A stretch of DNA of 64,000 nucleotides from Phreatobacter stygius (GTDB lineage: Bacteria > Pseudomonadota > Alphaproteobacteria > Rhizobiales > Phreatobacteraceae), in NCBI RefSeq assembly GCF_005144885.1, contig NZ_CP039690.1, forward strand, positions 4,663,001-4,727,000, in the 5' to 3' direction. Positions within the stretch are counted from its first letter, which is position 1. Each line of letters starts with the position of its first letter. The position numbers and the translations under genes are program-made. The notes beneath the pieces were generated by a model. It had not been told where the DNA came from. It made no database searches and was given only the letters and a program-made list of their open reading frames with translations. Of the stretch, positions 1-64,000 are shown in pieces.

Positions 1-25
1 CGCAACGAGGCCGGAGAAATGGGGC

Positions 26-1027
26 ATGACCAGGACGCAATCAGGGCCAGTCGAACCTCGGCCTCTCGGTTCGGGAGGCCTGGTCGTCGCCGCGATCGGG
101 CTCGGCTGCATGCCGCTTTCCGGCGTCTATGGCGAGGCCGACGACGCGGCTTCCGAGGCGCTGATCCGGCAGGCCATCGACGCCGGCGCCGATCATCTCG
201 ACAGCGCCGACATGTATGGCTGGGGTCACAATGAAGAGTTGGTCGGCCGCGCCATCAAGGGCCGGCGCGACCGCGTGGTGCTCGCCACCAAATTCGGCCA
301 GACGCGCAGCGCCAGCGGCCCGAACGGCGTCAATGGCCACCCCGACTACGTCATCCAGGCTTGCGAGGCGAGCCTCAAGCGCCTGGGCGAGACGGTGATC
401 GACCTCTATTACCAGCACCGCGTCGACCCGGCGGTGCCGATCGAGGAGACGGTGGGCGCCATGGCGCGGCTGGTCGAGCAAGGCAAGGTGCGCCATCTCG
501 GCTTGTCCGAGGCAAGTCCCGACACCATCAGGCGGGCGCACAAGGTGCATCCGATCGCCGCGGTGCAGACCGAATATTCGTTGCTCTATCGCGCCGAAGC
601 CGAAGCGACCCGCAAGGCCACGGCGGCTCTTGGCATCGGCTTCGTCGCCTATTCGCCGCTCGGCCGCGGCTTCCTGACCGGCATGATCCGGGATCTGTCG
701 CAGGTCGACGGCCGTCGCACCGCCCATCCGCGCTTCCAGGGCGAGAATTTCGCCCACAACCGCCAACTGGTCGGCCGTTTCGAGGCGCTCGCCGTGGCCA
801 AGGGCTGCACGCCGTCGCAACTGGCGCTGGCCTGGGTGCTGGCCCAGGGCAAGGACGTGGTGACGATCCCCGGCACGCGGTCGCAGGTGCGCTTCGACGA
901 CAATCTCGGTGCTCTCGCGGTGGCGTTGACACCGGCCGACTTGGCGCTCCTGGACGAGGCGATCCCGGCGGGCGCGGCTGCCGGCACGCGTTATCCCGCA
1001 GCCTCCATGACGGCGGTGCAGCGTTGA
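26..1027 (+). CDS. Aldo/keto reductase
   Basis: A 333-residue cytoplasmic NADPH-dependent oxidoreductase that reduces carbonyl compounds. The catalytic tetrad of the family is visible: Asp59 in HLDSAD, Tyr64 in DMYG, Lys89 in ATKFG and His131 in YYQHRVD. The C-terminal stretch [16 protein letters not shown] matches the cofactor-phosphate binding end of the YakC/AKR13-like group, and the length is normal. Its stop overlaps the start of the downstream phosphatase gene, so the two are probably translated together. The substrate cannot be read from the sequence. An in-frame-shifted ATG at 19 gives only a short shadow frame. Confidence 0.93.
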
Positions 1028-1509
1028 TCCCTGTCGCGCTGCCTGTCGACGCGCCATGGGCGATCGCGCTCACTTATTGCCCGGGGCGTGATGGCGACCT
1101 CGATGGTGATGTCGCTGCGATCGTGGCCTGGCGTGCGACCATCGTGCTGAGTCTCGTCGAGGACCGCGAGTTTCCCGACGCGCCGGGATTGGATGAGCGT
1201 CTGTCCCGGCAAGGCATCCGCTGGCTGAGATATCCTGTTGCCGACTACGGAACGCCCCAGGATTTGCCGGCCTGGCGAGCGATGGCTGATGAGCTTCGCG
1301 CCGCCCTGGATCTCGGCGGCCGCCTGGTCATCCATTGCCGGGCCGGTCTCGGCCGTTCCGGCATGATCGCTGCCCGATTGCTGGTCGAGCGCGGCCTGCC
1401 GGCCGCGGCGGCGATTGCGATCGTGCGCGGGGCACGTCCGGGGGCCATCGAAACGGCGGGCCAGGAAGCCTGGATCGCCGATCCCGCAGCGGTTGGCGGC
1501 CAGCCCTGA
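1024..1509 (+). CDS. Dual-specificity/tyrosine phosphatase-like protein (CDKN3-type)
   Basis: About 162 residues when started at the TTG that overlaps the upstream TGA (TTGA, 1024-1027). The P-loop [10 protein letters not shown] near residues 104-113 is the HCx5R signature of cysteine phosphatases, with Cys105 as nucleophile and Arg111 as phosphate ligand. Asp74 in YPVADYGTP is well placed as general acid, as in CDKN3-like phosphatases. No ATG occurs in frame before the conserved region, so a TTG start coupled to the aldo/keto reductase is the best reading; a later GTG near 1120 would remove part of the fold. A role in dephosphorylating protein or small-molecule phosphoesters is inferred from the family only. 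Confidence 0.82.
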
Positions 1510-1525
1510 GCCTGTGGCCGGCCGG

Positions 1526-2485
1526 TCAGCTCTTCAGCGACCGCCAGACCAGCATGGCGGCGGCAAGGTCTTCCAGCGCCGTGCCGACCGACTTGAACAG
1601 GGTGATCTCGCTGTCGGATGTGCGCCCGGCATGGGTGCCACGGGCGAGGTCGAACAGGTCGGCCTTCACGTCGGCCTCGGTGATGAGGCCGCGCCTGATC
1701 GGGTCGACGATGTCGCCGGCCTCGTGCAGGCCGCCGGTGCGGGTGTCGACGAACAGGCTGGCGCGCCGGATCGCCGCGTCGTCGGTCTCGCGCATGGCCG
1801 GTGTATAGCCGCCGACCAGGTCGAGATGAGCGCCCGGCTTCAGCCAGTCGCCGGAGACGACCGGATTGGTCGAGATGGTGGCGCAGGAGACGATATCGGC
1901 CTCGCCGACGGCGGCCTGAAGATCGGTGCCAACCGTGATGGTAATGCCGGGCAGGGTGCCCTGCAGCCCTTCGGCAAGCTCGGCCGCGCGCTCGCGCGAG
2001 CGGTTCCAGATGGTCACGTGACGGATCGGCCGGACCGCCGCATGGGCGCGGATCAGGTGCGGGGCGAGCGCGCCGGCGCCGACCATGACATGGCGCGTGG
2101 CGTCCTTGCGCGACAGCGAGCGCGAGGCGAGCGCGCTGGCGCAGGCGGTGCGCCAGACCGTTAGCTCGGTGCCATCCATGACCGCCAGCGGCGCGCCGGT
2201 CTCGCCGCTCGACAGGATATAGCTGCCATAGATCGCCGGCAGGTTCTTCGCGCCGTTGCCGGGATAGACCGAGACGATCTTGGTACCGACGAATTGCTGG
2301 CTGCCGCTGGCGGTCCAGGCGGGCATCAGCAGCAGCATGGCCTCCGGCGAGCCGTCGGCCTGCGGGATGCGGTGGTGGTGGCGCAGCGGCACGGTGATCT
2401 CGGCGCGAAACGCCTCGCCCAGCGCGTCGACCAGGTCCGAATGGGTGAGCAGGCCGGCAATTTCGGCGGCAGAAACGATGCGCAT
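1526..2485 (-). CDS. Ornithine cyclodeaminase/mu-crystallin family protein
   Basis: A 319-residue NAD(P)-binding enzyme. The N-terminal half has the mu-crystallin dimerisation fold and the Rossmann motif is seen as VGAGALAPHL. Members act as ornithine cyclodeaminase, alanine dehydrogenase or pyrroline-2-carboxylate reductase, and the sequence does not decide which. The residues PLRHHHR near the start correspond to the substrate-carboxylate region of the family. It begins 6 bp after lapA and is probably the last gene of the sppA-ihfB-lapA run. It converges on the phosphatase gene with a 16-bp gap. Confidence 0.88.
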   Translation of the reverse strand: MRIVSAAEIAGLLTHSDLVDALGEAFRAEITVPLRHHHRIPQADGSPEAMLLLMPAWTASGSQQFVGTKIVSVYPGNGAKNLPAIYGSYILSSGETGAPLAVMDGTELTVWRTACASALASRSLSRKDATRHVMVGAGALAPHLIRAHAAVRPIRHVTIWNRSRERAAELAEGLQGTLPGITITVGTDLQAAVGEADIVSCATISTNPVVSGDWLKPGAHLDLVGGYTPAMRETDDAAIRRASLFVDTRTGGLHEAGDIVDPIRRGLITEADVKADLFDLARGTHAGRTSDSEITLFKSVGTALEDLAAAMLVWRSLKS

Positions 2486-2491
2486 ATCAGC

Positions 2492-2863
2492 TCACGCGGC
2501 CGAACGGCCGAAGAAGGAGAGGGGACCGCCATGCGGCGCGGGCGGGGTGCCGCCGTTTTTGGCGATCTCGTTGCGCAGCAGCTCGATCTCGGCGCGGGCG
2601 CTGTCGAGCTCTTGTTCGGCCTTGCGTGCGTGCCGGCGGTGAACACCTTGCTTCCACCACGACACCGTGCCGCCGATCACCACGCCGAGCGCCACCGAGG
2701 CCAGCACCAGGACGAACAGCGGCATGGTCAGGGAGGCCGCCGACAGGTCACGCGAGAACGGATCGAACGAGAAGGTGACCGGCGCCCGGTTGGCCACTGC
2801 CAGCACCACCGCGACGATCGCAATGGGCGCCAGCACCAGCCAGTTGACGATACGCTTGATCAT
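2492..2863 (-). CDS. LapA-domain (DUF1049) inner membrane protein
   Basis: A 123-residue membrane protein with two hydrophobic segments, roughly residues 5-22 and 44-66, separated by the conserved patch NRAPVTFSFDPF typical of LapA/YciS. The tail after residue 70 is basic and then predicted coiled coil (ARKAEQELDSARAEIELLR), so it likely faces the cytoplasm. In Enterobacteria LapA family proteins take part in lipopolysaccharide assembly control, but in alphaproteobacteria the role is not established. It sits 25 bp after ihfB, the usual rhizobial arrangement. Confidence 0.85.
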   Translation of the reverse strand: MIKRIVNWLVLAPIAIVAVVLAVANRAPVTFSFDPFSRDLSAASLTMPLFVLVLASVALGVVIGGTVSWWKQGVHRRHARKAEQELDSARAEIELLRNEIAKNGGTPPAPHGGPLSFFGRSAA

Positions 2864-2888
2864 GCCGGATGCCTTTCAGGCTGGCGCG

Positions 2889-3170
2889 TCAGACCCGGTT
2901 CAGCCGCTCGCGCATTTCCTTGCCCGTCTTGAAGAAGGGCACAACCTTGTCCTCCACCGCGACATGGGCGCCGGTGCGCGGGTTGCGGCCGACGCGGGCG
3001 CCGCGCGCCTTTACAGAAAACGCACCGAAGCCGCGCAGCTCCACCCGGTCGCCGCGCGCCAGCGCCGAGACGATCTCGTCGAGGATCGCATTGACGATAT
3101 TCTCGACGTCGCGCTGATAGAGCTGCGGGTTCTGCTCGGCGATCTTTTGGACCAGTTCGGATTTGATCAT
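2889..3170 (-). CDS. ihfB: Integration host factor subunit beta
   Basis: A 93-residue nucleoid protein that pairs with IHF-alpha and bends DNA sharply at specific sites, serving replication, recombination and sigma-54 promoters. The start at [11 protein letters not shown] is fixed by the family N-terminus; a longer frame upstream is not conserved. The beta-arm signature [12 protein letters not shown], which inserts its Pro into the minor groove, is at residues 61-72, and [12 protein letters not shown] precedes it. It lies between sppA (49 bp upstream) and lapA (25 bp downstream), all on the minus strand. Confidence 0.96.
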
Positions 3171-3219
3171 CGACGATGCGCGCCCGCGGCACGTCCCCGG
3201 TTGAATTTTATGAAATGGA

Positions 3220-4188
3220 TCATGGGCTTGGAGGCTGCCAGACGACCAGGAGCCCGTCAAGCGCCGAGCGCTCGATACCCGCGATGATGCCCGACGAGCG
3301 CAGCCGCTCGCCAAGATCGCTCAAGCCGACCGCGTCGACCAGTGCCGCCGCGGCGACATTGACGAAGGGCAGGGTGCCGCGGCGCGACGGCCGGTAGGTG
3401 CGGATGGCCAGATCGCGCGACACGCCGCGCCCGGCGAGCCAGCCGCGTGCCTCGTCCTCGCCGCCGATCGTATCGACCAGCCGCATGTCGCGCGCCCTGA
3501 CGCCGGAAAAGGCCCGGCCGTCGGCGGCCACACGCAACTGCTCGTCATTCAGGCCGCGACGCTCCTTCACCAGGCGCTGGAACCACTGATAGCTGTCGGT
3601 GACGATCTCGCGCAGCGCCGCGATGGCCTCGGGGCTGGTCGGCTCGACGCCACTCGGCGTGGCCTTCAGCGGCGCGGAACGCACGGCCTCGACCTTGACG
3701 CCGACGGTCTCCAGGAGCTGCACGACATTGGGGAACTGCACGATCACGCCGATCGAGCCCGTAATCGAGGTCTCGCGCGTGACGATGTGATCGGCGGCGA
3801 GGGCTGCGATATAGCCACCGGAGGCGGCCATGCCGTCGACCACTGCGACTGTCGGCTTCTTGGCCGCGACCTGGCGCAGCGCCAGATAGAGCGCTTCGGA
3901 GCCGGCCACCGTGCCACCGGGCGAATCGATCGAGACCACCAGAGCGCGGGCGCTGTCATTGCGCCCGATAGCCTCGATCATGCGCAGGACTTCGGCATTC
4001 TGGGTGATCAGGCCTCGGACCTCGATGCGCGCGACGTGGCGGGTGGCGAAATAGCCGGCGCTGCGGGCGCCGTAGAAGCCCGCCGTGGCCAGTCCGGCAA
4101 CGGCGACGATCCCGGCGACGACGCGCCAGAAGGTCAGCTTTCTGCGCAACAGACGGCGGTCGAGCACGGCGTCGGTGTCGAGCGGCAT
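3220..4188 (-). CDS. sppA: Signal peptide peptidase SppA (short form)
   Basis: A 322-residue membrane-anchored serine protease that degrades cleaved signal peptides. After a basic N-terminus there is one membrane span near residues 22-42, then a single SppA/ClpP-fold domain, so this is the short, one-domain form and not the double-length E. coli type. Ser123 in MAASGGY is the predicted nucleophile and Lys175 in [10 protein letters not shown] the predicted general base. The oxyanion region SIDSPGG is also present. It appears to head the sppA-ihfB-lapA-cyclodeaminase run. Confidence 0.93.
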
Positions 4189-4337
4189 GAGAGCTCCGCA
4201 AGTCTCACTGAAACTTGGGCGTCGCCGCCCGGCTGTCGTTCAGGTAGACCCGCCTGGAGCCCGGCGCAAGCACCGCGGCCGGCTTGTGTCGGTTCGACGC
4301 GGCGGCGAAAAGCCCGGCGAGGGCTCGGGATCTGGGC

Positions 4338-5243
4338 TCAAAGCCGAGGCGGAATCGGGCTTTGCATGAACTCGACGACCCGTTCGATCACATCCGGCGC
4401 ATAGAGGATGCGGCGATGGCCGAGCCGGTCGACGGGCGCGAAGGCGGTGGCGGAGCCTGCACGCGCCAGCCGCTCGGCATCGGTGAACGGGATCTCGCGA
4501 TCGTCGCGCGAATGCACGACCAGCAGCGGAATGTCGCGGCTCTCGAACATGGCCGACGTCCTGAGATCGTCCAGAGCCCGGCCCCCGCGCAGGCTCAGCG
4601 CTTTTTCGAAGGCCGATTGCGCGGCCCGGCCGAGCCCGGTCATCGCGCCGAACCGCCGGGTGATGTCGACGATCGCGTCGGGTGCCGAGATGAAGGCGAT
4701 GCGGCCGGCATCCAGCGGGCCTGACAGCGGCGGCTTGCCGTCGACGGCGACCGCGGTGACCGCGCCGCCGAAGGAGTAGGCGACCACGCCGTGGAGCGGG
4801 CCGAATGCCGCGGCCACCGCCTGCAACGCGCGGGCGCCGTCGAACGGATCGGTTTCGGTGCCGCTCGAATCGCCGTGCGCCGGCAGGTCGAAGGCGACGA
4901 CCCGGAAGCCCGCGGCCGTCAGTCCCTCGATGAAGGCGCTCATGAAATAGGCCTGATTGGCCCAGCCATGAACCACCGCGACGGTCTCGCCGCGATCCTG
5001 CTCCGGCTTCGGCAAGAAGCGATAGGCCTGGACGTGGCCCTTGGCGTGGCGGATGCGGCGGCTCTCGGCGCCGGCGAAGCGCGCGCGGCCGGTCTCGATC
5101 ACCTGCTGCTTCTTGTCGCTCGGCCCCATCGGGTCGAACGGCCTGCGGAACAGCCTCAGCGCGATGCGCCCGGTGGCGCGCGGCGCCACCGCGCTGCCGA
5201 ACTGAAAACCGGTTCTCATCGCCTTCAGAGCCAGGCTCTTCAT
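4338..5243 (-). CDS. Alpha/beta hydrolase
   Basis: A 301-residue alpha/beta hydrolase. The oxyanion-hole strand shows VVHGWAN (residues 90-96), the nucleophile elbow is AYSFGG with Ser157 (Ala replaces the first Gly of GxSxG), and the acid and His are probably in HSRDDREIP and LGHRRIL. A stretch with basic residues before residue 60 has no signal peptide, so it is likely cytoplasmic. It is transcribed away from the adjacent MarR gene, and the tandem palindrome between them suggests it is the regulator's target. The substrate is unknown. Confidence 0.87.
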   Translation of the reverse strand: MKSLALKAMRTGFQFGSAVAPRATGRIALRLFRRPFDPMGPSDKKQQVIETGRARFAGAESRRIRHAKGHVQAYRFLPKPEQDRGETVAVVHGWANQAYFMSAFIEGLTAAGFRVVAFDLPAHGDSSGTETDPFDGARALQAVAAAFGPLHGVVAYSFGGAVTAVAVDGKPPLSGPLDAGRIAFISAPDAIVDITRRFGAMTGLGRAAQSAFEKALSLRGGRALDDLRTSAMFESRDIPLLVVHSRDDREIPFTDAERLARAGSATAFAPVDRLGHRRILYAPDVIERVVEFMQSPIPPRL

Positions 5244-5283
5244 GGCAGCCTCTTTCCCGGTGTGACCCGATCGGATAATATTA

Positions 5284-5317
5284 GTTCATGATTGAACAAA
5301 ATAGTTCATCGCTGAAC
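5284..5317. promoter_or_regulatory. Tandem palindromic operator, probably for the MarR regulator
   Basis: Two copies of the palindrome GTTCA-N4-TGAAC occur at 5284-5297 and 5304-5317, with starts exactly 20 bp apart, so both face the same side of the helix. They lie between the divergent hydrolase and MarR genes and cover the presumed MarR start codon at 5288. MarR proteins commonly bind such pairs and repress both divergent genes. The placement across the start codon suggests either direct blocking of the regulator promoter or a true start further downstream. Confidence 0.7.
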
Positions 5318-5803
5318 CAATTGCAAGAGGCGAACTCCGGGCGGCGCCCCTGGGAGGTGCCCGGCTTCGCGTCCTGGCTGAGCGTGGTGCGGGTTCATCA
5401 TGCCTGCGAGACGGCGATGACCGCGGCGCTCGAGCCGCTCGGTCTCAATCTCTCGCAATATGACATCCTGGCCAATCTGGCGCGCCAGCCGGGCCTTGCC
5501 CAGGGCGAGTTGGCCGGCCGGCTGCTGGTCGGCAAGAGCGCCGTCAGCATGACGCTGCCGGATCTGGAGCGGCGCGGCCTGATCACCCGCGAACGGGACG
5601 CCGATGACGGTCGAATCCGCCGGCTCAATCTGACCGCGCAAGGCCAGGAACTGGCGACCCGTGCGCTGGCCACTCACACGGCGATCCTCGACATCATGAT
5701 GTCGAGGGCCGAGCCCGGCGACACGGCGGCGGTCGAAGCTGCGATGGGCCGGATCTATCAGGCGCTCAAGGCCGCACGGGCGAAACCGGCGGCTGGACGT
5801 TAG
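5288..5803 (+). CDS. MarR family transcriptional regulator
   Basis: A 171-residue winged-helix regulator. The recognition region reads LSQYDILANLARQPGL followed by LLVGKSAVSMTLPDLERRGL and the wing RERDADDGRIRRLNLT, which is the MarR pattern ending in DxRxxxxxLT. Helices at both ends would form the dimer interface. The ATG at 5288 falls inside two operator-like palindromes, so the first 15-25 residues may be untranslated and a later start (TTG at 5321 is in frame) is possible. It is divergent from the hydrolase, and its last four bases overlap the end of the convergent gene at 5800. Confidence 0.92.
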   Translation: MIEQNSSSLNQLQEANSGRRPWEVPGFASWLSVVRVHHACETAMTAALEPLGLNLSQYDILANLARQPGLAQGELAGRLLVGKSAVSMTLPDLERRGLITRERDADDGRIRRLNLTAQGQELATRALATHTAILDIMMSRAEPGDTAAVEAAMGRIYQALKAARAKPAAGR

Positions 5804-6114
5804 TCGTCGCGCCCGGTGTCCTTGCGGTTTCCGGCCAGCAGCAACCAGCTCGCAATGGCCAGGCCGACGCCGCAGACGATCGCCGCGGGGTAAAGCGCCG
5901 ACATCGCCACGATATAGCTGAGCGGCTCGACCTCATATTCGAGATCCCAGGCGTTCGGGCCGGCCGGCCCGAGCAGCACCACGCCATTGTTCCAGGCGGC
6001 GCGGAGCTGGATGAACATGAAGATCGCGATGAACAGCCCGCTGACAAGGCCGATAATGCCGGTCAGCGCCGTCTGGAAACGGCCGGGCTTGCGCTGGTCT
6101 TCAGAGTTCCTCAT
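5800..6114 (-). CDS. Small two-span membrane protein of unknown function
   Basis: A 104-residue protein with two clear membrane segments, about residues 17-38 and 67-93, joined by a loop rich in Trp, Asn and Glu. Short charged ends (MRNSEDQRK and GNRKDTGRDD) flank the spans. I do not recognise a named family. The stop codon overlaps that of the MarR gene in a tail-to-tail arrangement, and about 90 bp separate it from pyrF. Confidence 0.65.
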   Translation of the reverse strand: MRNSEDQRKPGRFQTALTGIIGLVSGLFIAIFMFIQLRAAWNNGVVLLGPAGPNAWDLEYEVEPLSYIVAMSALYPAAIVCGVGLAIASWLLLAGNRKDTGRDD

Positions 6115-6204
6115 ACATTGCCTCGCGTCTGTACCGGGCCGCAGGTAGGGGCAGCCGGCTCAGGTTTCAAGTCATGATGGCGAGCCTCATCCTGCCACGG
6201 GTGT

Positions 6205-6921
6205 TCACCCGCGTGCCATCACGATCTCGTCAAGGATGGCCTGCGCGGCGGCGACCGGGTCGGCGACCGCGGTGATCGGGCGGCCGACGACCAGCCGGTC
6301 GGCGCCGCCGGCGATCGCCGCCCGTGGCGTCACGATGCGCTTCTGATCGCCGCTGTCCACGCCGGCCGGCCGGATGCCGGGCGTCACAAGTTCGACCCGG
6401 TCGGGAATGCCGGCCGCACGCAGGAGGCCGGTCTCCTGAGCCGAGCAGACGATGCCGTCCATGCCGAGCGCCACCGCCTGTTTCGCCTTGCTCTGAACCA
6501 GCGACTGGAGGCTGCCGGCATAACCGGCCTCGGCGCAATCGACGTCGTTCCAGGAGGTCAGGATGGTCACCGCCAGGATCTTCAGATGCGACCCGGCGCG
6601 TCCGGCGGCGGCGGCCTTCATGGTCTGCGGATAGGCGTGGACGGTCAGGTAGTGCGCGCCGGTCTTGACGATCGATTCGACCCCCTCGCGCACCGTGTTG
6701 TCGATGTCGTGAAGCTTCAGGTCGAAGAAAATGCTTTTGCCGGAGGCGGCGAGCTCCCGGCCGAAGGCGATGCCGTCGGAATAGCCAAGCCGGTAGCCGA
6801 TCTTGTAATGCGTCACCGTGTCGCCGAGCCGGGCCACCAGGCGCTCGGCTTCGGCAAGGCTCGGCAAATCAAGCGCGACGAACAGTTTGGCGCGCGGATC
6901 CTGGTTGCTGATCGGGCTCAT
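6205..6921 (-). CDS. pyrF: Orotidine 5'-phosphate decarboxylase
   Basis: A 238-residue TIM-barrel enzyme that converts OMP to UMP, the last step of pyrimidine synthesis. The catalytic array DxKxxD is seen as Asp67-Lys69-Asp72 in [12 protein letters not shown]. The phosphate-binding end is VTPGIRP followed by [12 protein letters not shown]. Length and motif spacing match the bacterial class. Its start overlaps the stop of the flavin reductase gene by four bases (ATGA), so the pair is translationally coupled. Confidence 0.96.
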
Positions 6922-7493
6922 GTGTAGGCCTTGGCTTTCTCGACCAGCGACTTGCAGGACGCGATGAGGAGGGCGCGGCTGCGCTCGTCCTTCAGGTTGC
7001 CGGCTTCGTCGAAGGCCTGATGCGCGGCCGAGACCGCGCAGGTTTCCGGGATCATATGGGCGCCGCAGCCAAGCTCCAGCGACTGGCGCGTGGCGATCTG
7101 CGAGCGCATGCCGCCATAGCCGCCGGGCGAGGCGGAGCCAAGTGCAAAGACGCGATTGCGATAGGCGGCCAGCGGCGGCTCGCCGGTCTCGCGGACCCGG
7201 CTGACCCAGTCGATGGTGTTTTTCAGGAGTGGCGTGATGCCGGCATTATATTCCGGGCCGGCGATGAAAATGCCCTGATGGGCGCAGAACAGCCGCTTCA
7301 GCTTCAGGGCGTTTTCGGGCGGGCCGGAGGCACTTTCCAGATCGCCGTCATAGATCGGCAACGGATAGTCGCCGAGCGAAATATGGGTCACGTCGGCATC
7401 GAGCCGGGCAAGCTCGGTGGCGGCCAGCGCGGCGAGCTTGCCATTGAACGAGCCGGACCGGATCGAGCCGGAAAACACCAGGATGCGGGTCAT
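6918..7493 (-). CDS. NAD(P)H-dependent FMN reductase (ChrR/YieF-like)
   Basis: A 191-residue flavodoxin-fold enzyme. The FMN phosphate loop is GSIRSGSFN at residues 9-17 and the isoalloxazine-binding signature [14 protein letters not shown] is near residues 79-92. Relatives reduce quinones, azo dyes or chromate with two-electron transfer, which protects from redox cycling. It is directly upstream of pyrF with a four-base overlap. The physiological substrate cannot be assigned. Confidence 0.9.
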
Positions 7494-7558
7494 GACGGCC
7501 TCGAAGAGTGTGGCGGGGACGCCTCTCTTCTAGCCGTCGTGCCGGCTGGTGCAAACCT

Positions 7559-8632
7559 TTACTCGGCGGGTCCGGGCTTGGCGGCGTGCTTGGCCGCCTC
7601 ATGGCTCGCCTCGGCCGCACGGATCGCCGCCATGCTTTCCTTCAGATGGTCGAGCGAGCGGTTGCCGCTGGTCAGTTCGCGCACCGCCAGCAGGCTCAGC
7701 GCCAGCAGGAACGGCGCGATGAAATAATAGAGGCGGAACAGGATGAACGCGGCGACCACCGATTCCGGCGCGAAGCCGAGCGGCGGCAGGGCGATCAGCA
7801 ACGTCGCCTCGAAGGCACCCGCTGCCCCCGGCGCATGGGTGGCGAAGCCGAGCAGCATGGACGCGCAGAAGATCACCGCAACCGCCTGGAACGAGGCATC
7901 AGGCGCATGCGGCATGGCCATCAGCAGGACATAGAGGATGGCGGCGCAGCAGGCGAGGTCGACAATGCCGATGACCATTTGCAGGGCGGTCAACTTGGCA
8001 CTGGGCAGCTTGATCACCCAGGCGCCACGGCCGAACTTGCGTGGCTGGCTGACGAAGATCAGCCAGCCGACCAGCGCCACCAGGATGCCGAAGCCGACCA
8101 TGCGCACCGTGCTGCCGCCGATGCCGAAGGCTTCGACCACAGGCGTGACCACTTCCGGCTCCAGCACGAAACCGAGGCCGAGCACCGTGGCATTGCCGAG
8201 CCAGAAGGTGAGCCCGGCGATGAAGCACAGCTTGACCACCTCGGGTGCCGTGATCTTGTAGCGGGAATAGACGAGATAGCGCACCACGGCGGCGGTGAAG
8301 ACGGTGGCGCCGAGATTATGCGCGATCGAATAGCTGGTGAACGAGCCGATGGCGCAGGCGGGATAAGGGATGTCCTCGCGCCCGATCGTGCGGGTGGCGA
8401 AATAGTCGTAGACGGTCAGCGTCAGGTAGGCGGCGGCGGTGAACAGGCCGGCAATGATCAGGGTGCCCGGACCGATCTCGGTGATCGCCGTGAACACCTT
8501 CGACCAGTTGATGTTCTTCAGCTTATGGACAAGGACGTAAATCGCGATGGCGAGCATCGCCAGGGAGACGCCGAGCACGATCCGCTTGAAGCCGACGCGG
8601 TCACGGACAAAGGTCACGAGGGTCTGAAACAA
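7559..8632 (-). CDS. UPF0104 / lysylphosphatidylglycerol-synthetase transmembrane domain protein
   Basis: A 357-residue integral membrane protein with about eight hydrophobic helices, matching the transmembrane (flippase-like) half of MprF without the aminoacyl-transferase half. Family marks include the early SYSIAHNLGATVFTAAVVRY region and the late FATHAPGAAGAFE segment. The C-terminal 40 residues are hydrophilic and Ala/Glu/His rich. In other bacteria such proteins move lipids or are of unknown role. It stands alone on the minus strand. Confidence 0.88.
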   Translation of the reverse strand: MFQTLVTFVRDRVGFKRIVLGVSLAMLAIAIYVLVHKLKNINWSKVFTAITEIGPGTLIIAGLFTAAAYLTLTVYDYFATRTIGREDIPYPACAIGSFTSYSIAHNLGATVFTAAVVRYLVYSRYKITAPEVVKLCFIAGLTFWLGNATVLGLGFVLEPEVVTPVVEAFGIGGSTVRMVGFGILVALVGWLIFVSQPRKFGRGAWVIKLPSAKLTALQMVIGIVDLACCAAILYVLLMAMPHAPDASFQAVAVIFCASMLLGFATHAPGAAGAFEATLLIALPPLGFAPESVVAAFILFRLYYFIAPFLLALSLLAVRELTSGNRSLDHLKESMAAIRAAEASHEAAKHAAKPGPAE

Positions 8633-8944
8633 GGGCCGTCCCGATCAAGCGTTTGGCGCGAAAGACCCCCGCGCATCCGGTCATGGCAAGTACCAGATGA
8701 ACTGTTTCGCTGATATGTCACGAAACATGAGGGGAATTGCGGATGGTGGCAAGGGCTACAAGGGGCTCAAGGCGAAATCTCGACGGCAAGACGGCCGATT
8801 TCCACCATGATCGAGCACCCGCGCGGGCTTGCCGCGCCATGGACCTGTTCCCGGTGAATTGTTTCGCATGGTCCGCCTCTTCGCTCGATCACCGTGCGAT
8901 CACGGGCAGCCGGTCTCGATAAGCCGGCCGCCTCAAATACGCTC
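8633..8944. other. Intergenic region with an inverted repeat, no gene seen
   Basis: About 310 bp without a convincing coding frame; short frames here lack conserved character. It contains an inverted repeat TGTTTCG / CGAAACA at 8703-8709 and 8721-8727, with a nested TGA-TATG-TCA. TGTTTCGC recurs near 8860 (AATTGTTTCGCATGG), so this may be a regulator-binding word. As the upstream region of the UPF0104 gene (minus strand), the repeat lies about 70-95 bp before its start. Confidence 0.4.
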
Positions 8945-9583
8945 TCAGACCAGAAACGGATTGGTCGTCCGCTCGCGGCCGAGCGTGGTGGCCGGGCCAT
9001 GGCCCGGCAGAACCGCGAAATCGTCGCCGAGCGGCAAGAGCTTTTCCTTGATGCCCTTGATCAGCAGGTCATGGTCGCCGCCGTAGAGATCGGTGCGGCC
9101 GACCGAGCCCTGGAACACGGTGTCGCCGACCAATGCGAATTCGGAAGGGTGGTGCACGAAGACGACGTGGCCGGGTGCGTGGCCGGGCACGTGCAGAACG
9201 TCGAAGCTGAGATTGCCGACCGTCACCGTGTCGCCCTCTTCGAGCCAGCGGTCGGGGACGACGGTGCGTACGTCGGCCATGCCGAAGTTCTGCGCCTGGA
9301 TCGGCAGGCTCTTGAGAATCACCTCGTCGGCGATATGCGGGCCCTCGACCGGAATGTTCAAGGTCTCGGCCAGTTCCGCAGCGCCGCCGGCATGGTCGAT
9401 ATGGCCATGGGTGATCAGGATCTTTTCCGGCGTGACCTTCAGTTCCTTGAGCGCCGCCAGCAGGCGCGGCAGGTCGCCGCCGGGGTCGACGATCGCGGCC
9501 TTCATCGTTTCCGTATCCCAGACGATCGAGGCGTTCTGCTCGAACTGCGTGACCGGGACGATGGCGACCTTGAGGTTGGACAT
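8945..9583 (-). CDS. MBL-fold hydrolase, hydroxyacylglutathione hydrolase-like
   Basis: A 212-residue metallo-beta-lactamase fold enzyme. The metal-binding motif HxHxDH is THGHIDHAGG, His59, His61, Asp63 and His64. Later ligands lie in VPGHAPGHV, LVGDTVF and LPGHGP. This order is that of the glyoxalase-II-like YcbL group, which lacks the C-terminal glutathione-binding domain, so glutathione thioesters may not be the true substrate. No signal peptide is present, so it is cytoplasmic. Confidence 0.9.
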   Translation of the reverse strand: MSNLKVAIVPVTQFEQNASIVWDTETMKAAIVDPGGDLPRLLAALKELKVTPEKILITHGHIDHAGGAAELAETLNIPVEGPHIADEVILKSLPIQAQNFGMADVRTVVPDRWLEEGDTVTVGNLSFDVLHVPGHAPGHVVFVHHPSEFALVGDTVFQGSVGRTDLYGGDHDLLIKGIKEKLLPLGDDFAVLPGHGPATTLGRERTTNPFLV

Positions 9584-9744
9584 GCGGCGGCTCCTGTTGC
9601 AGCAAGCCCCTAGCGCTTAACCTCCCGGGAGCGGGCAGGCAACCAAGCCGAAGTAGTGACACCGTGCAGCGCGGAAACCGGCTTGATCCCGAGACGGGCG
9701 ACTGTGTCGATTCGGACGCTGGTCAAGCTCAAAATATAAAATTA

Positions 9745-9773
9745 TTGCAATGCCAATTTTTTGTGAATATAAG
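9745..9773 (+). promoter_or_regulatory. Sigma-70-like promoter for the lytic transglycosylase
   Basis: TTGCAA at 9745-9750, a 17-bp AT-rich spacer and TATAAG at 9768-9773, in the most AT-rich patch of this part of the window. Transcription from here would give a leader of about 130 bases before the ATG at 9909. A second -10-like TATACT at 9888-9893 could instead give an almost leaderless message. Confidence 0.55.
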
Positions 9774-9807
9774 CCGCCGCATTGGTCCCGCACCAGATGA
9801 ATGCGTT

Positions 9808-9880
9808 CCCCTGCGTCAATTGAGTGACCGGCAGGGGTGAATGACGGGAAGCGGCCGCTACAAGCATCAACCTTTGATGC
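9808..9880 (+). promoter_or_regulatory. Two hairpins in the transglycosylase leader
   Basis: The first hairpin pairs CCCCTGC (9808-9814) with GCAGGGG (9831-9837), extended inside by GTCA/TGAC. The second pairs GCATCAA (9864-9870) with TTGATGC (9874-9880) around a three-base loop. Both are perfect in the main stem. They could form a structured 5' leader. If the TATACT at 9888 is used as a -10 box, the second would instead be an operator-like palindrome. Confidence 0.45.
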
Positions 9881-9908
9881 GCTGGCCTATACTTAGGAAC
9901 AAGAAATC

Positions 9909-10517
9909 ATGATCATTCGAAACGCGGCTATTCGCCGCTTTTCCATGCATTTGGCTTTTTTTGCTGTTGTTGCGTCCTCCGCGTCATTGACGACTGTCGC
10001 CAAGGCGAATGAAATCTACAGCCAGGACATGTCTTGGGCCGCCATGTTTGCGCGCAATGCCACGCCGCCGAACCAGGCTGCCGCCCAGCCGGCAAACCGC
10101 CGGGCCCAGGCTCAGCGGGGCCAGGCTCAGGCCGGTGGCGAGACGCTTGAAATGACCTCGTCGGTCGCCCGGCGCGTTGCCGAGGTCGCCGCCCGTCACG
10201 GCGTTCCCACGCGCTTCGCCGTGGCGGTCGCCCGGGTCGAGAGCCGCCTGCGCTGCCACGCCGTCGGCCGGGCCGGAGAGCTCGGTCCGCTGCAGATCAA
10301 GCCGGCCACCGCCCGCGGTCTCGGTTATACCGGCCCGACCTCGGCGCTCAATTCCTGCGGCGCCGGCCTCGAATGGGGCATGCGCCACCTGGCGGTCGCC
10401 TACCAGCGCTGCGGCACGACCGTCGGCGCGGCGGCCCTGCACAATCGTGGCCTGGCCTCGTCCTGCACGCGCACCGCCTATTCCAATCACGTCGCGCGCA
10501 TGATGGCGAGCCTCTGA
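9909..10517 (+). CDS. Exported lytic transglycosylase, SLT domain
   Basis: A 202-residue periplasmic muramidase-type enzyme that cleaves peptidoglycan with formation of anhydromuramyl ends. A Sec signal peptide covers about residues 1-34, ending at AKA. A Gln/Ala-rich linker (roughly residues 52-78) leads to the SLT fold, where Glu111 in ARVESRL is the catalytic acid and GELGPLQIKPATARGLG is the second SLT motif. Six Cys may form disulfides. It is preceded by AGGA at 9895 and followed by a strong hairpin. Confidence 0.9.
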   Translation: MIIRNAAIRRFSMHLAFFAVVASSASLTTVAKANEIYSQDMSWAAMFARNATPPNQAAAQPANRRAQAQRGQAQAGGETLEMTSSVARRVAEVAARHGVPTRFAVAVARVESRLRCHAVGRAGELGPLQIKPATARGLGYTGPTSALNSCGAGLEWGMRHLAVAYQRCGTTVGAAALHNRGLASSCTRTAYSNHVARMMASL

Positions 10518-10533
10518 GCCACCCCGACTGACA

Positions 10534-10562
10534 GAACGCGGCGGACCCTGTCCGCCGCGTTC
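10534..10562 (+). terminator. Hairpin after the lytic transglycosylase
   Basis: A perfect 12-bp stem, GAACGCGGCGGA (10534-10545) with TCCGCCGCGTTC (10551-10562), around the loop CCCTG. It starts 17 bp after the stop codon. There is no strong T-run after it, so it may stop transcription with Rho or serve both this gene and the convergent crotonase gene. Confidence 0.65.
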
Positions 10563-10603
10563 GCCCTATCGTGCGAAGACCGGCATCGCCCCACGTCTCG
10601 GCG

Positions 10604-11431
10604 TCATGCCGGAGGCGCGCGAAAGGCCGGAGCCCGGTTCTCGACCCCGGCCAGCACGGCCTCGATCTGGTTGGGCGAGCCGATCAGTTTGGCCTGCTCA
10701 TCCGATTCCGCCTGCAGAACCTCGGCGACCGAGCCGTCGCCTGCCAGATTCAGCAGGCGTTTGGCGGCCCGCATCGCGTCCGGGCTTCGCCCGGCGATGT
10801 CACGCGCCGTTGCCAGCGCCGCCGCGCGCGGATCCGCGTGGAGCGCCGTTGCGAAACCGAAGGCCAGGGCCTCTGTTCCGGAAAACATCCGTCCGGTGAA
10901 GGTCAACTCGCGGATCACGTCGGCGCGCGCCAGTTCCCGCATCAGCGCGACGCCGCCCATGTCGGGAACGAGCCCCCATTTGATCTCCAGCACCGACAGC
11001 CTTGCCTCGGGCGCGACATAACGGATGTCGGCGCCGAGCGCGATCTGGAAGCCGCCGCCGAGCGCCACGCCGTGAATGGCGGCGATCACCGGGACCGGCA
11101 GGGATCGCCAGACCATGACCGCCTGTTGCGCCGCATTGGCCGGACCATGGGTCCTCGGCCGGAGATCGCCGAGCACGGTGCCGCCGGAGACCATGGACTG
11201 GAACAGACCCATGTCCAGTCCGGCGCAGAAGCCCTTGCCTTCGCCCGAAAGTACGACGGCTCGCACGCCGGCTTGTCGGCGGAGAGCCTCGCCGGCGGCG
11301 GTCAGGCCATCGAACATCGCCGGGTCGAGGGCGTTCATCTTGTCGGGACGATTGAGGCGCACGTCGGCGACGCCATCGACGAGGTCGATGCTGACGCGGT
11401 CGTTCAGTTTTGGGTTCGGGCTCTCGGCCAT
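10604..11431 (-). CDS. Crotonase/enoyl-CoA hydratase family protein
   Basis: A 275-residue crotonase-fold protein acting on acyl-CoA. The oxyanion-hole segments are GKGFCAGLD and HGVALGGGFQIA. In classical enoyl-CoA hydratases two Glu act as acid and base; here the first is replaced by Gln (GGGFQ), the second position keeps Glu (VLEIKWG), and an Asp follows in GLVPDMGG, closer to dienoyl-CoA isomerases. So hydratase activity should not be assumed. It stands alone between the transglycosylase and rpsA. Confidence 0.88.
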   Translation of the reverse strand: MAESPNPKLNDRVSIDLVDGVADVRLNRPDKMNALDPAMFDGLTAAGEALRRQAGVRAVVLSGEGKGFCAGLDMGLFQSMVSGGTVLGDLRPRTHGPANAAQQAVMVWRSLPVPVIAAIHGVALGGGFQIALGADIRYVAPEARLSVLEIKWGLVPDMGGVALMRELARADVIRELTFTGRMFSGTEALAFGFATALHADPRAAALATARDIAGRSPDAMRAAKRLLNLAGDGSVAEVLQAESDEQAKLIGSPNQIEAVLAGVENRAPAFRAPPA

Positions 11432-11517
11432 CGGCGTTCTCCCCTGACGATCACCTGATCATCGATCGATTGCCGCGGCTTCGCCAGCAGGCCGATCGGC
11501 GGTGTCCGGGGCCTAAA

Positions 11518-11548
11518 GAAAACCCCGCGCGGATCGCTCCGCGCGGGG
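11518..11548 (-). terminator. Rho-independent terminator of rpsA
   Basis: On the minus strand an 11-bp stem, CCCCGCGCGGA paired with TCCGCGCGGGG around TCGC or its complement (11523-11548), is followed directly by TTTTCTTT. This is a complete intrinsic terminator located 37 bp after the rpsA stop codon. Confidence 0.85.
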
Positions 11549-11584
11549 CTGAAGAGTGCGGTCGGGCCGGAGGGCCCGATCGGC

Positions 11585-13291
11585 TTACTTCTTGGGTTCG
11601 GTGCGCGCCTTGAGGGCAGCACCCAGGATGTCGCCGAGCGAAGCACCCGAGTCGGCCGAGCCGTAGGTGGCCATGGCTTCCTTTTCCTCGGCCACTTCCA
11701 GCGCCTTGATCGACACCTGGACCTTGCGGGCCTTGCGATCGAACATGATGACGCGGGCGTCGACCTTCTCGCCTGCGGCGAAACGCTCGGGCCGCTGGTC
11801 GGCACGGTCGCGGGCCAGCTCGGACCGCTTCACGAAGGTCGTGAGATCGGTACCGGTCAGCTTCACGTCGATGCCGCCTTCCTTCACGTCGATCACTTCG
11901 CAGGTGACGATCTGGCCCTTGCGCAGTTCGCCGGCATCAGCGAACGGATCGCCGCCGACCTGCTTCAGGCCGAGCGAGATGCGCTCCTTCTCCACGTCGA
12001 CGTCGAGGACCTGGGCGCGGATGATGTCGCCCTTCTTGAACTCCTCGATGACCTGCTCGCCCGGACGGTTCCAGTCGAGATCGGACAGGTGGACCATGCC
12101 GTCCACGTCGCCCTCGAGACCCAGGAACAGACCGAACTCGGTCTTGTTCTTGACCTCGCCTTCCACCACCGAACCGATCGGGAACTTCTCGACGAAGGCC
12201 TCCCAAGGATTCTGCAGGGTCTGCTTGAGGCCGAGCGAGATGCGGCGCTTGGAGGAATCGACCTCCAGGATCGACACTTCCACTTCCTGCGAGGTGGAAA
12301 CGATCTTGCCCGGATGAACGTTCTTCTTGGTCCAGCTCATCTCGGAAACGTGGATGAGGCCTTCGATGCCCGGCTCCAGCTCCACGAAGGCGCCGTAGTC
12401 GGTGATGTTGGTGACCCGGCCCTTGAACTTGGCGTTGATCGGGTACTTGGCCTCGATGCCCTGCCACGGATCGTCGAGCAGCTGCTTCATGCCGAGCGAG
12501 ATGCGATGCGTCTCGTGGTTGATCTTGACGATCTTGACCTTGACGGTCTGGCCGATCGTGAGGACCTCGGACGGGTGGTTGACGCGACGCCAGGCGATGT
12601 CGGTGACATGCAGCAGGCCGTCAATGCCGCCGAGATCGACGAACGCACCGTAATCGGTGATGTTCTTGACCACGCCGTCGATGATCTGGCCCTCTTCGAG
12701 GTTCTGCACCAGCTCGTGACGCTGCTCGGCGCGGGTCTCTTCGAGAACCGTCCGGCGCGACACCACGATATTGCCGCGGCGGCGATCCATCTTGAGGATC
12801 TGGAACGGCTGCGGCGAGTTCATCAGCGGACCGACGTCGCGGATCGGGCGAATATCGACCTGGCTGCGCGGCAGGAAGGCCACGGCGCCGTCGAGATCGA
12901 CGGTATAGCCGCCCTTGACCGTGTTGAAGATGGTGCCGGTGACCTTCTCGTTGGCCGTGAAGGCCTTCTCGAGCTTCACCCAGCTCTCTTCGCGACGGGC
13001 TTTGTCGCGCGAGATGACGGCCTCGCCGAGCGCATTCTCGACGCGCTCGAGATAGACCTCGACGACGTCGCCGATCTTGATCTCGCCTTCACGGCCGGGG
13101 CCGGTGAATTCCTTCAGTGCGACACGGCCTTCGGTCTTCAGGCCAACGTCGATGATCGCGAGATCTTTCTCGATCCCGACGACGGTTCCCTTGATCACGG
13201 AACCTTCGTTCATTTCGGTCTTGCCGAAGCTCTCGGTGAGGAGCGCGGCGAAATCGTCCCGGGTAGGGTTCATGCTGCTGGCGGTTGCCAT
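11585..13291 (-). CDS. rpsA: 30S ribosomal protein S1
   Basis: A 568-residue RNA-binding ribosomal protein that brings mRNA to the 30S subunit, essential for most initiation in Gram-negative bacteria. Six S1 (OB-fold) repeats can be seen at roughly residues 30-97, 114-180, 200-268, 286-355, 373-442 and 460-528. Repeats 3-5 carry the classic DYGAFVDLG, DYGAFVELE and EFGLFLGLE signatures with GLLHVTD, GLIHVSE and GMVHLSD. It has its own terminator and a long upstream region. The cmk gene that often precedes it is not here. Confidence 0.98.
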   Translation of the reverse strand: MATASSMNPTRDDFAALLTESFGKTEMNEGSVIKGTVVGIEKDLAIIDVGLKTEGRVALKEFTGPGREGEIKIGDVVEVYLERVENALGEAVISRDKARREESWVKLEKAFTANEKVTGTIFNTVKGGYTVDLDGAVAFLPRSQVDIRPIRDVGPLMNSPQPFQILKMDRRRGNIVVSRRTVLEETRAEQRHELVQNLEEGQIIDGVVKNITDYGAFVDLGGIDGLLHVTDIAWRRVNHPSEVLTIGQTVKVKIVKINHETHRISLGMKQLLDDPWQGIEAKYPINAKFKGRVTNITDYGAFVELEPGIEGLIHVSEMSWTKKNVHPGKIVSTSQEVEVSILEVDSSKRRISLGLKQTLQNPWEAFVEKFPIGSVVEGEVKNKTEFGLFLGLEGDVDGMVHLSDLDWNRPGEQVIEEFKKGDIIRAQVLDVDVEKERISLGLKQVGGDPFADAGELRKGQIVTCEVIDVKEGGIDVKLTGTDLTTFVKRSELARDRADQRPERFAAGEKVDARVIMFDRKARKVQVSIKALEVAEEKEAMATYGSADSGASLGDILGAALKARTEPKK

Positions 13292-13676
13292 ACGTGTCTG
13301 TCCCTCGAGCCCGTTGTTGCGCCGGGTTGTGTTGAAAGGCCGTCGGTTCCACGCGGGCCGGACGAGGGGCTGAAATCGCGTCCGACACTGGCCGAAAACG
13401 GCTCAATGGGCGCAACCCGCGCGGATGACGGTGATGTCTGATGTGGCTCACGGGCCGTGACCGGCGCCGGAACGGGCCCCGTCCAAAGGCGGCGGCCCGT
13501 CGGGGGCCACGGCGTGGACGCTGAGCAAGCGGGGTCGTGGACCCAGCTCCGGAACGGCGAACCGTCCGACGCACCGGCGGTTCCGACCATGGGTCGACCC
13601 GCAGATGAGCGCGGCAATACAGGAAAATGCATATGGGGACAAGCGAAACCGGCCGCAAGCGGCGGCCCGCAGGCTG
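13292..13676. other. Upstream region of rpsA, no gene recognised
   Basis: About 385 bp between rpsA and the next minus-strand gene. Several frames are open on both strands but none shows a family motif or a plausible ribosome-binding site, and they overlap one another. The region probably carries the rpsA promoter and a long leader. S1 is autoregulated at translation in E. coli, so a structured leader is expected, though I could not identify a specific element. Confidence 0.4.
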
Positions 13677-13955
13677 TTACCGCTGCTTGCGGTCGAACAG
13701 GAAGCGACCGGAGCGCTTCAGCTCGAGCACCAGCGCGACGAACTGGACCGGCGAGAGGATGTCTTCCCGGCCGTTCGGATAGGCGACGAAGAAACGCGAG
13801 CGGTCGGGATACATGGTGACGCGCGCCTCGAGCCTGGCTTCAGCGCCGCTGCCCTGATCGGGTTTGGCCAGGATCACCCCCCATGGCCGCCGCGCCTGGG
13901 CCGGCGGGGCGTCCATCAGGTCGAGCTCGACGGGTCCGGCGTGGCTCTGCATCAT
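13677..13955 (-). CDS. Conserved hypothetical protein, about 92 residues
   Basis: Short soluble protein started here at MMQSHAGPVELDL. The second half has a regular hydrophobic pattern with MYPDRSRFFVAYPNGREDILS and ends in a basic tail FLFDRKQR. I do not recognise the family. A longer frame begins at 14009 but its extra N-terminus looks non-coding. It lies between the rpsA upstream region and zapA on the same strand. Confidence 0.55.
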   Translation of the reverse strand: MMQSHAGPVELDLMDAPPAQARRPWGVILAKPDQGSGAEARLEARVTMYPDRSRFFVAYPNGREDILSPVQFVALVLELKRSGRFLFDRKQR

Positions 13956-14310
13956 GGTCTTGCCGTCTCCAAGGCGAGGTCGACCGGGCCGGCCCTCGCC
14001 AATCCGCACGTCCCGGCAGAAGCCGTGGAAGTGACGATCGCCATTGCCCTTGGCTTGGCTCTAATACGCCCGCCGCTTGCAGGCAACATGACACAAGGCG
14101 AGCGCTGCCCGACGGCCGATTTTCTCCGCTCCCGGTGGTGGCGGATGGTAAAGGATTGGTTGACGCCAAGGCGGAGTGCCTCGCGCGCCCAGCGTCATCG
14201 GCGCGTCTCGCGGAAACGTTTCAAGTCGGCCGCCATGCGGCGCGAATCGGCCTGGCCGGCGACGGCCGGGACGCTCACCCGAGCTCCGCTACGGCGCCGG
14301 CAGGCATGCC
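13956..14310. other. Intergenic region downstream of zapA
   Basis: About 355 bp with no supported gene. In many alphaproteobacteria the 6S RNA gene follows zapA; I looked for its long interrupted stem here and could not recognise it with confidence. On the minus strand TCAA-N7-TTTA at 14149-14163 resembles a degenerate CtrA-type paired half-site. The region presumably also holds the promoter of the hypothetical gene ending at 13677. Confidence 0.35.
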
Positions 14311-14685
14311 TCAACCCGGGGTGCGTGGCGGCGCATTCAACTGGCCGACGATGCGCTCGATCGTCGCCGACGCTTCGTCCAGCGCGTTCGCCACCGAGGC
14401 GTCGCGCGCCTCGGCGCGTTCCTGCATCAAGTTCCGCGCATCGCGCAGCTCGGCAAGTTCGGTCTCGGCCGCGCGCAGGCGGCGCCGCATGTCGGCCATT
14501 TCGTCGGCGACCATGATCGCCGCCATGACGGTCAGCCGGGTGTCGCCGATCTCGCCGAAGGCCCCCTTCAACTGGTCGACCTTGCCGTCGACGTCGGCGG
14601 CGAGCCTCATCAGGTGTTCTTCCTGGCCGTCGTCGCAGGCCATGCGGAACTGCCGGCCATTGATGGTCACATTGACATGGGCCAT
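14311..14685 (-). CDS. zapA: Cell division protein ZapA
   Basis: A 124-residue cytoplasmic protein that crosslinks FtsZ protofilaments at the division site. The N-terminal VNVTINGRQFRMACDDGQEE is the ZapA globular-domain signature, followed by HLMRLAADVDGKV and a long coiled coil (about residues 65-110) that forms the tetramer stalk. It follows the DUF4164 gene by 5 bp and is surely in the same transcript. Length is normal for alphaproteobacteria. Confidence 0.93.
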   Translation of the reverse strand: MAHVNVTINGRQFRMACDDGQEEHLMRLAADVDGKVDQLKGAFGEIGDTRLTVMAAIMVADEMADMRRRLRAAETELAELRDARNLMQERAEARDASVANALDEASATIERIVGQLNAPPRTPG

Positions 14686-14690
14686 GGCGA

Positions 14691-14981
14691 TCAGGCCCCG
14701 TGCGTCGCGAGGACGCTGCGGATCGCGTCCATGGTCTGGTCGAGGCGGCCGGCCACGTCGCGATTGGCGGCCTCGAGCGCCGCGATCCGCTCGGCCGAAT
14801 GGTCGAGTTCCTCGGCGAGTCGGGCGCGGTCGCTCTGCGCCGCGTCAAGCTGCAGATTGAGCGCGCCGTGGCTGAGGTCGCCCTCGATTCGCCGGGCAAC
14901 CGCCGTCTCCAGCGCGGCGAGCGCTGACTTCAGGCGGTAGGCCGCCGTCTCGAGGCGCGAAGGGTCGGCCGTGGATGACAA
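14691..14981 (-). CDS. DUF4164 coiled-coil protein
   Basis: A small, almost wholly helical protein, 96 residues from the TTG at 14981 (MSSTADPSRLETAAYRLKSA). Heptads run through LAALETAVARRIEGD to the end. DUF4164 proteins typically sit directly before zapA in Rhizobiales, which suggests a link with division, but the function is unknown. A frame open to a TTG at 15065 exists, yet a good promoter lies over 15046-15075, so translation from there is unlikely. GCAGG lies about 8 bases before the chosen start. Confidence 0.75.
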   Translation of the reverse strand: MSSTADPSRLETAAYRLKSALAALETAVARRIEGDLSHGALNLQLDAAQSDRARLAEELDHSAERIAALEAANRDVAGRLDQTMDAIRSVLATHGA

Positions 14982-15045
14982 ACGCGAACCTGCCGTGAAT
15001 TGAGCATGATGGGCGACCGTGCCGGCGCCCCGGGAACGTGGCTCG

Positions 15046-15075
15046 ACCCTACGCGAGGGCGTCAAACAGCGTCAA
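15046..15075 (-). promoter_or_regulatory. Promoter for the DUF4164-zapA operon
   Basis: On the minus strand TTGACG (15075-15070), an 18-bp spacer and TAGGGT (15051-15046). A second TTGACG lies 10 bp downstream of the first, at 15065-15060, too close to the -10 to act as a normal -35. Transcription would start near 15039 and give a leader of about 58 bases to the TTG at 14981. Confidence 0.6.
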
Positions 15076-15267
15076 CGGCCGATGACTCCGACAGCTCCAA
15101 GTCGGCCCCATCCTTTGTCATTTCGGTTTCATGGCCTTGTCATTTCGTGGCCCGGGGGCTGGACACGCCATGCCGGCAGGAATGGCAGCCCTGCAACGGC
15201 TCGCCGCGGCGCGCCGTGGTGCTATAACCCCGGTGGAATCAGTTGCAAACGATTGAGGAGAGTGCCG

Positions 15268-16146
15268 GTGCGGCTTGCGACGATCGAAATCAAAGGCGAG
15301 CAGCGGGTCGCGGTGCTGAGCCCGGACGGCGGCACGGTGCGGCCGCTGACATCATCGGCAGGCGCTGCCGCAACTTCGATGCTGGCGGCGATCGCCGACT
15401 GGGCCGGGTTGAGGGCGCGGATCGACAGCCTTCTCGAGGCCGCCGTGCCGGTCGATTCGGTCAAGCTCCTGGCGCCGATCCCCAGGCCTCGGCGCAATAT
15501 CTTCTGCGTCGGCAAGAACTATCACGAGCATGCCAAGGAGTTCGCCCGGAGCGGGTTTGATTCGACCGCCGCGGAGATCGTGCCCGAGGCCCCGGTGGTC
15601 TTTTCCAAGCCGCCGAGCGCGGTGATCGCCACCGGCGAGGCGATTCTCGGCTGGCTCGATCCGACCCATTCGGTCGATTACGAAGGCGAGCTCGGCGTGG
15701 TGATCGGCACCGGTGGACGCGGCATCGCCAAGGCCGACGCGCTCGATCATGTGTTCGGTTACACCGTCATCAACGACGTCACCGCGCGCACGCTGCAGCA
15801 GAAGCATCGCCAGTGGCTGATCGGCAAGGGCATCGACACCTTCTGCCCGATGGGCCCGGCGATCCTGACCGCCGACGAGGCTGCCGATCCGACCAAGCTG
15901 ACGCTGAAGACCTGGGTCAATGGCGAATTGCGCCAGGACGCCGTGGTCTCGGACCTGATCTTCGACATTCCGACATTGATCGAGACGATCTCTTCGGTCA
16001 TCGCGCTGGAGCCCGGCGACGTCATTGCGACCGGCACGCCGGTTGGCGTCGGCATCGGCTTCACGCCGCCGAAATATCTGGCTGCGGGCGATGTCGTCGC
16101 CATTGAGATCTCCGGCGTCGGACGCCTCGAGAACCCGGTCGCCTGA
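15268..16146 (+). CDS. Fumarylacetoacetate hydrolase family protein
   Basis: A 292-residue FAH-fold enzyme, started at the GTG that stands 7 bases after GAGGAG (15255-15260). Metal ligands and active-site segments are seen in FCVGKNYHEHAKEF, SVDYEGELGVVIG, NDVTARTLQ and GDVIATGTPVGVG. Members cleave or decarboxylate beta-diketo acids in aromatic catabolism (HpcE, acylpyruvase) but the substrate cannot be chosen here. An in-frame GTG at 15262 is possible but too close to the ribosome-binding site. Confidence 0.9.
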   Translation: MRLATIEIKGEQRVAVLSPDGGTVRPLTSSAGAAATSMLAAIADWAGLRARIDSLLEAAVPVDSVKLLAPIPRPRRNIFCVGKNYHEHAKEFARSGFDSTAAEIVPEAPVVFSKPPSAVIATGEAILGWLDPTHSVDYEGELGVVIGTGGRGIAKADALDHVFGYTVINDVTARTLQQKHRQWLIGKGIDTFCPMGPAILTADEAADPTKLTLKTWVNGELRQDAVVSDLIFDIPTLIETISSVIALEPGDVIATGTPVGVGIGFTPPKYLAAGDVVAIEISGVGRLENPVA

Positions 16147-16235
16147 GGCGGCCGGCGGCGGCACGGCAGGCTCGGGCCAAGCGAATCGCGGCTTCGCCCG
16201 AAGCGATTGGCAACAGCGAACAGGGTGGGGGACCT

Positions 16236-17222
16236 ATGGATCGTCGCGGCTTCATCACCGGCGCAGCCGGCATTTCGCTCCTCGGTGCGGTCGCGCCGGC
16301 AGGCGCCCAGGACGCCTGGCCGTCCCAGGCGATCCGGCTGGTCGTGCCATTTCCGCCCGGCGGGCAGGCCGATCTCGCCGCCCGGCCGGTGGCGCAGTCG
16401 CTGGAAAAGATTCTCGGCCGCCCTGTCGTCGTCGACAACCGGGGAGGCGCCGGCGGCAGCATCGGCAATACCGCGGTGGCCCGCGCCACGCCTGATGGCC
16501 ACACCCTGCTGATGACCTTGTCCTCGCTCGCGGTCCTGCCCGAGGCCGACCGGCTGATGGGCCGCCCGGTCCAATATGAGGTCGACCAGCTCGTGCCGAT
16601 CGCTCGCGTCCTGGCCGATCCGACGGTTCTGGCGGTTCACGCCAAGGCGCCGTGGCAGAGCGTCGCCGACCTCGTCGCCGACGCCAAGGCGCGGCCCGGC
16701 ATCATCCCTTATGGGTCGTCCGGGCCTTACGGCACGCTGCACGTCTCCATGGAGATGTTCGCCACCAATGCCGGCATCCGGATGAACCACATTCCCTATC
16801 GCGGCGCCGGGCCGGCGCTGACCGACCTGATCACCGGCAATATCATGGCGCTGGCCTCGGCGCCCGGCGTGCTGAAACCGCAGGTCGAGGCCGGCACGGT
16901 CCGCGTGCTCGCCAATTTTGGCGCCGAGCGGGTGGCAAGCTTCCCGGACACGCCGACCTTCAAGCAGCTCGGCTATAACGACGTCGAATTCTACATCTGG
17001 GCCGGCCTGTTCGGACCGGCCGGGCTGCCGGCCGCGATCGTCACCCGGCTGCGCGAGGCGATGCGCACCACCATGGCCGACCCCGCCGTCCGCCGCGTCT
17101 TCGACAATGCCGGCAGTCCACCGGCCTATCAGGACGCGCCGGAATTCGCCCGCTTCGTTGCCGCCGATTCGGCGCGCCTGATCACCGCCGTGAGGAAGAT
17201 CGGCCGGGTCGAAGGCGGCTGA
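16236..17222 (+). CDS. Bug family tripartite tricarboxylate transporter substrate-binding protein
   Basis: A 328-residue periplasmic binding protein. The N-terminus MDRRGFITGAAGISLLGA with AGAQ has a twin-Arg start and a hydrophobic core, so export by Tat or Sec is likely with cleavage near residue 25. Bug marks follow: IRLVVPFPPGGQADLAAR, VVVDNRGGAGGSIG, and HIPYRGAGPALTDLITG. No TctA or TctB permease gene lies nearby, so this is an orphan Bug protein of unknown ligand. It is closely followed by an intrinsic terminator. Confidence 0.93.
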   Translation: MDRRGFITGAAGISLLGAVAPAGAQDAWPSQAIRLVVPFPPGGQADLAARPVAQSLEKILGRPVVVDNRGGAGGSIGNTAVARATPDGHTLLMTLSSLAVLPEADRLMGRPVQYEVDQLVPIARVLADPTVLAVHAKAPWQSVADLVADAKARPGIIPYGSSGPYGTLHVSMEMFATNAGIRMNHIPYRGAGPALTDLITGNIMALASAPGVLKPQVEAGTVRVLANFGAERVASFPDTPTFKQLGYNDVEFYIWAGLFGPAGLPAAIVTRLREAMRTTMADPAVRRVFDNAGSPPAYQDAPEFARFVAADSARLITAVRKIGRVEGG

Positions 17223-17313
17223 CCGGGGGCGAGCCACGACAAAACGGTTGGCCGTTAGCCGTTCGAGGCCATTGACTCAAAGTCCACCGCTGGTAGGACA
17301 CGCGGCCTATCGA

Positions 17314-17344
17314 CCCCGAAATCTCCGGCTTTCGGGGCTTTTTC
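17314..17344 (+). terminator. Rho-independent terminator after the Bug gene
   Basis: An 8-bp perfect stem, CCCCGAAA (17314-17321) with TTTCGGGG (17330-17337), followed by CTTTTTC. It lies about 90 bp after the stop codon and separates this gene from tkt. Confidence 0.85.
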
Positions 17345-17404
17345 AATCGGTCGCGCGTCATCAGGGTCAAAATTCGGCTGGCGCGCGCAAGGGAGCCGTG
17401 ATCA

Positions 17405-19402
17405 ATGCTGTCTGTCACTCAGCCGCGTGAAAAACTCGGGCAAATGGCCAATGCGATCCGCTCGCTGGCCATGGATGCCGTCGAGCAGGCCAAGTCAGGC
17501 CATCCCGGCATGCCGATGGGCACCGCCGACATCGCGGCCGTGCTGTTCACCAAGTTTCTGAAATTCGACGCAGCCAACCCGACCTGGCCCGATCGCGACC
17601 GCTTCGTGCTCTCCGCCGGCCACGGATCGATGCTGATCTATGCGCTGCTCTATCTGACCGGCGCGCCGGGCATGACGATCGACGAGATCAAGCGGTTCCG
17701 CCAGATCGGCTCGAAGACCCCGGGCCATCCGGAAAACTTCATCACCACGGGCATCGAGACCACCACCGGTCCGCTCGGCCAGGGCATTGCCACCGCCGTC
17801 GGCATGGCGCTCGCCGAGAAGATGCTGGCGGCCGAGTTCGGCAAAAAGGCGGTCGACCACCACACCTATGTCATCGCCTCCGACGGCGACCTGATGGAAG
17901 GTGTGTCGCAAGAAGCCATTGCCATGGCCGGGCACTGGAAGCTGAACAAGTTGATCGTGCTGTTCGACGACAACGACATTTCCATTGACGGGCCGCTGTC
18001 GCTCGCCGACTCGGTCGACCAGGTGAAGCGTTTCCAGGCCGCCGGCTGGCGTGCCGAGCGCATCAATGGCCACGACACCGATGCGATCGCCGCGGCGATC
18101 GAGCGGGCGAAGAAGTCGGGCAAGCCGTCGCTGATCGCCTGCAAGACCGTCATCGGCTACGGCGCGCCGAAAAAGGCCGGAACCTCCAAGGCCCATGGCG
18201 AACCGCTCGGCGCCGAGGAACTGAAGGCCGCCAAGGAAAAGCTCGGCATTGCGCCGGAACCGTTCAGCGTGCCGGCCGAGGTGCTGAAGGCCTGGCGCGA
18301 GGCTGGCGGCCGCGGCGTTGCCGCCCGCAAGGAATGGGAAAGCCGGATCGCCGCGCTGTCGCCGAAGAAGCGGGCTGAACTGGAGCGCCGCCTGAGGGGC
18401 GAGCGTCCGGCCAAGCTCGCCAAGGCCCTTGCGGCGCATAAGAAGGCGCTGATCGCCACGCCGCAGAACATTGCCACCCGCAAGTCGTCGGAACTCGCCA
18501 TCGAGGCGATCGCGCCGGCCATGCCGGAATTCCTCGCCGGTTCCGCCGATCTCACCGGCTCGAACAACACCAAGGCCAAGTCGGTCGCCGCCTTTTCGGC
18601 GAAGAACCCGAAAGGCCGCTACATCCATTACGGCATTCGCGAGCACGGCATGGCCGCCGCCATGAACGGCATCGCGCTGCATGGCGGCTTCGCCCCGAAC
18701 GGCGCGACCTTCCTCGTGTTCACCGACTACGCCCGGCCTGCCATGCGGCTGGCCGCCCTGATGGGCACCAGTGTCGTCTATGTCATGACCCATGATTCGA
18801 TCGGGCTTGGCGAAGATGGCCCGACCCACCAGCCGGTCGAACACCTGGCGGCGCTGCGCGCCATTCCGAACATGCGTGTGTTCCGGCCGGCCGATGCGGT
18901 GGAAGTCGCCGAATGCTGGGAGCTGGCGCTGAACCGCGCCGATGGTCCGAGCGTGCTGGCGCTGACCCGCCAGAACCTGCCGCAGCTGCGCACCGAGGTG
19001 AAGGCCAATCGGAGCGCCGAGGGCGCTTATGAACTGGCCGCGGCCGAAGGCGGCAAGGCCCAGGTGACGATCTTCGCGACCGGCTCGGAGGTCGAGATCG
19101 CGGTCGGCGCCCGCAAGCTGCTGACCGACAAGGGCGTGCGCGCCCGCGTCGTCTCGGTGCCTTCGCTCGACCTGTTCCTCGGCCTGCCCGCCGATGCCAG
19201 GGCCAAAGTGGTCGGCGACGCCCCGGTCAAGGTTGCGGTCGAGGCTGCGGTCCGCTGGGGCTGGGACGCCCTGATCGGTTCGGATGGCGTCTTCGTCGGC
19301 ATGGCCGGCTTCGGCGCCTCCGCCCCCTACAAGGACCTCTACAAGCATTTCGGCATTACCGCCGAGGCCGTGGCCGCGGCGGCGCTCGCACGGGTCGGCT
19401 GA
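17405..19402 (+). CDS. tkt: Transketolase
   Basis: A 665-residue thiamine-diphosphate enzyme that moves two-carbon units between sugar phosphates in the pentose phosphate and Calvin cycles. The diphosphate-binding signature is [13 protein letters not shown], preceded by [13 protein letters not shown] and GPLGQGIA. The central domain has [19 protein letters not shown] and [19 protein letters not shown], the transketolase signature. It is the first gene of tkt-gap-pgk-fba, a common rhizobial order. The region around residues 320-355 is Lys/Arg rich but aligns with the normal domain linker. Confidence 0.97.
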
Positions 19403-19422
19403 CGCCCGGCGGCAAAATCACC

Positions 19423-19446
19423 CCCGAGGACCTTCAGGCCCTCGGG
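19423..19446 (+). terminator. Hairpin between tkt and gap
   Basis: CCCGAGG (19423-19429) pairs with CCTCGGG (19440-19446). There is no T-run. It may act as a 3' stability element or weak attenuator in the operon. Confidence 0.5.
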
Positions 19447-19536
19447 ATGTCACAATCGGGCGCCAGTTCCCGATGCGGATTGAGGAAATGAGGCGGGCCC
19501 AAGCTCGACCTGCCAGATGCCAAGGAGAATGATCCC

Positions 19537-20547
19537 ATGACCGTTCGCGTCTTCATCAATGGCTTCGGCCGCATCGGCCGCAACGTCCTGCGCGCCATCG
19601 TCGAAGGTAAGCGCAGGGATATCGAGGTCGTCGGTATCAACGATCTCGGCCCGGTGGAGACCAATGCGCATCTGCTGCGTTTCGATTCGGTCCATGGCCG
19701 TTTCCCGGCCGAGGTGAAGGTCGATGGCGACCACATCGTCGTCGCCGGCAAGCGCATCAAGGTGACGGCGATCAAGGATCCGGCCGAGCTGCCGCACAAG
19801 GCGCTGAACGTCGATGTCGCGATGGAATGCACCGGCATCTTCACCACCCGCGACAAGGCGGCCGCGCACCTGAAAGCCGGCGCCAAGCGCGTGCTGGTCT
19901 CGGCGCCCTGCGACGGTGCCGACCTGACCGTGGTGTTCGGCGTCAATGACGACAAGCTGACCAAGGATCATCTGGTCGTGTCGAACGCCTCCTGCACCAC
20001 CAACTGCCTGGCCCCGGTGGTTGCGGTGCTGCACAAGGCGGTTGGCATCGACAAGGGCTTCATGACCACGATCCATGCCTATACCGGCGACCAGCCGACG
20101 CTCGACACCATGCATAAGGATCTCTATCGCGCCCGCGCCGCCGGCCTGTCGATGATCCCGACCTCGACCGGCGCGGCCAAGGCCATCGGCCTGGTCATTC
20201 CGGAGCTGAAGGGCCGTCTCGACGGCACCTCGATCCGCGTGCCGACGCCCAATGTCTCGGTCGTCGACTTCAAGTTCATGGCCAAGCGCAAGACCACCGT
20301 CGAGAAGGTCAACGAGGCTATCCTGAAGGCCGCCAAGCGGGGCCCGCTCAAGGGCATCCTCGGCGTCACCGATCAGCCGAATGTGTCGATCGACATGAAC
20401 CACGACCCGCATTCGTCGATCTTTGCGCTCGACCAGACCAAGGTCCTCGACGAGAAGTTCGTGCGTATCCTCACCTGGTACGACAATGAGTGGGGTTTCT
20501 CGAACCGCATGAGCGACACGGCGGTTGCCATCGCCAAGCTGATCTGA
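19537..20547 (+). CDS. gap: Glyceraldehyde-3-phosphate dehydrogenase, type I
   Basis: A 336-residue enzyme that interconverts glyceraldehyde-3-phosphate and 1,3-bisphosphoglycerate. The Rossmann start [14 protein letters not shown], catalytic Cys153 in [12 protein letters not shown] and the C-terminal [12 protein letters not shown] are all present. Asn35-Asp36 after the second beta strand fits NAD preference. It is preceded by AAGGAGAA near 19521. As the third product of a Calvin/gluconeogenic set it could work in either direction. Confidence 0.97.
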
Positions 20548-20555
20548 TCACGCTC

Positions 20556-20588
20556 GGGCCGTCCGGACCACGGGCGGCCCCTCTCTTT
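20556..20588 (+). terminator. Hairpin between gap and pgk
   Basis: A 10-bp stem with one G-T pair, GGGCCGTCCG (20556-20565) with CGGGCGGCCC (20571-20580), loop GACCA, followed by the pyrimidine run CTCTCTTTCC. This looks like an attenuating or partial terminator within the operon. Confidence 0.6.
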
Positions 20589-20602
20589 CCGGGATCTGTA
20601 TC

Positions 20603-21793
20603 ATGAGCTCCTTCCGCACCCTCGACGGCGCCGACGTCAACGGCAAGCGCGTCCTCGTCCGCGTCGACCTGAACGTTCCCATGGAGAACGGCAAGGTCAC
20701 TGACGTGACCCGGCTGGAGCGTATCGTGCCGACGCTGGCCACGCTCGCCGCCCGCGGTGCCAAGGTGATCATCCTTGCCCATTTCGGCCGGCCCAAGGGT
20801 GTCGATCCGACCCAGTCGCTGAAGCCGGTCGTGCCGGCGCTGGCCCATGTGCTGCGGCGCCCCGTGGCCTTTGCGGAGGACTGCATCGGCGAGGTCGCCA
20901 GGCGTGCGGTCGAGGCGATCAAGCCGGGCGATATCCTGGTGCTCGAGAACACCCGCTTCCACAAGGGCGAGGAAAAGAACGATCCGGATTTCGTCCGGGC
21001 TCTCGCCGAGAACGGCGATATCTGGGTGGCCGACGCCTTTTCGGCGGCGCACCGGGCCCATGCCTCGACCGAGGGCCTCGGCCATGTCCTGCCGGCTTTT
21101 GCCGGCCTCACCATGCAGGCCGAGCTGGAAGCGCTGACCAAGGCGCTCGACAAGCCCAAGCGGCCGCTGGTCGCGGTGGTCGGCGGCGCCAAGGTCTCCT
21201 CCAAGATCGATCTCCTGGAAAACCTGGTCACCAAGGTCGATGCGCTGGTCATCGGCGGCGGCATGGCCAACACCTTCCTGCATGCCCAGGGGGTGAAGAT
21301 CGGCAAGTCGCTGGCGGAGAAGGATCTGGCGCCCACCGCGCTGCGCATCCTGGCCAAGGCCGAGCAGTCGAAATGCGCCATCATCCTGCCGGTTGATGCC
21401 ACCATCGCTTACCATTTCCAGGCCAATGCGCCGGCATTTGCTTATGGTCTCGACGCCATCCCGCATGACGCGATGATCCTGGATGTCGGTCCGCAATCGA
21501 TCGAGCGCATCCAGGGCGCCATCGACGACGCCGCGACGCTGGTCTGGAACGGCCCGCTCGGCGCTTTCGAAATCCCGCCCTTCGACAAGGGGACGGTGGC
21601 CGCCGCCCGCCATGCCGCCGAGCGCACTGCCAAGGGCAAGCTCCTGTCGGTTGCCGGCGGCGGCGATACGGTGGCGGCGCTCAACCAGGCCCGGGCCGCC
21701 GATCGCTTCACCTATGTCTCGACCGCCGGCGGCGCCTTCCTCGAATGGCTCGAAGGCAAACCGCTGCCGGGCGTCGAGGTGCTTCGGATCTGA
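20603..21793 (+). CDS. pgk: Phosphoglycerate kinase
   Basis: A 396-residue two-domain kinase that transfers phosphate between 1,3-bisphosphoglycerate and ADP. The substrate-binding VLVRVDLNVPMENGKV is at the N-terminus, and VGGAKVSSKIDLLENLV and GGGMANTF mark the nucleotide domain. The glycine-rich SVAGGGDTVAALNQ lies near the C-terminus. Length is standard. Confidence 0.97.
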   Translation: MSSFRTLDGADVNGKRVLVRVDLNVPMENGKVTDVTRLERIVPTLATLAARGAKVIILAHFGRPKGVDPTQSLKPVVPALAHVLRRPVAFAEDCIGEVARRAVEAIKPGDILVLENTRFHKGEEKNDPDFVRALAENGDIWVADAFSAAHRAHASTEGLGHVLPAFAGLTMQAELEALTKALDKPKRPLVAVVGGAKVSSKIDLLENLVTKVDALVIGGGMANTFLHAQGVKIGKSLAEKDLAPTALRILAKAEQSKCAIILPVDATIAYHFQANAPAFAYGLDAIPHDAMILDVGPQSIERIQGAIDDAATLVWNGPLGAFEIPPFDKGTVAAARHAAERTAKGKLLSVAGGGDTVAALNQARAADRFTYVSTAGGAFLEWLEGKPLPGVEVLRI

Positions 21794-21803
21794 TCAATAT
21801 CCC

Positions 21804-21827
21804 GACGCCCGGTCATGGCCGGGCGTC
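21804..21827 (+). terminator. Hairpin between pgk and fba
   Basis: A perfect 9-bp stem, GACGCCCGG (21804-21812) with CCGGGCGTC (21819-21827), in the 57-bp spacer. No T-run follows. It fills most of the spacer before the GGAGG of fba at 21840. Confidence 0.55.
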
Positions 21828-21850
21828 ATCCATTCTGACGGAGGAAAACC

Positions 21851-22918
21851 ATGGCCCGTATCACGCTTCGCCAGCTTCTCGATCACGCCGCCGAGCACGA
21901 CTATGGCGTGCCGGCCTTCAACATCAACAATATGGAGCAGGCGCTGGCGATCATGGAGGCGGCCAATGCCGTCGACGCGCCGGTCATCATCCAGGCCTCG
22001 CGCGGCGCGCGTTCTTATGCCAACGACATCATGCTGAAGCACATGATGGACGCGGTCACCGAGATCTACCCGCATATTCCGGTCTGCGTGCATCTCGATC
22101 ACGGCAATGAGCCGGCGACCTGCATGACCGCGATCCAGGCCGGCTTCACCTCGGTCATGATGGACGGCTCGCTGAAGGCCGACGGCAAGACTCCGGGCGA
22201 CTGGGACTACAATGTCGGCGTCACCAAGCAGGTCACCGACATGTCCCACCTCGGCGGCATCTCGGTCGAGGGTGAGCTCGGCGTGCTCGGTTCGCTGGAA
22301 ACCGGCGAAGGCGAGAAGGAAGACGGCCACGGCGCCGAGGGCAAGCTCAGCCACGACCAGTTGCTGACCAATCCCGACGAGGCCGTGAAGTTCGTGCGTG
22401 AGACCAAGGTCGACGCGCTGGCGATCGCCATGGGCACCTCGCATGGCGCCTACAAGTTCTCGCGCAAGCCCGACGGCAAGGTTCTGGCCATGCATGTGAT
22501 CGAGGAGATCCACCGCAAGCTGCCGAACACCCACCTGGTCATGCACGGCTCCTCCTCGGTGCCGCAGGACCTGCAGGACATCATCAACACCTTCGGCGGC
22601 CAGATGAAGCCGACCTGGGGCGTGCCGGTGGAGGAGATCCAGCGCGGCATTCGCCACGGCGTGCGCAAGATCAATATCGATACCGACAACCGGATGGCCA
22701 TGACCGGCCAGATCCGCAAGGTTCTCGCCGAGAACCCGAGCGAATTCGATCCGCGCAAATATCTCAAGCCCGCCATGGAAGCGATGACCAAGCTCTGCCG
22801 CCAGCGGCTGGAAGAGTTCAACACCGCCGGCCAGGCCTCGAAGATCAAGAAGGTGATTACGCCGGCTGACATGGCCAAGCGTTATGCCAAGGGCGAGCTG
22901 GATCCCAAGATCGCCTGA
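21851..22918 (+). CDS. fba: Class II fructose-bisphosphate aldolase, Calvin-cycle type
   Basis: A 355-residue zinc-dependent aldolase joining dihydroxyacetone phosphate and glyceraldehyde-3-phosphate. Zinc and substrate regions are [27 protein letters not shown] and HGSSSVPQ. The insertion with [12 protein letters not shown] is typical of the Calvin-cycle subtype found in autotrophs and many rhizobia. It closes the operon and is followed by a strong terminator. No RuBisCO or phosphoribulokinase is in the window, so use in glycolysis/gluconeogenesis is as likely. Confidence 0.96.
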
Positions 22919-22920
22919 GG

Positions 22921-22950
22921 GCGAATGGCGAAATAGCGAATGGCGAATAG
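22921..22950. repeat. Two copies of a 15-bp GCGAATGGCG word
   Basis: GCGAATGGCGAAATA (22921-22935) is followed directly by GCGAATGGCGAATAG (22936-22950), 13 of 15 identical. A related GGCGAGTGGCGAAC stands at 23027-23040, and an inverted related copy lies beyond the insertion sequence at 24564-24590. Confidence 0.6.
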
Positions 22951-22954
22951 GGAA

Positions 22955-22988
22955 GGGGGCGCCCGGGGCGATCGGGCGCTCCCTTTTT
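22955..22988 (+). terminator. Rho-independent terminator of the tkt-gap-pgk-fba operon
   Basis: GGGGGCGCCCG (22955-22965) pairs with CGGGCGCTCCC (22973-22983) with one G-T pair, followed by TTTTT. It lies 37 bp after the fba stop. Confidence 0.88.
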
Positions 22989-23079
22989 CATGGGCCTGGG
23001 CGACAAGGGGAATGTGATCGCCTATGGGCGAGTGGCGAACTTAGGAAAAGGGCGCGCCCGCAACGCGCGCGAACCCTCT

Positions 23080-23090
23080 CCCGCTTGCGG
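23080..23090. repeat. Left copy of the 11-bp target-site duplication
   Basis: CCCGCTTGCGG at 23080-23090, repeated in the same orientation at 24512-24522, on both sides of the insertion sequence. The sequence is the bulge, inner stem and loop of a palindrome whose outer arms are AACCCTCT (23072-23079) and AGAGGGTT (24523-24530). Confidence 0.85.
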
Positions 23091-24511
23091 CTACGACATT
23101 CACACATCGTGGGTTGCGAGGAGGATGCGGCTCTGATTCCTTGATCCGCAGCTAGCGGGAGGAAGCAGATGCAGGAGCATGGGCTGGGGCGGTTTGGCGA
23201 CCGCCGGCTGGAAAAAGGGGGGTCTTTTTGCACCGCCGGCTGGTCGAGTGGGGTGGTCGTGGCATTCGGATTCGGCCGCTGGGCGGCAACCGGCGAGGCG
23301 AGATGCGCCTGACCCGTTTGCTGCGCAATCCGGCGGTGACGGTCGAAGAGATGGCGGCGACGGCGCAAGAGCGCACGGCGGAACGGTGTATCGGCCGGCC
23401 GGTGCTGGCGATCCAGGACACCACCAGCATCAAGTCGAGCGGCGGCGGTGGGCTTATGTTGCATGCGATGATCGCGGTGGATGCCGAGGACGGCGCCATC
23501 CTGGGGTTGGCGCATGCTCAATTCATGAGCCGCGACAAAGGCTTGCGTGGGGAGCGGAAATCCCGCCCATTGGCGGCGAAAGAGAGCCGGCGCTGGCTGG
23601 AAGGGGGCGAAGACGCGGCCAGGATCGGGGCGCTGGCTCGTAGCGTGACGGTGATCGCCGATCGCGAGGGCGATATCTTCGAGGCCTTTGCACGACGCCC
23701 GAAGGACATCGAGCTTCTGGTCAGGGCGGCCCAAGATCGCAGCCTCGGCGATGGCGGTCGGCTGTTTGCCACCGTGGATGCCTTGCCTGAGGCCGGCCGG
23801 ACCCTGCTGGACCTGCCGGCCAAGCCCGGCCGCAAGGCGCGCCAGGCGCGACTGGCGGTCCGCTTCATGGCGGCGCAATTGGCACGTCCCAAGGCCGGCA
23901 CACCAGGACTTGAGGCCCTGCCGGCGAGCGTCGGCATGACGCTGGTCGATATCCGCGAAGTCGATCCACCGGCGGGCGAGCCGGCGGTTCACTGGCGGCT
24001 CTTGATCTCGCGCGCGGTCCGCGACATCACCGAAGCCCTGGCGGTGGCCGAGCTCTACCGGCGTCGTTGGGCCATCGAGCAGTTGTTCCGCACCCTGAAG
24101 ACCCAGGGCTACGACATCGAAGGCCTGCGCATCGCCGAGGATGTGCCCCGTCTCAAGCTGGTCATGGCAGCGCTGGTGGCCGCGGTCAGCGTCCAGCAAC
24201 TCGTCCATGCTCGTGACGGCGCATCGCCTCAGACCCCGCTCAGGCCGCTCACCGATGCCTTCCAGCCGGAAGATCAGCCCTTGCTCGAGGCGCTCTCGGC
24301 CAAGCTGGAGGGCAAGACCCAGCGGCAGAAGAATCCACACCCCAAGGGCTCGCTCGCCTTTGCCGCCTGGGTTTGCGCAAGGCTCGGTGGCTGGACCGGA
24401 TATTACGGCAAGCCTGGCCCGATGGTCATGCTACAGGGCTGGCTATCCTTCTACGATGCCAAGCAGGGATGGGACGCTCTCGCCCAGGCAAAAGATGTGT
24501 GAATCTAGTAG
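23091..24511 (+). mobile_element. IS4-family insertion sequence, 1421 bp
   Basis: Ends are 18-bp inverted repeats, CTACGACATTCACACATC at 23091-23108 and CTACTAGATTCACACATC on the minus strand at 24511-24494, 16 of 18 identical. The element is flanked by an 11-bp direct repeat, the length expected for IS231-like members of IS4. It carries one transposase frame whose stop codon lies inside the right repeat. The duplication is intact, so the insertion is probably recent. The copy may be defective because the transposase start is out of frame. Confidence 0.88.
23228..24502 (+). CDS. IS4-family DDE transposase, 5' end frameshifted
   Basis: From TTG at 23228 the frame gives 424 residues. The DDE triad is Asp64 (IQDTTS), Asp145 (IADREGD) and Glu284, the last inside a perfect YREK motif, Y277-x2-R280-x3-E284-x6-K291. 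The expected N-terminus (MQEHGLGRFGDRRLEKGG) is encoded just upstream from ATG 23169 but one base out of frame; the two parts join if one T is added to, or re-read in, the T run at 23225-23229. So either a one-base deletion has inactivated the gene or slippage restores it. Without the N-terminal piece the DNA-binding part would be incomplete. Confidence 0.85.
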   Translation: MHRRLVEWGGRGIRIRPLGGNRRGEMRLTRLLRNPAVTVEEMAATAQERTAERCIGRPVLAIQDTTSIKSSGGGGLMLHAMIAVDAEDGAILGLAHAQFMSRDKGLRGERKSRPLAAKESRRWLEGGEDAARIGALARSVTVIADREGDIFEAFARRPKDIELLVRAAQDRSLGDGGRLFATVDALPEAGRTLLDLPAKPGRKARQARLAVRFMAAQLARPKAGTPGLEALPASVGMTLVDIREVDPPAGEPAVHWRLLISRAVRDITEALAVAELYRRRWAIEQLFRTLKTQGYDIEGLRIAEDVPRLKLVMAALVAAVSVQQLVHARDGASPQTPLRPLTDAFQPEDQPLLEALSAKLEGKTQRQKNPHPKGSLAFAAWVCARLGGWTGYYGKPGPMVMLQGWLSFYDAKQGWDALAQAKDV

Positions 24512-24522
24512 CCCGCTTGCGG
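24512..24522. repeat. Right copy of the 11-bp target-site duplication
   Basis: CCCGCTTGCGG, identical to 23080-23090. Together with the following AGAGGGTT it forms the right half of the palindrome that was the target. Confidence 0.85.
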
Positions 24523-24563
24523 AGAGGGTTTACGCGGCCTTATACGCCGGGCCACGCCACCCA

Positions 24564-24590
24564 ATTCGCTCCTCGCCACTCGCTATTCGC
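24564..24590. repeat. Inverted GCGAATAGCGAGTGGCGA-type repeat
   Basis: On the minus strand this reads GCGAATAGCGAGTGGCGAGG and then AGCGAAT, related to the words at 22921-22950 and 23027-23040 but in opposite orientation. The copies bracket the palindrome in which the insertion sequence sits. Confidence 0.5.
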
Positions 24591-24594
24591 TCTC

Positions 24595-26511
24595 TTACTT
24601 GTTTGCCTCGACCGTCACATTGAACATCGGCAGGAGCGCCAGGGGCGAGCCCTGAGCCGCCATGGCAAGGGCTGCCAGCGGCACGTCGCCCTTGGGCGTC
24701 GCGGTGATCACCAGCGAGTTCGGATCGTCGAGGAAGGTGGCGAGCGCCGTGGTGATCTGGCTCGCCAGCAGCTTGTCGGGCACGAACTGGCCGACCATGG
24801 CGGTCAGCTGCATCTTCAGTTGCTCGGTGAAGGCCTCTTCCTCGACGCCCGCCTGTTCGGCGGTGTGGGTCAGGAAGGAGGCGACGCCACCGGACTCCTT
24901 GTAGGACAGCACCAGCCGGCCGGCCTTGGCGGCAAGGCCGAGCAGCGTGGCGCTGGCCGGCAGGGCCTCGACAGCGGCACGATCGATGCCGCCGATGTTG
25001 AGGGCGAGATTCAAGGCGCCGACATCGTTGACGTCGACATTCAGCGTGCGCATGCGCAATTCGCGCGCGGCTTCGACATATTCGATCTCGAGTTCGGCCG
25101 CGAGGGTGATCTTGTCCTCGATGCCGAGCGGCGCGAGCTGGACCTTCTGGCGCGCATCGGTGATCGGGGCATCAAATCCGGTGATGCGCGCGCGGATGCG
25201 GGTCGGCATCAGGCCAATGCGCGGACCGGCCTCGATCTCGGCGCGCTGCACCGAGCCGAGCGGCTGGCCCGTGGCCTGGGTGACCGTGATGTCCTCGGTC
25301 AGAATGCGGCGCACGTCCGGATAGGCGCTCGCCGGCGGCGTCGCGCCGGGGGTGAAGCGGCCCTCGCCATAGTCCTTGCCCAGCGCAACCAGGCCCGAGG
25401 CATCGATGTTTTCGACCAGGAAGCGGCCGATCCGCGTGATCTGGCCACGCCGCTCGTGGGCGACGAGGCCGCCCATCTCGATCGATGCGATCTTGCCCTG
25501 GGTCACGCCGGCAATGGCGAAGCGTTGCATCTCGAAGGCTTGCCGGCCTTCGCCCTGGCCGCGAAAATTGGTGATCTCGATCCGCTCGAAGTCCAGCCGG
25601 GCGAAAACCTCCGCCATGGCGCCGAGTGAACGGCGGCTCGCCGCGTCGTCGCCGCTACCGGTCGGGTCGACCTCCGTGAAGGCCTGGCTCAGCGCGACCA
25701 GCGAGCGTTCGCCTGCCCGCATGGTGACCCGGCCGATGGCAATGCGTTCGATCGAGAACGGCGCGCCATTGGCGCCGGTACCGCGCAATTGCTCGATGGT
25801 GCCGCTGTCGAGCGCATTGAAGGCGCCGCCGCCGGTACGGACGCCGGCGGTCAGGTCGAAACCGACGAACCGCATGGCACCGCTTTCGACCTTGCGGCCG
25901 GCCTCGGCCGGCGAGATCACCGTGCTGGCAATGGTCAGCTCGGCCATCTTGCCCTGGGCATAGCGGCTGATCGCCAGGGTGTTGTAGGTCGCCTCTTCGG
26001 TGCGGGCGGGCCGGCGCCGCGTCACCGTCATCGACGGCACGCTGATGCGATCGGCGGAGAATTTGGTCAGCGCATTTTCGCTGGCGCCCGAGAAAAACGG
26101 CTCGCGGGTCGCGAAACTGGCGAGCAGGGCTGCGAAGGAACCTTGCGCGCCGGTGATCTCGGCGGTCGCCAGCCGATAGGCCTGGCCATCCGCGGCGGTG
26201 CCTTCGATCCCCTCCAGCTGGACCCGCGCGCCGGTCAGCGCATCGCCGTTCACCGGGCCGCCGGAAATCGTGGCGCGGGTGATCTTGACGCCGACCGGAC
26301 GTTCGCCGGCAGCCGCGAAGGTCAGATTCGACAGCACCAGGTTGGAGCCCTCGTCGCGGGCTTCGCCGATCGCCGCGCCGGGAATCTGCAGCCCGGACAG
26401 AGCCGATACCGTCGCGCCCTTCAGGTCGTCGGCCGGGCCGGCCGCGGCCGCGGCAGTGAGAACCAGGAGCATGGCGGCCGAAAGGCGCAATGTCGCAACG
26501 GATGGAAACAT
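24595..26511 (-). CDS. Exported protein of unknown family, 638 residues
   Basis: Start chosen at MFPSVATLRLSAAML, which gives a clean Sec signal peptide of about 25 residues ending in AAAAAGPAD; the longer frame upstream has no such feature. The mature protein is rich in Ala, Ile and Thr with repeating patterns such as ATISGGPVNGDAL and ITRATISGG that suggest beta-rich structure. It ends in MFNVTVEANK. No catalytic motif or lipobox is visible. It is transcribed toward the insertion sequence and divergent from the ThiE-like gene. Function unknown. Confidence 0.75.
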   Translation of the reverse strand: MFPSVATLRLSAAMLLVLTAAAAAGPADDLKGATVSALSGLQIPGAAIGEARDEGSNLVLSNLTFAAAGERPVGVKITRATISGGPVNGDALTGARVQLEGIEGTAADGQAYRLATAEITGAQGSFAALLASFATREPFFSGASENALTKFSADRISVPSMTVTRRRPARTEEATYNTLAISRYAQGKMAELTIASTVISPAEAGRKVESGAMRFVGFDLTAGVRTGGGAFNALDSGTIEQLRGTGANGAPFSIERIAIGRVTMRAGERSLVALSQAFTEVDPTGSGDDAASRRSLGAMAEVFARLDFERIEITNFRGQGEGRQAFEMQRFAIAGVTQGKIASIEMGGLVAHERRGQITRIGRFLVENIDASGLVALGKDYGEGRFTPGATPPASAYPDVRRILTEDITVTQATGQPLGSVQRAEIEAGPRIGLMPTRIRARITGFDAPITDARQKVQLAPLGIEDKITLAAELEIEYVEAARELRMRTLNVDVNDVGALNLALNIGGIDRAAVEALPASATLLGLAAKAGRLVLSYKESGGVASFLTHTAEQAGVEEEAFTEQLKMQLTAMVGQFVPDKLLASQITTALATFLDDPNSLVITATPKGDVPLAALAMAAQGSPLALLPMFNVTVEANK

Positions 26512-26705
26512 GGTGGTTGTCCTGACCTTGGATCGGGCAATGGTAACGTGATGCTCGGCCGTCATCGTCTTCGGTTTACCCCTCATCCGACCCGGCGCAG
26601 GGCGGTGACCGTGGCTCGGACTTGTTTCCAAACGATGTCGGGGGCGCCACTTTTTGCAATCTCCTCTCCCCTTTTTCGCCGCTTTCGGTCATAGGGTGGC
26701 AGATC

Positions 26706-27377
26706 ATGGTCAAACCCCCGCCGATTACCGCCGTCGAAACCCAACTCGTCCTCGTCACGCCGCCGATCGCGGCGCCCGAGGCATTCCTGCCGGCGCTCGA
26801 GGCAGCGCTTGCCGGCGGTCCGGTTGCCGCCGTGATCGCCAGGCTGGCCACGCCTGACGACCGCGCCAGCGTGAACGTGGTCAAGACGCTGGCCAGGCTG
26901 GTCCAGGCCAAAGGCTGCGCCTTGATGGTCGAGGGCGCCATCGACACTGTCGCCCGCGGCGGGGCCGACGGCCTGCACCTGATTTTCGACGAGGCGCGGG
27001 TGACCGAAGCGATCGAGCGGCTGGCACCGGACCGCATGGTCGGCGTTGCCGGGCTGAAATCCCGCGACGATGCGATGAGCGCCGGCGAGAAGGGCTGCGA
27101 CTACGTCATGTTCGGCGAGCCCATGGTCTCGCGTCATGCCGAGAAGAATGGCGTGCTGCCCCCCTTCGCGGCGGTGGTCGAGCGGGTCGGCTGGTGGGCC
27201 GAGGTGTTTCAGATCCCGGTGGTCGGATTTTCGCCCGATATCGCCGGCGCGGGCGCGCTTGCGCAGGTCAATGCCGATTTCGTCGCCCTTGGCGATGCCG
27301 TCTGGGCCCATCCCGACGGCCCCACGAAAGCGGTGGCGGCGGCACTCGCCGCGCTTCGCCAGGGCCAGGCGACGTGA
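26706..27377 (+). CDS. Thiamine phosphate synthase-like (ThiE/TenI) TIM-barrel protein
   Basis: A 223-residue protein started at MVKPPPITAVE. The barrel pattern matches ThiE/TenI: LVLVTPP at the first strand, GGADGLHLIF in the middle and a late segment GCDYVMFGEPM. The usual ThiE motifs GxDGVHLGQxD and GPIFxTxTK are not intact, so true thiamine phosphate synthase activity is doubtful. Such a degenerate ThiE commonly follows fba in Rhizobiales. Its stop overlaps the GTG of the next gene by four bases. Confidence 0.8.
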   Translation: MVKPPPITAVETQLVLVTPPIAAPEAFLPALEAALAGGPVAAVIARLATPDDRASVNVVKTLARLVQAKGCALMVEGAIDTVARGGADGLHLIFDEARVTEAIERLAPDRMVGVAGLKSRDDAMSAGEKGCDYVMFGEPMVSRHAEKNGVLPPFAAVVERVGWWAEVFQIPVVGFSPDIAGAGALAQVNADFVALGDAVWAHPDGPTKAVAAALAALRQGQAT

Positions 27378-28348
27378 CGCTCAGGCGCACCATCCTGGCG
27401 CTCGGCCTGACGCTTGCCGCACCGCTGGCGGTCGAAGCCCAGCAGCGTGCGGTGCCGCCGACCCCGGTGCCGCGGCCGGCAATCCCGGGTGCCGCCGCCG
27501 CTCCCGCCGCGGCGACGACTGGCGATGCCGCCTTCGGAGCCTATCAGCGCGGTCAGTTCCTCACCGCCTTCCGTGAAGCGACGCAACGGGTCGAGGTGGG
27601 CCCCGACCCGGTCTCGATGACCTTGCTTGCCGAACTGCATGCCAACGGCCTCGGCGTACCGCAAAGCGACCAGCGCGCGCTTGGCTGGTATCGGCTCGCC
27701 GCCGACCGCGGCGACCGCAACGCCATCTTCGCGCTGGCCATGATGCATGTCGAGGGCAGGGCGGGGCTGGCCCGCGACCCGGTGGCGGCCAAGGCGCTGT
27801 TCGAGCGCGCGGCGGCGCTTGGCCACCCCGCCGCCAGCTATAATCTCGGGCTGCTGGCTTTTTCCGGCCAGGGCGGCACGCCCGACGCGACGCTTGCGGC
27901 CCGCTGGTTCCAGACCGCCGCCGAGCTCGGCAATGCCGATGCCCAATATGCGCTGGCCGTGCTGCTGAAGGATGGCAATGGCGTGCCGGCCGATCCGGCG
28001 CGTTCGGCGGCGCTGATGGCCAAGGCGGCGCAACAGGACCTGATCGAGGCCGAGATCGACTACGGCATCATGCTGTTCAACGGCCAGGGCGTGGCCAAGG
28101 ACGAGGCGGCCGCCGCCCGGATGTTTCGCCGCGCCGCGTTGCGCGGCAATCCGCTTGCCATGAACCGTTTCGCCCGGCTTCTGGCCAGTGGCCGCGGCGT
28201 CGCCGCCGACCCGCAGCTGGCCGCCCAATGGCACACGACGGCGCGGCTGCTCGGCGCCGAAGACACGTGGTTGACCGATTTCGTCGGCAAGCTCGACCCG
28301 GTCCAGCGCGAGGCGGCGGAGCGCGGCGCCAGGACGTGGCTGCGCTGA
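27374..28348 (+). CDS. Exported Sel1-repeat (TPR-like) protein
   Basis: A 324-residue protein started at a GTG that overlaps the upstream stop (GTGA). The N-terminus VTLRRTILALGLTLAAPLAVEAQQ is a signal peptide. About five Sel1-like repeats follow, recognisable by pairs such as ALGWYRLAADRGDRNA, AKALFERAAALGHPAA, AARWFQTAAELGNADA and AARMFRRAALRGNPLA. Sel1 proteins are scaffolds in envelope and signalling processes, so a periplasmic adaptor role is inferred only. Confidence 0.88.
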   Translation: MTLRRTILALGLTLAAPLAVEAQQRAVPPTPVPRPAIPGAAAAPAAATTGDAAFGAYQRGQFLTAFREATQRVEVGPDPVSMTLLAELHANGLGVPQSDQRALGWYRLAADRGDRNAIFALAMMHVEGRAGLARDPVAAKALFERAAALGHPAASYNLGLLAFSGQGGTPDATLAARWFQTAAELGNADAQYALAVLLKDGNGVPADPARSAALMAKAAQQDLIEAEIDYGIMLFNGQGVAKDEAAAARMFRRAALRGNPLAMNRFARLLASGRGVAADPQLAAQWHTTARLLGAEDTWLTDFVGKLDPVQREAAERGARTWLR

Positions 28349-28383
28349 GCCAGGATCGGCATGATCCGGAGGCCGAAGGCACA

Positions 28384-28914
28384 ATGTCCGTGGTGCACGC
28401 CATCACGATCAAGGCGACCAATGCCAGCAGCCTGCGGATTCGCGCCCTGTGGGGGGCATTCGCGCGGTTCGAGCTGAGCTCCTCGATGCAGGCCCTGGAC
28501 TACGCGCCGCATTTCACCTTCGCGCTCTATCAGGATGTCGCGCCCGAGGAGGTCAGTCGGGCCTTCGCCGCGGGATTTTCCGGCAAGCCGGCCATTCGGG
28601 TCATGTTCGACCGGATCGAGGTCTTCGACGCCGCCTCGCCGATCGTCTGGGCAGCACCCAGGGATGCTTCGGCGCTGGCGGAGATCCACGCCGCGATCCA
28701 TCGGACGATCGACCCTGCACGCTGCCACAGGCATTACCGGCCGCTCGCCTGGGTGCCTCACTGCACGCTCGCAACACGCATTCGCCCTGCCTGCAAGGCC
28801 GACGCCCTGGCCTTGACCGGCCCCCTGGCAGACCCCTTCGAGGTTGTCTTCGACGTCGCCGACCGCGTTTGCCTGCCGCCGCTGACCGTGGTCGAACACC
28901 TTCATTTGCAGTAG
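28384..28914 (+). CDS. 2'-5' RNA ligase/HxTx phosphoesterase-fold protein
   Basis: A 176-residue cytoplasmic protein with the two HxT motifs of the 2H phosphoesterase fold, His43-x-Thr45 (APHFTFAL) and His126-x-Thr128 (VPHCTLAT). The motifs are about 83 residues apart as expected. Relatives open or close 2',5' or cyclic phosphodiester bonds in RNA or nucleotides. The substrate is unknown. It starts 35 bp after the Sel1 gene and 72 bp before the inositol monophosphatase. Confidence 0.82.
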   Translation: MSVVHAITIKATNASSLRIRALWGAFARFELSSSMQALDYAPHFTFALYQDVAPEEVSRAFAAGFSGKPAIRVMFDRIEVFDAASPIVWAAPRDASALAEIHAAIHRTIDPARCHRHYRPLAWVPHCTLATRIRPACKADALALTGPLADPFEVVFDVADRVCLPPLTVVEHLHLQ

Positions 28915-28986
28915 GTTGATGGCCTGCGGCTTGACCATCCGGCGGCGGGCGGGCATGACCGCCCGACACTGACCCGAAAGAACCCC

Positions 28987-29787
28987 ATGCTCCGCTCTGC
29001 CCTGCTCAATGTCATGGTCGGCGCCGCCTTGAAGGCGGGCCGCAGCCTCAAGCGCGACTTCGGCGAGGTCGAGAACCTTCAGGTGTCGCTGAAAGGTCCG
29101 GGCGATTTCGTCTCCGCCGCCGACCGCAAGGCCGAAGAGGTGGTCAAGGCCGAACTGCTCAAGGCCCGTCCCGGCTATGGTTTCATCGGTGAGGAAGGCG
29201 GCCGCGTCGAGGGCGCCGACCAGACCCATACCTGGATCGTCGATCCGCTCGATGGCACCACCAATTTCCTCCACGGCATTCCGCATTTCGCCGTGTCGAT
29301 CGGGCTTGAGCGCAATGGCGTGCTGGTCGCCGGCGTCGTCTACAACCCGGCCAATGACGAGCTCTATGTCGCCGAGCGCGGCTCGGGCGCCTTCCTCAAC
29401 GACCGCCGCCTGCGCGTCTCGGCGCGCCGCAAGCCGGAAGACTGCGTGGTCGGTTGCGGCATTCCCCATATCGGCCGCGGTGATCACGTCCAGTCGCGCA
29501 ACGAGATGAAGGTGGTTCAGTCGCGCTTTGGCGGCATCCGCGGCATGGGCGCCTGTTCGCTCGATCTCGCCTATGTCGCCTCCGGCCGTTTCGACGGTTT
29601 CTGGGAGCGGGGCATCTCGCCCTGGGACGTCGCGGCGGGCATCGTGATCGTGCGCGAAGCCGGCGGCTTCGTCACCGATTGCGACGGTTTCGACAACATG
29701 CTGATCAACGGCACGATCTGCGCCGGCAACGAACCGATCCAGAAGGCCCTGATCGGCGCGCTGAAGGAAGGCCAGAAGGGCGGCTGA
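28987..29787 (+). CDS. suhB: Inositol monophosphatase family protein
   Basis: A 266-residue Mg-dependent sugar phosphatase. Metal-site motifs are GEEGG (near residue 69), WIVDPLDGTTNFLHG and ISPWDVAAG, the complete IMPase set. The family hydrolyses inositol-1-phosphate and related sugar phosphates, and SuhB proteins also assist rRNA transcription. The symbol follows the usual annotation of this clade and the exact substrate is not proven. Confidence 0.92.
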   Translation: MLRSALLNVMVGAALKAGRSLKRDFGEVENLQVSLKGPGDFVSAADRKAEEVVKAELLKARPGYGFIGEEGGRVEGADQTHTWIVDPLDGTTNFLHGIPHFAVSIGLERNGVLVAGVVYNPANDELYVAERGSGAFLNDRRLRVSARRKPEDCVVGCGIPHIGRGDHVQSRNEMKVVQSRFGGIRGMGACSLDLAYVASGRFDGFWERGISPWDVAAGIVIVREAGGFVTDCDGFDNMLINGTICAGNEPIQKALIGALKEGQKGG

Positions 29788-29806
29788 GACCGGGAGGGCT
29801 GTCGGG

Positions 29807-30346
29807 ATGGGCCAGGCCAAACGGCGCAAGCAGGCGGGCGAGCGCGTTTCCTTCTGCCGCACCTGCACCTATTGCTGCACGTTGCCGGAAATCCTGGCGC
29901 TCGACAAACCGGCCTACCGGCCCTGCCGTCACATCGCCAATGGTGGCTGTTCGATTTTCGGCAAGCCGGAACGGCCCGGAGCCTGCCTGGCATATTCCTG
30001 CGCCTATCTCACCGCCCGCGTCACCGACAGCCCGGACCGCAACAAGATCCCGCACCCGCTCGACTGCGGCGCCTATTTCCACCGCGACCCGGTCGAAAAG
30101 GTGATTTTCCTGTTTGTCGATCCGGCGCGTCCGCATCTGTGGAAGGCGAGCGCCGTGGCCGACCTGCTGAAAGCCGAGGTCGCCGCCGGCGTCACCCTGT
30201 TCATCACCGATCGCGGCCGGCAGATGGTGGTGCGTGATGCCTACATCCTCGGCGAGGTCCTGACGCGCGACTTCGTCGCCATCGCCGATGCGCAGGACCG
30301 GCCGCTCGACGTGCCGAGCTTTCGGCAAGCCGGCGTCCCGGCCTGA
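29807..30346 (+). CDS. YkgJ-like cysteine-cluster protein
   Basis: A 179-residue protein with an N-terminal Cys cluster, Cys17, 20, 23, 24, 40, 48, 60 and 65, fitting a zinc or iron-sulfur cluster site. The basic start GQAKRRKQ resembles SEC-C-linked small proteins. The C-terminal half (KVIFLFVDPARPHLW onward) has no cysteines. Function unknown. It follows the monophosphatase by 19 bp and may be co-transcribed. Confidence 0.75.
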   Translation: MGQAKRRKQAGERVSFCRTCTYCCTLPEILALDKPAYRPCRHIANGGCSIFGKPERPGACLAYSCAYLTARVTDSPDRNKIPHPLDCGAYFHRDPVEKVIFLFVDPARPHLWKASAVADLLKAEVAAGVTLFITDRGRQMVVRDAYILGEVLTRDFVAIADAQDRPLDVPSFRQAGVPA

Positions 30347-30427
30347 ACGCCAATTGTCTTCTGTGATGTCTGTTTACCTGCCCTTAAAACGAGCAGGTCA
30401 AAGTGACGTTAGGGAACAGCGCAATCC

Positions 30428-31975
30428 ATGTATCGCGAGATCCACGAGATCGGCATCGAGGAGCGGGCGCACGCGCCCGCCATTCCGCGTTTGCTGGCGG
30501 CCTGGACGGCGCTGCACGAGCGTTATGGTTATGCGCCTTTCGATCCCTTCGATCCGCAGGGGCTTGGCTCCGACGCCGATGATCTGATCGTCCTGGTGCC
30601 GCTCGGCGACGACGATTACGTTTATGTCCATCAAGGCGCGACCATCCGGGCGGCCGTCGGGCTCGACATGACCGGGCGGCGCACCAGCGATGTCGCGGGC
30701 GCGACCGGTTCGTTCTTCCGTGAGGTCTATGCCCGGGTGCTGGCGGACAAGAAGGCGCTGTTCACGCTGCATCGCGGCGCCGTTGCCTCCGAAGTGCATC
30801 TCTGGGAACGCCTGCTGCTGCCTTGCCGCGACAGCGACGGATCCGATGTCATCGTGGTGTTCAGCAAGGCGCGCGAGTTCCGCGACGATCTTCTGAGCGC
30901 CATTCTCGACGCTTCGCTGGATGGCATCCTGGCGGTCCGGCTGCGCCGCGGGCCGGATGGAGGGCCGATCGACGGCGATCTGATCGCGGCCAACCGGCGG
31001 GCGGCCCAATTCCTCGGCCGGCCGGTGGAAGACCTGATCGACTGCCGGTTGCTCGAAGCTTTTCCCGGTGTCATCGAGACCGGCATCTGGGATCGCTGCG
31101 TGGTCGTTGCCGAAACGCGCGCTTCGGCCGAATTCGTCGTGTCCTATCGCCATGACGGCGTCGACGGCTGGTTCGAGGCTGCCGTCGCCCCGCTCGGCGA
31201 TGGCTTCATGATCAATTTCGCCGATATCACCGCGCGCAAGCAGGCGGAGGACGCTGCCGAGTTGAAGCAGCTGGAATTCGCCGCGGCCAACCAGGCTCTG
31301 AAATCCGAGATCGCCCGGCGCCAGGCGCTGGAAACCGAACTCAACCGGCTCGCCGCGATCGACCCGCTGACCGGCACGCTGAACCGGCGGGCGCTGACCG
31401 AAGGCCTGCAGAAGGCGCTGTCGCTGGCCGAGCGTTATGCCCATGCGGTCTCGGTCTTCCTGGTTGATCTCGATCACTTCAAGGCGGTCAACGACACCTA
31501 TGGCCATGCCGGCGGCGATGCCGTGCTGAGACAGGTGGCGCTCAACCTGGCCCACGGCCTGCGCGAGGATGTCGACCTGGTCGGCCGCCTCGGCGGCGAG
31601 GAATTCGTGGTGGTGCTGCCCTATGCCGGTACCGACGAGGCGGCGACCGCCGCCGAGCGGGTCCGGGCGGCGGTTGCCCGCTCCGAAATCCCGCACGAAG
31701 GCCGGACCATCCGCTGCACCGCCTCGTTCGGTATTGCCGCCTGGGACGGCCGCGAAACGCTCGACCGGCTCCTGTCGCGCGCCGACCATGCGCTCTACCG
31801 GGCCAAGGCCGCCGGCCGCAATGTCGTGCTGGTCGACGATGGCCACTGGTCGGGGCTCGCGGCCGGCGCGGACCTCGACGTTGCACTGGCACCGGGGGCC
31901 GATGTCGTGCCGTTCCAGCCGCGCGCCCGGCGTGGCACCAGGCCCCGGCGCAAGGCTCCCACCGATCAGTCCTGA
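30428..31975 (+). CDS. PAS-GGDEF diguanylate cyclase
   Basis: A 515-residue cytoplasmic protein that should make cyclic di-GMP. An N-terminal sensory region (about 1-150) of unknown class leads to a PAS domain (about 150-275, ending in [16 protein letters not shown]), a coiled coil (280-310) and the GGDEF domain with [12 protein letters not shown] and the active site GRLGGEEF. The inhibitory RxxD site before GGEEF is not intact. No membrane segment is present. The last 40 residues are basic and disordered. Confidence 0.93.
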
Positions 31976-32913
31976 AGCGCCGTCGTGAGGGCGGCGAGCG
32001 CGGTGTCCGGCGCCAGCGCCACGAAGCCCGCCATCTGGTGGCGAAACCAGGTCTCCTGCCGCTTGGCATAGGCGCGGGTATCCTTCTGCCCCCTGGCAAT
32101 CGCGTCGGCGAGCGACATCTCGCCGCCGAGATGGGCGATCAGGCCGGGCACGCCATGGGCGCGCATGACCGGCAAGGCCGGATCGAGCCGGCGGGACGCG
32201 AGCGCGGCCACTTCATCGAGTGCGCCGGTGGTCATCATGGCGACGAAGCGGTCGTCGATGCGCTGGCGCAGCACGCTGCGTTCGACGGTCAGGAAGGCCG
32301 CGACGCACTGCCCGACGGGCAGGGCCGGAGCGCTGCGGCCGTCCTCCTGCCAATGCGCCAGCGGCCGGCCGGTCGCGATGAACACCTCCAGCGCCCGCAA
32401 GGTCCGTTGCGGGTCGTTCGGCCTGAGCCGGGCGGCGGTGACCGGATCGAGCGCCGCCAGCCGCGCGTGCAATGCCGGGGCGGCCAGGCCTTCGGCTTCG
32501 GCGCGCAGCGTCTGGCGAACCTCGTCCGGCACGGGCGGAATATCCGAGATGCCCTGGGTCAGCGCTTTGAAATAGAGGCCGGTGCCGCCGATCAGGATCG
32601 GCAGCAGGCCTTCAGCTTCGGCTGCGGCGATTTCGGCAAGCGCGGCTTGAAGCCACCGCGCGACCGAGAAATTCACCGCGCCATCGACCGTACCGTAGAG
32701 CCGGTGCGGCACTCCCGCCATGTCGCCGGGGCCGGGGCGCGCCGTGATGACCTGGAGGTCGCGATAGACCTGCATGGAATCGGCATTGATCACCACGCCG
32801 CCGAAGCGTTCGGCCAGCGCCAGCGCCAGCGCCGACTTGCCGCTGGCGGTCGGACCTGCGATGAGGACGGCCTTCGCTTTACCCCGTTGCGCAGGATCTG
32901 CGGCTTGGCTCAC
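31966..32913 (-). CDS. miaA: tRNA dimethylallyltransferase
   Basis: A 315-residue enzyme that adds the dimethylallyl group to A37 of tRNAs reading codons with initial U. The P-loop GPTASGKS, the [12 protein letters not shown] segment and the [13 protein letters not shown] motif are standard. The GTG start at 32913 ([11 protein letters not shown]) puts the P-loop at the normal distance; a much longer frame upstream runs antisense to serB and is not coding. Its end overlaps the end of the cyclase gene by 10 bp, and its start overlaps the divergent serB start by 9 bp. Confidence 0.93.
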
Positions 32914-33801
32914 GTCGTCACCCTTGCTTCCAATCCGGCCCGCCCGGCCGTGACATCCGCTGTCGTCAAGGCCGCGGCGGCCGTCTTGCCCGATGCCGGG
33001 CCTGCCGTGACGCTCGATGCCGGCATCGCCGTCGACATCCCTTTCGCATCGCCCGACGCGATCGACAACCGGGCTGTCGCGGACTGGGTCCGCGCGACAC
33101 TTGCCGGTGCGCCGGTGGATGTCTTCGTGCAGGACGCCGCGACGCGCCGGAAACGGCTGTTCCTGGCTGATATGGATTCGACCATGATCGGCCAGGAGTG
33201 CATCGATGAGCTTGCCGACATGGTCGGCATGAAGGCCCATGTCGCCGAGATCACCGAGCGCGCCATGCGCGGCGAGATCGATTTCGAGCCGGCGCTGCGC
33301 GAGCGTGTCGCCTTGCTGAAAGGCCTGCCGGCCGCTGTCGTCGGCGACGTCATAGACAAGCGCATCACCCTGACGCCCGGCGGCCGCCAGCTGGTCCGCA
33401 CGATGCGGGCAAACGGCGCCTATACGGCGCTCGTCTCCGGCGGATTCACGCTGTTCACCGGTCCGGTCCACGTCATGCTCGGCTTCGACGAGCATCGCTC
33501 CAATCTGCTCAGGGTCGAGGACGGCAAGTTTGCCGGCCTGGTCGAAGAGCCGATCCTCGGCCGCGAGGCCAAGCTTGCGGCCCTGGTGGAGCTGCGCGAC
33601 CGGTTCGGCCTCGCCAAGGCCCAGACCATGGCGGTCGGCGATGGCGCCAACGACCTCGCCATGATCGGCGAGGCGGGGCTTGGCGTTGCCTTCAGGGCGA
33701 AGCCGAAAGTGGCGGAGGCCGCCGCCGCCCGTATCGACCACGGCGATCTCACCGCCTTGCTTTATGCGCAGGGTTATCGGGGCAGCGATTTCGTCGCCTA
33801 G
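32905..33801 (+). CDS. serB: Phosphoserine phosphatase
   Basis: A 298-residue HAD-type phosphatase completing serine synthesis. The TTG at 32905 ([16 protein letters not shown]) matches the family N-terminus, with AGGA eight bases upstream. The nucleophile motif is LADMDSTMI, followed by LVSGGFTLF and the motif-[13 protein letters not shown]. The N-terminal 90 residues are the small domain common in alphaproteobacterial SerB. Its first bases overlap the divergent miaA start. Confidence 0.93.
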
Positions 33802-33837
33802 ACGCGCCTCCGTCGATCCTCCCGAGCGCCCAAAGAA

Positions 33838-33862
33838 GAAGGCGGGCTCGTCACCCGCCTTC
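33838..33862 (-). terminator. Terminator between convergent serB and htrA
   Basis: GAAGGCGGG (33838-33846) pairs with CCCGCCTTC (33854-33862). On the minus strand it is followed by TTCTTTGGG, a T-rich tail, so it mainly terminates htrA. A second shorter palindrome, GGGCC-TTCC-GGCCC, follows near 33884. Confidence 0.7.
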
Positions 33863-33901
33863 CATCTTGAAGAGAAAGGCGGGCCTTCCGGCCCACCGTC
33901 G

Positions 33902-35476
33902 TCAGCGAAGATTGAGCGCCACGAAGCGGCGATCGCCCTCGGCATTGGCGATCAGGAACAGCGCGGAATTGCGCCCCTCGGCCTTCAGGGCGTCGATCCG
34001 GCGGGTCACCTCGGCGGGGGAATTCACCGCCTCGTTCTGCACTTCCATGATCACGTCGCCGGCCTGGACACGCCGTTCGGCGGCTCGCGAATTGGGGTCG
34101 ACCTGGGTCACGACCACGCCGCGCGCATCGTCGCGCAGCCGGTAGCGCTGGCGCAGTTCCGCCGTCACGCCCGACAGCTGCAGCCCGAGCGCCGAGACGG
34201 TCGGGTTCTGCTGCGGGCGTTCCGCCGGCTGGCGGCCCGTGGAGGCCTGCTGAATATTGCCTTCGCGACGGCCGAGCGTCACCATCAGCGTCTCTTCCTT
34301 GCCGGCGCGCATGACCACCACGGGCACCGCCTTGCCGACCGGCGTCTCGGAGACGATGCGCGGCAGTTCACGCGAGTTGCGCACTTCCTTGCCGTCGAAA
34401 CGCAGCACCACGTCGCCGGTGCGCAGGCCGGCCGGGCCGGCCGGACCGTTCGGCTCGACGCCGGCGATCAGCGCTCCGCGCGAGCCGCGCAGGTTCAGAC
34501 TTTCGGCGATCTCGTCGGTGACCTCCTGGATCCGCACGCCGAGCCAGCCGCGCCGGGTCTCGCCGAATTCGCGCAACTGCTCGACCACCGGCTTGGCGGT
34601 ATTGGCCGGCACCGCGAAGGCGATGCCGATATTGCCGCCGGACTGCGAGAAGATCGCCGTATTGATGCCGATCACCTCGCCGGCCATGTTGAACAGCGGG
34701 CCGCCGGAATTGCCGCGATTGATGGCAGCGTCGGTCTGGATGTAATTGTCGAACGGGCCGGACTGGATGTCGCGGTTCTTGGCCGAGACGATGCCGGCGG
34801 TCACCGTGCCGCCGAGGCCGAGCGGATTGCCGATGGCCATGACCGGCTCACCGATGCGGATCTTGTCGGAATCGGCGAAGGGCACCGCCTTCAACGGCCG
34901 CTCCGGCTTCACCCGCAGCACGGCGATGTCGATCTCGCGGTCGCGGCCGATGATCTCGGCCTTCAGCCGGGTGCCGTCATTGAAGATGACGGTGACTTCA
35001 TCGGCGCCGTCGATCACGTGGTTGTTGGTGATGATGATGCCGGAGGCGTCGATCACGAAGCCGGAGCCGAGCGAGGATTGCCGGCGCTGCGGCTGCTGCG
35101 GCTGGCCGGGCGCACCCTGGCCGCCTTCGCCGCGACGGCGGAAGAATTCCTCGAACAGCTCGTCGAACGGCGTGCCCGGACCGGGGCGAGCGCCGTCGCG
35201 ATTGCCCGGGTTGCCGGGGTTGCCGGGGGTGCCTGGAGTGCCGGGCGCGCCGCCCGGCGGACGGGCGGCCGAGGTATCGACACGGGTCTGGGTCGAGATA
35301 TTGACGACCGCGTCGATGACGCGCTCGGCGAGATCGGAAACGTCGATGGCGGCGCGGGCCTCGGCCGGTGGCGCCAGAGCTGGCGTCAGCGACAGCGGCA
35401 TGCCGAGCGTCAGCGTGAGCGCTGCCGCGGCCATGCCGTCGCGAAGCCGATGGGTGGAAGACTTAGTGCGCGCCAT
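33902..35476 (-). CDS. degP: DegP/HtrA-family periplasmic serine protease (Do-like)
   Basis: A 524-residue protein that degrades and refolds damaged envelope proteins. It starts at [11 protein letters not shown]; signal peptide about residues 1-42. The triad is His153 (NNHVID), Asp183 (REIDIAV) and Ser257 (RGNSGGP). Two PDZ domains follow (about 290-385 and 430-520). The linker before the protease has a collagen-like run of Gly-X-Pro triplets at about residues 75-92 and a Gln/Gly/Pro segment at 118-135, in the place of the LA loop. Longer N-terminal frames are not conserved. Confidence 0.94.
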
Positions 35477-35696
35477 GGCGGATCCCCGTGAAATGGCCCG
35501 ATCCGTCGGCCCTGGAGCCGGCCGAACGCATGATCGTGGCCTCGGAAGGAACACCCATCGTGTTTCGACGGGATGTCGTCGTGTCCTACTCAACCATGAA
35601 ATGGGGCAAATTGGCGACCGGCGAAAGGAGGCTTGTCGTCGCGGGTACGGTCCAATCCCTTCACAGCTGCTTGAAGCGGACCAGTTCGACCGTCCG

Positions 35697-36095
35697 TCAG
35701 GGCGCGCGGAAGGCTTCATCGACCGGTACTTGCAGGCCGGTCGCCAGCCGGTTGGTCTCGCTCGCCATGCCGACCACGGCAACGAGTTCCATGAACTGCG
35801 CGTCGGTCATGCCCTTGGCGCGCGCTGCGGCCGAATGCGAGCGGATGCAATATTCACAGGAATTGGCGATCGAAACCGCGACATAGATCATTTCCTTGGT
35901 CAGCGGATCGAGCGCACCCGGTGCCATCACCTGTTTGATGCTCTCCCAGGTGCGCTTCAGAGCCACCGGGTCATGGGCCAGCGCGCGCCAGAAATTGTTG
36001 ACGAAGTCGGTGCCTCTGACGGCACGGATGTCGGCGAAGACGGCGGCAGCTTCGGGCGACAGCTGGTCGTCGTCGAGCAGGACCATGGTCGACAT
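35697..36095 (-). CDS. AhpD-like carboxymuconolactone decarboxylase family protein
   Basis: A 132-residue all-helical protein with the redox motif CEYCIRSH, Cys80, Cys83 and His87, as in AhpD alkylhydroperoxidases. The start is at MSTMVLLDDDQLSPEA. The fold forms trimers in relatives and the Cys pair supports peroxide reduction with an electron donor not present here. It stands alone, about 220 bp upstream of htrA on the same strand. Confidence 0.86.
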   Translation of the reverse strand: MSTMVLLDDDQLSPEAAAVFADIRAVRGTDFVNNFWRALAHDPVALKRTWESIKQVMAPGALDPLTKEMIYVAVSIANSCEYCIRSHSAAARAKGMTDAQFMELVAVVGMASETNRLATGLQVPVDEAFRAP

Positions 36096-36305
36096 GCGGG
36101 TCTCCGGTTTTTGTGGCGGCTCAGCCGCGGCTTCTGACGATGGTGCCGCACGGCCTCGAGGTCCACCAGTGATGCGGTGACCTCGCCGCGGCGCGACAGG
36201 ATCTGGCGGGCCGGCGAAAAAATGATCTCCCAGCCTGAACTTTATCCTGGCTGAGTCGCGACCCAGAAATGTTGTCCCGACAGCGCCGGGTCTCGGGCGC
36301 AATGA

Positions 36306-36776
36306 ATGGATCTGGATGCCATGCTCGCGCGCGCCGCCCTGACCATCGCCCTGTGCTTTGCCGGCGGCTCTTTCGCTGATCTGCGGGCCGCGACCTGCAC
36401 CTATTCGCGAGCCGAGGACCTTGGCCGCGACGTCGCGGCCCATTTTGTCGCCCGCACCCTGGATCACCTGGCGCGCCGGTTGCCCGCGCGGCCGGTCACC
36501 ATCCATGTCGAGCATTCGCTGGCCGATGACCTGAGTTTTTCGGCGCGCGTGCCGGCGGCACGGGTGGAAGCACGGCTCGCCAGGGCGGAAACGGCCGAAC
36601 CGCGCCAGGCGGCGCGTCTGCGCGGGGTGCTCGACGGCATGCAATGCCAGGGCTTGACCTGCCGTTTCGGCCCCTCGGGCATTCTGCACAACACGCTCTA
36701 TCTGCAGAGCGTCTCCTTCGTGCGCACCGGCGGATGCCTGGCCATCGCCCGTATCGCACTGCTCGACGGCGATTGA
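36306..36776 (+). CDS. Small exported protein of unknown function
   Basis: A 156-residue protein with a signal peptide (MLARAALTIALCFAGG, cleavage near AAT at residues 29-31). The mature part has five cysteines, two of them in GMQCQGLTCRFG, so it is likely disulfide-bonded in the periplasm. No family recognised. An ATG at 36321 would give an equally good signal peptide. It converges with the M20 peptidase through a strong hairpin. Confidence 0.65.
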   Translation: MDLDAMLARAALTIALCFAGGSFADLRAATCTYSRAEDLGRDVAAHFVARTLDHLARRLPARPVTIHVEHSLADDLSFSARVPAARVEARLARAETAEPRQAARLRGVLDGMQCQGLTCRFGPSGILHNTLYLQSVSFVRTGGCLAIARIALLDGD

Positions 36777-36783
36777 GCTGGCC

Positions 36784-36805
36784 GCCGGCGGGACGGCCCG
36801 CCGGC
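36784..36805. terminator. Bidirectional terminator hairpin
   Basis: GCCGGCGGG (36784-36792) pairs with CCCGCCGGC (36797-36805) around ACGG, between two converging genes, 8 bp after one stop and 16 bp before the other. No long T-run. Confidence 0.6.
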
Positions 36806-36820
36806 GTCACGCAGCCTGCG

Positions 36821-37951
36821 TCAGCAGGCGAGCTCTTCGATCAGGCCGGCGACGATCGTGCCGCGCGGCGTGATCGAGCGGATGTCGCAATATTCTTCCT
36901 TGGTATGGATCCCGCCGCCCCAGACGCCGAGCCCATCGAGCGTCGGTACGCCGAGCGCCCCGGTGAAATTGCCATCCGAGCCGCCGCCGGACTGCATGTG
37001 GTCGATCGGGAAGCCGTTGCGGTCGGCGATCGCCTTGGCCTTGGCGTAGATCGCCATGGTGCCTTCGGAGGCGACGAACAACGGCCGGACCGGACCTGCC
37101 TCGATGGTCACGCGCGTGCCGGGGAAGGGCGCTCTCAGCGTCTTCAGCCTGAGATCGATGTCGGCGACATCATCCGGCGTGGCCGCCACGCACAGCACCT
37201 CGGCCGAGCAGATCACCGGCACGACATTGACCCAGGTGCCGGCATTGACCCGGCCGACGGCAAAGGTCTGGCCACGCTCGTAGTCCGACCAGTCCTCGAC
37301 CGTCTCGATGATCCGCGCCATGGCGCGGATCGCGCTGACGCCGCGGCCGATGGCGGCCCCGGCATGCGAGGGTTTGCCGTGGACATGAATATTGTAGCGC
37401 AGCACGGCATGCCGACCGGACACGCAGACATGGTCGCGGCCGGGTTCCGGCACCAGCACATGAGCGGCCTTGCGCGCTTCGGCCTCGATGGTGGCGCGCG
37501 ACGAGGGGCTGCCGACTTCTTCGTCGGGAATCAGCACCACGGTGACCGAGCGCTTCAGCTTGCCGCCCTTGGCCGCGATCAGCTTGCCGAGCACATGCAA
37601 GGTCAGCACCGTGCCGCCTTTCATATCGGTGACACCCGGCCCGTAGAGCCGGTCGCCGTCGCGCCGGATCGGCAGCGGCCCGGCGAGGCTGCCGACCGCA
37701 TGAACCGTATCGACATGAGCCAGGATCAAGAGGCCCGGGCCCGGCTCATGGCCGTCGAGCCGGCCGATCAGCACGTCGGCGAAACCCATGGTGCCCGGCT
37801 GGCGCTCGATGCGGAAGCCCATGTCCCGGAGGTCGCGACCGCCCTCGTCGAGCATCCGGTTGACCGCTGCCGCGTCATAGGTCGGGCTTTCGATCGAGGC
37901 CCAGCGGATGATATCGGCGATGACGGCTTCGACATCGGTCGTGACGGGCAT
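36821..37951 (-). CDS. M20-family metallopeptidase, glutamate carboxypeptidase-like
   Basis: A 376-residue zinc exopeptidase started at MPVTTDVEAVIADI. Metal ligands are in ILAHVDTVH, VTDMKGG and LIPDEEVGSPSS, with the bridging Asp and catalytic Glu preserved, and the dimerisation-domain His in NIHVHGKPSHAG. The final His ligand is in GGGIHTKEEYC. It resembles carboxypeptidase G2-type enzymes that release C-terminal Glu. No signal peptide is seen, so it may act in the cytoplasm. Confidence 0.9.
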   Translation of the reverse strand: MPVTTDVEAVIADIIRWASIESPTYDAAAVNRMLDEGGRDLRDMGFRIERQPGTMGFADVLIGRLDGHEPGPGLLILAHVDTVHAVGSLAGPLPIRRDGDRLYGPGVTDMKGGTVLTLHVLGKLIAAKGGKLKRSVTVVLIPDEEVGSPSSRATIEAEARKAAHVLVPEPGRDHVCVSGRHAVLRYNIHVHGKPSHAGAAIGRGVSAIRAMARIIETVEDWSDYERGQTFAVGRVNAGTWVNVVPVICSAEVLCVAATPDDVADIDLRLKTLRAPFPGTRVTIEAGPVRPLFVASEGTMAIYAKAKAIADRNGFPIDHMQSGGGSDGNFTGALGVPTLDGLGVWGGGIHTKEEYCDIRSITPRGTIVAGLIEELAC

Positions 37952-38121
37952 GCAAGGCTCCTGGCGAGGGCATTTCCAAGGCGCGACGGACCGCCGCGCG
38001 AGCGAGGACAATGCGACAAGACGACGAGACGGAGCATTGGCCCGTTGTGATCAACGGCCCGCCACTCCAGTGCGCGCCGAGCCTAGTGCGGTTTGTCGCC
38101 GAGCGTCTACGCGCGTTGCCG

Positions 38122-39348
38122 CTACCGAGCTATGATGCCGAAATTCTCGCCGCCGAAGCGCTGCTCGATCTGGCGCAGCCGGGTGTCGTGGTCGGACCAG
38201 TTGAACAAACCCCGGCCGACGCCGGCACCGGGAACGCCGTTCAGCGCCGGCGGTGGCGACAGGCCACGGGCCAGCGGCGAGCCGATGGCATTCAGGTAGA
38301 GCAGGGCGCGCCGGCAATATTCCGCGGAGAGTGGACTGATCCGTGTCTCGTCCCAGCCAATACGGTATTTCATCAAGGCCTGACAGACATTGCCGCCCGA
38401 ACGCTCCCAGGCGCCGGCCAGATAGCTGACGCCGATCCGGATATTGGTTTCCGGGTCGAACAAAGTCTGCGCGGGGCCTTCGAAACCGACATCCCGCGCG
38501 ACGCTCGAACGCACCTGCATGATGCCGATCTCGTCGGCGCTGCCGACCGCATGCGGGTCATAGGCGCTTTCGATGGTGGCGATCGCATCGGCGAGGTCGA
38601 TCGGAACGCGGCTTGCCTCGGCATATTTCTTGATGGTCGGCAGGTGCGCCTCGCGGCCGATCGGATAGCGCTGGTCCGCGAAGGCGCGACCTTCGACACG
38701 CCGGGCCGGGGCTTCTGCAAAGGGCGGCGGGATATGCGGGGCGGCCGCCGGTGCCTCGGCCTTTGACGCTGCCGATGTGGCGGCGGCGGCTGCGGCGTCG
38801 GCGGGCGCGCCCGGCACATCCGCCGGCCGGGCCGCCGGCATGGGCGCGCGAGCCAGCGCCGGCGGCGTCCCCGGGGTGACCGCCATTTCCGGCTGTGCAC
38901 CGGCCGCGGCCTCGAAGGCTTCGTCGATGCGGCTCACCGACAGGCCCGGTGCGGGGCTCGCGGGCGTCGGCATGTCGAAGCTGCCGGCCGGCCGGGTCGC
39001 GCCGGCAAGCGCAGGTGCCGGCGGCGCCGGTGGAGTTGCCGCAACTGCGGCTGGGGTCGTTGCCGCGTCGATTGGAGCCCGGCCCGCCGGCGGCGTGGAC
39101 GCAGCCTCGGCGTCCGTCGTGGCCGTCGCTTCGGCCGGGATGTCCGGTCGCGCGACCGGCAAGGGCGCGGTGCGCGGGGCCCGGGCGGCAGGCCGATGGG
39201 CGCGCGGCGCCGTCGTGCTGGCCGGGGCGACCCGTGTCGGTGCCGGCGGCGACAAGTCGAGTTGGGCACGCGCGGGAGCCGAGGCCGGGACTGTGCCCAA
39301 CACCACGCCGACGCCCGCGAGCAGGAAGAAACGCATACCGGATCGCAT
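38122..39348 (-). CDS. Exported lytic transglycosylase with long Ala/Pro-rich linker
   Basis: About 408 residues. The N-terminus MRSGMRFFLLAGVGVVLG with ARAQ is a signal peptide; ATGs at 39372, 39348 and 39336 are all in frame and 39348 is a compromise. Residues about 35-210 are low-complexity Ala, Pro, Thr and Arg. The SLT domain follows with the catalytic Glu in ATIESAYDP, then GIMQVRSSVARDVG and NIRIGVSYLAG. The linker could span the peptidoglycan layer, as in other wall-bound transglycosylases. Confidence 0.88.
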   Translation of the reverse strand: MRSGMRFFLLAGVGVVLGTVPASAPARAQLDLSPPAPTRVAPASTTAPRAHRPAARAPRTAPLPVARPDIPAEATATTDAEAASTPPAGRAPIDAATTPAAVAATPPAPPAPALAGATRPAGSFDMPTPASPAPGLSVSRIDEAFEAAAGAQPEMAVTPGTPPALARAPMPAARPADVPGAPADAAAAAATSAASKAEAPAAAPHIPPPFAEAPARRVEGRAFADQRYPIGREAHLPTIKKYAEASRVPIDLADAIATIESAYDPHAVGSADEIGIMQVRSSVARDVGFEGPAQTLFDPETNIRIGVSYLAGAWERSGGNVCQALMKYRIGWDETRISPLSAEYCRRALLYLNAIGSPLARGLSPPPALNGVPGAGVGRGLFNWSDHDTRLRQIEQRFGGENFGIIAR

Positions 39349-39470
39349 GGCTGAAACTTTACCGCAGGCCATTTCAGAGCGCCACCATGAGCATTTTCGC
39401 GCGAATAGGAAGCCGTCTCGCGTGGCGAGAATGCGATTGGAACCAAGAGCTGGGCGATTGTCTCACGCGA

Positions 39471-39490
39471 TTGAGGCAAAACCGCCTCAA
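39471..39490 (-). terminator. Hairpin after the DMT transporter gene
   Basis: TTGAGGC (39471-39477) pairs with GCCTCAA (39484-39490). It is 8 bp beyond the transporter stop on the minus strand and lacks a T-run, so termination is uncertain. Confidence 0.45.
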
Positions 39491-39497
39491 CGGCTGT

Positions 39498-40370
39498 TCA
39501 CCGTGTCCGCATGCGGCTGCCAATCAGCACGACGAGAGCGACGGCGGCGGCAAAACCAAGGGTTTCCGGCCCGACTTTCTCGCCGATCAGCAGGGCCGCG
39601 ACCGCCAGCGTCACGAAAGTTTGAAGCAATTGCACCTGACTGACCCGGGCGATGCCGCCCATCGCCAGGCCGGCATTCCAGAAGAAGAAGCCGATGAACT
39701 GGCTGAACAGTGCCAGATAGATGAAGGCCCACCAGGCCTGTCGCGGCACGATTGCGAGGTCGGCGGGGCTGGTCAGCCAGGCCGCGGGCAGGGTGACCGG
39801 CAGGGACAGGGCCAGCATCCAGGAGACGACCTCCCAGCCAGGGCGCGAGCGGGTGAGCACGGCACTCACGGTATAGCCGATGGCGGAGGCCGCCACCGCC
39901 GCCAGCAGGAACAGGTCGCCAATTTCGAGATGCAGGCCGCCAGCCTGGCGCAGGGTGAAGGCCAGCACCAGCGCGGCGCCGGCCACACCGGCGAGCCAGA
40001 AGCCGGTCGAGGGCCGCTCGCCGGTGATCAGGGCCGAGGCTATTGCCGTTGCGAGCGGCAAGATGCCGAGCACGATGCCGCCATGGACCGATGGCACGGT
40101 GAGCATGGCGAGCGCGATGAACGCCGGGAAGCCGGTGATCAGCATCAGCGCCGCAAGTCCATAACCCGGCCATTCCGAACGCGGCGGCACGGTCTTGCGG
40201 CCGGCGGCCAGCAGGATCACGGCGACCAGACCGGCGAGCGCCGCGCGTCCAAAAGTCACGAACCAGGGGTCGAGATGACCGACCGCGATGCGTGTCATCG
40301 GCAAGGTCGCGCCGAAGATGACGACGCCGATGAAGCCGAGCAGGAGGCCGAGAGCTTTGCGGGAGGACAT
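39498..40370 (-). CDS. EamA/DMT-superfamily transporter
   Basis: A 290-residue inner membrane protein with ten predicted helices in two EamA repeats, about residues 8-138 and 150-283. The start of repeat one is FIGVVIFGATLPMTRIAVG, and repeat two has FLLAAVAASAIGYTVSAVL and SQFIGFFFWNAGLAMGG. These carriers export metabolites or amino acids; the substrate is unknown. It follows 80 bp after a TehA-like gene on the same strand. Confidence 0.9.
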   Translation of the reverse strand: MSSRKALGLLLGFIGVVIFGATLPMTRIAVGHLDPWFVTFGRAALAGLVAVILLAAGRKTVPPRSEWPGYGLAALMLITGFPAFIALAMLTVPSVHGGIVLGILPLATAIASALITGERPSTGFWLAGVAGAALVLAFTLRQAGGLHLEIGDLFLLAAVAASAIGYTVSAVLTRSRPGWEVVSWMLALSLPVTLPAAWLTSPADLAIVPRQAWWAFIYLALFSQFIGFFFWNAGLAMGGIARVSQVQLLQTFVTLAVAALLIGEKVGPETLGFAAAVALVVLIGSRMRTR

Positions 40371-40452
40371 TCAAATGGGGCTTGCGCGAAACGGGCCGCG
40401 ACCATCGGGCCGGTCGGCCTTCGGAACAAGCGCTTTTCGCTGATGAGACCGA

Positions 40453-41400
40453 TCACCGGCCGGGTGCCGGTCCGCGGAAGGTCCCCAATCGGGCCATGAG
40501 AGCCCACAGGGTGCGCAGGGCGATCCAGCCGATGATCAGGTTGGCCGCAAGGAACAGCAGCGGCGCCAGCGCGGTGACCGGCGCACCGGCGCCACGCTCG
40601 ACCAGCCGAAGCGCCGCCAGCGGCAGCGCCGAGATGCCGAATGTATAGGCCCAGGCCGCCTGTCCGAAAGGCTGCTCGCGCAGCCAGGGCGCCAGTCGCA
40701 GCAGGACCAGGGCCTGGAAGCAGCCATAACCGAACAGCATGAGCGCCAGGGGCGTCGAGCCTGGCTGATCCGTCAGCGCCATGAGGGCGACGCTGGCGAC
40801 GGCCGCCGGCGCCATATGCACGCCGAGCGTCGCGCGCTGGCCGGGCGGCAGGGTCGTCAGCAGCAGACGTTTGATGATCACCGGTTCCATGGCCAGGAAC
40901 GACAGGAGGCCGAGGCCGAAGAACAGCCAGCCGGTGTCCGCCTGGCCGAACGAGCCGGCGGCCAGCGCCGCCACCAGGCTGCCGCCGACGGTCGGCATGT
41001 AGAGCACCGGCGTGGTGTCCTCGACCACCCGCCCGCCCTGCCAGAGCGCCCCGATGCCCCAGACCGCAAAGCCGAGCACGCCGGCCAGGCCCGCGAGGAA
41101 CATGAGCCAGGCGAGGTTTGGCAGGTGCGGGGCCAGCGCCAGGCTGGCGATCAAGGTGGAGACCGGGATCAGCGAGGCGAGCATGCCCTGGGCCGGGTGC
41201 ATCACATCGGCCAGAGCCGCCTCAGGGTCGGTCAGCCAGAGCCTGACATAGGCAATGGCGAGGCCGAGCCAGATCACGGCCGCGGCGATCGCCAGGGTTT
41301 CACCGATGAAGGCCGGCGCTCCCCACAGGCGCGCGGCCACCCGCCAGCCATTGCCGAGGCCGCCAATGCCAAGGACCATCCCGAACAGCATGGGGCGCAT
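40453..41400 (-). CDS. TehA/SLAC1-family anion or dicarboxylate transporter
   Basis: A 315-residue membrane protein with about ten helices. The first helix has FGMVLGIGGLGNGWRVA, the family signature, and LGVHMAPAAVASVALMAL with FGYGCFQALVLLRL are found in the second half. In plants SLAC1 is an anion channel and in bacteria TehA gives tellurite resistance when overproduced. The phenylalanine that gates the HiTehA pore cannot be placed with certainty here. Transcribed with the DMT gene. Confidence 0.87.
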   Translation of the reverse strand: MRPMLFGMVLGIGGLGNGWRVAARLWGAPAFIGETLAIAAAVIWLGLAIAYVRLWLTDPEAALADVMHPAQGMLASLIPVSTLIASLALAPHLPNLAWLMFLAGLAGVLGFAVWGIGALWQGGRVVEDTTPVLYMPTVGGSLVAALAAGSFGQADTGWLFFGLGLLSFLAMEPVIIKRLLLTTLPPGQRATLGVHMAPAAVASVALMALTDQPGSTPLALMLFGYGCFQALVLLRLAPWLREQPFGQAAWAYTFGISALPLAALRLVERGAGAPVTALAPLLFLAANLIIGWIALRTLWALMARLGTFRGPAPGR

Positions 41401-41446
41401 GTCTGGAGCGGTCCTTCGGTTCGGTTGCGCAGGCGATCAGGCGATC

Positions 41447-41836
41447 CTAGTTCAGTTCATCCTTGCGGACGAGCCGGCCTTCCTCGGCCTTGAAATAGAA
41501 CTGCGAGGCGACCAGCCAGCCCTTCAACGGGCGAAGCGGCGGGATGCAGGTGGCAAGGCCGAAGGGCAAGGTGACGACGAGGTGCACCCACAGCGGCGCC
41601 TGGTATTTCACCTCCAGCCACAACGCCAGGATCACCAGCGGCACGCAGGCGAACATCATGACGAAGAAGGCCGGGCCGTCGGCCGGATCGGCGAAGCTGT
41701 AGTCGAGGCCGCAAACCTCGCATTTCGGCCGAAGCTTCAGGAAGCCGTCGAACAGGTGCCCGTCACCGCAGCGCGGGCATCGGCCGCGGACACCGGTGTG
41801 GAACGGCGACAGTTCTGGCCAAACGCGGTCCGACAT
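41447..41836 (-). CDS. DUF983 membrane protein
   Basis: About 129 residues from MSDRVWPELSPFHTG. Two CxxC pairs (RCPRCGDG and KCEVCGLD) form a probable zinc ribbon at the N-terminus, then ADPADGPAFFVMMF marks DUF983, with two membrane spans near residues 60-80 and 92-112. An in-frame ATG at 41869 is possible. DUF983 proteins are often near cytochrome oxidase genes but not here. Divergent from the MocR regulator across an operator region. Confidence 0.87.
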   Translation of the reverse strand: MSDRVWPELSPFHTGVRGRCPRCGDGHLFDGFLKLRPKCEVCGLDYSFADPADGPAFFVMMFACVPLVILALWLEVKYQAPLWVHLVVTLPFGLATCIPPLRPLKGWLVASQFYFKAEEGRLVRKDELN

Positions 41837-41885
41837 GACAGGCCTTTCTGGTCGCGCGGGATGGCTCATCTCGGCCGACCGGTCT

Positions 41886-41909
41886 TTGTATGGATATATC
41901 TCCATACAA
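41886..41909. promoter_or_regulatory. 24-bp palindrome, probable operator of the MocR regulator
   Basis: TTGTATGGA (41886-41894) and TCCATACAA (41901-41909) are perfect 9-bp arms around TATATC, between divergent genes. A partial copy, CTCCATCGTATG (41923-41934), follows. MocR/PdxR regulators usually bind spaced repeats upstream of their own gene, so autoregulation is likely. Confidence 0.65.
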
Positions 41910-41913
41910 GGCG

Positions 41914-41941
41914 TTGAATTTGTCTCCATCGTATGTAATAT
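41914..41941 (+). promoter_or_regulatory. Promoter of the MocR regulator
   Basis: TTGAAT at 41914-41919, 16-bp spacer, TAATAT at 41936-41941. It overlaps the partial operator copy, so bound regulator would block it. The start codon lies 48 bp beyond. Confidence 0.5.
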
Positions 41942-41989
41942 GTATGCAGACGATGTCAAGGCGACAAAGCCGCGGGCGGGGGCAAGGTG

Positions 41990-43378
41990 ATGACGCAGTG
42001 GGTGCCGGATCTGAGTGCGGGCGGCGGGCCGAAATATCTGGCGATCGCCTCGGCTCTTGCCGCCGACATCCGGTCAGGCCGGCTCAAGCCGGGCGACGCC
42101 TTGCCGCCGCAGCGCGAATTGGCCAGGCTGATCGGGGTCGATCTGACCACGGTGACACGAGCCTTCAATGAGGCGCGCCGCGACGGCCTGATCGGCGCCA
42201 ATGGCCGGCGCGGCAGTTTTGTGCTCGGACCGGGCTCGGCCCGGCGCACCATCCCGCCGGTCGCGCCAGTGGCGGTCGACTGGCGCATGAATTTGCCGCC
42301 GACGCCGGCGCGGCTGCATCTCGCCGACCGGTTCGATGAAGGCTTTCGCGCCGTGCTCCAGGCACCGGATGCCGCCGAGCGCCTGCAATACCAGCAGGCC
42401 GGCGGCGCGCTGCCCGACCGCATGGCCGGCGCCGAGTGGCTGAAGGGCCGGCTCGGCGAGCTCGCCGAGGACCGGGTCGTCATTGCCGCCGGCGCGCAGA
42501 ACGCGCTCGCCTCGATCTGCCGGTTGCTGCTCGGTTCCGGCGATGCGGTGGTGACCGGCGAACTGACCTTTCCGGGCATGAAATCGGTCGCAGAACGGCT
42601 CGGTGTCGGGCTGATTCCGCTGGCGGGCGATGCCCTTGGCCTCGACCCGGATCGTCTTGAAGCGCTTTGCCGGGTGCACCGGCCGAAGGCACTCTATTGC
42701 GTCCCGACCATGGACAATCCGACGACCGTCACCCTGAGCGTTGAGCGTCGCGCCGCGCTTGGCGCCATCGCCCGCCGGCATGGCCTGTGGATCATCGAGG
42801 ACGACGCCTATGGCGATCTGCGGAGCGAACCGATGCCGGCCATCGCCCGGCTCGCACCCGACCGGACCTGGCATATCGCCTCGCTCGCCAAGAGCGTCTC
42901 GCCGGCGTTGCGGGTGGCCTATGTCGCGGTTCCCGGCACCGGCGACGGCCTGCGGCTGGGCGCCGAAATCCATGCGGCCTGCGTGATGGCACCGCCGTTG
43001 AACGCGGCGTTGGCCTCGCTCTGGGTCCGGGACGGTTCGCTCGCCGAGATCGTTGCCGCCATGCGCGGCGAAAACCGGGCGAGGCAGGAGATCATGACGG
43101 AGGTGCTCGCCGGGCACGATCTTGCGGGCGATCCGGAGGCGCCCCATGCCTGGTTGACCCTGCCGGACCGGTGGGAGCGCGAGGCGTTTTCGACCGCGCT
43201 CCGCCAGGCGGGGCTTGCGGTCGTCTCCAGCGACGCCTTCGCGGTGACCGACCGGCCGCCCAATGCCGTCAGGCTGTCGCTCGGCAGTCTTGCCGATCTG
43301 GGCGCGCTCCGCCGTGCCGCGCGCCTGATCGATGCCCTGCTGACCGGTTCGGGACAGCCGCTGGCTGCCTTCGTCTAA
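41990..43378 (+). CDS. MocR-type regulator: GntR winged helix fused to PLP aminotransferase-like domain
   Basis: A 462-residue regulator. The first 80 residues form the GntR domain (ADIRSGRLKPGDALPPQRELA, then DLTTVTRAFNEARRDGL). The rest is a fold-type I aminotransferase domain with YCVPTMDNPTTVT, IIEDDAYGDL and the PLP lysine in ASLAKSVSPALRVAYV. MocR proteins sense PLP, GABA or taurine and usually activate a neighbouring gene. The divergent gene here is DUF983, so its target may be elsewhere. The preceding GTG at 41987 is an alternative start. Confidence 0.93.
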   Translation: MTQWVPDLSAGGGPKYLAIASALAADIRSGRLKPGDALPPQRELARLIGVDLTTVTRAFNEARRDGLIGANGRRGSFVLGPGSARRTIPPVAPVAVDWRMNLPPTPARLHLADRFDEGFRAVLQAPDAAERLQYQQAGGALPDRMAGAEWLKGRLGELAEDRVVIAAGAQNALASICRLLLGSGDAVVTGELTFPGMKSVAERLGVGLIPLAGDALGLDPDRLEALCRVHRPKALYCVPTMDNPTTVTLSVERRAALGAIARRHGLWIIEDDAYGDLRSEPMPAIARLAPDRTWHIASLAKSVSPALRVAYVAVPGTGDGLRLGAEIHAACVMAPPLNAALASLWVRDGSLAEIVAAMRGENRARQEIMTEVLAGHDLAGDPEAPHAWLTLPDRWEREAFSTALRQAGLAVVSSDAFAVTDRPPNAVRLSLGSLADLGALRRAARLIDALLTGSGQPLAAFV

Positions 43379-43505
43379 CGACCGGCTCCGACATTAACCT
43401 TGCAGGGTTCCGTTTGGTCAGACAATTTATACCACAGGGATTAACCCGTAATTCTTGGAATTGCCGCTAGTTTTCACGATCGGGGTGTTGAAGGCGGCGG
43501 GCGAC

Positions 43506-46500
43506 GTGACTGATCAGATGATGGAGGCTTGCGACGACGGCCCTGGCAAGTCCGGGCGCGATCGACAGGAAAGCCTGCTCGCCCTGCACGAAACCGCGCT
43601 CGACGCGATCACTCATGGCCTCTGCGTCTTCGATGCCGCCTATCGGATCGCGCTGCACAATCGACGTTTCCTCGAGCTTTTCGGCCTGGCCGCGGCGGTG
43701 GTTCGTCCGGGCCTTGCCATGCGCGACCTGCTGAAACACAGCGCCGATCGCGGCAATTTCGTCGGCGTGGCCTTCGATGCCGTCTGGCAGGCCCGGTCCC
43801 AGCGCCTGGCTCGCGCCGAACCTTTCGACGACTGCCAGGCCCTCGCTGACGGCCGTATCATCGCCATCAGCTATCGTCCGACCACCGATGGCGGCTGGGT
43901 CGCGACCTATGCCGATGTCACCGCCCATCACCGCCTGGAGCAAGCCTACCGACTTCAGGTGATGCGCTTCGAACAGGCGCTCGGCAACATGGCGCATGGC
44001 CTTGCCATGTACGGTCCCGATGAGCGGCTGATCGTCTGCAACCGCCACTATATCGAGCATTTCGACCTCGATCCCGCGGTCGTGCAGCCGGGCGTCAGCC
44101 TTTACGACGTGCTGCAGCATTTCATCGACCGGGGCACCTATGTCGGGATGACCGGGCAGGAGCTCTATGACGAATCGCACCGCCGGCTGACCGAAGTCGG
44201 CCGCTGCGATTTCGTCCGGCCGCTCGCCGACGGGCGCTATCTGTCGATCCGCAACCGCCCGACGGCTGGCGGCGGCTGGGTCATCACCAGCGAGGACATC
44301 ACCGATCGCGAGCACGCCGCCGAAGAACTGCGTGAACAGCATCGCCGGTTCGATGCCGCCTTGAACAACATGTCGCAAGGCCTGTGCATGTTCGACGGCC
44401 AGCACCGCCTGACCGTCTGCAACGAACAATATATCAGCATGTTCAGGGCCGACCCGGCGGTCGTGAAGCCCGGCGTCAGCTTGCGCGGCGTGTTCGAGCA
44501 CGGCGTGGCGATCGGCATCTATCCAGGTGCCACGGCCGAGGAACTGGTCGAACGCCGGATGGCCGCCATGGCCGACCGCGTGACCAAGACCTATGACCAG
44601 AAAATGGCCGACGGCCGGCGGATCGAGATCACCATTTGCCCGCTGCCGGACGGCGGCTGGATCGGCACCTTCGAGGATGTCACCGATCTGCGCCAGGTCG
44701 AAGCCGAGCGGGCCATGGCCATTGCCGAGGTCCAGGAGCAGAACCTGCTGCTCGACGCAACACTGGACAGCATGGCACAGGGGCTTTGCGTGTTCGACCC
44801 GGACCTGCGGGTGGTCGTCCGCAACAAGCGCTATCTGGAGTTCTACGGACTGGATCCCGAGGCCTGCAAACCGGGCACGCCGCTGATCGACCTGATGCGC
44901 CTCAGCGTCGCGCGCGGCATCCACCTGCAGGGCTATGATGCCGATGCGGTGATGGCCGATTTCAAGGCCCGGCTCCTCGACAAGGGCGAGCCTATGCTGA
45001 CCCGTCGGCTTGCCGATGGTCGGGTCGTCGCGGTCCGGTCGCGACCGATGGCGAATGGCGGCTGGGTCACGACATTTGAGGACATTACCGAGCGCGAGCG
45101 TGCGGCCGAGGAGCTGAGCGAGCAATATCGGCGCTTCGATGCGGCGCTCAACAACATGGCCCACGGCCTGTGCATGCTCGACGAGCGCCTCAGCCTGATC
45201 GTCTGCAACCAGCGCTATCTCGACATGTACCGCCTGTCGCCCGACGTGGTCCGGCCCGGCGTCAGCATGCGCAAGATCGTCGAGCACAGCGTCGCCATCG
45301 GCAATTACCAGGACATGTCGGCGGACGACCTGCTCAAGGGTTATTTCGAGCGCCTGAGAGCCGGCAACTACGTTTCCCATCGTCAACTGGCCGACGGACG
45401 CATTTTCAAGGTCGTCTACGAGCCGATGGAGCATGGCGGCTGGGTCGCCACCCACGAGGACGTCACCGAGCGGCACAAGGCCGAGCAGCATATCGCCCAC
45501 ATGGCCCATCATGACGCGCTGACCGACCTGCCGAACCGCGTGCTGTTCCGCGACAAGATGGCCGAAGGCCTGACCGACGTGGAGCACGGTGGCGATCCGC
45601 TGGCGGTCTTCTGCCTCGACCTCGACCATTTCAAGAGTGTCAACGATACGCTCGGCCATCCCGTCGGTGACCGCCTGCTGCGCGCGGTCTCCGAGCGGTT
45701 GATGCTCGCGGTCGGGCCGCAGGGCACGATCGCGCGGCTCGGTGGCGACGAATTCGCCATCCTCATGCGGACGGCCCGGCCGCAGGACTCGGAGGCCCTG
45801 GCGCGTCGCCTGGTGGCGCTGATGGCCGAACCCTTCGTCATCGACGGCCAGGTGATCAATACCGGCTCGAGCATTGGCATCGCGGTCGCACCGCAGGACG
45901 GCACCGCCGCCGACCATTTGATGAAATGCGCCGATCTGGCGCTCTATCGGGCGAAATCCGAGGGCCGCGGCATGTTCCGCTTCTTCGAGCCGGACATGAG
46001 CGCGCGCATCCAGGCCCGGCGCGAGCTGGAACTCGACCTTCGCCAGGCGTTGGGCGCCGGCGAGTTCCATCTGGTGTTCCAGCCGCAGGTGCGCGCCGCA
46101 ACCGAAGTGCTGACCGGCTTCGAAACGTTGCTGCGCTGGACCCACCCTGCACGCGGCGCGGTCTCGCCGGCCGAATTCATTCCGCTGGCCGAGGAGACCG
46201 GCCTGATCCTGCCGATCGGCGAATGGGTCTTGCGCGGCGCCTGCATGGAGGCGGCGCGCTGGCCCGATCCGATCAAGGTGGCGGTCAATCTGTCGCCGGT
46301 CCAGTTCAAGAACCGCAGCCTGGTGGCCATGGTGGTGAACGCGCTGGCCGCCTCCGGCTTGCCGCCGCACCGGCTGGAGCTGGAAATCACCGAGGCCGTG
46401 CTGCTGCAGAAGGACGACGTTACCATCGCCATGCTGCATGAGCTCAGAGCGCTCGGCATCCGCATCTCGATGGACGATTTCGGCGTCGGCTATTCCTCGC

Positions 46501-46790
46501 TCAGCTATCTCCGCAGCTTTCCCTTCGACAAGATCAAGATCGACCGTTCCTTCATTGCCGATCTCGACCGCAACAAGGACAATGCCGCCATCGTCCGCGC
46601 CATGGCGGATCTGGGAACGAGCCTGCGCATCGAGACCACCGCCGAGGGTGTCGAGACGCCGGAACAGCTCGCCATCGTCCGCGCCTGCGGTTGCACCGAG
46701 ATCCAGGGCTATCTGATCAGCCCGCCGAAACCCGCGGCCGACGCGCTCGACCTGATCGCAAGGCTCTATCGCAAGGCCGTCGCGGCGTGA
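43506..46790 (+). CDS. Five-PAS GGDEF-EAL cyclic di-GMP signalling protein
   Basis: About 1094 residues from the GTG at 43506 (start uncertain: a GTG at 43485 and an ATG at 43518 are also in frame). Five tandem PAS_7 repeats of about 125 residues, each with an (N)MxxGLxxxD start, VCNxxY, PGxSL, LADGR, GGWV and EDITxR, occupy residues 20-670. A complete GGDEF domain (DALTDLPNRV, ARLGGDEF) and an EAL domain follow. In the latter the signature is FETLLRW, and NLSPVQF, ELEITE, DDFGVGYSSL, DKIKIDRSF, TTAEGVET and IQGYLIS are kept, so both synthesis and breakdown are chemically possible. No membrane span, so cytoplasmic. Confidence 0.95.
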   Translation: MTDQMMEACDDGPGKSGRDRQESLLALHETALDAITHGLCVFDAAYRIALHNRRFLELFGLAAAVVRPGLAMRDLLKHSADRGNFVGVAFDAVWQARSQRLARAEPFDDCQALADGRIIAISYRPTTDGGWVATYADVTAHHRLEQAYRLQVMRFEQALGNMAHGLAMYGPDERLIVCNRHYIEHFDLDPAVVQPGVSLYDVLQHFIDRGTYVGMTGQELYDESHRRLTEVGRCDFVRPLADGRYLSIRNRPTAGGGWVITSEDITDREHAAEELREQHRRFDAALNNMSQGLCMFDGQHRLTVCNEQYISMFRADPAVVKPGVSLRGVFEHGVAIGIYPGATAEELVERRMAAMADRVTKTYDQKMADGRRIEITICPLPDGGWIGTFEDVTDLRQVEAERAMAIAEVQEQNLLLDATLDSMAQGLCVFDPDLRVVVRNKRYLEFYGLDPEACKPGTPLIDLMRLSVARGIHLQGYDADAVMADFKARLLDKGEPMLTRRLADGRVVAVRSRPMANGGWVTTFEDITERERAAEELSEQYRRFDAALNNMAHGLCMLDERLSLIVCNQRYLDMYRLSPDVVRPGVSMRKIVEHSVAIGNYQDMSADDLLKGYFERLRAGNYVSHRQLADGRIFKVVYEPMEHGGWVATHEDVTERHKAEQHIAHMAHHDALTDLPNRVLFRDKMAEGLTDVEHGGDPLAVFCLDLDHFKSVNDTLGHPVGDRLLRAVSERLMLAVGPQGTIARLGGDEFAILMRTARPQDSEALARRLVALMAEPFVIDGQVINTGSSIGIAVAPQDGTAADHLMKCADLALYRAKSEGRGMFRFFEPDMSARIQARRELELDLRQALGAGEFHLVFQPQVRAATEVLTGFETLLRWTHPARGAVSPAEFIPLAEETGLILPIGEWVLRGACMEAARWPDPIKVAVNLSPVQFKNRSLVAMVVNALAASGLPPHRLELEITEAVLLQKDDVTIAMLHELRALGIRISMDDFGVGYSSLSYLRSFPFDKIKIDRSFIADLDRNKDNAAIVRAMADLGTSLRIETTAEGVETPEQLAIVRACGCTEIQGYLISPPKPAADALDLIARLYRKAVAA

Positions 46791-46918
46791 GCGGACGGCT
46801 GCTGCCGATCGGCAATATTCTCGACGCTCAGCGGCGTTTGGGCTAGCTTTGAGGGCTGGACAGGAGGGCGGCCCGCGCGTTCGGCCGCCGCCGGCCTGGG
46901 CCTTGGGACATTGCCGAT

Positions 46919-47398
46919 ATGAGTGTTGCCTTCACCAAAGAAAACGATCGTGACGGCGGCGAGGCGGAATTGCCGGACCGGCCGATCTCGCCCCACCCGA
47001 ACCTGGTGACGCCGAACGGGCTCGCCGCCCTGGACGCGGCGCTTGCCGCCGCGCGCGCCGCCGTTGTCGCGGCCCAGGCCAATGGCGAGGCCCCGGCCGA
47101 CGAGACGGCGCTGGCCCGCGCCAGCCGCGACCTGCGCTATTACGCCGCCCGGCGCAACAGCGCCCAACTGGTCGAGCCTCATCCGGAGACCGGCACCGTC
47201 GGTTTCGGCGGCAGCGTCACCTTCGATCGCGAGGACGGTCGCCGGCAGACTTTCCGGATCGTCGGTGAAGACGAGGCGGATCCCGCCAAGGGCACGATTT
47301 CCCATGTCTCGCCGATTGCCCGCGCCTTGATCGGCAAGCGTGTCGGTGACACCGCCATCGTCGGCGCCGGCGAGGTCGAAGTCGTCGCGATCGGCTAA
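46919..47398 (+). CDS. GreA/GreB-family transcription elongation factor-like protein
   Basis: A 159-residue protein with a Gre C-terminal domain: GTVGFGGSVTFDREDGRRQTFRIVGEDEADP, seen in pieces, then ISHVSPIARALIGKRVGDTAIV, the standard signature. The N-terminal coiled coil is short and Ala-rich, and the acidic tip pair that cleaves backtracked RNA is not evident, so it may bind RNA polymerase without classic cleavage stimulation. It is convergent with slyX. Confidence 0.85.
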   Translation: MSVAFTKENDRDGGEAELPDRPISPHPNLVTPNGLAALDAALAAARAAVVAAQANGEAPADETALARASRDLRYYAARRNSAQLVEPHPETGTVGFGGSVTFDREDGRRQTFRIVGEDEADPAKGTISHVSPIARALIGKRVGDTAIVGAGEVEVVAIG

Positions 47399-47414
47399 CA
47401 GCAGAACCAGCTGT

Positions 47415-47627
47415 TCAATAATGCGGCGGCGGCGGCTCCGGTGCGCCGCTGGCCCCGCTTCCGGCTTCGCGCACCCGGTCGGCCAGGTTGGCGATCTCGC
47501 GGGTGAGCCGGTCGATCTCCTTCCATTGCGCCGTGATCGTCCGGTTCAGGTCCTCGATGGTGTCGTCCTGATAGGCGATGCGCATTTCCAGCGTATCGAC
47601 GCGGCTCGTGAGGCTGGTGTCAGTCAT
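47415..47627 (-). CDS. slyX: SlyX family protein
   Basis: A 70-residue coiled-coil protein starting at MTDTSLTSRVDTLEM. The pattern RIAYQDDTIEDLNRTI is diagnostic of SlyX, and the tail APEPPPPHY is the usual Pro-rich C-terminus. Function unknown. The start overlaps the end of trhO by 8 bp. Confidence 0.9.
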   Translation of the reverse strand: MTDTSLTSRVDTLEMRIAYQDDTIEDLNRTITAQWKEIDRLTREIANLADRVREAGSGASGAPEPPPPHY

Positions 47628-48390
47628 CCGAGGTCTGAGCCCCTTCCAGTGCCGCGCCTGGCCCGCGCTCGGCGAGCCCATGGCCGAGCGCCACGCGCTC
47701 GTCGAAGACGAAACATTCACCGGTCCACCGGCTCTCGGCCGGGGCGATCTCTTCGAGATATTTCAAGATCCCGCCGCGCAGGTGATAGACCTCCTGGAAG
47801 CCTCGGGACAGCAGATAGGAGCTGGCTTTTTCGCAGCGTATGCCGCCGGTGCAGAACATCGCGACCTTGCGGTGCTTCGCCGGATCGAGTTCGCGCGCCA
47901 CGAAATCGCGGAACCCGCTGAACCGGCCGATCCGCGGGTCGACCGCGCCGTCGAAAGTGCCCATGGCGACCTCGAACTGGTTGCGCGTATCGATCACCAG
48001 GGTATCGGGGCAGCCGATCAGGCGGTTCCACCCGGTGGCGTCGACATAGGTGCCGGTTCGGCGGGCCGGGTCGGTCCCGATGTCGCCGAAGGTCACGATT
48101 TCCGGCTTCAGATGCACCTTCAGGCGCTTGAACGGCATGGCGGCAGCGGCCGAGAATTTCAGTTCGAGCCGGTCGAGACGACCGTCGAACAGCGGGCCTT
48201 CGCGCAGCGCGTCGATGAAGCCCTCGATCGCTTCGGCGGTGCCGGCGACAGTGCCGTTGATGCCCTCATGCGCAAGGATGATCGTGCCCTTCAGCCCGGA
48301 ATCGGCGCAGATCTCGCGGAGCGGCGCCAGCAACCCGCCGGCATCCGGCAGTGCGACGAACTGATAGAGGGCGGCCACGCGGAATGTCAT
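47620..48390 (-). CDS. trhO: tRNA uridine-34 hydroxylase, rhodanese-like (UPF0176)
   Basis: A 256-residue enzyme that makes 5-hydroxyuridine at position 34 of tRNA. An N-terminal acylphosphatase-like domain (GTIILAHEGINGTVAG) precedes the rhodanese domain with active-site Cys in MFCTGGIRCEKAS and VIDTRNQFEVAMG. Length and motifs match TrhO/YceA. It is followed by slyX with an 8-bp overlap, so both are in one transcript. Confidence 0.92.
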   Translation of the reverse strand: MTFRVAALYQFVALPDAGGLLAPLREICADSGLKGTIILAHEGINGTVAGTAEAIEGFIDALREGPLFDGRLDRLELKFSAAAAMPFKRLKVHLKPEIVTFGDIGTDPARRTGTYVDATGWNRLIGCPDTLVIDTRNQFEVAMGTFDGAVDPRIGRFSGFRDFVARELDPAKHRKVAMFCTGGIRCEKASSYLLSRGFQEVYHLRGGILKYLEEIAPAESRWTGECFVFDERVALGHGLAERGPGAALEGAQTSDD

Positions 48391-48481
48391 GGCGCTGGTC
48401 TATCAAGATGAGCGCCGGCGCGAAAGCCGGGCGCGCGGAGCACGACACACCAGCCCGCAGGCCAGGCGCCGGCGCCGCCGA

Positions 48482-48510
48482 TTGACAGCCTGGTTGTGCT
48501 GGCCTCAAAT
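48482..48510 (+). promoter_or_regulatory. Promoter of the protease-MBL cassette
   Basis: A consensus TTGACA at 48482-48487, a 17-bp spacer and TCAAAT at 48505-48510. Transcription would start near 48517 and give an 80-base leader that contains a GGCCC-TTTC-GGGCC hairpin (48553-48566). A perfect -35 with a weak -10 often marks an activator-dependent or moderately weak promoter. Confidence 0.55.
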
Positions 48511-48599
48511 CCGGCAACCAAGAGTTAGCGGCAGTGCGTGAAACGGATGGCTGGCCCTTTCGGGCCGGTCAGGCGCGGGTCTGACGAGTGGGGCGAGGC

Positions 48600-51500
48600 A
48601 TGGCGAACGCTGCCGCTGGTCCGCGATTCCTGGTCAAGGCCAAACCCGGCGCGCCTGGCGCCGCGCTTGCGGTCGACGGCGCTTCGGTCCGCTTCGACGC
48701 CCGGCCCTTGTTCGAGAGCATCGCGGTGCACGATGCCTTCGGCATGGCGGCGCCGACCGCCTGGCAGGTGCTGACCGCAACCGAAGCCGTCGACCTCAAT
48801 CCCTGGGACGCCTGCCATCGCCTGCTCAGCGAAGGCCTGGGGGTTGCCGGCGGCGAGGCCGTCGCTTTTGCCGAGCCGGATCTCGCCCAGCAATGGCCGG
48901 TGGGCGACGAAAAGGCGGCAGGCTTCCGGCTGGCCGCCGGCTGCGGCGCGCCCGATCGTCAGAAACCCGATTTTCCAACCGATCCGGATCCCTATTGGAT
49001 CCGCAACGAGCGGCACGGCCAATTCGACAGGGCCAATGACAAGGTGGGTGCGCCGACGCCCGCCGGCCGCGTGCGCATTGCCCATTTCGACACCGGCTAC
49101 GATCCCGCGCACCGGACCTTGCCTCGCCGGCTCAACCGCAATCTGCAGCGCAATTTCGTCGATGCCGAACGGCCGAACGACGCCTGCGAAGTCAGCTTCG
49201 GCGCCTTGTCCAATCCCGGCCACGGCACCGGCACGCTCGGCATCCTGGCTGGCGCCGCGCCAGGGCCCGGCCGGCCGCTCGGCTGCGCGCCGGAGGCCGA
49301 GGTGGTGCCGCTGCGGGTCGCCGACAGCGTCGTGCTGTTCTACAACAGCGCCATTGCGCGCGCCTTCGACTATGTCCACGGCCTGGCGGCGAAACCGGCG
49401 ACCCGCGTCGACATCATCACCATGAGCATGGGCGGCCTTGCCTCGCAGGCCTGGGCCGACGCGGTCAATGCGCTCTACGAACAGGGCGTTTTCATCGTCA
49501 CCGCCGCCGGCAACAATTTCGCCAACCTGCCGACCCGCCACATCGTCTATCCCGCGCGCTTCCACCGGGTCGTCGCGGCCTGCGGCATCATGGCCAACCA
49601 TCGGCCCTATGCCGATCTCGCGCCGAACCAGATGGCCGGCAATTATGGTCCGGACAGCAAGATGGAAACGGCGGTCTCGGCTTTTACGCCGAACACGCCC
49701 TGGGCGCGCATGGGCTGTCCCGGCATCGTCGACCTGGACGGCGCCGGCACGTCGTCGGCGACGCCGCAGGTGGCGGCCGCGGCGGCGCTCTGGCTGCAGG
49801 CAAACCGCGCCGCGGTCGCCGGTTACCCGCAGGGCTGGATGCGGGTCGAAGCGATCCGTCAGGCACTGTTCCGTTCGGCCTCGGGCGAGGCTGGCGACCG
49901 CCGCCGGCTCGGCCGGGGTGAATTGCGCGCGCTTGCGGCTCTCGGCATCGCGCCGCCCAAGGCCGCCACGCTCGTCAAGCAACCCCCGGACAGCGCCCGC
50001 TTTCCGTTTCTCGACACCTTGCTCGGCACCGATTTCGGCATTGCCTCGGATGCCGAGCGGCGCATGCTGGAACTGGAGGCGCTGCAATTGTCGCAGTCGG
50101 CCGCGGTCGAGGCCGTGCTGCCGGACGCGGCGGTGCCGCCGGACAAGCTGACCACCCGCGACCGGCGCAACCTCGCCGACGCGCTGATCGCGCAGCCCGG
50201 CATTTCGGCCAAGCTCAGCCGGGCGCTGCAGGCGGCAGGCCTTGCCACCCGGTCGTCGATCGCCGTCGCGGCGCCACCGAGCAAGGTCAAGACCTACCAG
50301 CTCGACCGGGCGATGAACCCGCCGGTCGCGACGCCGAACCGGCGGCGGTTGAAGGTCTTCGCGCTCGACCCGTCGCTCGGCACCAGCCTGGACACCGCGG
50401 CGATCAACGAGGCGGTGCTGGATATCCGCTGGGAGACCAACCTGAAGCCCGGCCCGGTCGGCGACTATGTCGAGGTGATCGACATCGACCCGTCGAGCCG
50501 CGCGGCCTACGCGCCGGTCGACCTCAATCACCCGCACCTCCTGCCACGCGACGGGCTGACGCCGGCCGAGGACAATCCGCAGTTCCACCAGCAGATGGTC
50601 TATGCGGTGGCGATGCGGACCATCGAGTTCTTCGAGCATGCGCTTGGCCGCAGCGCACTCTGGGCGCCGCGCCACACGCGTGATCAGGCCGGCCGGCGGC
50701 GCGACACCTATGTTCAGCGGCTGCGCATCTACCCTCACGCGATCCGCGCGGCCAACGCCTTCTACAGCCCGGATCGCAAGGCGCTGCTGCTCGGCTATTT
50801 CGCCGCCGACCATAGGGCGGCCGGCGAGGGCCTGCCCGGCGGCATGACCTTCAGTGCCCTGTCGCACGATGTCATCGCCCATGAGACCACCCACGCGCTG
50901 CTCGACGGCTTGCACCGGCGCTTCCGCGAGCCGACCAATCCCGATGTGCTCGCCTTCCACGAAGCCTTCGCCGACATCGTCGCCCTGTTCCAGCATTTCT
51001 CCATGCCCGAGGCGCTGCGCGACACGATCCGGACGACGCGCGGCGATCTCGGCAAGGAGAACCTGCTCGGCAAGCTCGCGGTCGAATTCGGCCAGGCGAT
51101 CGGCGGCGGTTATGGCGCGTTGCGCGATGCCATTGGCAGCCTGGATCCGCGAACCGGCGCCTGGGTGCCAGCCAAGCCGGCGCGCACCGACTATGATCCG
51201 GCCAAGGAAGCCCATGCCCTCGGCTCGGTGCTGGTCTCGGCGGTGTTCGCGGCCTTCCTGGCGATCTACAAGGCGCGCACCCGTGACCTGGTCCGCCTCG
51301 CCACCAATGGCAGCGGCGTGCTGCCGGAAGGCGACCTGCCGGAGGCGCTGGCCGGGCGGCTTGCCGAGGAGGCGAGCAAGGTGGCTGGCCAGGTGCTCAG
51401 CATGACCATCCGCGCGCTCGACTATTGTCCGCCTGTCGACATCACCTTCGGGGACTATCTGCGTGCCCTGATCACCGCCGACCGGGATCTCGTGCCCGAC

Positions 51501-52151
51501 GATCCGCGCGGCTATCGGGCCGCCTTCGTCGCGGCGTTCCGCGACCGCGGCATCTATCCGACCGGGGTTCGCCACCTGTCGCCGGGCAATCTGGTGTGGG
51601 AACCGCCGCCGCTGCCGCTGGCCAATCTTGCCGTCGTGCTGAAGCGGCTGAAACTCACCTGGAGCCTGACCGGCGATCGCCGGGAGGCCTTCGACACCGC
51701 GCGCGACAACGCGGCGATCGTCCATTCCTGGCTGACCTCGGCGAGCCAGGTCTCGGACGACGAGCTGGCTGCGCTCGGGCTCAGGCGCAAGGCGGAGGCC
51801 GTCACCATCAACGGCTTGAAGGGCAGGCGCGGCGGCATCGAGGTCCATTCGGTCCGCCCGGCGCGCCGGATCGGTCCCGACGGCCAGAGCCGGACCGACC
51901 TGGTGGTCGAGATCACCCAGACGTTCCGCAGCGAGCAGGCCGGGGTGATCTATCGCGGCGGCTGCACGTTGCTGATCGACCTGGAGGCGAACGAGGTGCG
52001 CTATTTCATTCGCAAGCGGCTCGACAGCCAGGCTTCGATCGAGCGCCAGACCCGCTATCGCCAGGCCGTGGCGGCGGATGAGAGCAACGCCTATTCCGAC
52101 AGTGCGGCTGCATCGCGCGAGCCCTTCGCGCTGTTGCACAGGCATCGCTAG
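48600..52151 (+). CDS. S8 subtilisin-like protease fused to a thermolysin-type (HExxH) metallopeptidase domain
   Basis: A 1183-residue protein, from the ATG at 48600 with GGGG just before (an in-frame GTG at 48588 is possible). Residues 1-105 look like a pro-domain (ending AFAEPDLAQQW). The subtilase domain has Asp164 (AHFDTGYD), His208 (NPGHGTGTL), oxyanion Asn305 (AAGNN) and Ser385 (GAGTSSATP). After a helical linker (about 430-560) comes a second peptidase domain with zinc motif His761-Glu762-x2-His765 (AHETTHALLDG) and downstream Glu788 in HEAFADIVALF, the gluzincin pattern. A C-terminal domain of about 330 residues is unassigned. No signal peptide or membrane span, so cytoplasmic action is inferred. 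Its stop overlaps the ribosome-binding site of the next gene. Confidence 0.9.
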   Translation: MANAAAGPRFLVKAKPGAPGAALAVDGASVRFDARPLFESIAVHDAFGMAAPTAWQVLTATEAVDLNPWDACHRLLSEGLGVAGGEAVAFAEPDLAQQWPVGDEKAAGFRLAAGCGAPDRQKPDFPTDPDPYWIRNERHGQFDRANDKVGAPTPAGRVRIAHFDTGYDPAHRTLPRRLNRNLQRNFVDAERPNDACEVSFGALSNPGHGTGTLGILAGAAPGPGRPLGCAPEAEVVPLRVADSVVLFYNSAIARAFDYVHGLAAKPATRVDIITMSMGGLASQAWADAVNALYEQGVFIVTAAGNNFANLPTRHIVYPARFHRVVAACGIMANHRPYADLAPNQMAGNYGPDSKMETAVSAFTPNTPWARMGCPGIVDLDGAGTSSATPQVAAAAALWLQANRAAVAGYPQGWMRVEAIRQALFRSASGEAGDRRRLGRGELRALAALGIAPPKAATLVKQPPDSARFPFLDTLLGTDFGIASDAERRMLELEALQLSQSAAVEAVLPDAAVPPDKLTTRDRRNLADALIAQPGISAKLSRALQAAGLATRSSIAVAAPPSKVKTYQLDRAMNPPVATPNRRRLKVFALDPSLGTSLDTAAINEAVLDIRWETNLKPGPVGDYVEVIDIDPSSRAAYAPVDLNHPHLLPRDGLTPAEDNPQFHQQMVYAVAMRTIEFFEHALGRSALWAPRHTRDQAGRRRDTYVQRLRIYPHAIRAANAFYSPDRKALLLGYFAADHRAAGEGLPGGMTFSALSHDVIAHETTHALLDGLHRRFREPTNPDVLAFHEAFADIVALFQHFSMPEALRDTIRTTRGDLGKENLLGKLAVEFGQAIGGGYGALRDAIGSLDPRTGAWVPAKPARTDYDPAKEAHALGSVLVSAVFAAFLAIYKARTRDLVRLATNGSGVLPEGDLPEALAGRLAEEASKVAGQVLSMTIRALDYCPPVDITFGDYLRALITADRDLVPDDPRGYRAAFVAAFRDRGIYPTGVRHLSPGNLVWEPPPLPLANLAVVLKRLKLTWSLTGDRREAFDTARDNAAIVHSWLTSASQVSDDELAALGLRRKAEAVTINGLKGRRGGIEVHSVRPARRIGPDGQSRTDLVVEITQTFRSEQAGVIYRGGCTLLIDLEANEVRYFIRKRLDSQASIERQTRYRQAVAADESNAYSDSAAASREPFALLHRHR

Positions 52152-52162
52152 GGGATACCGAC

Positions 52163-53608
52163 ATGGCGCGCAGACCGCGAAGTGCCGGACCCCTCAAGGC
52201 GGCGAAGCCAAAGGCGAAACCAACCGCCGCGTCGACCGCCGGCCAGCGCAAGCCGGCGCCGGCGGCCGTCAGCGCCAAAACCGGCGGGCGGGCCAAGACC
52301 GGCGCGCGCGGTAAAAATGCCGGGCGCGCAAAAATCCGCATGTACCGCCAGGGCCTCGGCGACTGTTTCCTGATTTCGCTCAGCCGCGCGAGCGGCAAGC
52401 CCTATCGCATCATGATCGATTGCGGTGTCATTCTCGGCACCCCGGACAGCAGCGCGATCATGACCGCGGTGGTCGAGGATATCGCCCGCGAGACCGGCGG
52501 CACGATCGACCTCCTGCTGGCGACCCACCAGCACTGGGATCACCTGTCCGGGTTCGTCCAGGCGACCGAAGCCCTGAAGAAACTGACCTTCAAGAAGGTC
52601 TGGCTCGCCTGGACCGAAGACCCGGCCGATCAATTGGCGCGCGAGCTGGCCGGAGAACGCGACACCGCGCTGAGGAGCCTGAGGCTGAGCGCCGGCGCCA
52701 TGCGCCTGGCCGGCGGCGCGGATGAGGCCGACGAGATCGACGCGCTCATCGGTTTCTTCGGTGCGGCCGGCGGCGCCTCCACCGAAGACGCCTTGAACGT
52801 GGTCAAGGCGCTCGGTCCGATCCGCTATTGCCGGCCGTCCGATCCGCCGGTGCAACTCGCCGATCCCGACGCCCGGCTCTACGTGCTGGGGCCGCCGCAC
52901 GACCGCAAGCTCATTCGCAAGACCTTGCCGTCGACGCGCGAGCCCGAGACCTATGGCGTCAGCGCCAACGCATTCGGGGCCAATGTGCTGGCGGCGCTCG
53001 ATGGCACCGACGACGCCGCGCCCTTCGGCCCGAACCGCGCCATCCCCCTCGAAATTGCCCGCGGCATGGATTTCTTCCGCGCCCATTACTGGGGCCCGGG
53101 CGAGGCCGCGCCGGACTGGCGGCGGATCGACACGGCCTGGCTCGACGGCGCGTCGGAACTGGCGCTGGCGCTCGACAGCGCCACCAACAATACCAGCCTG
53201 GTGCTGGCCATCGAATTCGCCGATGGCGACGTCCTGCTGTTCGTCGCCGATGCCCAGGTCGGCAACTGGCTGTCCTGGGAAACGCTCGACTGGACCGTCG
53301 ACGGCCGCAAGGTGACCGCCTGGGACCTGCTGCGCCGCGCCATCGTCTACAAGGTCGGCCACCACGGCAGCCACAATGCGACGCTCAAGGCCAAGGGTCT
53401 CGACCTGATGGAACGCCTGCGCTTCGCGATGATCCCGGTCGATCATGCCATGGCGGTCAAGAAGCGCTGGGGCAACATGCCCTTGCCGGAACTGGTCGCG
53501 GCGCTTGGCGAGAAGGCGCGCGACGGCGTCCTGCGTCTTGACGAGACCCCGGCAAAGCCGCCGGCCAATGTCGTGGTCGACAAGCTCTATTTCGAGATTT
53601 CGGTCTGA
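52163..53608 (+). CDS. ComEC/Rec2-like metallo-beta-lactamase-fold protein with basic tail
   Basis: A 481-residue protein. Residues 1-59 are almost only Ala, Lys, Arg, Pro, Gly and Thr, like a histone H1 tail, suggesting DNA or RNA binding. The fold then opens with YRQGLGDCFLISL, zinc ligands His122, His124, Asp126, His127 (THQHWDHLSG), Asp363 (VADAQ) and the ComEC-type KVGHHGSHN (His400, His401). No membrane part of ComEC is present. The gene begins 11 bp after the protease gene with AGGGGA overlapping the protease stop, so the two form an operon. Nuclease or other hydrolase action is an inference from the fold. Confidence 0.9.
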   Translation: MARRPRSAGPLKAAKPKAKPTAASTAGQRKPAPAAVSAKTGGRAKTGARGKNAGRAKIRMYRQGLGDCFLISLSRASGKPYRIMIDCGVILGTPDSSAIMTAVVEDIARETGGTIDLLLATHQHWDHLSGFVQATEALKKLTFKKVWLAWTEDPADQLARELAGERDTALRSLRLSAGAMRLAGGADEADEIDALIGFFGAAGGASTEDALNVVKALGPIRYCRPSDPPVQLADPDARLYVLGPPHDRKLIRKTLPSTREPETYGVSANAFGANVLAALDGTDDAAPFGPNRAIPLEIARGMDFFRAHYWGPGEAAPDWRRIDTAWLDGASELALALDSATNNTSLVLAIEFADGDVLLFVADAQVGNWLSWETLDWTVDGRKVTAWDLLRRAIVYKVGHHGSHNATLKAKGLDLMERLRFAMIPVDHAMAVKKRWGNMPLPELVAALGEKARDGVLRLDETPAKPPANVVVDKLYFEISV

Positions 53609-53642
53609 ATCCGGGCGCCGGGACGACCGCCTGACATGGCGA

Positions 53643-53669
53643 GCTCCCGGACGGTTTCCCGCCGGGAGC
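53643..53669. terminator. Hairpin shared by the MBL gene and RNase P RNA
   Basis: GCTCCCGG (53643-53650) pairs with CCGGGAGC (53662-53669), with an inner CGG/CCG pair. It lies 34 bp after the MBL stop on the plus strand and just beyond the RNase P RNA 3' end on the minus strand, so it could stop both. Confidence 0.65.
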
Positions 53670-53673
53670 CCTC

Positions 53674-54073
53674 ATCATCAGTCGGCCTGTAAGCCGGGTT
53701 TTGTGGGGCGGGATCGCTCCCGCGCGACGGCCATTCCTCTAGGACGCCCATTGCTGGACGCCTCTGGCAACCTACCCGGACGGCGACGCGGATCCACGCC
53801 TTGGGTCTCCCCGGTGGGGCGCCCCATGCCGTCCCTATTCGGTTTTGCTCCCGGTGGGGTTTGCCGTGCCGCTTCCGTTGCCGGTCGCGCGGTGGGCTCT
53901 TACCCCACCGTTTCACCCTTGCCGGAGCATGCTCCGGCGGTCTGTTCTCTGTGGCACTTTCCCTGGGGTCGCCCCCGCCGGACGTTATCCGGCACCGTGT
54001 TTCCGTGGAGCCCGGACTTTCCTCCCCCGCGCCCTTTCGGGTGATGCGGCGGCGGCCGTCCGGCCGGCTGACC
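53674..54073 (-). ncRNA. rnpB: RNase P RNA, bacterial class A
   Basis: The catalytic RNA that matures tRNA 5' ends. On the minus strand the universal core GAGGAAAGTCCGGGCTCC is near 54024-54007, the ACAGAGAACAGACC-type region follows, AGGGTGAAACGGTGGGGTAA is the P10-P11 conserved segment, and the 3' end reads AACCCGGCTTACAGGCC then GACTGATG. The 5' GGTCAGCCGGCC can pair with GGCCGACTGA at the 3' end as helix P1. Ends are estimated to within several bases. About 400 nt, normal length. Confidence 0.95.
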
Positions 54074-54078
54074 GGCCT

Positions 54079-54107
54079 CAAGTGCGTCAGCGGGCGCGGG
54101 GTGTCAA
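54079..54107 (-). promoter_or_regulatory. Promoter of rnpB
   Basis: On the minus strand a consensus TTGACA (54107-54102), 17-bp spacer, and CACTTG (54084-54079) as a weak -10. The expected start, near 54072, coincides with the 5' strand of helix P1. Confidence 0.55.
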
Positions 54108-54133
54108 GCGTTGCGGTCGGCTGCCGGTCGAGA

Positions 54134-54367
54134 TCAACGCTCCGGTGGCGGGTGGCCTGGAGGCGCGCCGCTGATCGTCTCGGCCGAGGTCGCGGCGATC
54201 GGGTCGCTCGCCGGGAAGGTATTCTCGAGCGCCAGGCTCAGGTCGGCATCTTCGATCGGATCGGCTTGTCTGCGCGGCATGACCGGCCCCGGGCCGGCAA
54301 TCGCCCGTTCGAACTCACGGGTTCCTTCGGTCTGCAGGTCCAGCGCCTTTTTCGCCACGGAATCCAT
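54134..54367 (-). CDS. Small protein with FPASDP motif
   Basis: A 77-residue acidic protein ending in a Pro-rich tail. The core DADLSLALENTFPASDPIA contains the FPASDP word found at the end of many small alphaproteobacterial proteins of unknown function. It lies just upstream of rnpB on the same strand, with the rnpB promoter following its stop. Function unknown. Confidence 0.65.
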   Translation of the reverse strand: MDSVAKKALDLQTEGTREFERAIAGPGPVMPRRQADPIEDADLSLALENTFPASDPIAATSAETISGAPPGHPPPER

Positions 54368-54517
54368 GGGTGGTCTCCTCAGCCGACAGGGTCATCCTCC
54401 CATGTGGGGACGAGCGATGCCCGGCGCCAGCTCCGGTCCGTCTGGAGCGGGCGGTCCGGCTCTGCTAAGGGTCGGGCGAAATCGCTGGTCCCCGGTGTCC
54501 CGAACCTTGGGTGTCTC

Positions 54518-55864
54518 ATGCCGTCGCCGCTGCTCGCGCCCCTGTTCGGTTCCACCGCCATGGAGGCTGTATTCTCCGATCGCGAAACGATCGCCGCGAT
54601 GCTCCGTTTCGAGGCGGCGCTGGCCGCCGTCGAGGCTGAGGCCGGCGTCATTCCCAAGGCGGCGGTGACGTCGATCGCCAAGGCCTGCGCCGGAGGGCCG
54701 ATCGACCCGGCGGCCTTGGCTGCTGCCGCCGGGGTCGCCGGCAATACCGCCATTCCGCTGGTCAAGATGCTGACAGCCAAGGTTGCGGCCGCCGATGCCG
54801 AAGCGGCCAAATGGGTCCATTACGGTGCGACCAGCCAGGATGTCATGGATAGCGGGCTGGTGCTCCAGCTCAAAGCCGCCTTCGATGTGCTGGACGCCGA
54901 TCTTGCCCGCGCCGCCAAGGCGGCCGCCCGGCTCGCCCGGATCTACCGCGACACGCCGATGGCCGGGCGGACCTGGCTGCAGCAGGCCCTGCCGATCACC
55001 TTCGGCCTGAAGATGGCCGGGGTGCTGGACGCGCTGATGCGTCACCGGGAGCGTTTGGGCGAGGCGCGCCCGCGCGTTCTGGTGCTGCAGCTCGGCGGTG
55101 CCGCCGGCACGCTGGCCTCGCTCGGCGACAAGGGACCGGAGGTTGCCGACCGGCTGGCCACGGCCCTGGGCCTGGCCTTTGCCGACACGCCCTGGCACGG
55201 CCATCGCGACCGCATCCTGGAGGCGGCGGCCTTGTTCGCCGGTATCGCGGTCACCTGCGGCAAGCTGGCCCGCGACGTGGCGCTGTTGATGCAGACCGAG
55301 GTCGGCGAGGTCATGGAACCGGCGGCGCCCGGGCGCGGCGGTTCTTCCACCATGCCGCACAAGCGCAATCCCATGCTGTCGGCGACCATTCTGGGGGCGG
55401 CCAATCTGGCGCCGCAACTGCTGGCGGCGGTGGCCGCGGGCGGAGCCGGCGAGCATGAGCGCTTCACCGGCGGCTGGCAGGCGGAATGGCTGGCGCTGCC
55501 GGAACTCGCGCGCCTCGCCGGCGGCGCGCTGCATCGCGCAGCCGAACTCCTGGAAGGCCTGGAGGTCAGGCCCGAGCGCATGCGCGCCAATCTTGGCCTG
55601 ACCGATGGGTTGCTGATGGCCGAGGCGGTGCAGATGGCGCTGGCGCCGGCGCTCGGCCGGCTTGCCGCCCATGACCTGATCGAGGCCGCCTGTCGCAAGG
55701 CCGTGGCCGAGGGCAGGGGGCTGCTCGATGTCCTGGCCGAGGACAGCGTGATTGCCGGGGCAGCGTCGCGCGACGAACTTGCCGGCCTGCTCGATCCCGC
55801 GCGCTATCTCGGCGCGGCGGGGGAATTCGTCGACCGGGTGCTGGCGCGCTACGCCGGGATGTGA
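54518..55864 (+). CDS. pcaB: 3-carboxy-cis,cis-muconate cycloisomerase
   Basis: A 448-residue member of the fumarase/aspartase superfamily that acts in the protocatechuate branch of the beta-ketoadipate pathway. Signatures are HYGATSQDVMDSGLVLQ and GRGGSSTMPHKRNP, with GEHERFTGGWQAEW specific to PcaB-like enzymes. The start at MPSPLLAPLFGST is the family N-terminus; a longer frame crosses rnpB and is not coding. No other pca genes are nearby, so related adenylosuccinate-lyase-like activity cannot be excluded. Confidence 0.9.
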   Translation: MPSPLLAPLFGSTAMEAVFSDRETIAAMLRFEAALAAVEAEAGVIPKAAVTSIAKACAGGPIDPAALAAAAGVAGNTAIPLVKMLTAKVAAADAEAAKWVHYGATSQDVMDSGLVLQLKAAFDVLDADLARAAKAAARLARIYRDTPMAGRTWLQQALPITFGLKMAGVLDALMRHRERLGEARPRVLVLQLGGAAGTLASLGDKGPEVADRLATALGLAFADTPWHGHRDRILEAAALFAGIAVTCGKLARDVALLMQTEVGEVMEPAAPGRGGSSTMPHKRNPMLSATILGAANLAPQLLAAVAAGGAGEHERFTGGWQAEWLALPELARLAGGALHRAAELLEGLEVRPERMRANLGLTDGLLMAEAVQMALAPALGRLAAHDLIEAACRKAVAEGRGLLDVLAEDSVIAGAASRDELAGLLDPARYLGAAGEFVDRVLARYAGM

Positions 55865-55933
55865 GCCATCCCGCGCGAGACGGCGTGACGGGCACGGCCA
55901 TCACGCGCTGTGCAGTTAGGGATCGTCGCAGCC

Positions 55934-57451
55934 TCAGCCGCCGTAGAGGCCCTTATAGGCGTCGCGCAGCAGGTTTTTCTGCACCTTGCCCATGGTGTTG
56001 CGCGGCAGGTCGTCGACCACGATGACCCGTTTCGGCAGCTTGTAGCGCGCGAGCCGCTGTTCCAGCGACTTGATGATCGTGGCCTCGTCGAGCGTCGCAC
56101 CCTTCTCACCCACCACGATTGCCGTGACGCCCTCGCCGAAATCGGGATGCGGCACGCCGATCACCGCACTCTCGACCACGCCCGGCATGCCGTCGATCTC
56201 GGTCTCGACCTCTTTCGGATAGACGTTGTAGCCGCCCGAAATCACCAGGTCCTTGCCACGTCCGACGATATGGACATAACCGCGATCGTCGATCTTGCCG
56301 AGATCGCCGGTGATGAAGAAACCGTCGGCCCGGAATTCCGCCGCGGTCTTTTCCGGCATGCGCCAATAGCCCGAGAAGACGTTCGGGCCCTTGACCTCGA
56401 TGACGCCGATCTCGCCCTGGGCGATCGGCGCGCCGGTCTCGGGATCGGCAACCCTGAGCGACACTCCCGGCAGCGGAAAGCCGACCGTGCCGGCGACCCG
56501 GTCGCCGTCATAGGGGTTCGAGGTGTTCATATTGGTTTCGGTCATGCCGTAGCGCTCGAGGATCGCAACCCCGGTCTTCTCGCGGAACAGCTTGTGGGTT
56601 TCGGCCAGCAGCGGCGCCGAGCCGGAAATGAACAGCCGCATGTGCCGCGTCGCCTCGCGGGTCAGGCGCTGGTCCTGTACCAGGCGGACATAGAAGGTTG
56701 GCACGCCCATCATGGTGGTGGCCCGCGGCATGAGTTCGAACACCTTGTCGGCATCGAATTTCGGCAGGAACAGCATGCTGGCGCCAGCCACCAGGATGGT
56801 GTTGGTGGCGACGAACAGGCCATGGGTGTGGAAGATCGGCAGGGCGTGCAGCAGAACGTCGTCGGCGGTGAACCGCCAGTAGTCCTTCAGCGTCAGGGCA
56901 TTGGAGGCGAGATTGTCGTGGCTCAGCATGGCGCCCTTGGAGCGCCCGGTGGTGCCTGACGTGTAGAGAATGGCGGCGAGATCGTCCGGCCCACGCGCCA
57001 CGTCGTCGAACGCCTCCGAGGCGGTGGCCGCCTTGTCGAACAGGCTGCCGTCCATGCCTTTGCCGAGCGTCTCGACAGCAGGCACGCCGGTCGTTTTCGC
57101 GACCTCGGCGATGCCGTCGCGGCGCGTCGGGTCGCAAACCACCAGAGCCGGCTCGGCATCTCCGAGGAAGTACGCGATCTCGGTCAGCGTATAGGCGGTG
57201 TTGAGCGGCAGGAACACCGCGCCGGCGCGCACGCAGGCGAGATAGAGGAAGATCGCAGCGGCGGATTTCTCGACCTGCACCGCCACCCGATCGCCCGGCT
57301 TGACGCCGAGCCCGACCAGCACATTGGCGTAGCGCGCCGTGCCGGTCATCAGGTTGTCGTAGCTGAGCTTCAGCCCGGCTTCGGTCTCGATGAAGGTTTT
57401 GGTCAGGTCCGTCGCATTGGCGCGGACGAGGTCGAACAGGTGATTGGCCAT
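55934..57451 (-). CDS. matB: Malonyl-CoA synthetase
   Basis: A 505-residue AMP-forming acyl-CoA ligase. Motifs in order: YTSGTTGRSKGA for ATP, the A5 region ERYGMTETNMNTSNPYDGDR, which with the Arg is typical of MatB, ITGDLGKIDDRGYVHIVGR, and the catalytic Lys in RNTMGKVQKN. It turns malonate into malonyl-CoA, used for assimilation or fatty acid synthesis. No malonate transporter or decarboxylase lies adjacent. Convergent with pcaB. Confidence 0.92.
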   Translation of the reverse strand: MANHLFDLVRANATDLTKTFIETEAGLKLSYDNLMTGTARYANVLVGLGVKPGDRVAVQVEKSAAAIFLYLACVRAGAVFLPLNTAYTLTEIAYFLGDAEPALVVCDPTRRDGIAEVAKTTGVPAVETLGKGMDGSLFDKAATASEAFDDVARGPDDLAAILYTSGTTGRSKGAMLSHDNLASNALTLKDYWRFTADDVLLHALPIFHTHGLFVATNTILVAGASMLFLPKFDADKVFELMPRATTMMGVPTFYVRLVQDQRLTREATRHMRLFISGSAPLLAETHKLFREKTGVAILERYGMTETNMNTSNPYDGDRVAGTVGFPLPGVSLRVADPETGAPIAQGEIGVIEVKGPNVFSGYWRMPEKTAAEFRADGFFITGDLGKIDDRGYVHIVGRGKDLVISGGYNVYPKEVETEIDGMPGVVESAVIGVPHPDFGEGVTAIVVGEKGATLDEATIIKSLEQRLARYKLPKRVIVVDDLPRNTMGKVQKNLLRDAYKGLYGG

Positions 57452-57524
57452 GGCGATCTAAGCGAGGGGTGGCATGGAAAGGGCCGGACCATGCCGCATT
57501 CGAGCGGCGAGGTCGAGGGCCGCT

Positions 57525-59729
57525 TCACGCCGGCCTGGCGATCGGCTCGCTCAGATGGGCCGGACGGATCATCACCCGCACCTGCGTGCCGATGCCCGGC
57601 TTGGAGCGGATCGTGAAGGTTCCACCATAGAGATCGACCAGCTTCTTGACCAGCGCGAGGCCTAGTCCGGCCGGCTCTTCGTCCGCGCCATAGATCCGCT
57701 CGGCCAGCGGATCGAGGGCGGCCGCGATGGCGCCCGGACTGATGCCGGCGCCGGAATCGACCACGTCCAGGATCAATTGGCCGTCACCGCCACGCTGCGC
57801 CGACAGGCTGACCAGTCCGCCGCTCCCGGTCCGGTCGATGGCATTGCCGACCAGTTCGCCCATGATCCGGCGCAGTGCCGTGGCGCTCGCCGCCATGCCG
57901 CTGATTTCCGGCCCCCAGACGACGCGCAGCTTGAGCCGCTTGGCGTCGGCGCGCGGCCGGTAGATCATGTTGATCTCGGCGATCAGTTTCTCGACTGCCA
58001 TCCGATCGGTGGCCGGCGGCGTCTCGAACGTCGAAACCTCGGCATAGTCGATGACGTCGGCGAGCCTGCGGGCAAGCCTTGCCGATTCCTCCCGGGCCGC
58101 CTCGATCAGCGCATCGATATCGGCCGGCTCGCGGGTCGCCTCGGCCCGCTTGGCCATGGCATGCAGCCGCTCGATCGGCGCACGGAACGTCCGGCCGACC
58201 AGCTTGACGAGGCCGATGCGCAGGGATTTCAGGCCCTGGACGGTGACCAGCGAGCGGGCGAGCTGGTCGGTCAGCAGCGCCACCTCGCGCGCCGCCTCCT
58301 CCAGCTTCTCGTCGCGCTGCGCGAGATCCGCCTGCAGCCTGGCAAAGGCGGCACTGGTCTCGTCGATCACCGCCTCGGCCTGGCTCAATTCGGTCTTCAC
58401 GCCGGTGATCTGGGCGCGGAAAATGTCGACCGCGCGGTTATATTCACGCGCCACCTGGCCGATCTCGCCATCGCCGTCGGCGTCGAGATAGGCGAAACTG
58501 CTGGAATGGCGGTTGACCGCGCTCATCTGGCCGACCAGCAAGGCGACGTCGGTGGTCATGCCATGTTCGGCGACGTTCAGCCCGATCCGCTCCTGGTCGG
58601 CATCGACCCTGAGCTTCAGGATCATCCGGCCGCCGGCCAGCGCCAGCGTCATCATGCCGGAGGCGAAGCCGGCAATGGCCAGCACGCCGAGCGCCTGGAC
58701 GGCCAACAGCATGAATGGCGCCTCACCGCTGGTCGTGGCCAGGGCCAGCGTGCCGAGCGCGCCGGCAAACAGATGCACCGAGGCCATGCCGAGCGCATCG
58801 TCGATCTTCAGCGCCTCGACCAGCCGCGCTCCGACCAGCGCCGCAAGCGCCCCGGCGGTTCCGATGGCGACGGCGCCGGCCGGGCTGAACAATTGCGCGC
58901 CGGCGCCGGCCGCGATCACGCCGGCGAGCGCCGCGTGCACCAGGTGAATGACCGTGACCTCGGCCGGGCGAAGCTGGTTCAGCACGAAGACGGCGGCGAT
59001 GCCGGCAGCGCCGGCCAGCACCAGGTTGAGCACCACCGGCGCCAGCGGCACGCCCGCCGCCATGGTCTGGCCGGCGGCGATGCCGAACCAGCCGAGCCAG
59101 AGCAGCAGGACGCCGAGCGCCGCGAAGGGGAAACTCTGGCTCTGGATCACCGGCAGGCGCCGGACCCCGTCGAACCGGCCGCTGCGCGGGCCGATCATCC
59201 AGGCGGCGGCAAGGGCGGCCGCGCCGCCGGTTACATGGATCACCGCGCCGCCGGCCAGGTCGATGAAACCGATGGCCTTCAGCCAGCCGGCGCCGTCGGC
59301 GGAGACCGCCCAGGCCCAGTGCACGACCGGCGGAAGGATCACGGCGGTGAAGACCGCGACCGCCAGGGCATAACCGCGCAGGGTCGTGCGCTCGGCCAGC
59401 GGACCGGACAGGATGGTCGCCGCGCCGGCGGCCAGCGCGATGTGGAACAGCAGAATTGGCCCGGCAGCCTCGGCGCCGGGCAGGAACGGCCCGTGGCCGA
59501 TCAGGCGATGGCCATCGCCGGTCGCCATCAGACCTTCGCCGATGGCCCAGATGATCAACACGCTGAGTCCGGCCTGGACCAGGGCCTTGGCAGCGGCATT
59601 GACGCTGTGCTTGGCGCGCACCAGGCCGCTTTCCAGTGTCACCTGGCCGGCCAGCACCAGGAAGGCGCAGAGCGTCGCCGCGACCAGCCAGGCGTCGTTG
59701 GCATGCTGAACGTCCATCGAGCTGCCCAA
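57525..59729 (-). CDS. Ammonium transporter fused to a histidine-kinase-like module without the phospho-acceptor His
   Basis: A 734-residue fusion. Residues 1-395 are an Amt channel of eleven helices with Asp157 and the twin pore His165 (GGAVIHVTGG) and His319 (MASVHLFAG), and WFGIAAG. The Amt tail ends RIGLNVAEHG. Residues 410-440 look HAMP-like (DGEIGQVAREYNRA), 440-495 coiled coil, 500-565 DHp-like. Where kinases read SHELRTP this protein reads GRTFRAP, so the His is Arg513. The ATPase domain is intact: N box Asn629, Asp658 in VDSGAGIS and GLGLALVKK. It may sense ammonium flux and act on a partner rather than self-phosphorylate. Confidence 0.9.
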   Translation of the reverse strand: MGSSMDVQHANDAWLVAATLCAFLVLAGQVTLESGLVRAKHSVNAAAKALVQAGLSVLIIWAIGEGLMATGDGHRLIGHGPFLPGAEAAGPILLFHIALAAGAATILSGPLAERTTLRGYALAVAVFTAVILPPVVHWAWAVSADGAGWLKAIGFIDLAGGAVIHVTGGAAALAAAWMIGPRSGRFDGVRRLPVIQSQSFPFAALGVLLLWLGWFGIAAGQTMAAGVPLAPVVLNLVLAGAAGIAAVFVLNQLRPAEVTVIHLVHAALAGVIAAGAGAQLFSPAGAVAIGTAGALAALVGARLVEALKIDDALGMASVHLFAGALGTLALATTSGEAPFMLLAVQALGVLAIAGFASGMMTLALAGGRMILKLRVDADQERIGLNVAEHGMTTDVALLVGQMSAVNRHSSSFAYLDADGDGEIGQVAREYNRAVDIFRAQITGVKTELSQAEAVIDETSAAFARLQADLAQRDEKLEEAAREVALLTDQLARSLVTVQGLKSLRIGLVKLVGRTFRAPIERLHAMAKRAEATREPADIDALIEAAREESARLARRLADVIDYAEVSTFETPPATDRMAVEKLIAEINMIYRPRADAKRLKLRVVWGPEISGMAASATALRRIMGELVGNAIDRTGSGGLVSLSAQRGGDGQLILDVVDSGAGISPGAIAAALDPLAERIYGADEEPAGLGLALVKKLVDLYGGTFTIRSKPGIGTQVRVMIRPAHLSEPIARPA

Positions 59730-59771
59730 TGAGCCAAAGCGGTGCGTGCCGGCGATCTTGGATTGCCGTGG

Positions 59772-59786
59772 TTAACGCTACGTTAG
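59772..59786. promoter_or_regulatory. CtrA-like paired site
   Basis: TTAA-N7-TTAG at 59772-59786, inside an imperfect palindrome GGTTAACG-CTA-CGTTAGCC. It is 43-57 bp upstream of the Amt-kinase start. CtrA consensus in alphaproteobacteria is TTAA-N7-TTAA, so one base differs. Confidence 0.4.
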
Positions 59787-59818
59787 CCAAACGGAAAACA
59801 GTGAGGCGTGGAGCGCAT

Positions 59819-60361
59819 TCAGGCGCCCGGCGCAAACCGGCCGCGCTCGCGGTCGCGCCATTCCCTCGGGCGGATGAACTGGCCGGCCCAGACCCCCTTG
59901 CGTTCGCTTCGGGCGCTGGCCTCTTCCTGCAGATAGGAACCGTAGGAGACGGCATGGCCGCCCGCCACCAGCGCGCGGCCGAGGTCGACGCCGTCGACCC
60001 GGCACAGCGCGACGGTGCGACCGAAGCGGTCGATGTCGCGCCGCTCGCAGGTGACGATCTGGCCGGCGATCAGCGCGATCAGCTGGCGTGCCGCCTCCCG
60101 CCCGCACAGCACCTCGCGGCCCTCACGGGTGCAGCGCTGGAACAGTTCCGGTGCGTCGACGCCGTAAATGCGCACCTCGGTGCCGGCGACCATCAGGCTG
60201 TCGCCGTCGATCACGCGGGCGTGGCCGCTGATGATCGGCCGGGACGGAACGTTCCTGAGCGCATAGGCGCCGACGCCCGCCGCGATGACGAAGAGAGCCA
60301 GCGCAAGGGTCGTGAAAGCCCGGTTGACGGGCGGCCTGCGCGATCTCCTCCAGCGTGTCAT
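59819..60361 (-). CDS. Thermonuclease-family (SNase-like) protein, membrane-anchored or secreted
   Basis: A 180-residue protein. A basic start MTRWRRSRRPP precedes a membrane segment (about residues 14-34), then the OB-fold nuclease domain with ARVIDGDSLMV (metal Asp), RIYGVDAPEL (Arg and Asp), and RFGRTVALC. Four cysteines may form disulfides. The main residues of staphylococcal nuclease are present, so extracytoplasmic DNA/RNA cleavage is likely. It is divergent from the sensor kinase at 60488. Confidence 0.88.
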   Translation of the reverse strand: MTRWRRSRRPPVNRAFTTLALALFVIAAGVGAYALRNVPSRPIISGHARVIDGDSLMVAGTEVRIYGVDAPELFQRCTREGREVLCGREAARQLIALIAGQIVTCERRDIDRFGRTVALCRVDGVDLGRALVAGGHAVSYGSYLQEEASARSERKGVWAGQFIRPREWRDRERGRFAPGA

Positions 60362-60487
60362 GGCGGTCCATTGGTGGATCCAGGACACTCCTTTCACCTT
60401 TCGTTCACCATGCCTCTCGACCGGGCGTTAATCAACGTCTGCAACATTTCGATAAGTGTTGTGTCGCGTCTGGAGAGGTCCGCTCGG

Positions 60488-62095
60488 ATGAGCGTCGAGG
60501 TGGCGGCGGAGCGGTTGAGCGACCGGGCGGCAGAGCGTGCGCAAAAGCACGCGCTGAGCCGTAAGCGTGTCGTTCGCCAGGTTCGCGACGCGCGCGAGAA
60601 ACTGACCTCGACCACCGGCACGCGGCGCTCGTTCGATTTCGAACTCATGCGCCTTTATGCACAGAACAAACTTTCGGCGGCGCTCGCCGTCGTGCTGCTG
60701 GCGCTGGCCACCGGCGGGGTTGCCGGCTGGATCACCGATCCCTTGACCGGCGCCGTCGGTGCGGCGGCCGTGTTGATTGCCCATGGCGTCATCATCATGC
60801 TGGCGCGCGGCTTCCTCAAGGTCCAATCGGACAAGGCGGATCTGCGCGGCTGGCACCTGCGCTTCGTGCTCGCCGAGACGGTTCTGGCGTTGGCCTGGGT
60901 CCTGGCTCTGACCGTGGTCATGCAGACCAATGTGCCGGAGGCCAATACCTTCCTGCTGGTCGGCATGCTGATCGTCGTGGCGGTCTCGGCGATGATCGGC
61001 GCGACCCTGCCGGGCGCCGTGCTGGCCGCGACCTTGCCGGTCGGCATCATGGTGATCGCCCGTTTCCTGCTGGTCGACGGCCTGCAGGGTGCCATGCTGG
61101 CGACCATGGCCGGCGGTGCCCTGGTGTTTTTCGGCATCATCTCGACCAGGCTCTACCAGGCGAACCTCGCGACGCTCGAGGCGCGCGCCGAAAAGGATGC
61201 GCTGTTCGGCGAGCTGGAAACGGCAAAGGCCAATTCCGACGAAGCGCGGCGCAATGCCGAGATGGCCAATATCGCCAAGTCGCGTTTCCTTGCGCAGATG
61301 AGCCATGAGCTGCGCACGCCGCTCAATGCCATTCTCGGTTTTTCCGAGGTGATGAAGGAAGAGATGTTCGGCTCCCATTCGGCGCCGCAATATGCCGAAT
61401 ATGCCAATGATATTCATTCCTCCGGCCAGCATCTCCTGTCGCTGATCAACGAGATCCTCGATCTCTCGCGCATCGAGGCCGGACGTTATGAACTGAACGA
61501 GGAGGCCCTGGTGCTCGCCCATGTGGTGGAGGAGTGCCATCACCTGTTGAAGGTGCGCGCCAAGAACAAGGGCGTGACCATCGCCCAGCGCTTCGAGCCG
61601 AACATGCCGAAGCTGTGGGCCGACGAGCGCGCGATCCGCCAGATCGTGCTGAACCTGATGTCGAACGCCATCAAATTCACGCCGGCGGGCGGCGAGATCA
61701 CCTTGAAGGTCGGCTGGACCGCGTCGGGCGGCCAATATATCTCGGTCCGCGACACCGGCCCGGGCATTCCGGAAGACGAGATCCCGATCGTCCTGTCGAA
61801 TTTCGGCCAGGGCTCGAACGCCATCAAGAGCGCCGAGCAGGGCACCGGCCTCGGGCTGCCGATCGTCCAGGGGCTTGCGACCATGCATGGCGGCTCGTTC
61901 AAGCTGAAGTCGACTTTGCGGGAAGGCACCGAGGTGATCGCCACGTTCCCGGCGGAGCGGGTTATGGAAGCTTTGCCGGCGATCGAAAGCCCGCCGGTCG
62001 AGCCGAGCTACATGCTGCCGCCCGAGCCGGTCCTGACCATGCCGGAAGCGGCCAATGTCGGCGCGCTGCGCCGCGCGCTGTTCGGCGGTCGCTAG
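60488..62095 (+). CDS. Membrane sensor histidine kinase (PdhS/PleC-like DHp)
   Basis: A 535-residue kinase started at the ATG nine bases after GGAGAGG. A basic N-terminal arm (1-60) leads to about six membrane helices (62-220), a short coiled coil, then a complete DHp MSHELRTPLNAILGFSEVMK and an ATPase domain with NLMSNAIKFTPAG, RDTGPGIP and GTGLGLPIV. The FGSHSAPQYAEYANDIHSSG stretch after the His is typical of alphaproteobacterial PdhS/PleC/DivJ kinases that control the cell cycle. The cognate regulator is not adjacent. Confidence 0.92.
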   Translation: MSVEVAAERLSDRAAERAQKHALSRKRVVRQVRDAREKLTSTTGTRRSFDFELMRLYAQNKLSAALAVVLLALATGGVAGWITDPLTGAVGAAAVLIAHGVIIMLARGFLKVQSDKADLRGWHLRFVLAETVLALAWVLALTVVMQTNVPEANTFLLVGMLIVVAVSAMIGATLPGAVLAATLPVGIMVIARFLLVDGLQGAMLATMAGGALVFFGIISTRLYQANLATLEARAEKDALFGELETAKANSDEARRNAEMANIAKSRFLAQMSHELRTPLNAILGFSEVMKEEMFGSHSAPQYAEYANDIHSSGQHLLSLINEILDLSRIEAGRYELNEEALVLAHVVEECHHLLKVRAKNKGVTIAQRFEPNMPKLWADERAIRQIVLNLMSNAIKFTPAGGEITLKVGWTASGGQYISVRDTGPGIPEDEIPIVLSNFGQGSNAIKSAEQGTGLGLPIVQGLATMHGGSFKLKSTLREGTEVIATFPAERVMEALPAIESPPVEPSYMLPPEPVLTMPEAANVGALRRALFGGR

Positions 62096-62262
62096 GCCCC
62101 GGACCTCAGATCGAAGCTGGAGACGCGCGCTGGCGAATGACTGCGCGGCCAAGGTTCCAAGAGAAAGCTTCCAAGAGCCTCTGTCCTTTGCCCGGCCGAA
62201 CCGGCTTGACCGGCGTCTGGCCGCGTGGTGCAGTTACACGATAAGAGCAGCGGGAAACGACC

Positions 62263-62874
62263 ATGAAATTCTACGATACGCCAGGGGCGCCGAATCCGCG
62301 CCGCGTCCGGATGTTCCTTGCTGAAAAGGCCATCGCCATTCCGAGCGTCGCCATCGACCTCGGCAAGCTCGAGCAGAAGAGCGAGGCCTACACGGCGGTG
62401 AACCCGCGCCAGCGCACGCCGGCGCTCGAACTCGACGACGGCAAGGTGATCTGCGAGTCCATGGCGATCTGCCGTTATCTGGAAGCGTTGCATCCAGAAC
62501 CCAATCTGTTCGGCCGGACGCCGCTGGAAATCGGCGAGATCGAGATGTGGACGCGTCGGCTCGAGCTCTATCTCCTGTCCACTATCGCCTCGGCCTTCCG
62601 CCACCTGCATCCGGCCATGGTGGAGATGGAGGTGCCGCAGGTGAAGGAATGGGGCGAGGTCAACAGAGCGCGCATCGTCGACGAACTGGGCGTGCTGGAC
62701 CGCCACTTGCAGGGCAAGGATCATATCGCGGCCGGCCGCTTCACGGTCGCCGACATCACCGCCCTGGTCGCGGTCGACTTCGTCAGGCCGACGCGCGTCC
62801 CGATCCCCGAGGACCTGACCAATCTCGCCCGCTGGCGGGCTGCCGCTTCGGCGCGGCCGAGCGCCCAGGCCTGA
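62263..62874 (+). CDS. Glutathione S-transferase family protein
   Basis: A 203-residue two-domain GST. The N-terminal thioredoxin fold reads MKFYDTPGAPNPRRVRMFLAEK with the family RTPALELDDGKVICESMAICRYLE for glutathione binding, where the conserved cis-Pro and Glu-Ser pair are kept. The helical domain ends ADITALVAVDFVRPTRV. A Ser or Asn near residues 7-11 would activate the thiol. Substrate unknown. Confidence 0.9.
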   Translation: MKFYDTPGAPNPRRVRMFLAEKAIAIPSVAIDLGKLEQKSEAYTAVNPRQRTPALELDDGKVICESMAICRYLEALHPEPNLFGRTPLEIGEIEMWTRRLELYLLSTIASAFRHLHPAMVEMEVPQVKEWGEVNRARIVDELGVLDRHLQGKDHIAAGRFTVADITALVAVDFVRPTRVPIPEDLTNLARWRAAASARPSAQA

Positions 62875-62929
62875 CCATCACGCACCAGCGCATTGTCGCG
62901 TGGCGACCGCAACTGATAGCCTTCAGGGC

Positions 62930-63598
62930 ATGACCGCATCGCGCTCCTTGCCTGGGCCGGGGCCTGATCATCGCGACGAGCTCGCTGGCCTGATGGCCGA
63001 GATCGCCGGTTGCCGGATTTGCGTCGAAACGCCGCGCGGGCGGCCGCTGCCGCATGAGCCGCGGCCGGTGGCCTGGTCGTCGGCGACCGCTCGCGTGCTG
63101 ATCGCCGGCCAGGCTCCGGGCCTGCGCGTCCATGTCTCGGGCCTGCCGTTCGACGACCGCTCGGGCGACCGCCTGCGTGACTGGATGGGTGTCGACCGGG
63201 CCACCTTCTACGACCGCTCGCGGCTCGCCATCGTGCCCATGGGTTTCTGCTTTCCAGGCTACGACGCCAAGGGCGGCGACCTGCCGCCGCGTCCCGAATG
63301 CCGCGCGGCATGGCACGACCGGCTGATCGCCGCCATGCCGCAGATCGGCCTGGTGCTGGCGATCGGCGCGACCGCCCAGGCCTATCACCTGGATCGCCTG
63401 GGATTGAAGCACCTGCGTGCCGCGACGCTCACCGCCACGGTCGAGAACTGGCACGCCATTCGCGCCGCCGGGGACCATCCGGCGGTGCTGGTCCTGCCGC
63501 ATCCGTCCTGGCGCAACACCGGCTGGCTGAAGCGCCATCCCTGGTTCGAGGCGGAATTGTTGCCGGTGCTGCGCGCCGAGATCGCAGCGCATCTGTGA
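62930..63598 (+). CDS. Uracil-DNA glycosylase family protein
   Basis: A 222-residue repair glycosylase-like protein starting at MTASRSLPGPG. Motif A is GQAPGLRVHVSG and motif B HPSWRNTGW, with CRIC, MGFCFPG and RPECRAAW supplying four cysteines in the pattern of family 4/5-like iron-sulfur UDGs. It likely excises uracil from DNA in the cytoplasm. A longer frame begins at a GTG at 62900. Confidence 0.85.
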   Translation: MTASRSLPGPGPDHRDELAGLMAEIAGCRICVETPRGRPLPHEPRPVAWSSATARVLIAGQAPGLRVHVSGLPFDDRSGDRLRDWMGVDRATFYDRSRLAIVPMGFCFPGYDAKGGDLPPRPECRAAWHDRLIAAMPQIGLVLAIGATAQAYHLDRLGLKHLRAATLTATVENWHAIRAAGDHPAVLVLPHPSWRNTGWLKRHPWFEAELLPVLRAEIAAHL

Positions 63599-63717
63599 TT
63601 GATCTCTAGGGTCTTTTCCCGATGTGCCTTGTATTCCCACGGCATTCGCGCGCAACATTGCCATCGCGGAATCCGGGGGCGCGGTCTGTCCGCAACAAGA
63701 TCATCAGGGAGGCCTCC

Positions 63718-64000
63718 ATGGTCCGTCGCCTTTTCGGGCTGCTCGCGGCCGCGTTCGTCGCGGTTGTGGTGGCAGCGCCTGCCCATGCCGAGAGCCGGGT
63801 CGCGCTGGTCCTCGGCTCGGGCACCTACCAGACCAATCCTCTGCCGAATGCGTTGAACAATGCCGGCTTGATGGCGCAGACCTTGCGCGATCTCGGTTTC
63901 TCCACCGTCGAGGGAGCGGACCTGCCGCAATCGGAGCTGCGCGGCGCGATCGCCAATTTCATGACCAAGGTGCGCGAGGCGGGGCCCGACTCGATCGTCT
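63718..64000 (+). CDS. Exported caspase-family (C14) protein, truncated by window end
   Basis: The first 94 residues only. A Sec signal peptide (MVRRLFGLLAAAFVAVVVAA to AHA) is followed by SRVALVLGSGTYQTNPLPN, ALNNAGLMAQTLRDLGF and ELRGAIANFMTKV, the opening of the caspase p20 fold in bacterial metacaspase-like proteins. The catalytic His and Cys lie beyond the window. AGGGAGG stands 5 bases before the ATG. Bacterial relatives are common in Rhizobiales and often carry C-terminal repeats. Confidence 0.88.
   Translation, partial: MVRRLFGLLAAAFVAVVVAAPAHAESRVALVLGSGTYQTNPLPNALNNAGLMAQTLRDLGFSTVEGADLPQSELRGAIANFMTKVREAGPDSIV

Follow-up and report, generated by a model that had tools for sequence, protein, structure and literature searches.

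HamM, Avs1a, and CanC are MBL pro-nucleases with gating insertions, and a neighboring trypsin or caspase opens them by cleavage (Tuck et al. 2025, PMC12799240). The nearest MBL relatives of the protein analyzed here, represented by Avs1a, act as effectors (PMC12799240). A two-gene cassette from Phreatobacter stygius, encoding the proteins P0001 and P0002, resembles the HamM/HamA, Avs1a/Avs1b, and Canu pairs in that a gene for a ComEC-type MBL carrying an insertion close to its active site adjoins a protease gene (PMC12799240), and in that it is modular and exchanged horizontally. In Canu, the nuclease gene is positioned downstream of the protease gene, and the cassette shows the same order. 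The proteases differ: the cassette encodes a thermolysin-type gluzincin in addition to an S8 peptidase, whereas the HamM, Avs1a, and Canu pairs use trypsin or caspase. The HamB helicase, a STAND NTPase, and CanB are all missing from the cassette, and its MBL scores far below the Avs1a and 6A-MBL cut-offs. Gluzincin is not named in the main text of PMC12799240.

AVAST type I (Avs1) is similar in holding an MBL protein and a protease in one operon. The STAND NTPase Avs1c and the trypsin-like protease of that system are absent from the cassette, which has S8 and gluzincin domains instead, and the comparison of P0001 and P0002 with family profiles found no STAND or NTPase match. Membership in the trypsin-type AVAST was rejected by gene content and by score, as P0002 reaches 36 bits against NCBIfam Avs1a, whose curated cut-off is 420; its scores against defense families in general also fall far short of their cut-offs. 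The MBL profiles of Lamassu with the MBL-type LmuA and of DRT with RTasMBL are also matched by the cassette family. Lamassu membership was rejected by score and gene content, the SMC-type LmuB being absent from the window cassette, and DRT differs in its reverse transcriptase, which the cassette does not encode.

The multi-peptidase conflict operons (System 3, PMC7159879) combine trypsin/S8 peptidases with an endonuclease in one operon, and the cassette likewise joins more than one peptidase, S8 among them, to a putative nuclease. System 3 contains NucA instead of MBL, and gluzincin is absent there. No Pfam match to the EAD adaptors described in PMC7159879 was found in the cassette. In open-licence full texts, no paper was found for the combination of gluzincin, MBL, patatin, and subtilase; a prior mention is possible in PMC12799240, whose supplement refers to "other diverse families" of proteases.

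A Two-Gene Insertion Between trhO and rnpB

The window is a 64,000-nt stretch of the P. stygius genome. Between trhO (47620-48390, minus strand) and rnpB (53674-54071, minus strand), it carries a 5.2 kb insertion (48434-53635) with only two genes, P0001 and P0002. Comparison of this interval, suggested in an earlier note on the sequence, revealed with blastn that the nearest sequenced relative (G003) lacks the cassette as a block, the gap between trhO and rnpB being 113 bp. In L171, the flanks 43413-48433 (84% in blastn) and 53636-62093 (86%) adjoin each other, separated by only ~33 nt. At the ends of the insertion, repeats occur only at a chance-like level, and neither a target-site duplication nor a mobile element was seen. 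The GC content of the cassette is host-like, and both ORFs are intact and strongly coding (GC3 0.865 in each). The window copy stands alone amid housekeeping genes.

A weak candidate promoter (TTGACA, 17 nt, TCAAAT) is recognized at 48482-48510 on the plus strand. The consensus scan reported nothing at the cassette, and this candidate was missed because position 2 of its -10 element is not A; the promoter claimed before is plausible in sequence but fails the -10 rule of the scanner. The gene arrangement was described correctly: the MBL gene starts (ATG 52163) 11 bp after the protease gene, and its ribosome-binding site AGGGGA (52150-52155, plus strand) overlaps the protease stop TAG (52149-52151). 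The hairpin at 53643-53669 (minus strand), once attributed to the cassette as its terminator, is located at the 3' end of rnpB. Because it is conserved beside rnpB in the cassette-free relative, it is the rnpB terminator, at most shared.

The S8-Gluzincin Fusion Protein P0001

P0001 (48600-52151, plus strand) is composed of a prodomain, an S8 subtilase domain, a helical linker, and a gluzincin domain. Translation from ATG 48600 yields 1183 aa, and an alternative in-frame GTG is present at 48588. Residues ~8-97 (48621-48890, plus strand), ending with FAEPDLAQQW, are a putative subtilase propeptide by their sequence pattern and a low-confidence model; with the beta-alpha-beta elements predicted by this model, the segment is probably autoinhibitory. 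The peptidase S8 domain (aa 158-440; 49071-49919, plus strand) matches PF00082 with the E-value 7e-22 and 78.5 bits, against a cut-off of 21.8. Its triad D164, H208, and S385 and the oxyanion residue N305 are kept in 16 of the 16 fusions, save one gap at the D position.

The gluzincin domain (aa 576-1183; 50325-52148, plus strand), delimited with the alignment A1, represents a new family with thermolysin-type HExxH and ExxxD motifs. The zinc-site residues in HETTH (aa 761-765) and HEAFAD (aa 787-792), encoded at 50880-50975 on the plus strand, are invariant in all 58 gluzincin homologues (58/58). This invariant site and the PF00082 match confirm that the 1183-residue fusion is real. The layout of HExxH with ExxxD 23 residues later is that of the M4 zinc site, shared with M4/M36 (thermolysin, fungalysin). 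In contrast to M4/M36, the gluzincin is cytosolic with no signal peptide, is sub-threshold in Pfam, and has a domain of ~600 aa with its own C-terminal beta region. No Pfam match above the threshold was obtained for the window domain, and the similarity of gluzincins to M4/M36 is marginal, with the best E-value of 0.002, in 2 of 31 members. PADLOC models gave no match to the gluzincin, and the family is annotated mostly as "hypothetical protein". The predicted structure of full-length P0001 was dropped, with a mean pLDDT of 46 and meaningless Foldseek matches.

The maximum 19-residue hydropathy at the N-terminus is 0.73 for P0001 and -0.17 for P0002. A hydrophobic N-terminal segment is absent from both proteins, in agreement with the earlier statement that neither has a signal peptide.

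The ComEC-like MBL Protein P0002

P0002 (481 aa; 52163-53608, plus strand) is a ComEC-like MBL and a putative gated pro-nuclease. ComEC is the top match in both profile and fold searches, which supports the identity proposed from the letters of the sequence. The metal motif HxHxDH (aa 122-127; 52526-52543, plus strand) is completed by D363 and H400, and this metal site is invariant across the aligned MBL homologues. The ComEC-type fold points to DNA hydrolysis, and P0002 is probably a DNA-cutting enzyme that looks off until cut.

An insertion is located between HxHxDH and D363 (aa ~160-340; 52640-53182, plus strand), as indicated by the spacing relative to ComEC and by pLDDT. The distance from H127 to D363 is 236 aa in P0002 and 205-297 aa across the family, versus ~97 aa in ComEC 9ic4, so that this stretch is ~140 aa longer in P0002 than in ComEC. 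Its position is comparable to that of the gating insertions in Avs1a and its relatives. Two stretches modeled with low confidence, 256-261 and 279-327, contain the conserved P256/E262/Y264 and P287-F288 and are candidate gates; the gating-loop reading rests on this model, built from a shallow alignment with a pLDDT of 67. The Lys/Arg-rich N-terminal tail (aa 1-55; 52163-52327, plus strand), which the earlier note does not describe, is predicted to be disordered. It contains 15 K/R and zero D/E, and such a tail is present in only some relatives.

Against the Avs1a profile, the match of P0002 lies in its N-terminal part and has an E-value of 2.6e-9. The PADLOC LmuA-type MBL profile is matched by all 33 of the aligned MBLs, RTasMBL by 29, and Avs1a by 21, while the NCBIfam models Avs1a and 6A-MBL match 30 and 27 of them. 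The closest named families of the MBL are Avs1a, LmuA-type, and 6A-MBL, and the comparison with AVAST made in the earlier note was therefore a good lead. Its caution that no STAND is present and that the architecture differs from AVAST type I also holds, as the insertion contains two genes only.

Conservation and Distribution of the Pair

Sixty-five loci were collected from Alpha- and Betaproteobacteria, Acidobacteriota, Bacteroidota, Deinococcota, Planctomycetota, one cyanobacterium, and archaea. In 55 of the 65 loci, the MBL gene comes immediately after the gluzincin gene, and the distances of the two proteins are correlated (Mantel r 0.91, 0 of 5000 permutations). The pairing and the tree agreement could be explained by the joint inheritance of any operon. 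The conserved core is gluzincin plus MBL, with S8 optional; it is this pair, not the dual-protease fusion highlighted previously, that constitutes the conserved unit. The two genes being normally apart was looked for across the loci and not found. S8-gluzincin fusions with no MBL are seen at L137, L138, and L140. Split copies are seen at L030, L034, L035, L062, L131, and L150.

The pair is spread horizontally and distributed patchily. It is clearly present in 2 of 12 congeneric genomes, which rejects universal conservation, and its frequency is ~2% in the Pseudomonadota sample and 6% in the Acidobacteriota sample. It is often found on plasmids, and 22 of 44 plasmid records are conjugative. Hachiman, CBASS, or SIR2 adjoin some copies, and the pair sometimes lies within defense islands. 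The expected proximity to defense genes is thus seen at these copies, while the enrichment near chromosomal copies is suggestive only. Among IMG/VR viral contigs, relatives of the full pair were not found; four distant zincins with no MBL were present. One unannotated "phage" scaffold carries the pair (L076).

The placement of the window copy amid core genes, its host-like GC, and the lack of a visible mobile element at its ends would suit a housekeeping or stress proteolysis operon, in which a cytosolic protease pair and an accessory phosphodiesterase clear damaged proteins or nucleic acid. However, most close relatives are without the cassette and the nearest one is without the whole block, and with the spread across phyla and plasmids, the turnover of partners, and the several split copies, such an operon is quite unlikely.

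The Exchangeable Third Module

The slot of the third partner is occupied by S8, patatin, PLD, DUF2235, LCAT-type lipase, astacin/M43, or an SMC-like ATPase, the last being upstream in two Hymenobacter relatives only. A caspase-amidase partner was found where the MBL is missing. The tree requires at least two changes for S8 and at least five for patatin; S8 is an optional module acquired at least twice. S8 and patatin never occur together in the collected loci (P 0.024, kinship ignored). By analogy, the swapping of the third part resembles anti-virus suicide systems.

Patatin, PLD, and DUF2235 damage membranes and are known effector families. This background, the fact that the third module is the varying part, the mutual absence of S8 and patatin, and the propeptide that the S8 domain seems to own would fit a defense system that kills through its third module (S8 here, lipases elsewhere). 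Gluzincin and MBL would then be a sensing and regulating core, where the MBL hydrolyzes a nucleotide signal or a nucleic-acid trigger, not cellular DNA, and the gluzincin frees the executioner zymogen. Against it, the closest kin of the MBL, represented by Avs1a, function as effectors (PMC12799240). With many loci having no recognizable third partner, the window having S8 alone, and a ComEC-type fold pointing to DNA hydrolysis, a third-module killer is unlikely.

The lipase families of T6SS include DUF2235 and PLD as well, and genes for peptidoglycan amidase, GH25, cell-wall hydrolase, or peptidoglycan-binding proteins adjoin some copies. These partners would be expected from an inter-bacterial or envelope-attack module, whose lipases, amidases, and glycoside hydrolases are toxins processed or released by the proteases and MBL in a secretion-linked or lysis function. 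However, the loci read carry no annotated T6SS, secretion, or immunity genes, an export signal is absent from both P0001 and P0002, and the MBL kin are defense nucleases, which makes such a module very unlikely.

Proposed Mechanism

The explanation preferred here is a self-contained conflict system that was acquired horizontally and is triggered by proteolysis. It would most likely act against phages and end in suicide or growth arrest; the chances of this explanation being right and wrong are about balanced. The genes, their catalytic motifs, the conserved pairing, the exchange of partners, the presence or absence of the cassette as a block, and the kinship of the MBL with defense MBLs are observed. 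We infer the defense role, the cleavage of P0002 by P0001, the DNase activity, the order of events, and the nature of the trigger. By analogy, the best reading is a new protease class that would run the same pro-nuclease logic as the Avs1a relatives. The gluzincin of P0001 would be the conserved activating protease, which upon an infection cue would cut the insertion that putatively covers the active site of P0002. The cut P0002, a putative ComEC-type MBL pro-nuclease, would then degrade DNA. The subtilase with its own probable propeptide may be a swappable second module, serving as a zymogen-cascade amplifier or as another executioner and taking the place that patatin, PLD, DUF2235, or other hydrolases have elsewhere. 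No sensor domain was identified in the cassette, and no evidence was found for the self-cleaving toxin contemplated before.

A broader and tentative proposal, with the chances somewhat against it, is a widespread undescribed proteolytic immune family in which a new cytosolic thermolysin-like protease controls a gated MBL nuclease and the second output is exchanged among subtilase, lipases, metalloproteases, and caspase-amidases, with a zymogen cascade of subtilase, gluzincin, and nuclease. If true, the activation of gated MBL nucleases by proteolysis would extend beyond trypsin and caspase to a third, unrelated protease class. It would reach archaea as well as several bacterial phyla, with a second effector as a plug-in. 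The name-less gluzincin family would gain a testable role, and the two genes form a system open to direct cloning and assay. Loci that combine gluzincin with a caspase-amidase and lack the MBL suggest that the gluzincin may be a general activator.

Domain Organization and Conservation of the Gluzincin-MBL Pair

The cassette consists of two intact coding genes on the plus strand, P0001 (48600-52151, 1183 aa) and P0002 (52163-53608, 481 aa). In P0001, a stretch resembling a subtilase propeptide precedes the subtilase (S8) domain (PF00082, E-value 7e-22 in a Pfam search), and a helical linker connects the latter to a ~600-aa C-terminal domain. The C-terminal domain bears HETTH (761-765) and HEAFAD (787-792); this order, HExxH and then ExxxD, is the thermolysin arrangement (gluzincin). 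Profile searches of this domain gave no match in Pfam or PADLOC. P0002 is an MBL-fold protein, and the ComEC beta-lactamase-like domain (9ic4) is its top match both by structure and by profile. The S8-gluzincin fusion described in the earlier note was thus recovered, as was the overlap of the P0002 ribosome-binding site with the P0001 stop codon; neither protein has a hydrophobic stretch at its N-terminus, in agreement with the claimed lack of signal peptides.

Using gluzincin and MBL profiles, 65 loci with a strong gluzincin were assembled from Alpha- and Betaproteobacteria, Acidobacteriota, Bacteroidota (Hymenobacter), Deinococcota, Planctomycetota, a cyanobacterium and Bathyarchaeota. The MBL gene lies directly 3' of the gluzincin gene in 55 of them, including three with overlapping ORFs (L031, L087 and L143), and is absent in 10, one of which (L139) stops at a contig edge. 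Nine of the 65 loci were found with the MBL query, and therefore the paired fraction is slightly lower among the gluzincin-found loci. The opposite pattern, with the two genes usually apart, was looked for; strong MBL matches in relatives were always accompanied by a gluzincin, and the proposed conservation of the pair holds. The zinc sites of both proteins are invariant among the aligned homologues. Their pairwise distances are correlated (r 0.91, 45 pairs; 0/5000 permutations), which is consistent with coevolution and also with simple joint transfer.

S8-gluzincin fusions without an adjoining MBL gene were observed in the Acidobacteriota sample (L137, L138 and L140). The bathyarchaeotal locus L134, in the same genome as L036, has two tandem gluzincin genes and no recognised MBL, while a third copy elsewhere has one. 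Among L030, L034, L035, L062, L070, L127, L131 and L150, the gluzincin or MBL reading frame is broken up in several copies, and the two genes of L070 are separated by an IS630-type transposase. These are cases of decay or draft errors, and they are compatible with a costly gene.

Exchange of the Third Module

The earlier note described the cassette as a dual-protease fusion plus an MBL protein. S8 is fused to the gluzincin in 16 of the 65 loci; in the others the gluzincin is unfused, and the gene next door varies. Patatin is the neighbor in 14 loci, and other partners are DUF2235, PLD (Bradyrhizobium), an LCAT/PGAP1-type lipase, astacin or M43 metalloproteases, and an SMC-like ATPase. The source genome itself contains a second, very divergent pair (L084; G000:C1:6648001-6668000, 8250-12522, minus strand), where S8 is replaced by an LCAT/PGAP1-type lipase, encoded 12 bp upstream and itself preceded by a further 450-aa gene with a weak MBL-type match. 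In three loci lacking MBL (L077, L147 and L149; Acidobacteriota sample and a cyanobacterium), a 936-995-aa protein combining N-acetylmuramoyl-alanine amidase and caspase (C14) is encoded directly or closely upstream. This combination with an MBL-less gluzincin is a sister architecture.

On a gluzincin tree, S8 requires 4 changes, of which at least 2 are forced, whereas patatin requires 6, of which at least 5 are forced. The acidobacterial S8 fusions nest with the proteobacterial ones, and so the fusion has crossed phylum boundaries. S8 and patatin never occur in the same locus (P 0.024, uncorrected for relatedness).

Possible Function

All aligned MBLs matched the MBL profile that PADLOC files under LmuA; for most of them, matches to the RTasMBL, Avs1a and 6A-MBL profiles were found as well. 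The distance from HxHxDH to the next metal ligand is 236 aa in P0002 (205-297 in the family), whereas it is ~97 aa in ComEC. Within this spacing, two stretches show low model confidence, which may come from the six-sequence alignment, yet they contain conserved residues (P256, E262 and Y264; P287-F288), and P287 is kept in 32 of 33 aligned MBLs. P0002 has a strongly basic N-terminal tail, which would suit a DNA binder.

Tuck et al. (2025; PMC12799240) showed that the proteins of this group (HamM, Avs1a, and CanC with its caspase) are made as pro-nucleases: insertions block the active site until the neighboring protease frees it. They also noted further homologues beside proteases from "other diverse families". 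Based on the MBL kinship, the long insertion, the conserved low-confidence stretches and the basic tail, the gluzincin would be the activating protease and P0002 a gated DNase, while S8 would serve as an amplifier or a second executioner that can be exchanged. No recognisable sensor domain was seen. The modular pairing of a protease with a gated MBL nuclease in defence is already known. A literature search over open-licence main texts found neither this class of protease nor its S8 fusion, nor any exchange of partners around a gluzincin core.

Probable Insertion Site

The trhO-rnpB interval was compared with that of the nearest congener (G003), which lacks the cassette and has a gap of 113 bp. 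Both flanks (43413-48433 and 53636-62093) are contiguous there with 84-86% identity (blastn), and therefore 48434-53635, which holds nothing beyond the two genes with their promoter region, is an insertion, or was lost in G003. In the other congeners, trhO and rnpB are not adjacent. The hairpin at 53643-53669, taken in the earlier note as the terminator of the cassette, is kept beside rnpB in G003 and is thus an rnpB element. There was no sign of an integrase, a transposase or a target duplication, and GC content is host-like. The neighboring bacterial class A RNase P RNA is at 53674-54071 (minus strand, 287.9 bits). Judged by its sequence alone, the 1111-aa protein encoded at 43455-46790 carries about five PAS-like repeats ahead of GGDEF and EAL domains and is probably a tandemly expanded c-di-GMP enzyme.

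Distribution and Neighboring Genes

The pair is of low prevalence and patchily distributed. It is clear in 2 of 12 congeneric genomes, with different partners and sites, and was found in 7 of 398 in the Pseudomonadota sample (E-value below 1e-40) and 18 of 297 in the Acidobacteriota sample.

Plasmid copies adjoin Hachiman-like DUF1837 and DEAD helicase (L037 and L066), CBASS cyclase (L066 and L067), SIR2 proteins (L061) and ThiF/Mov34 genes (L064, L069 and L071). PADLOC scans covered 118 neighbors of 18 chromosomal copies and, for comparison, 112 genes in 20 control regions taken from these genomes. Hits among the neighbors were to CBASS (cyclase and effector), a type I methyltransferase and an LmuA-type MBL, and none of these is among the best 25 families listed for the controls. 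Because the numbers are small, the enrichment near defence genes that the earlier note proposed to test is only suggestive.

Four IMG/VR viral contigs (L089-L092) carry genes for distant thermolysin-type zincins (536-554 aa) that have no MBL neighbor. Peptidoglycan-active or peptidoglycan-binding genes are located near L041, L062, L068 and L076, and the first three loci share one protein family of 285-301 aa.
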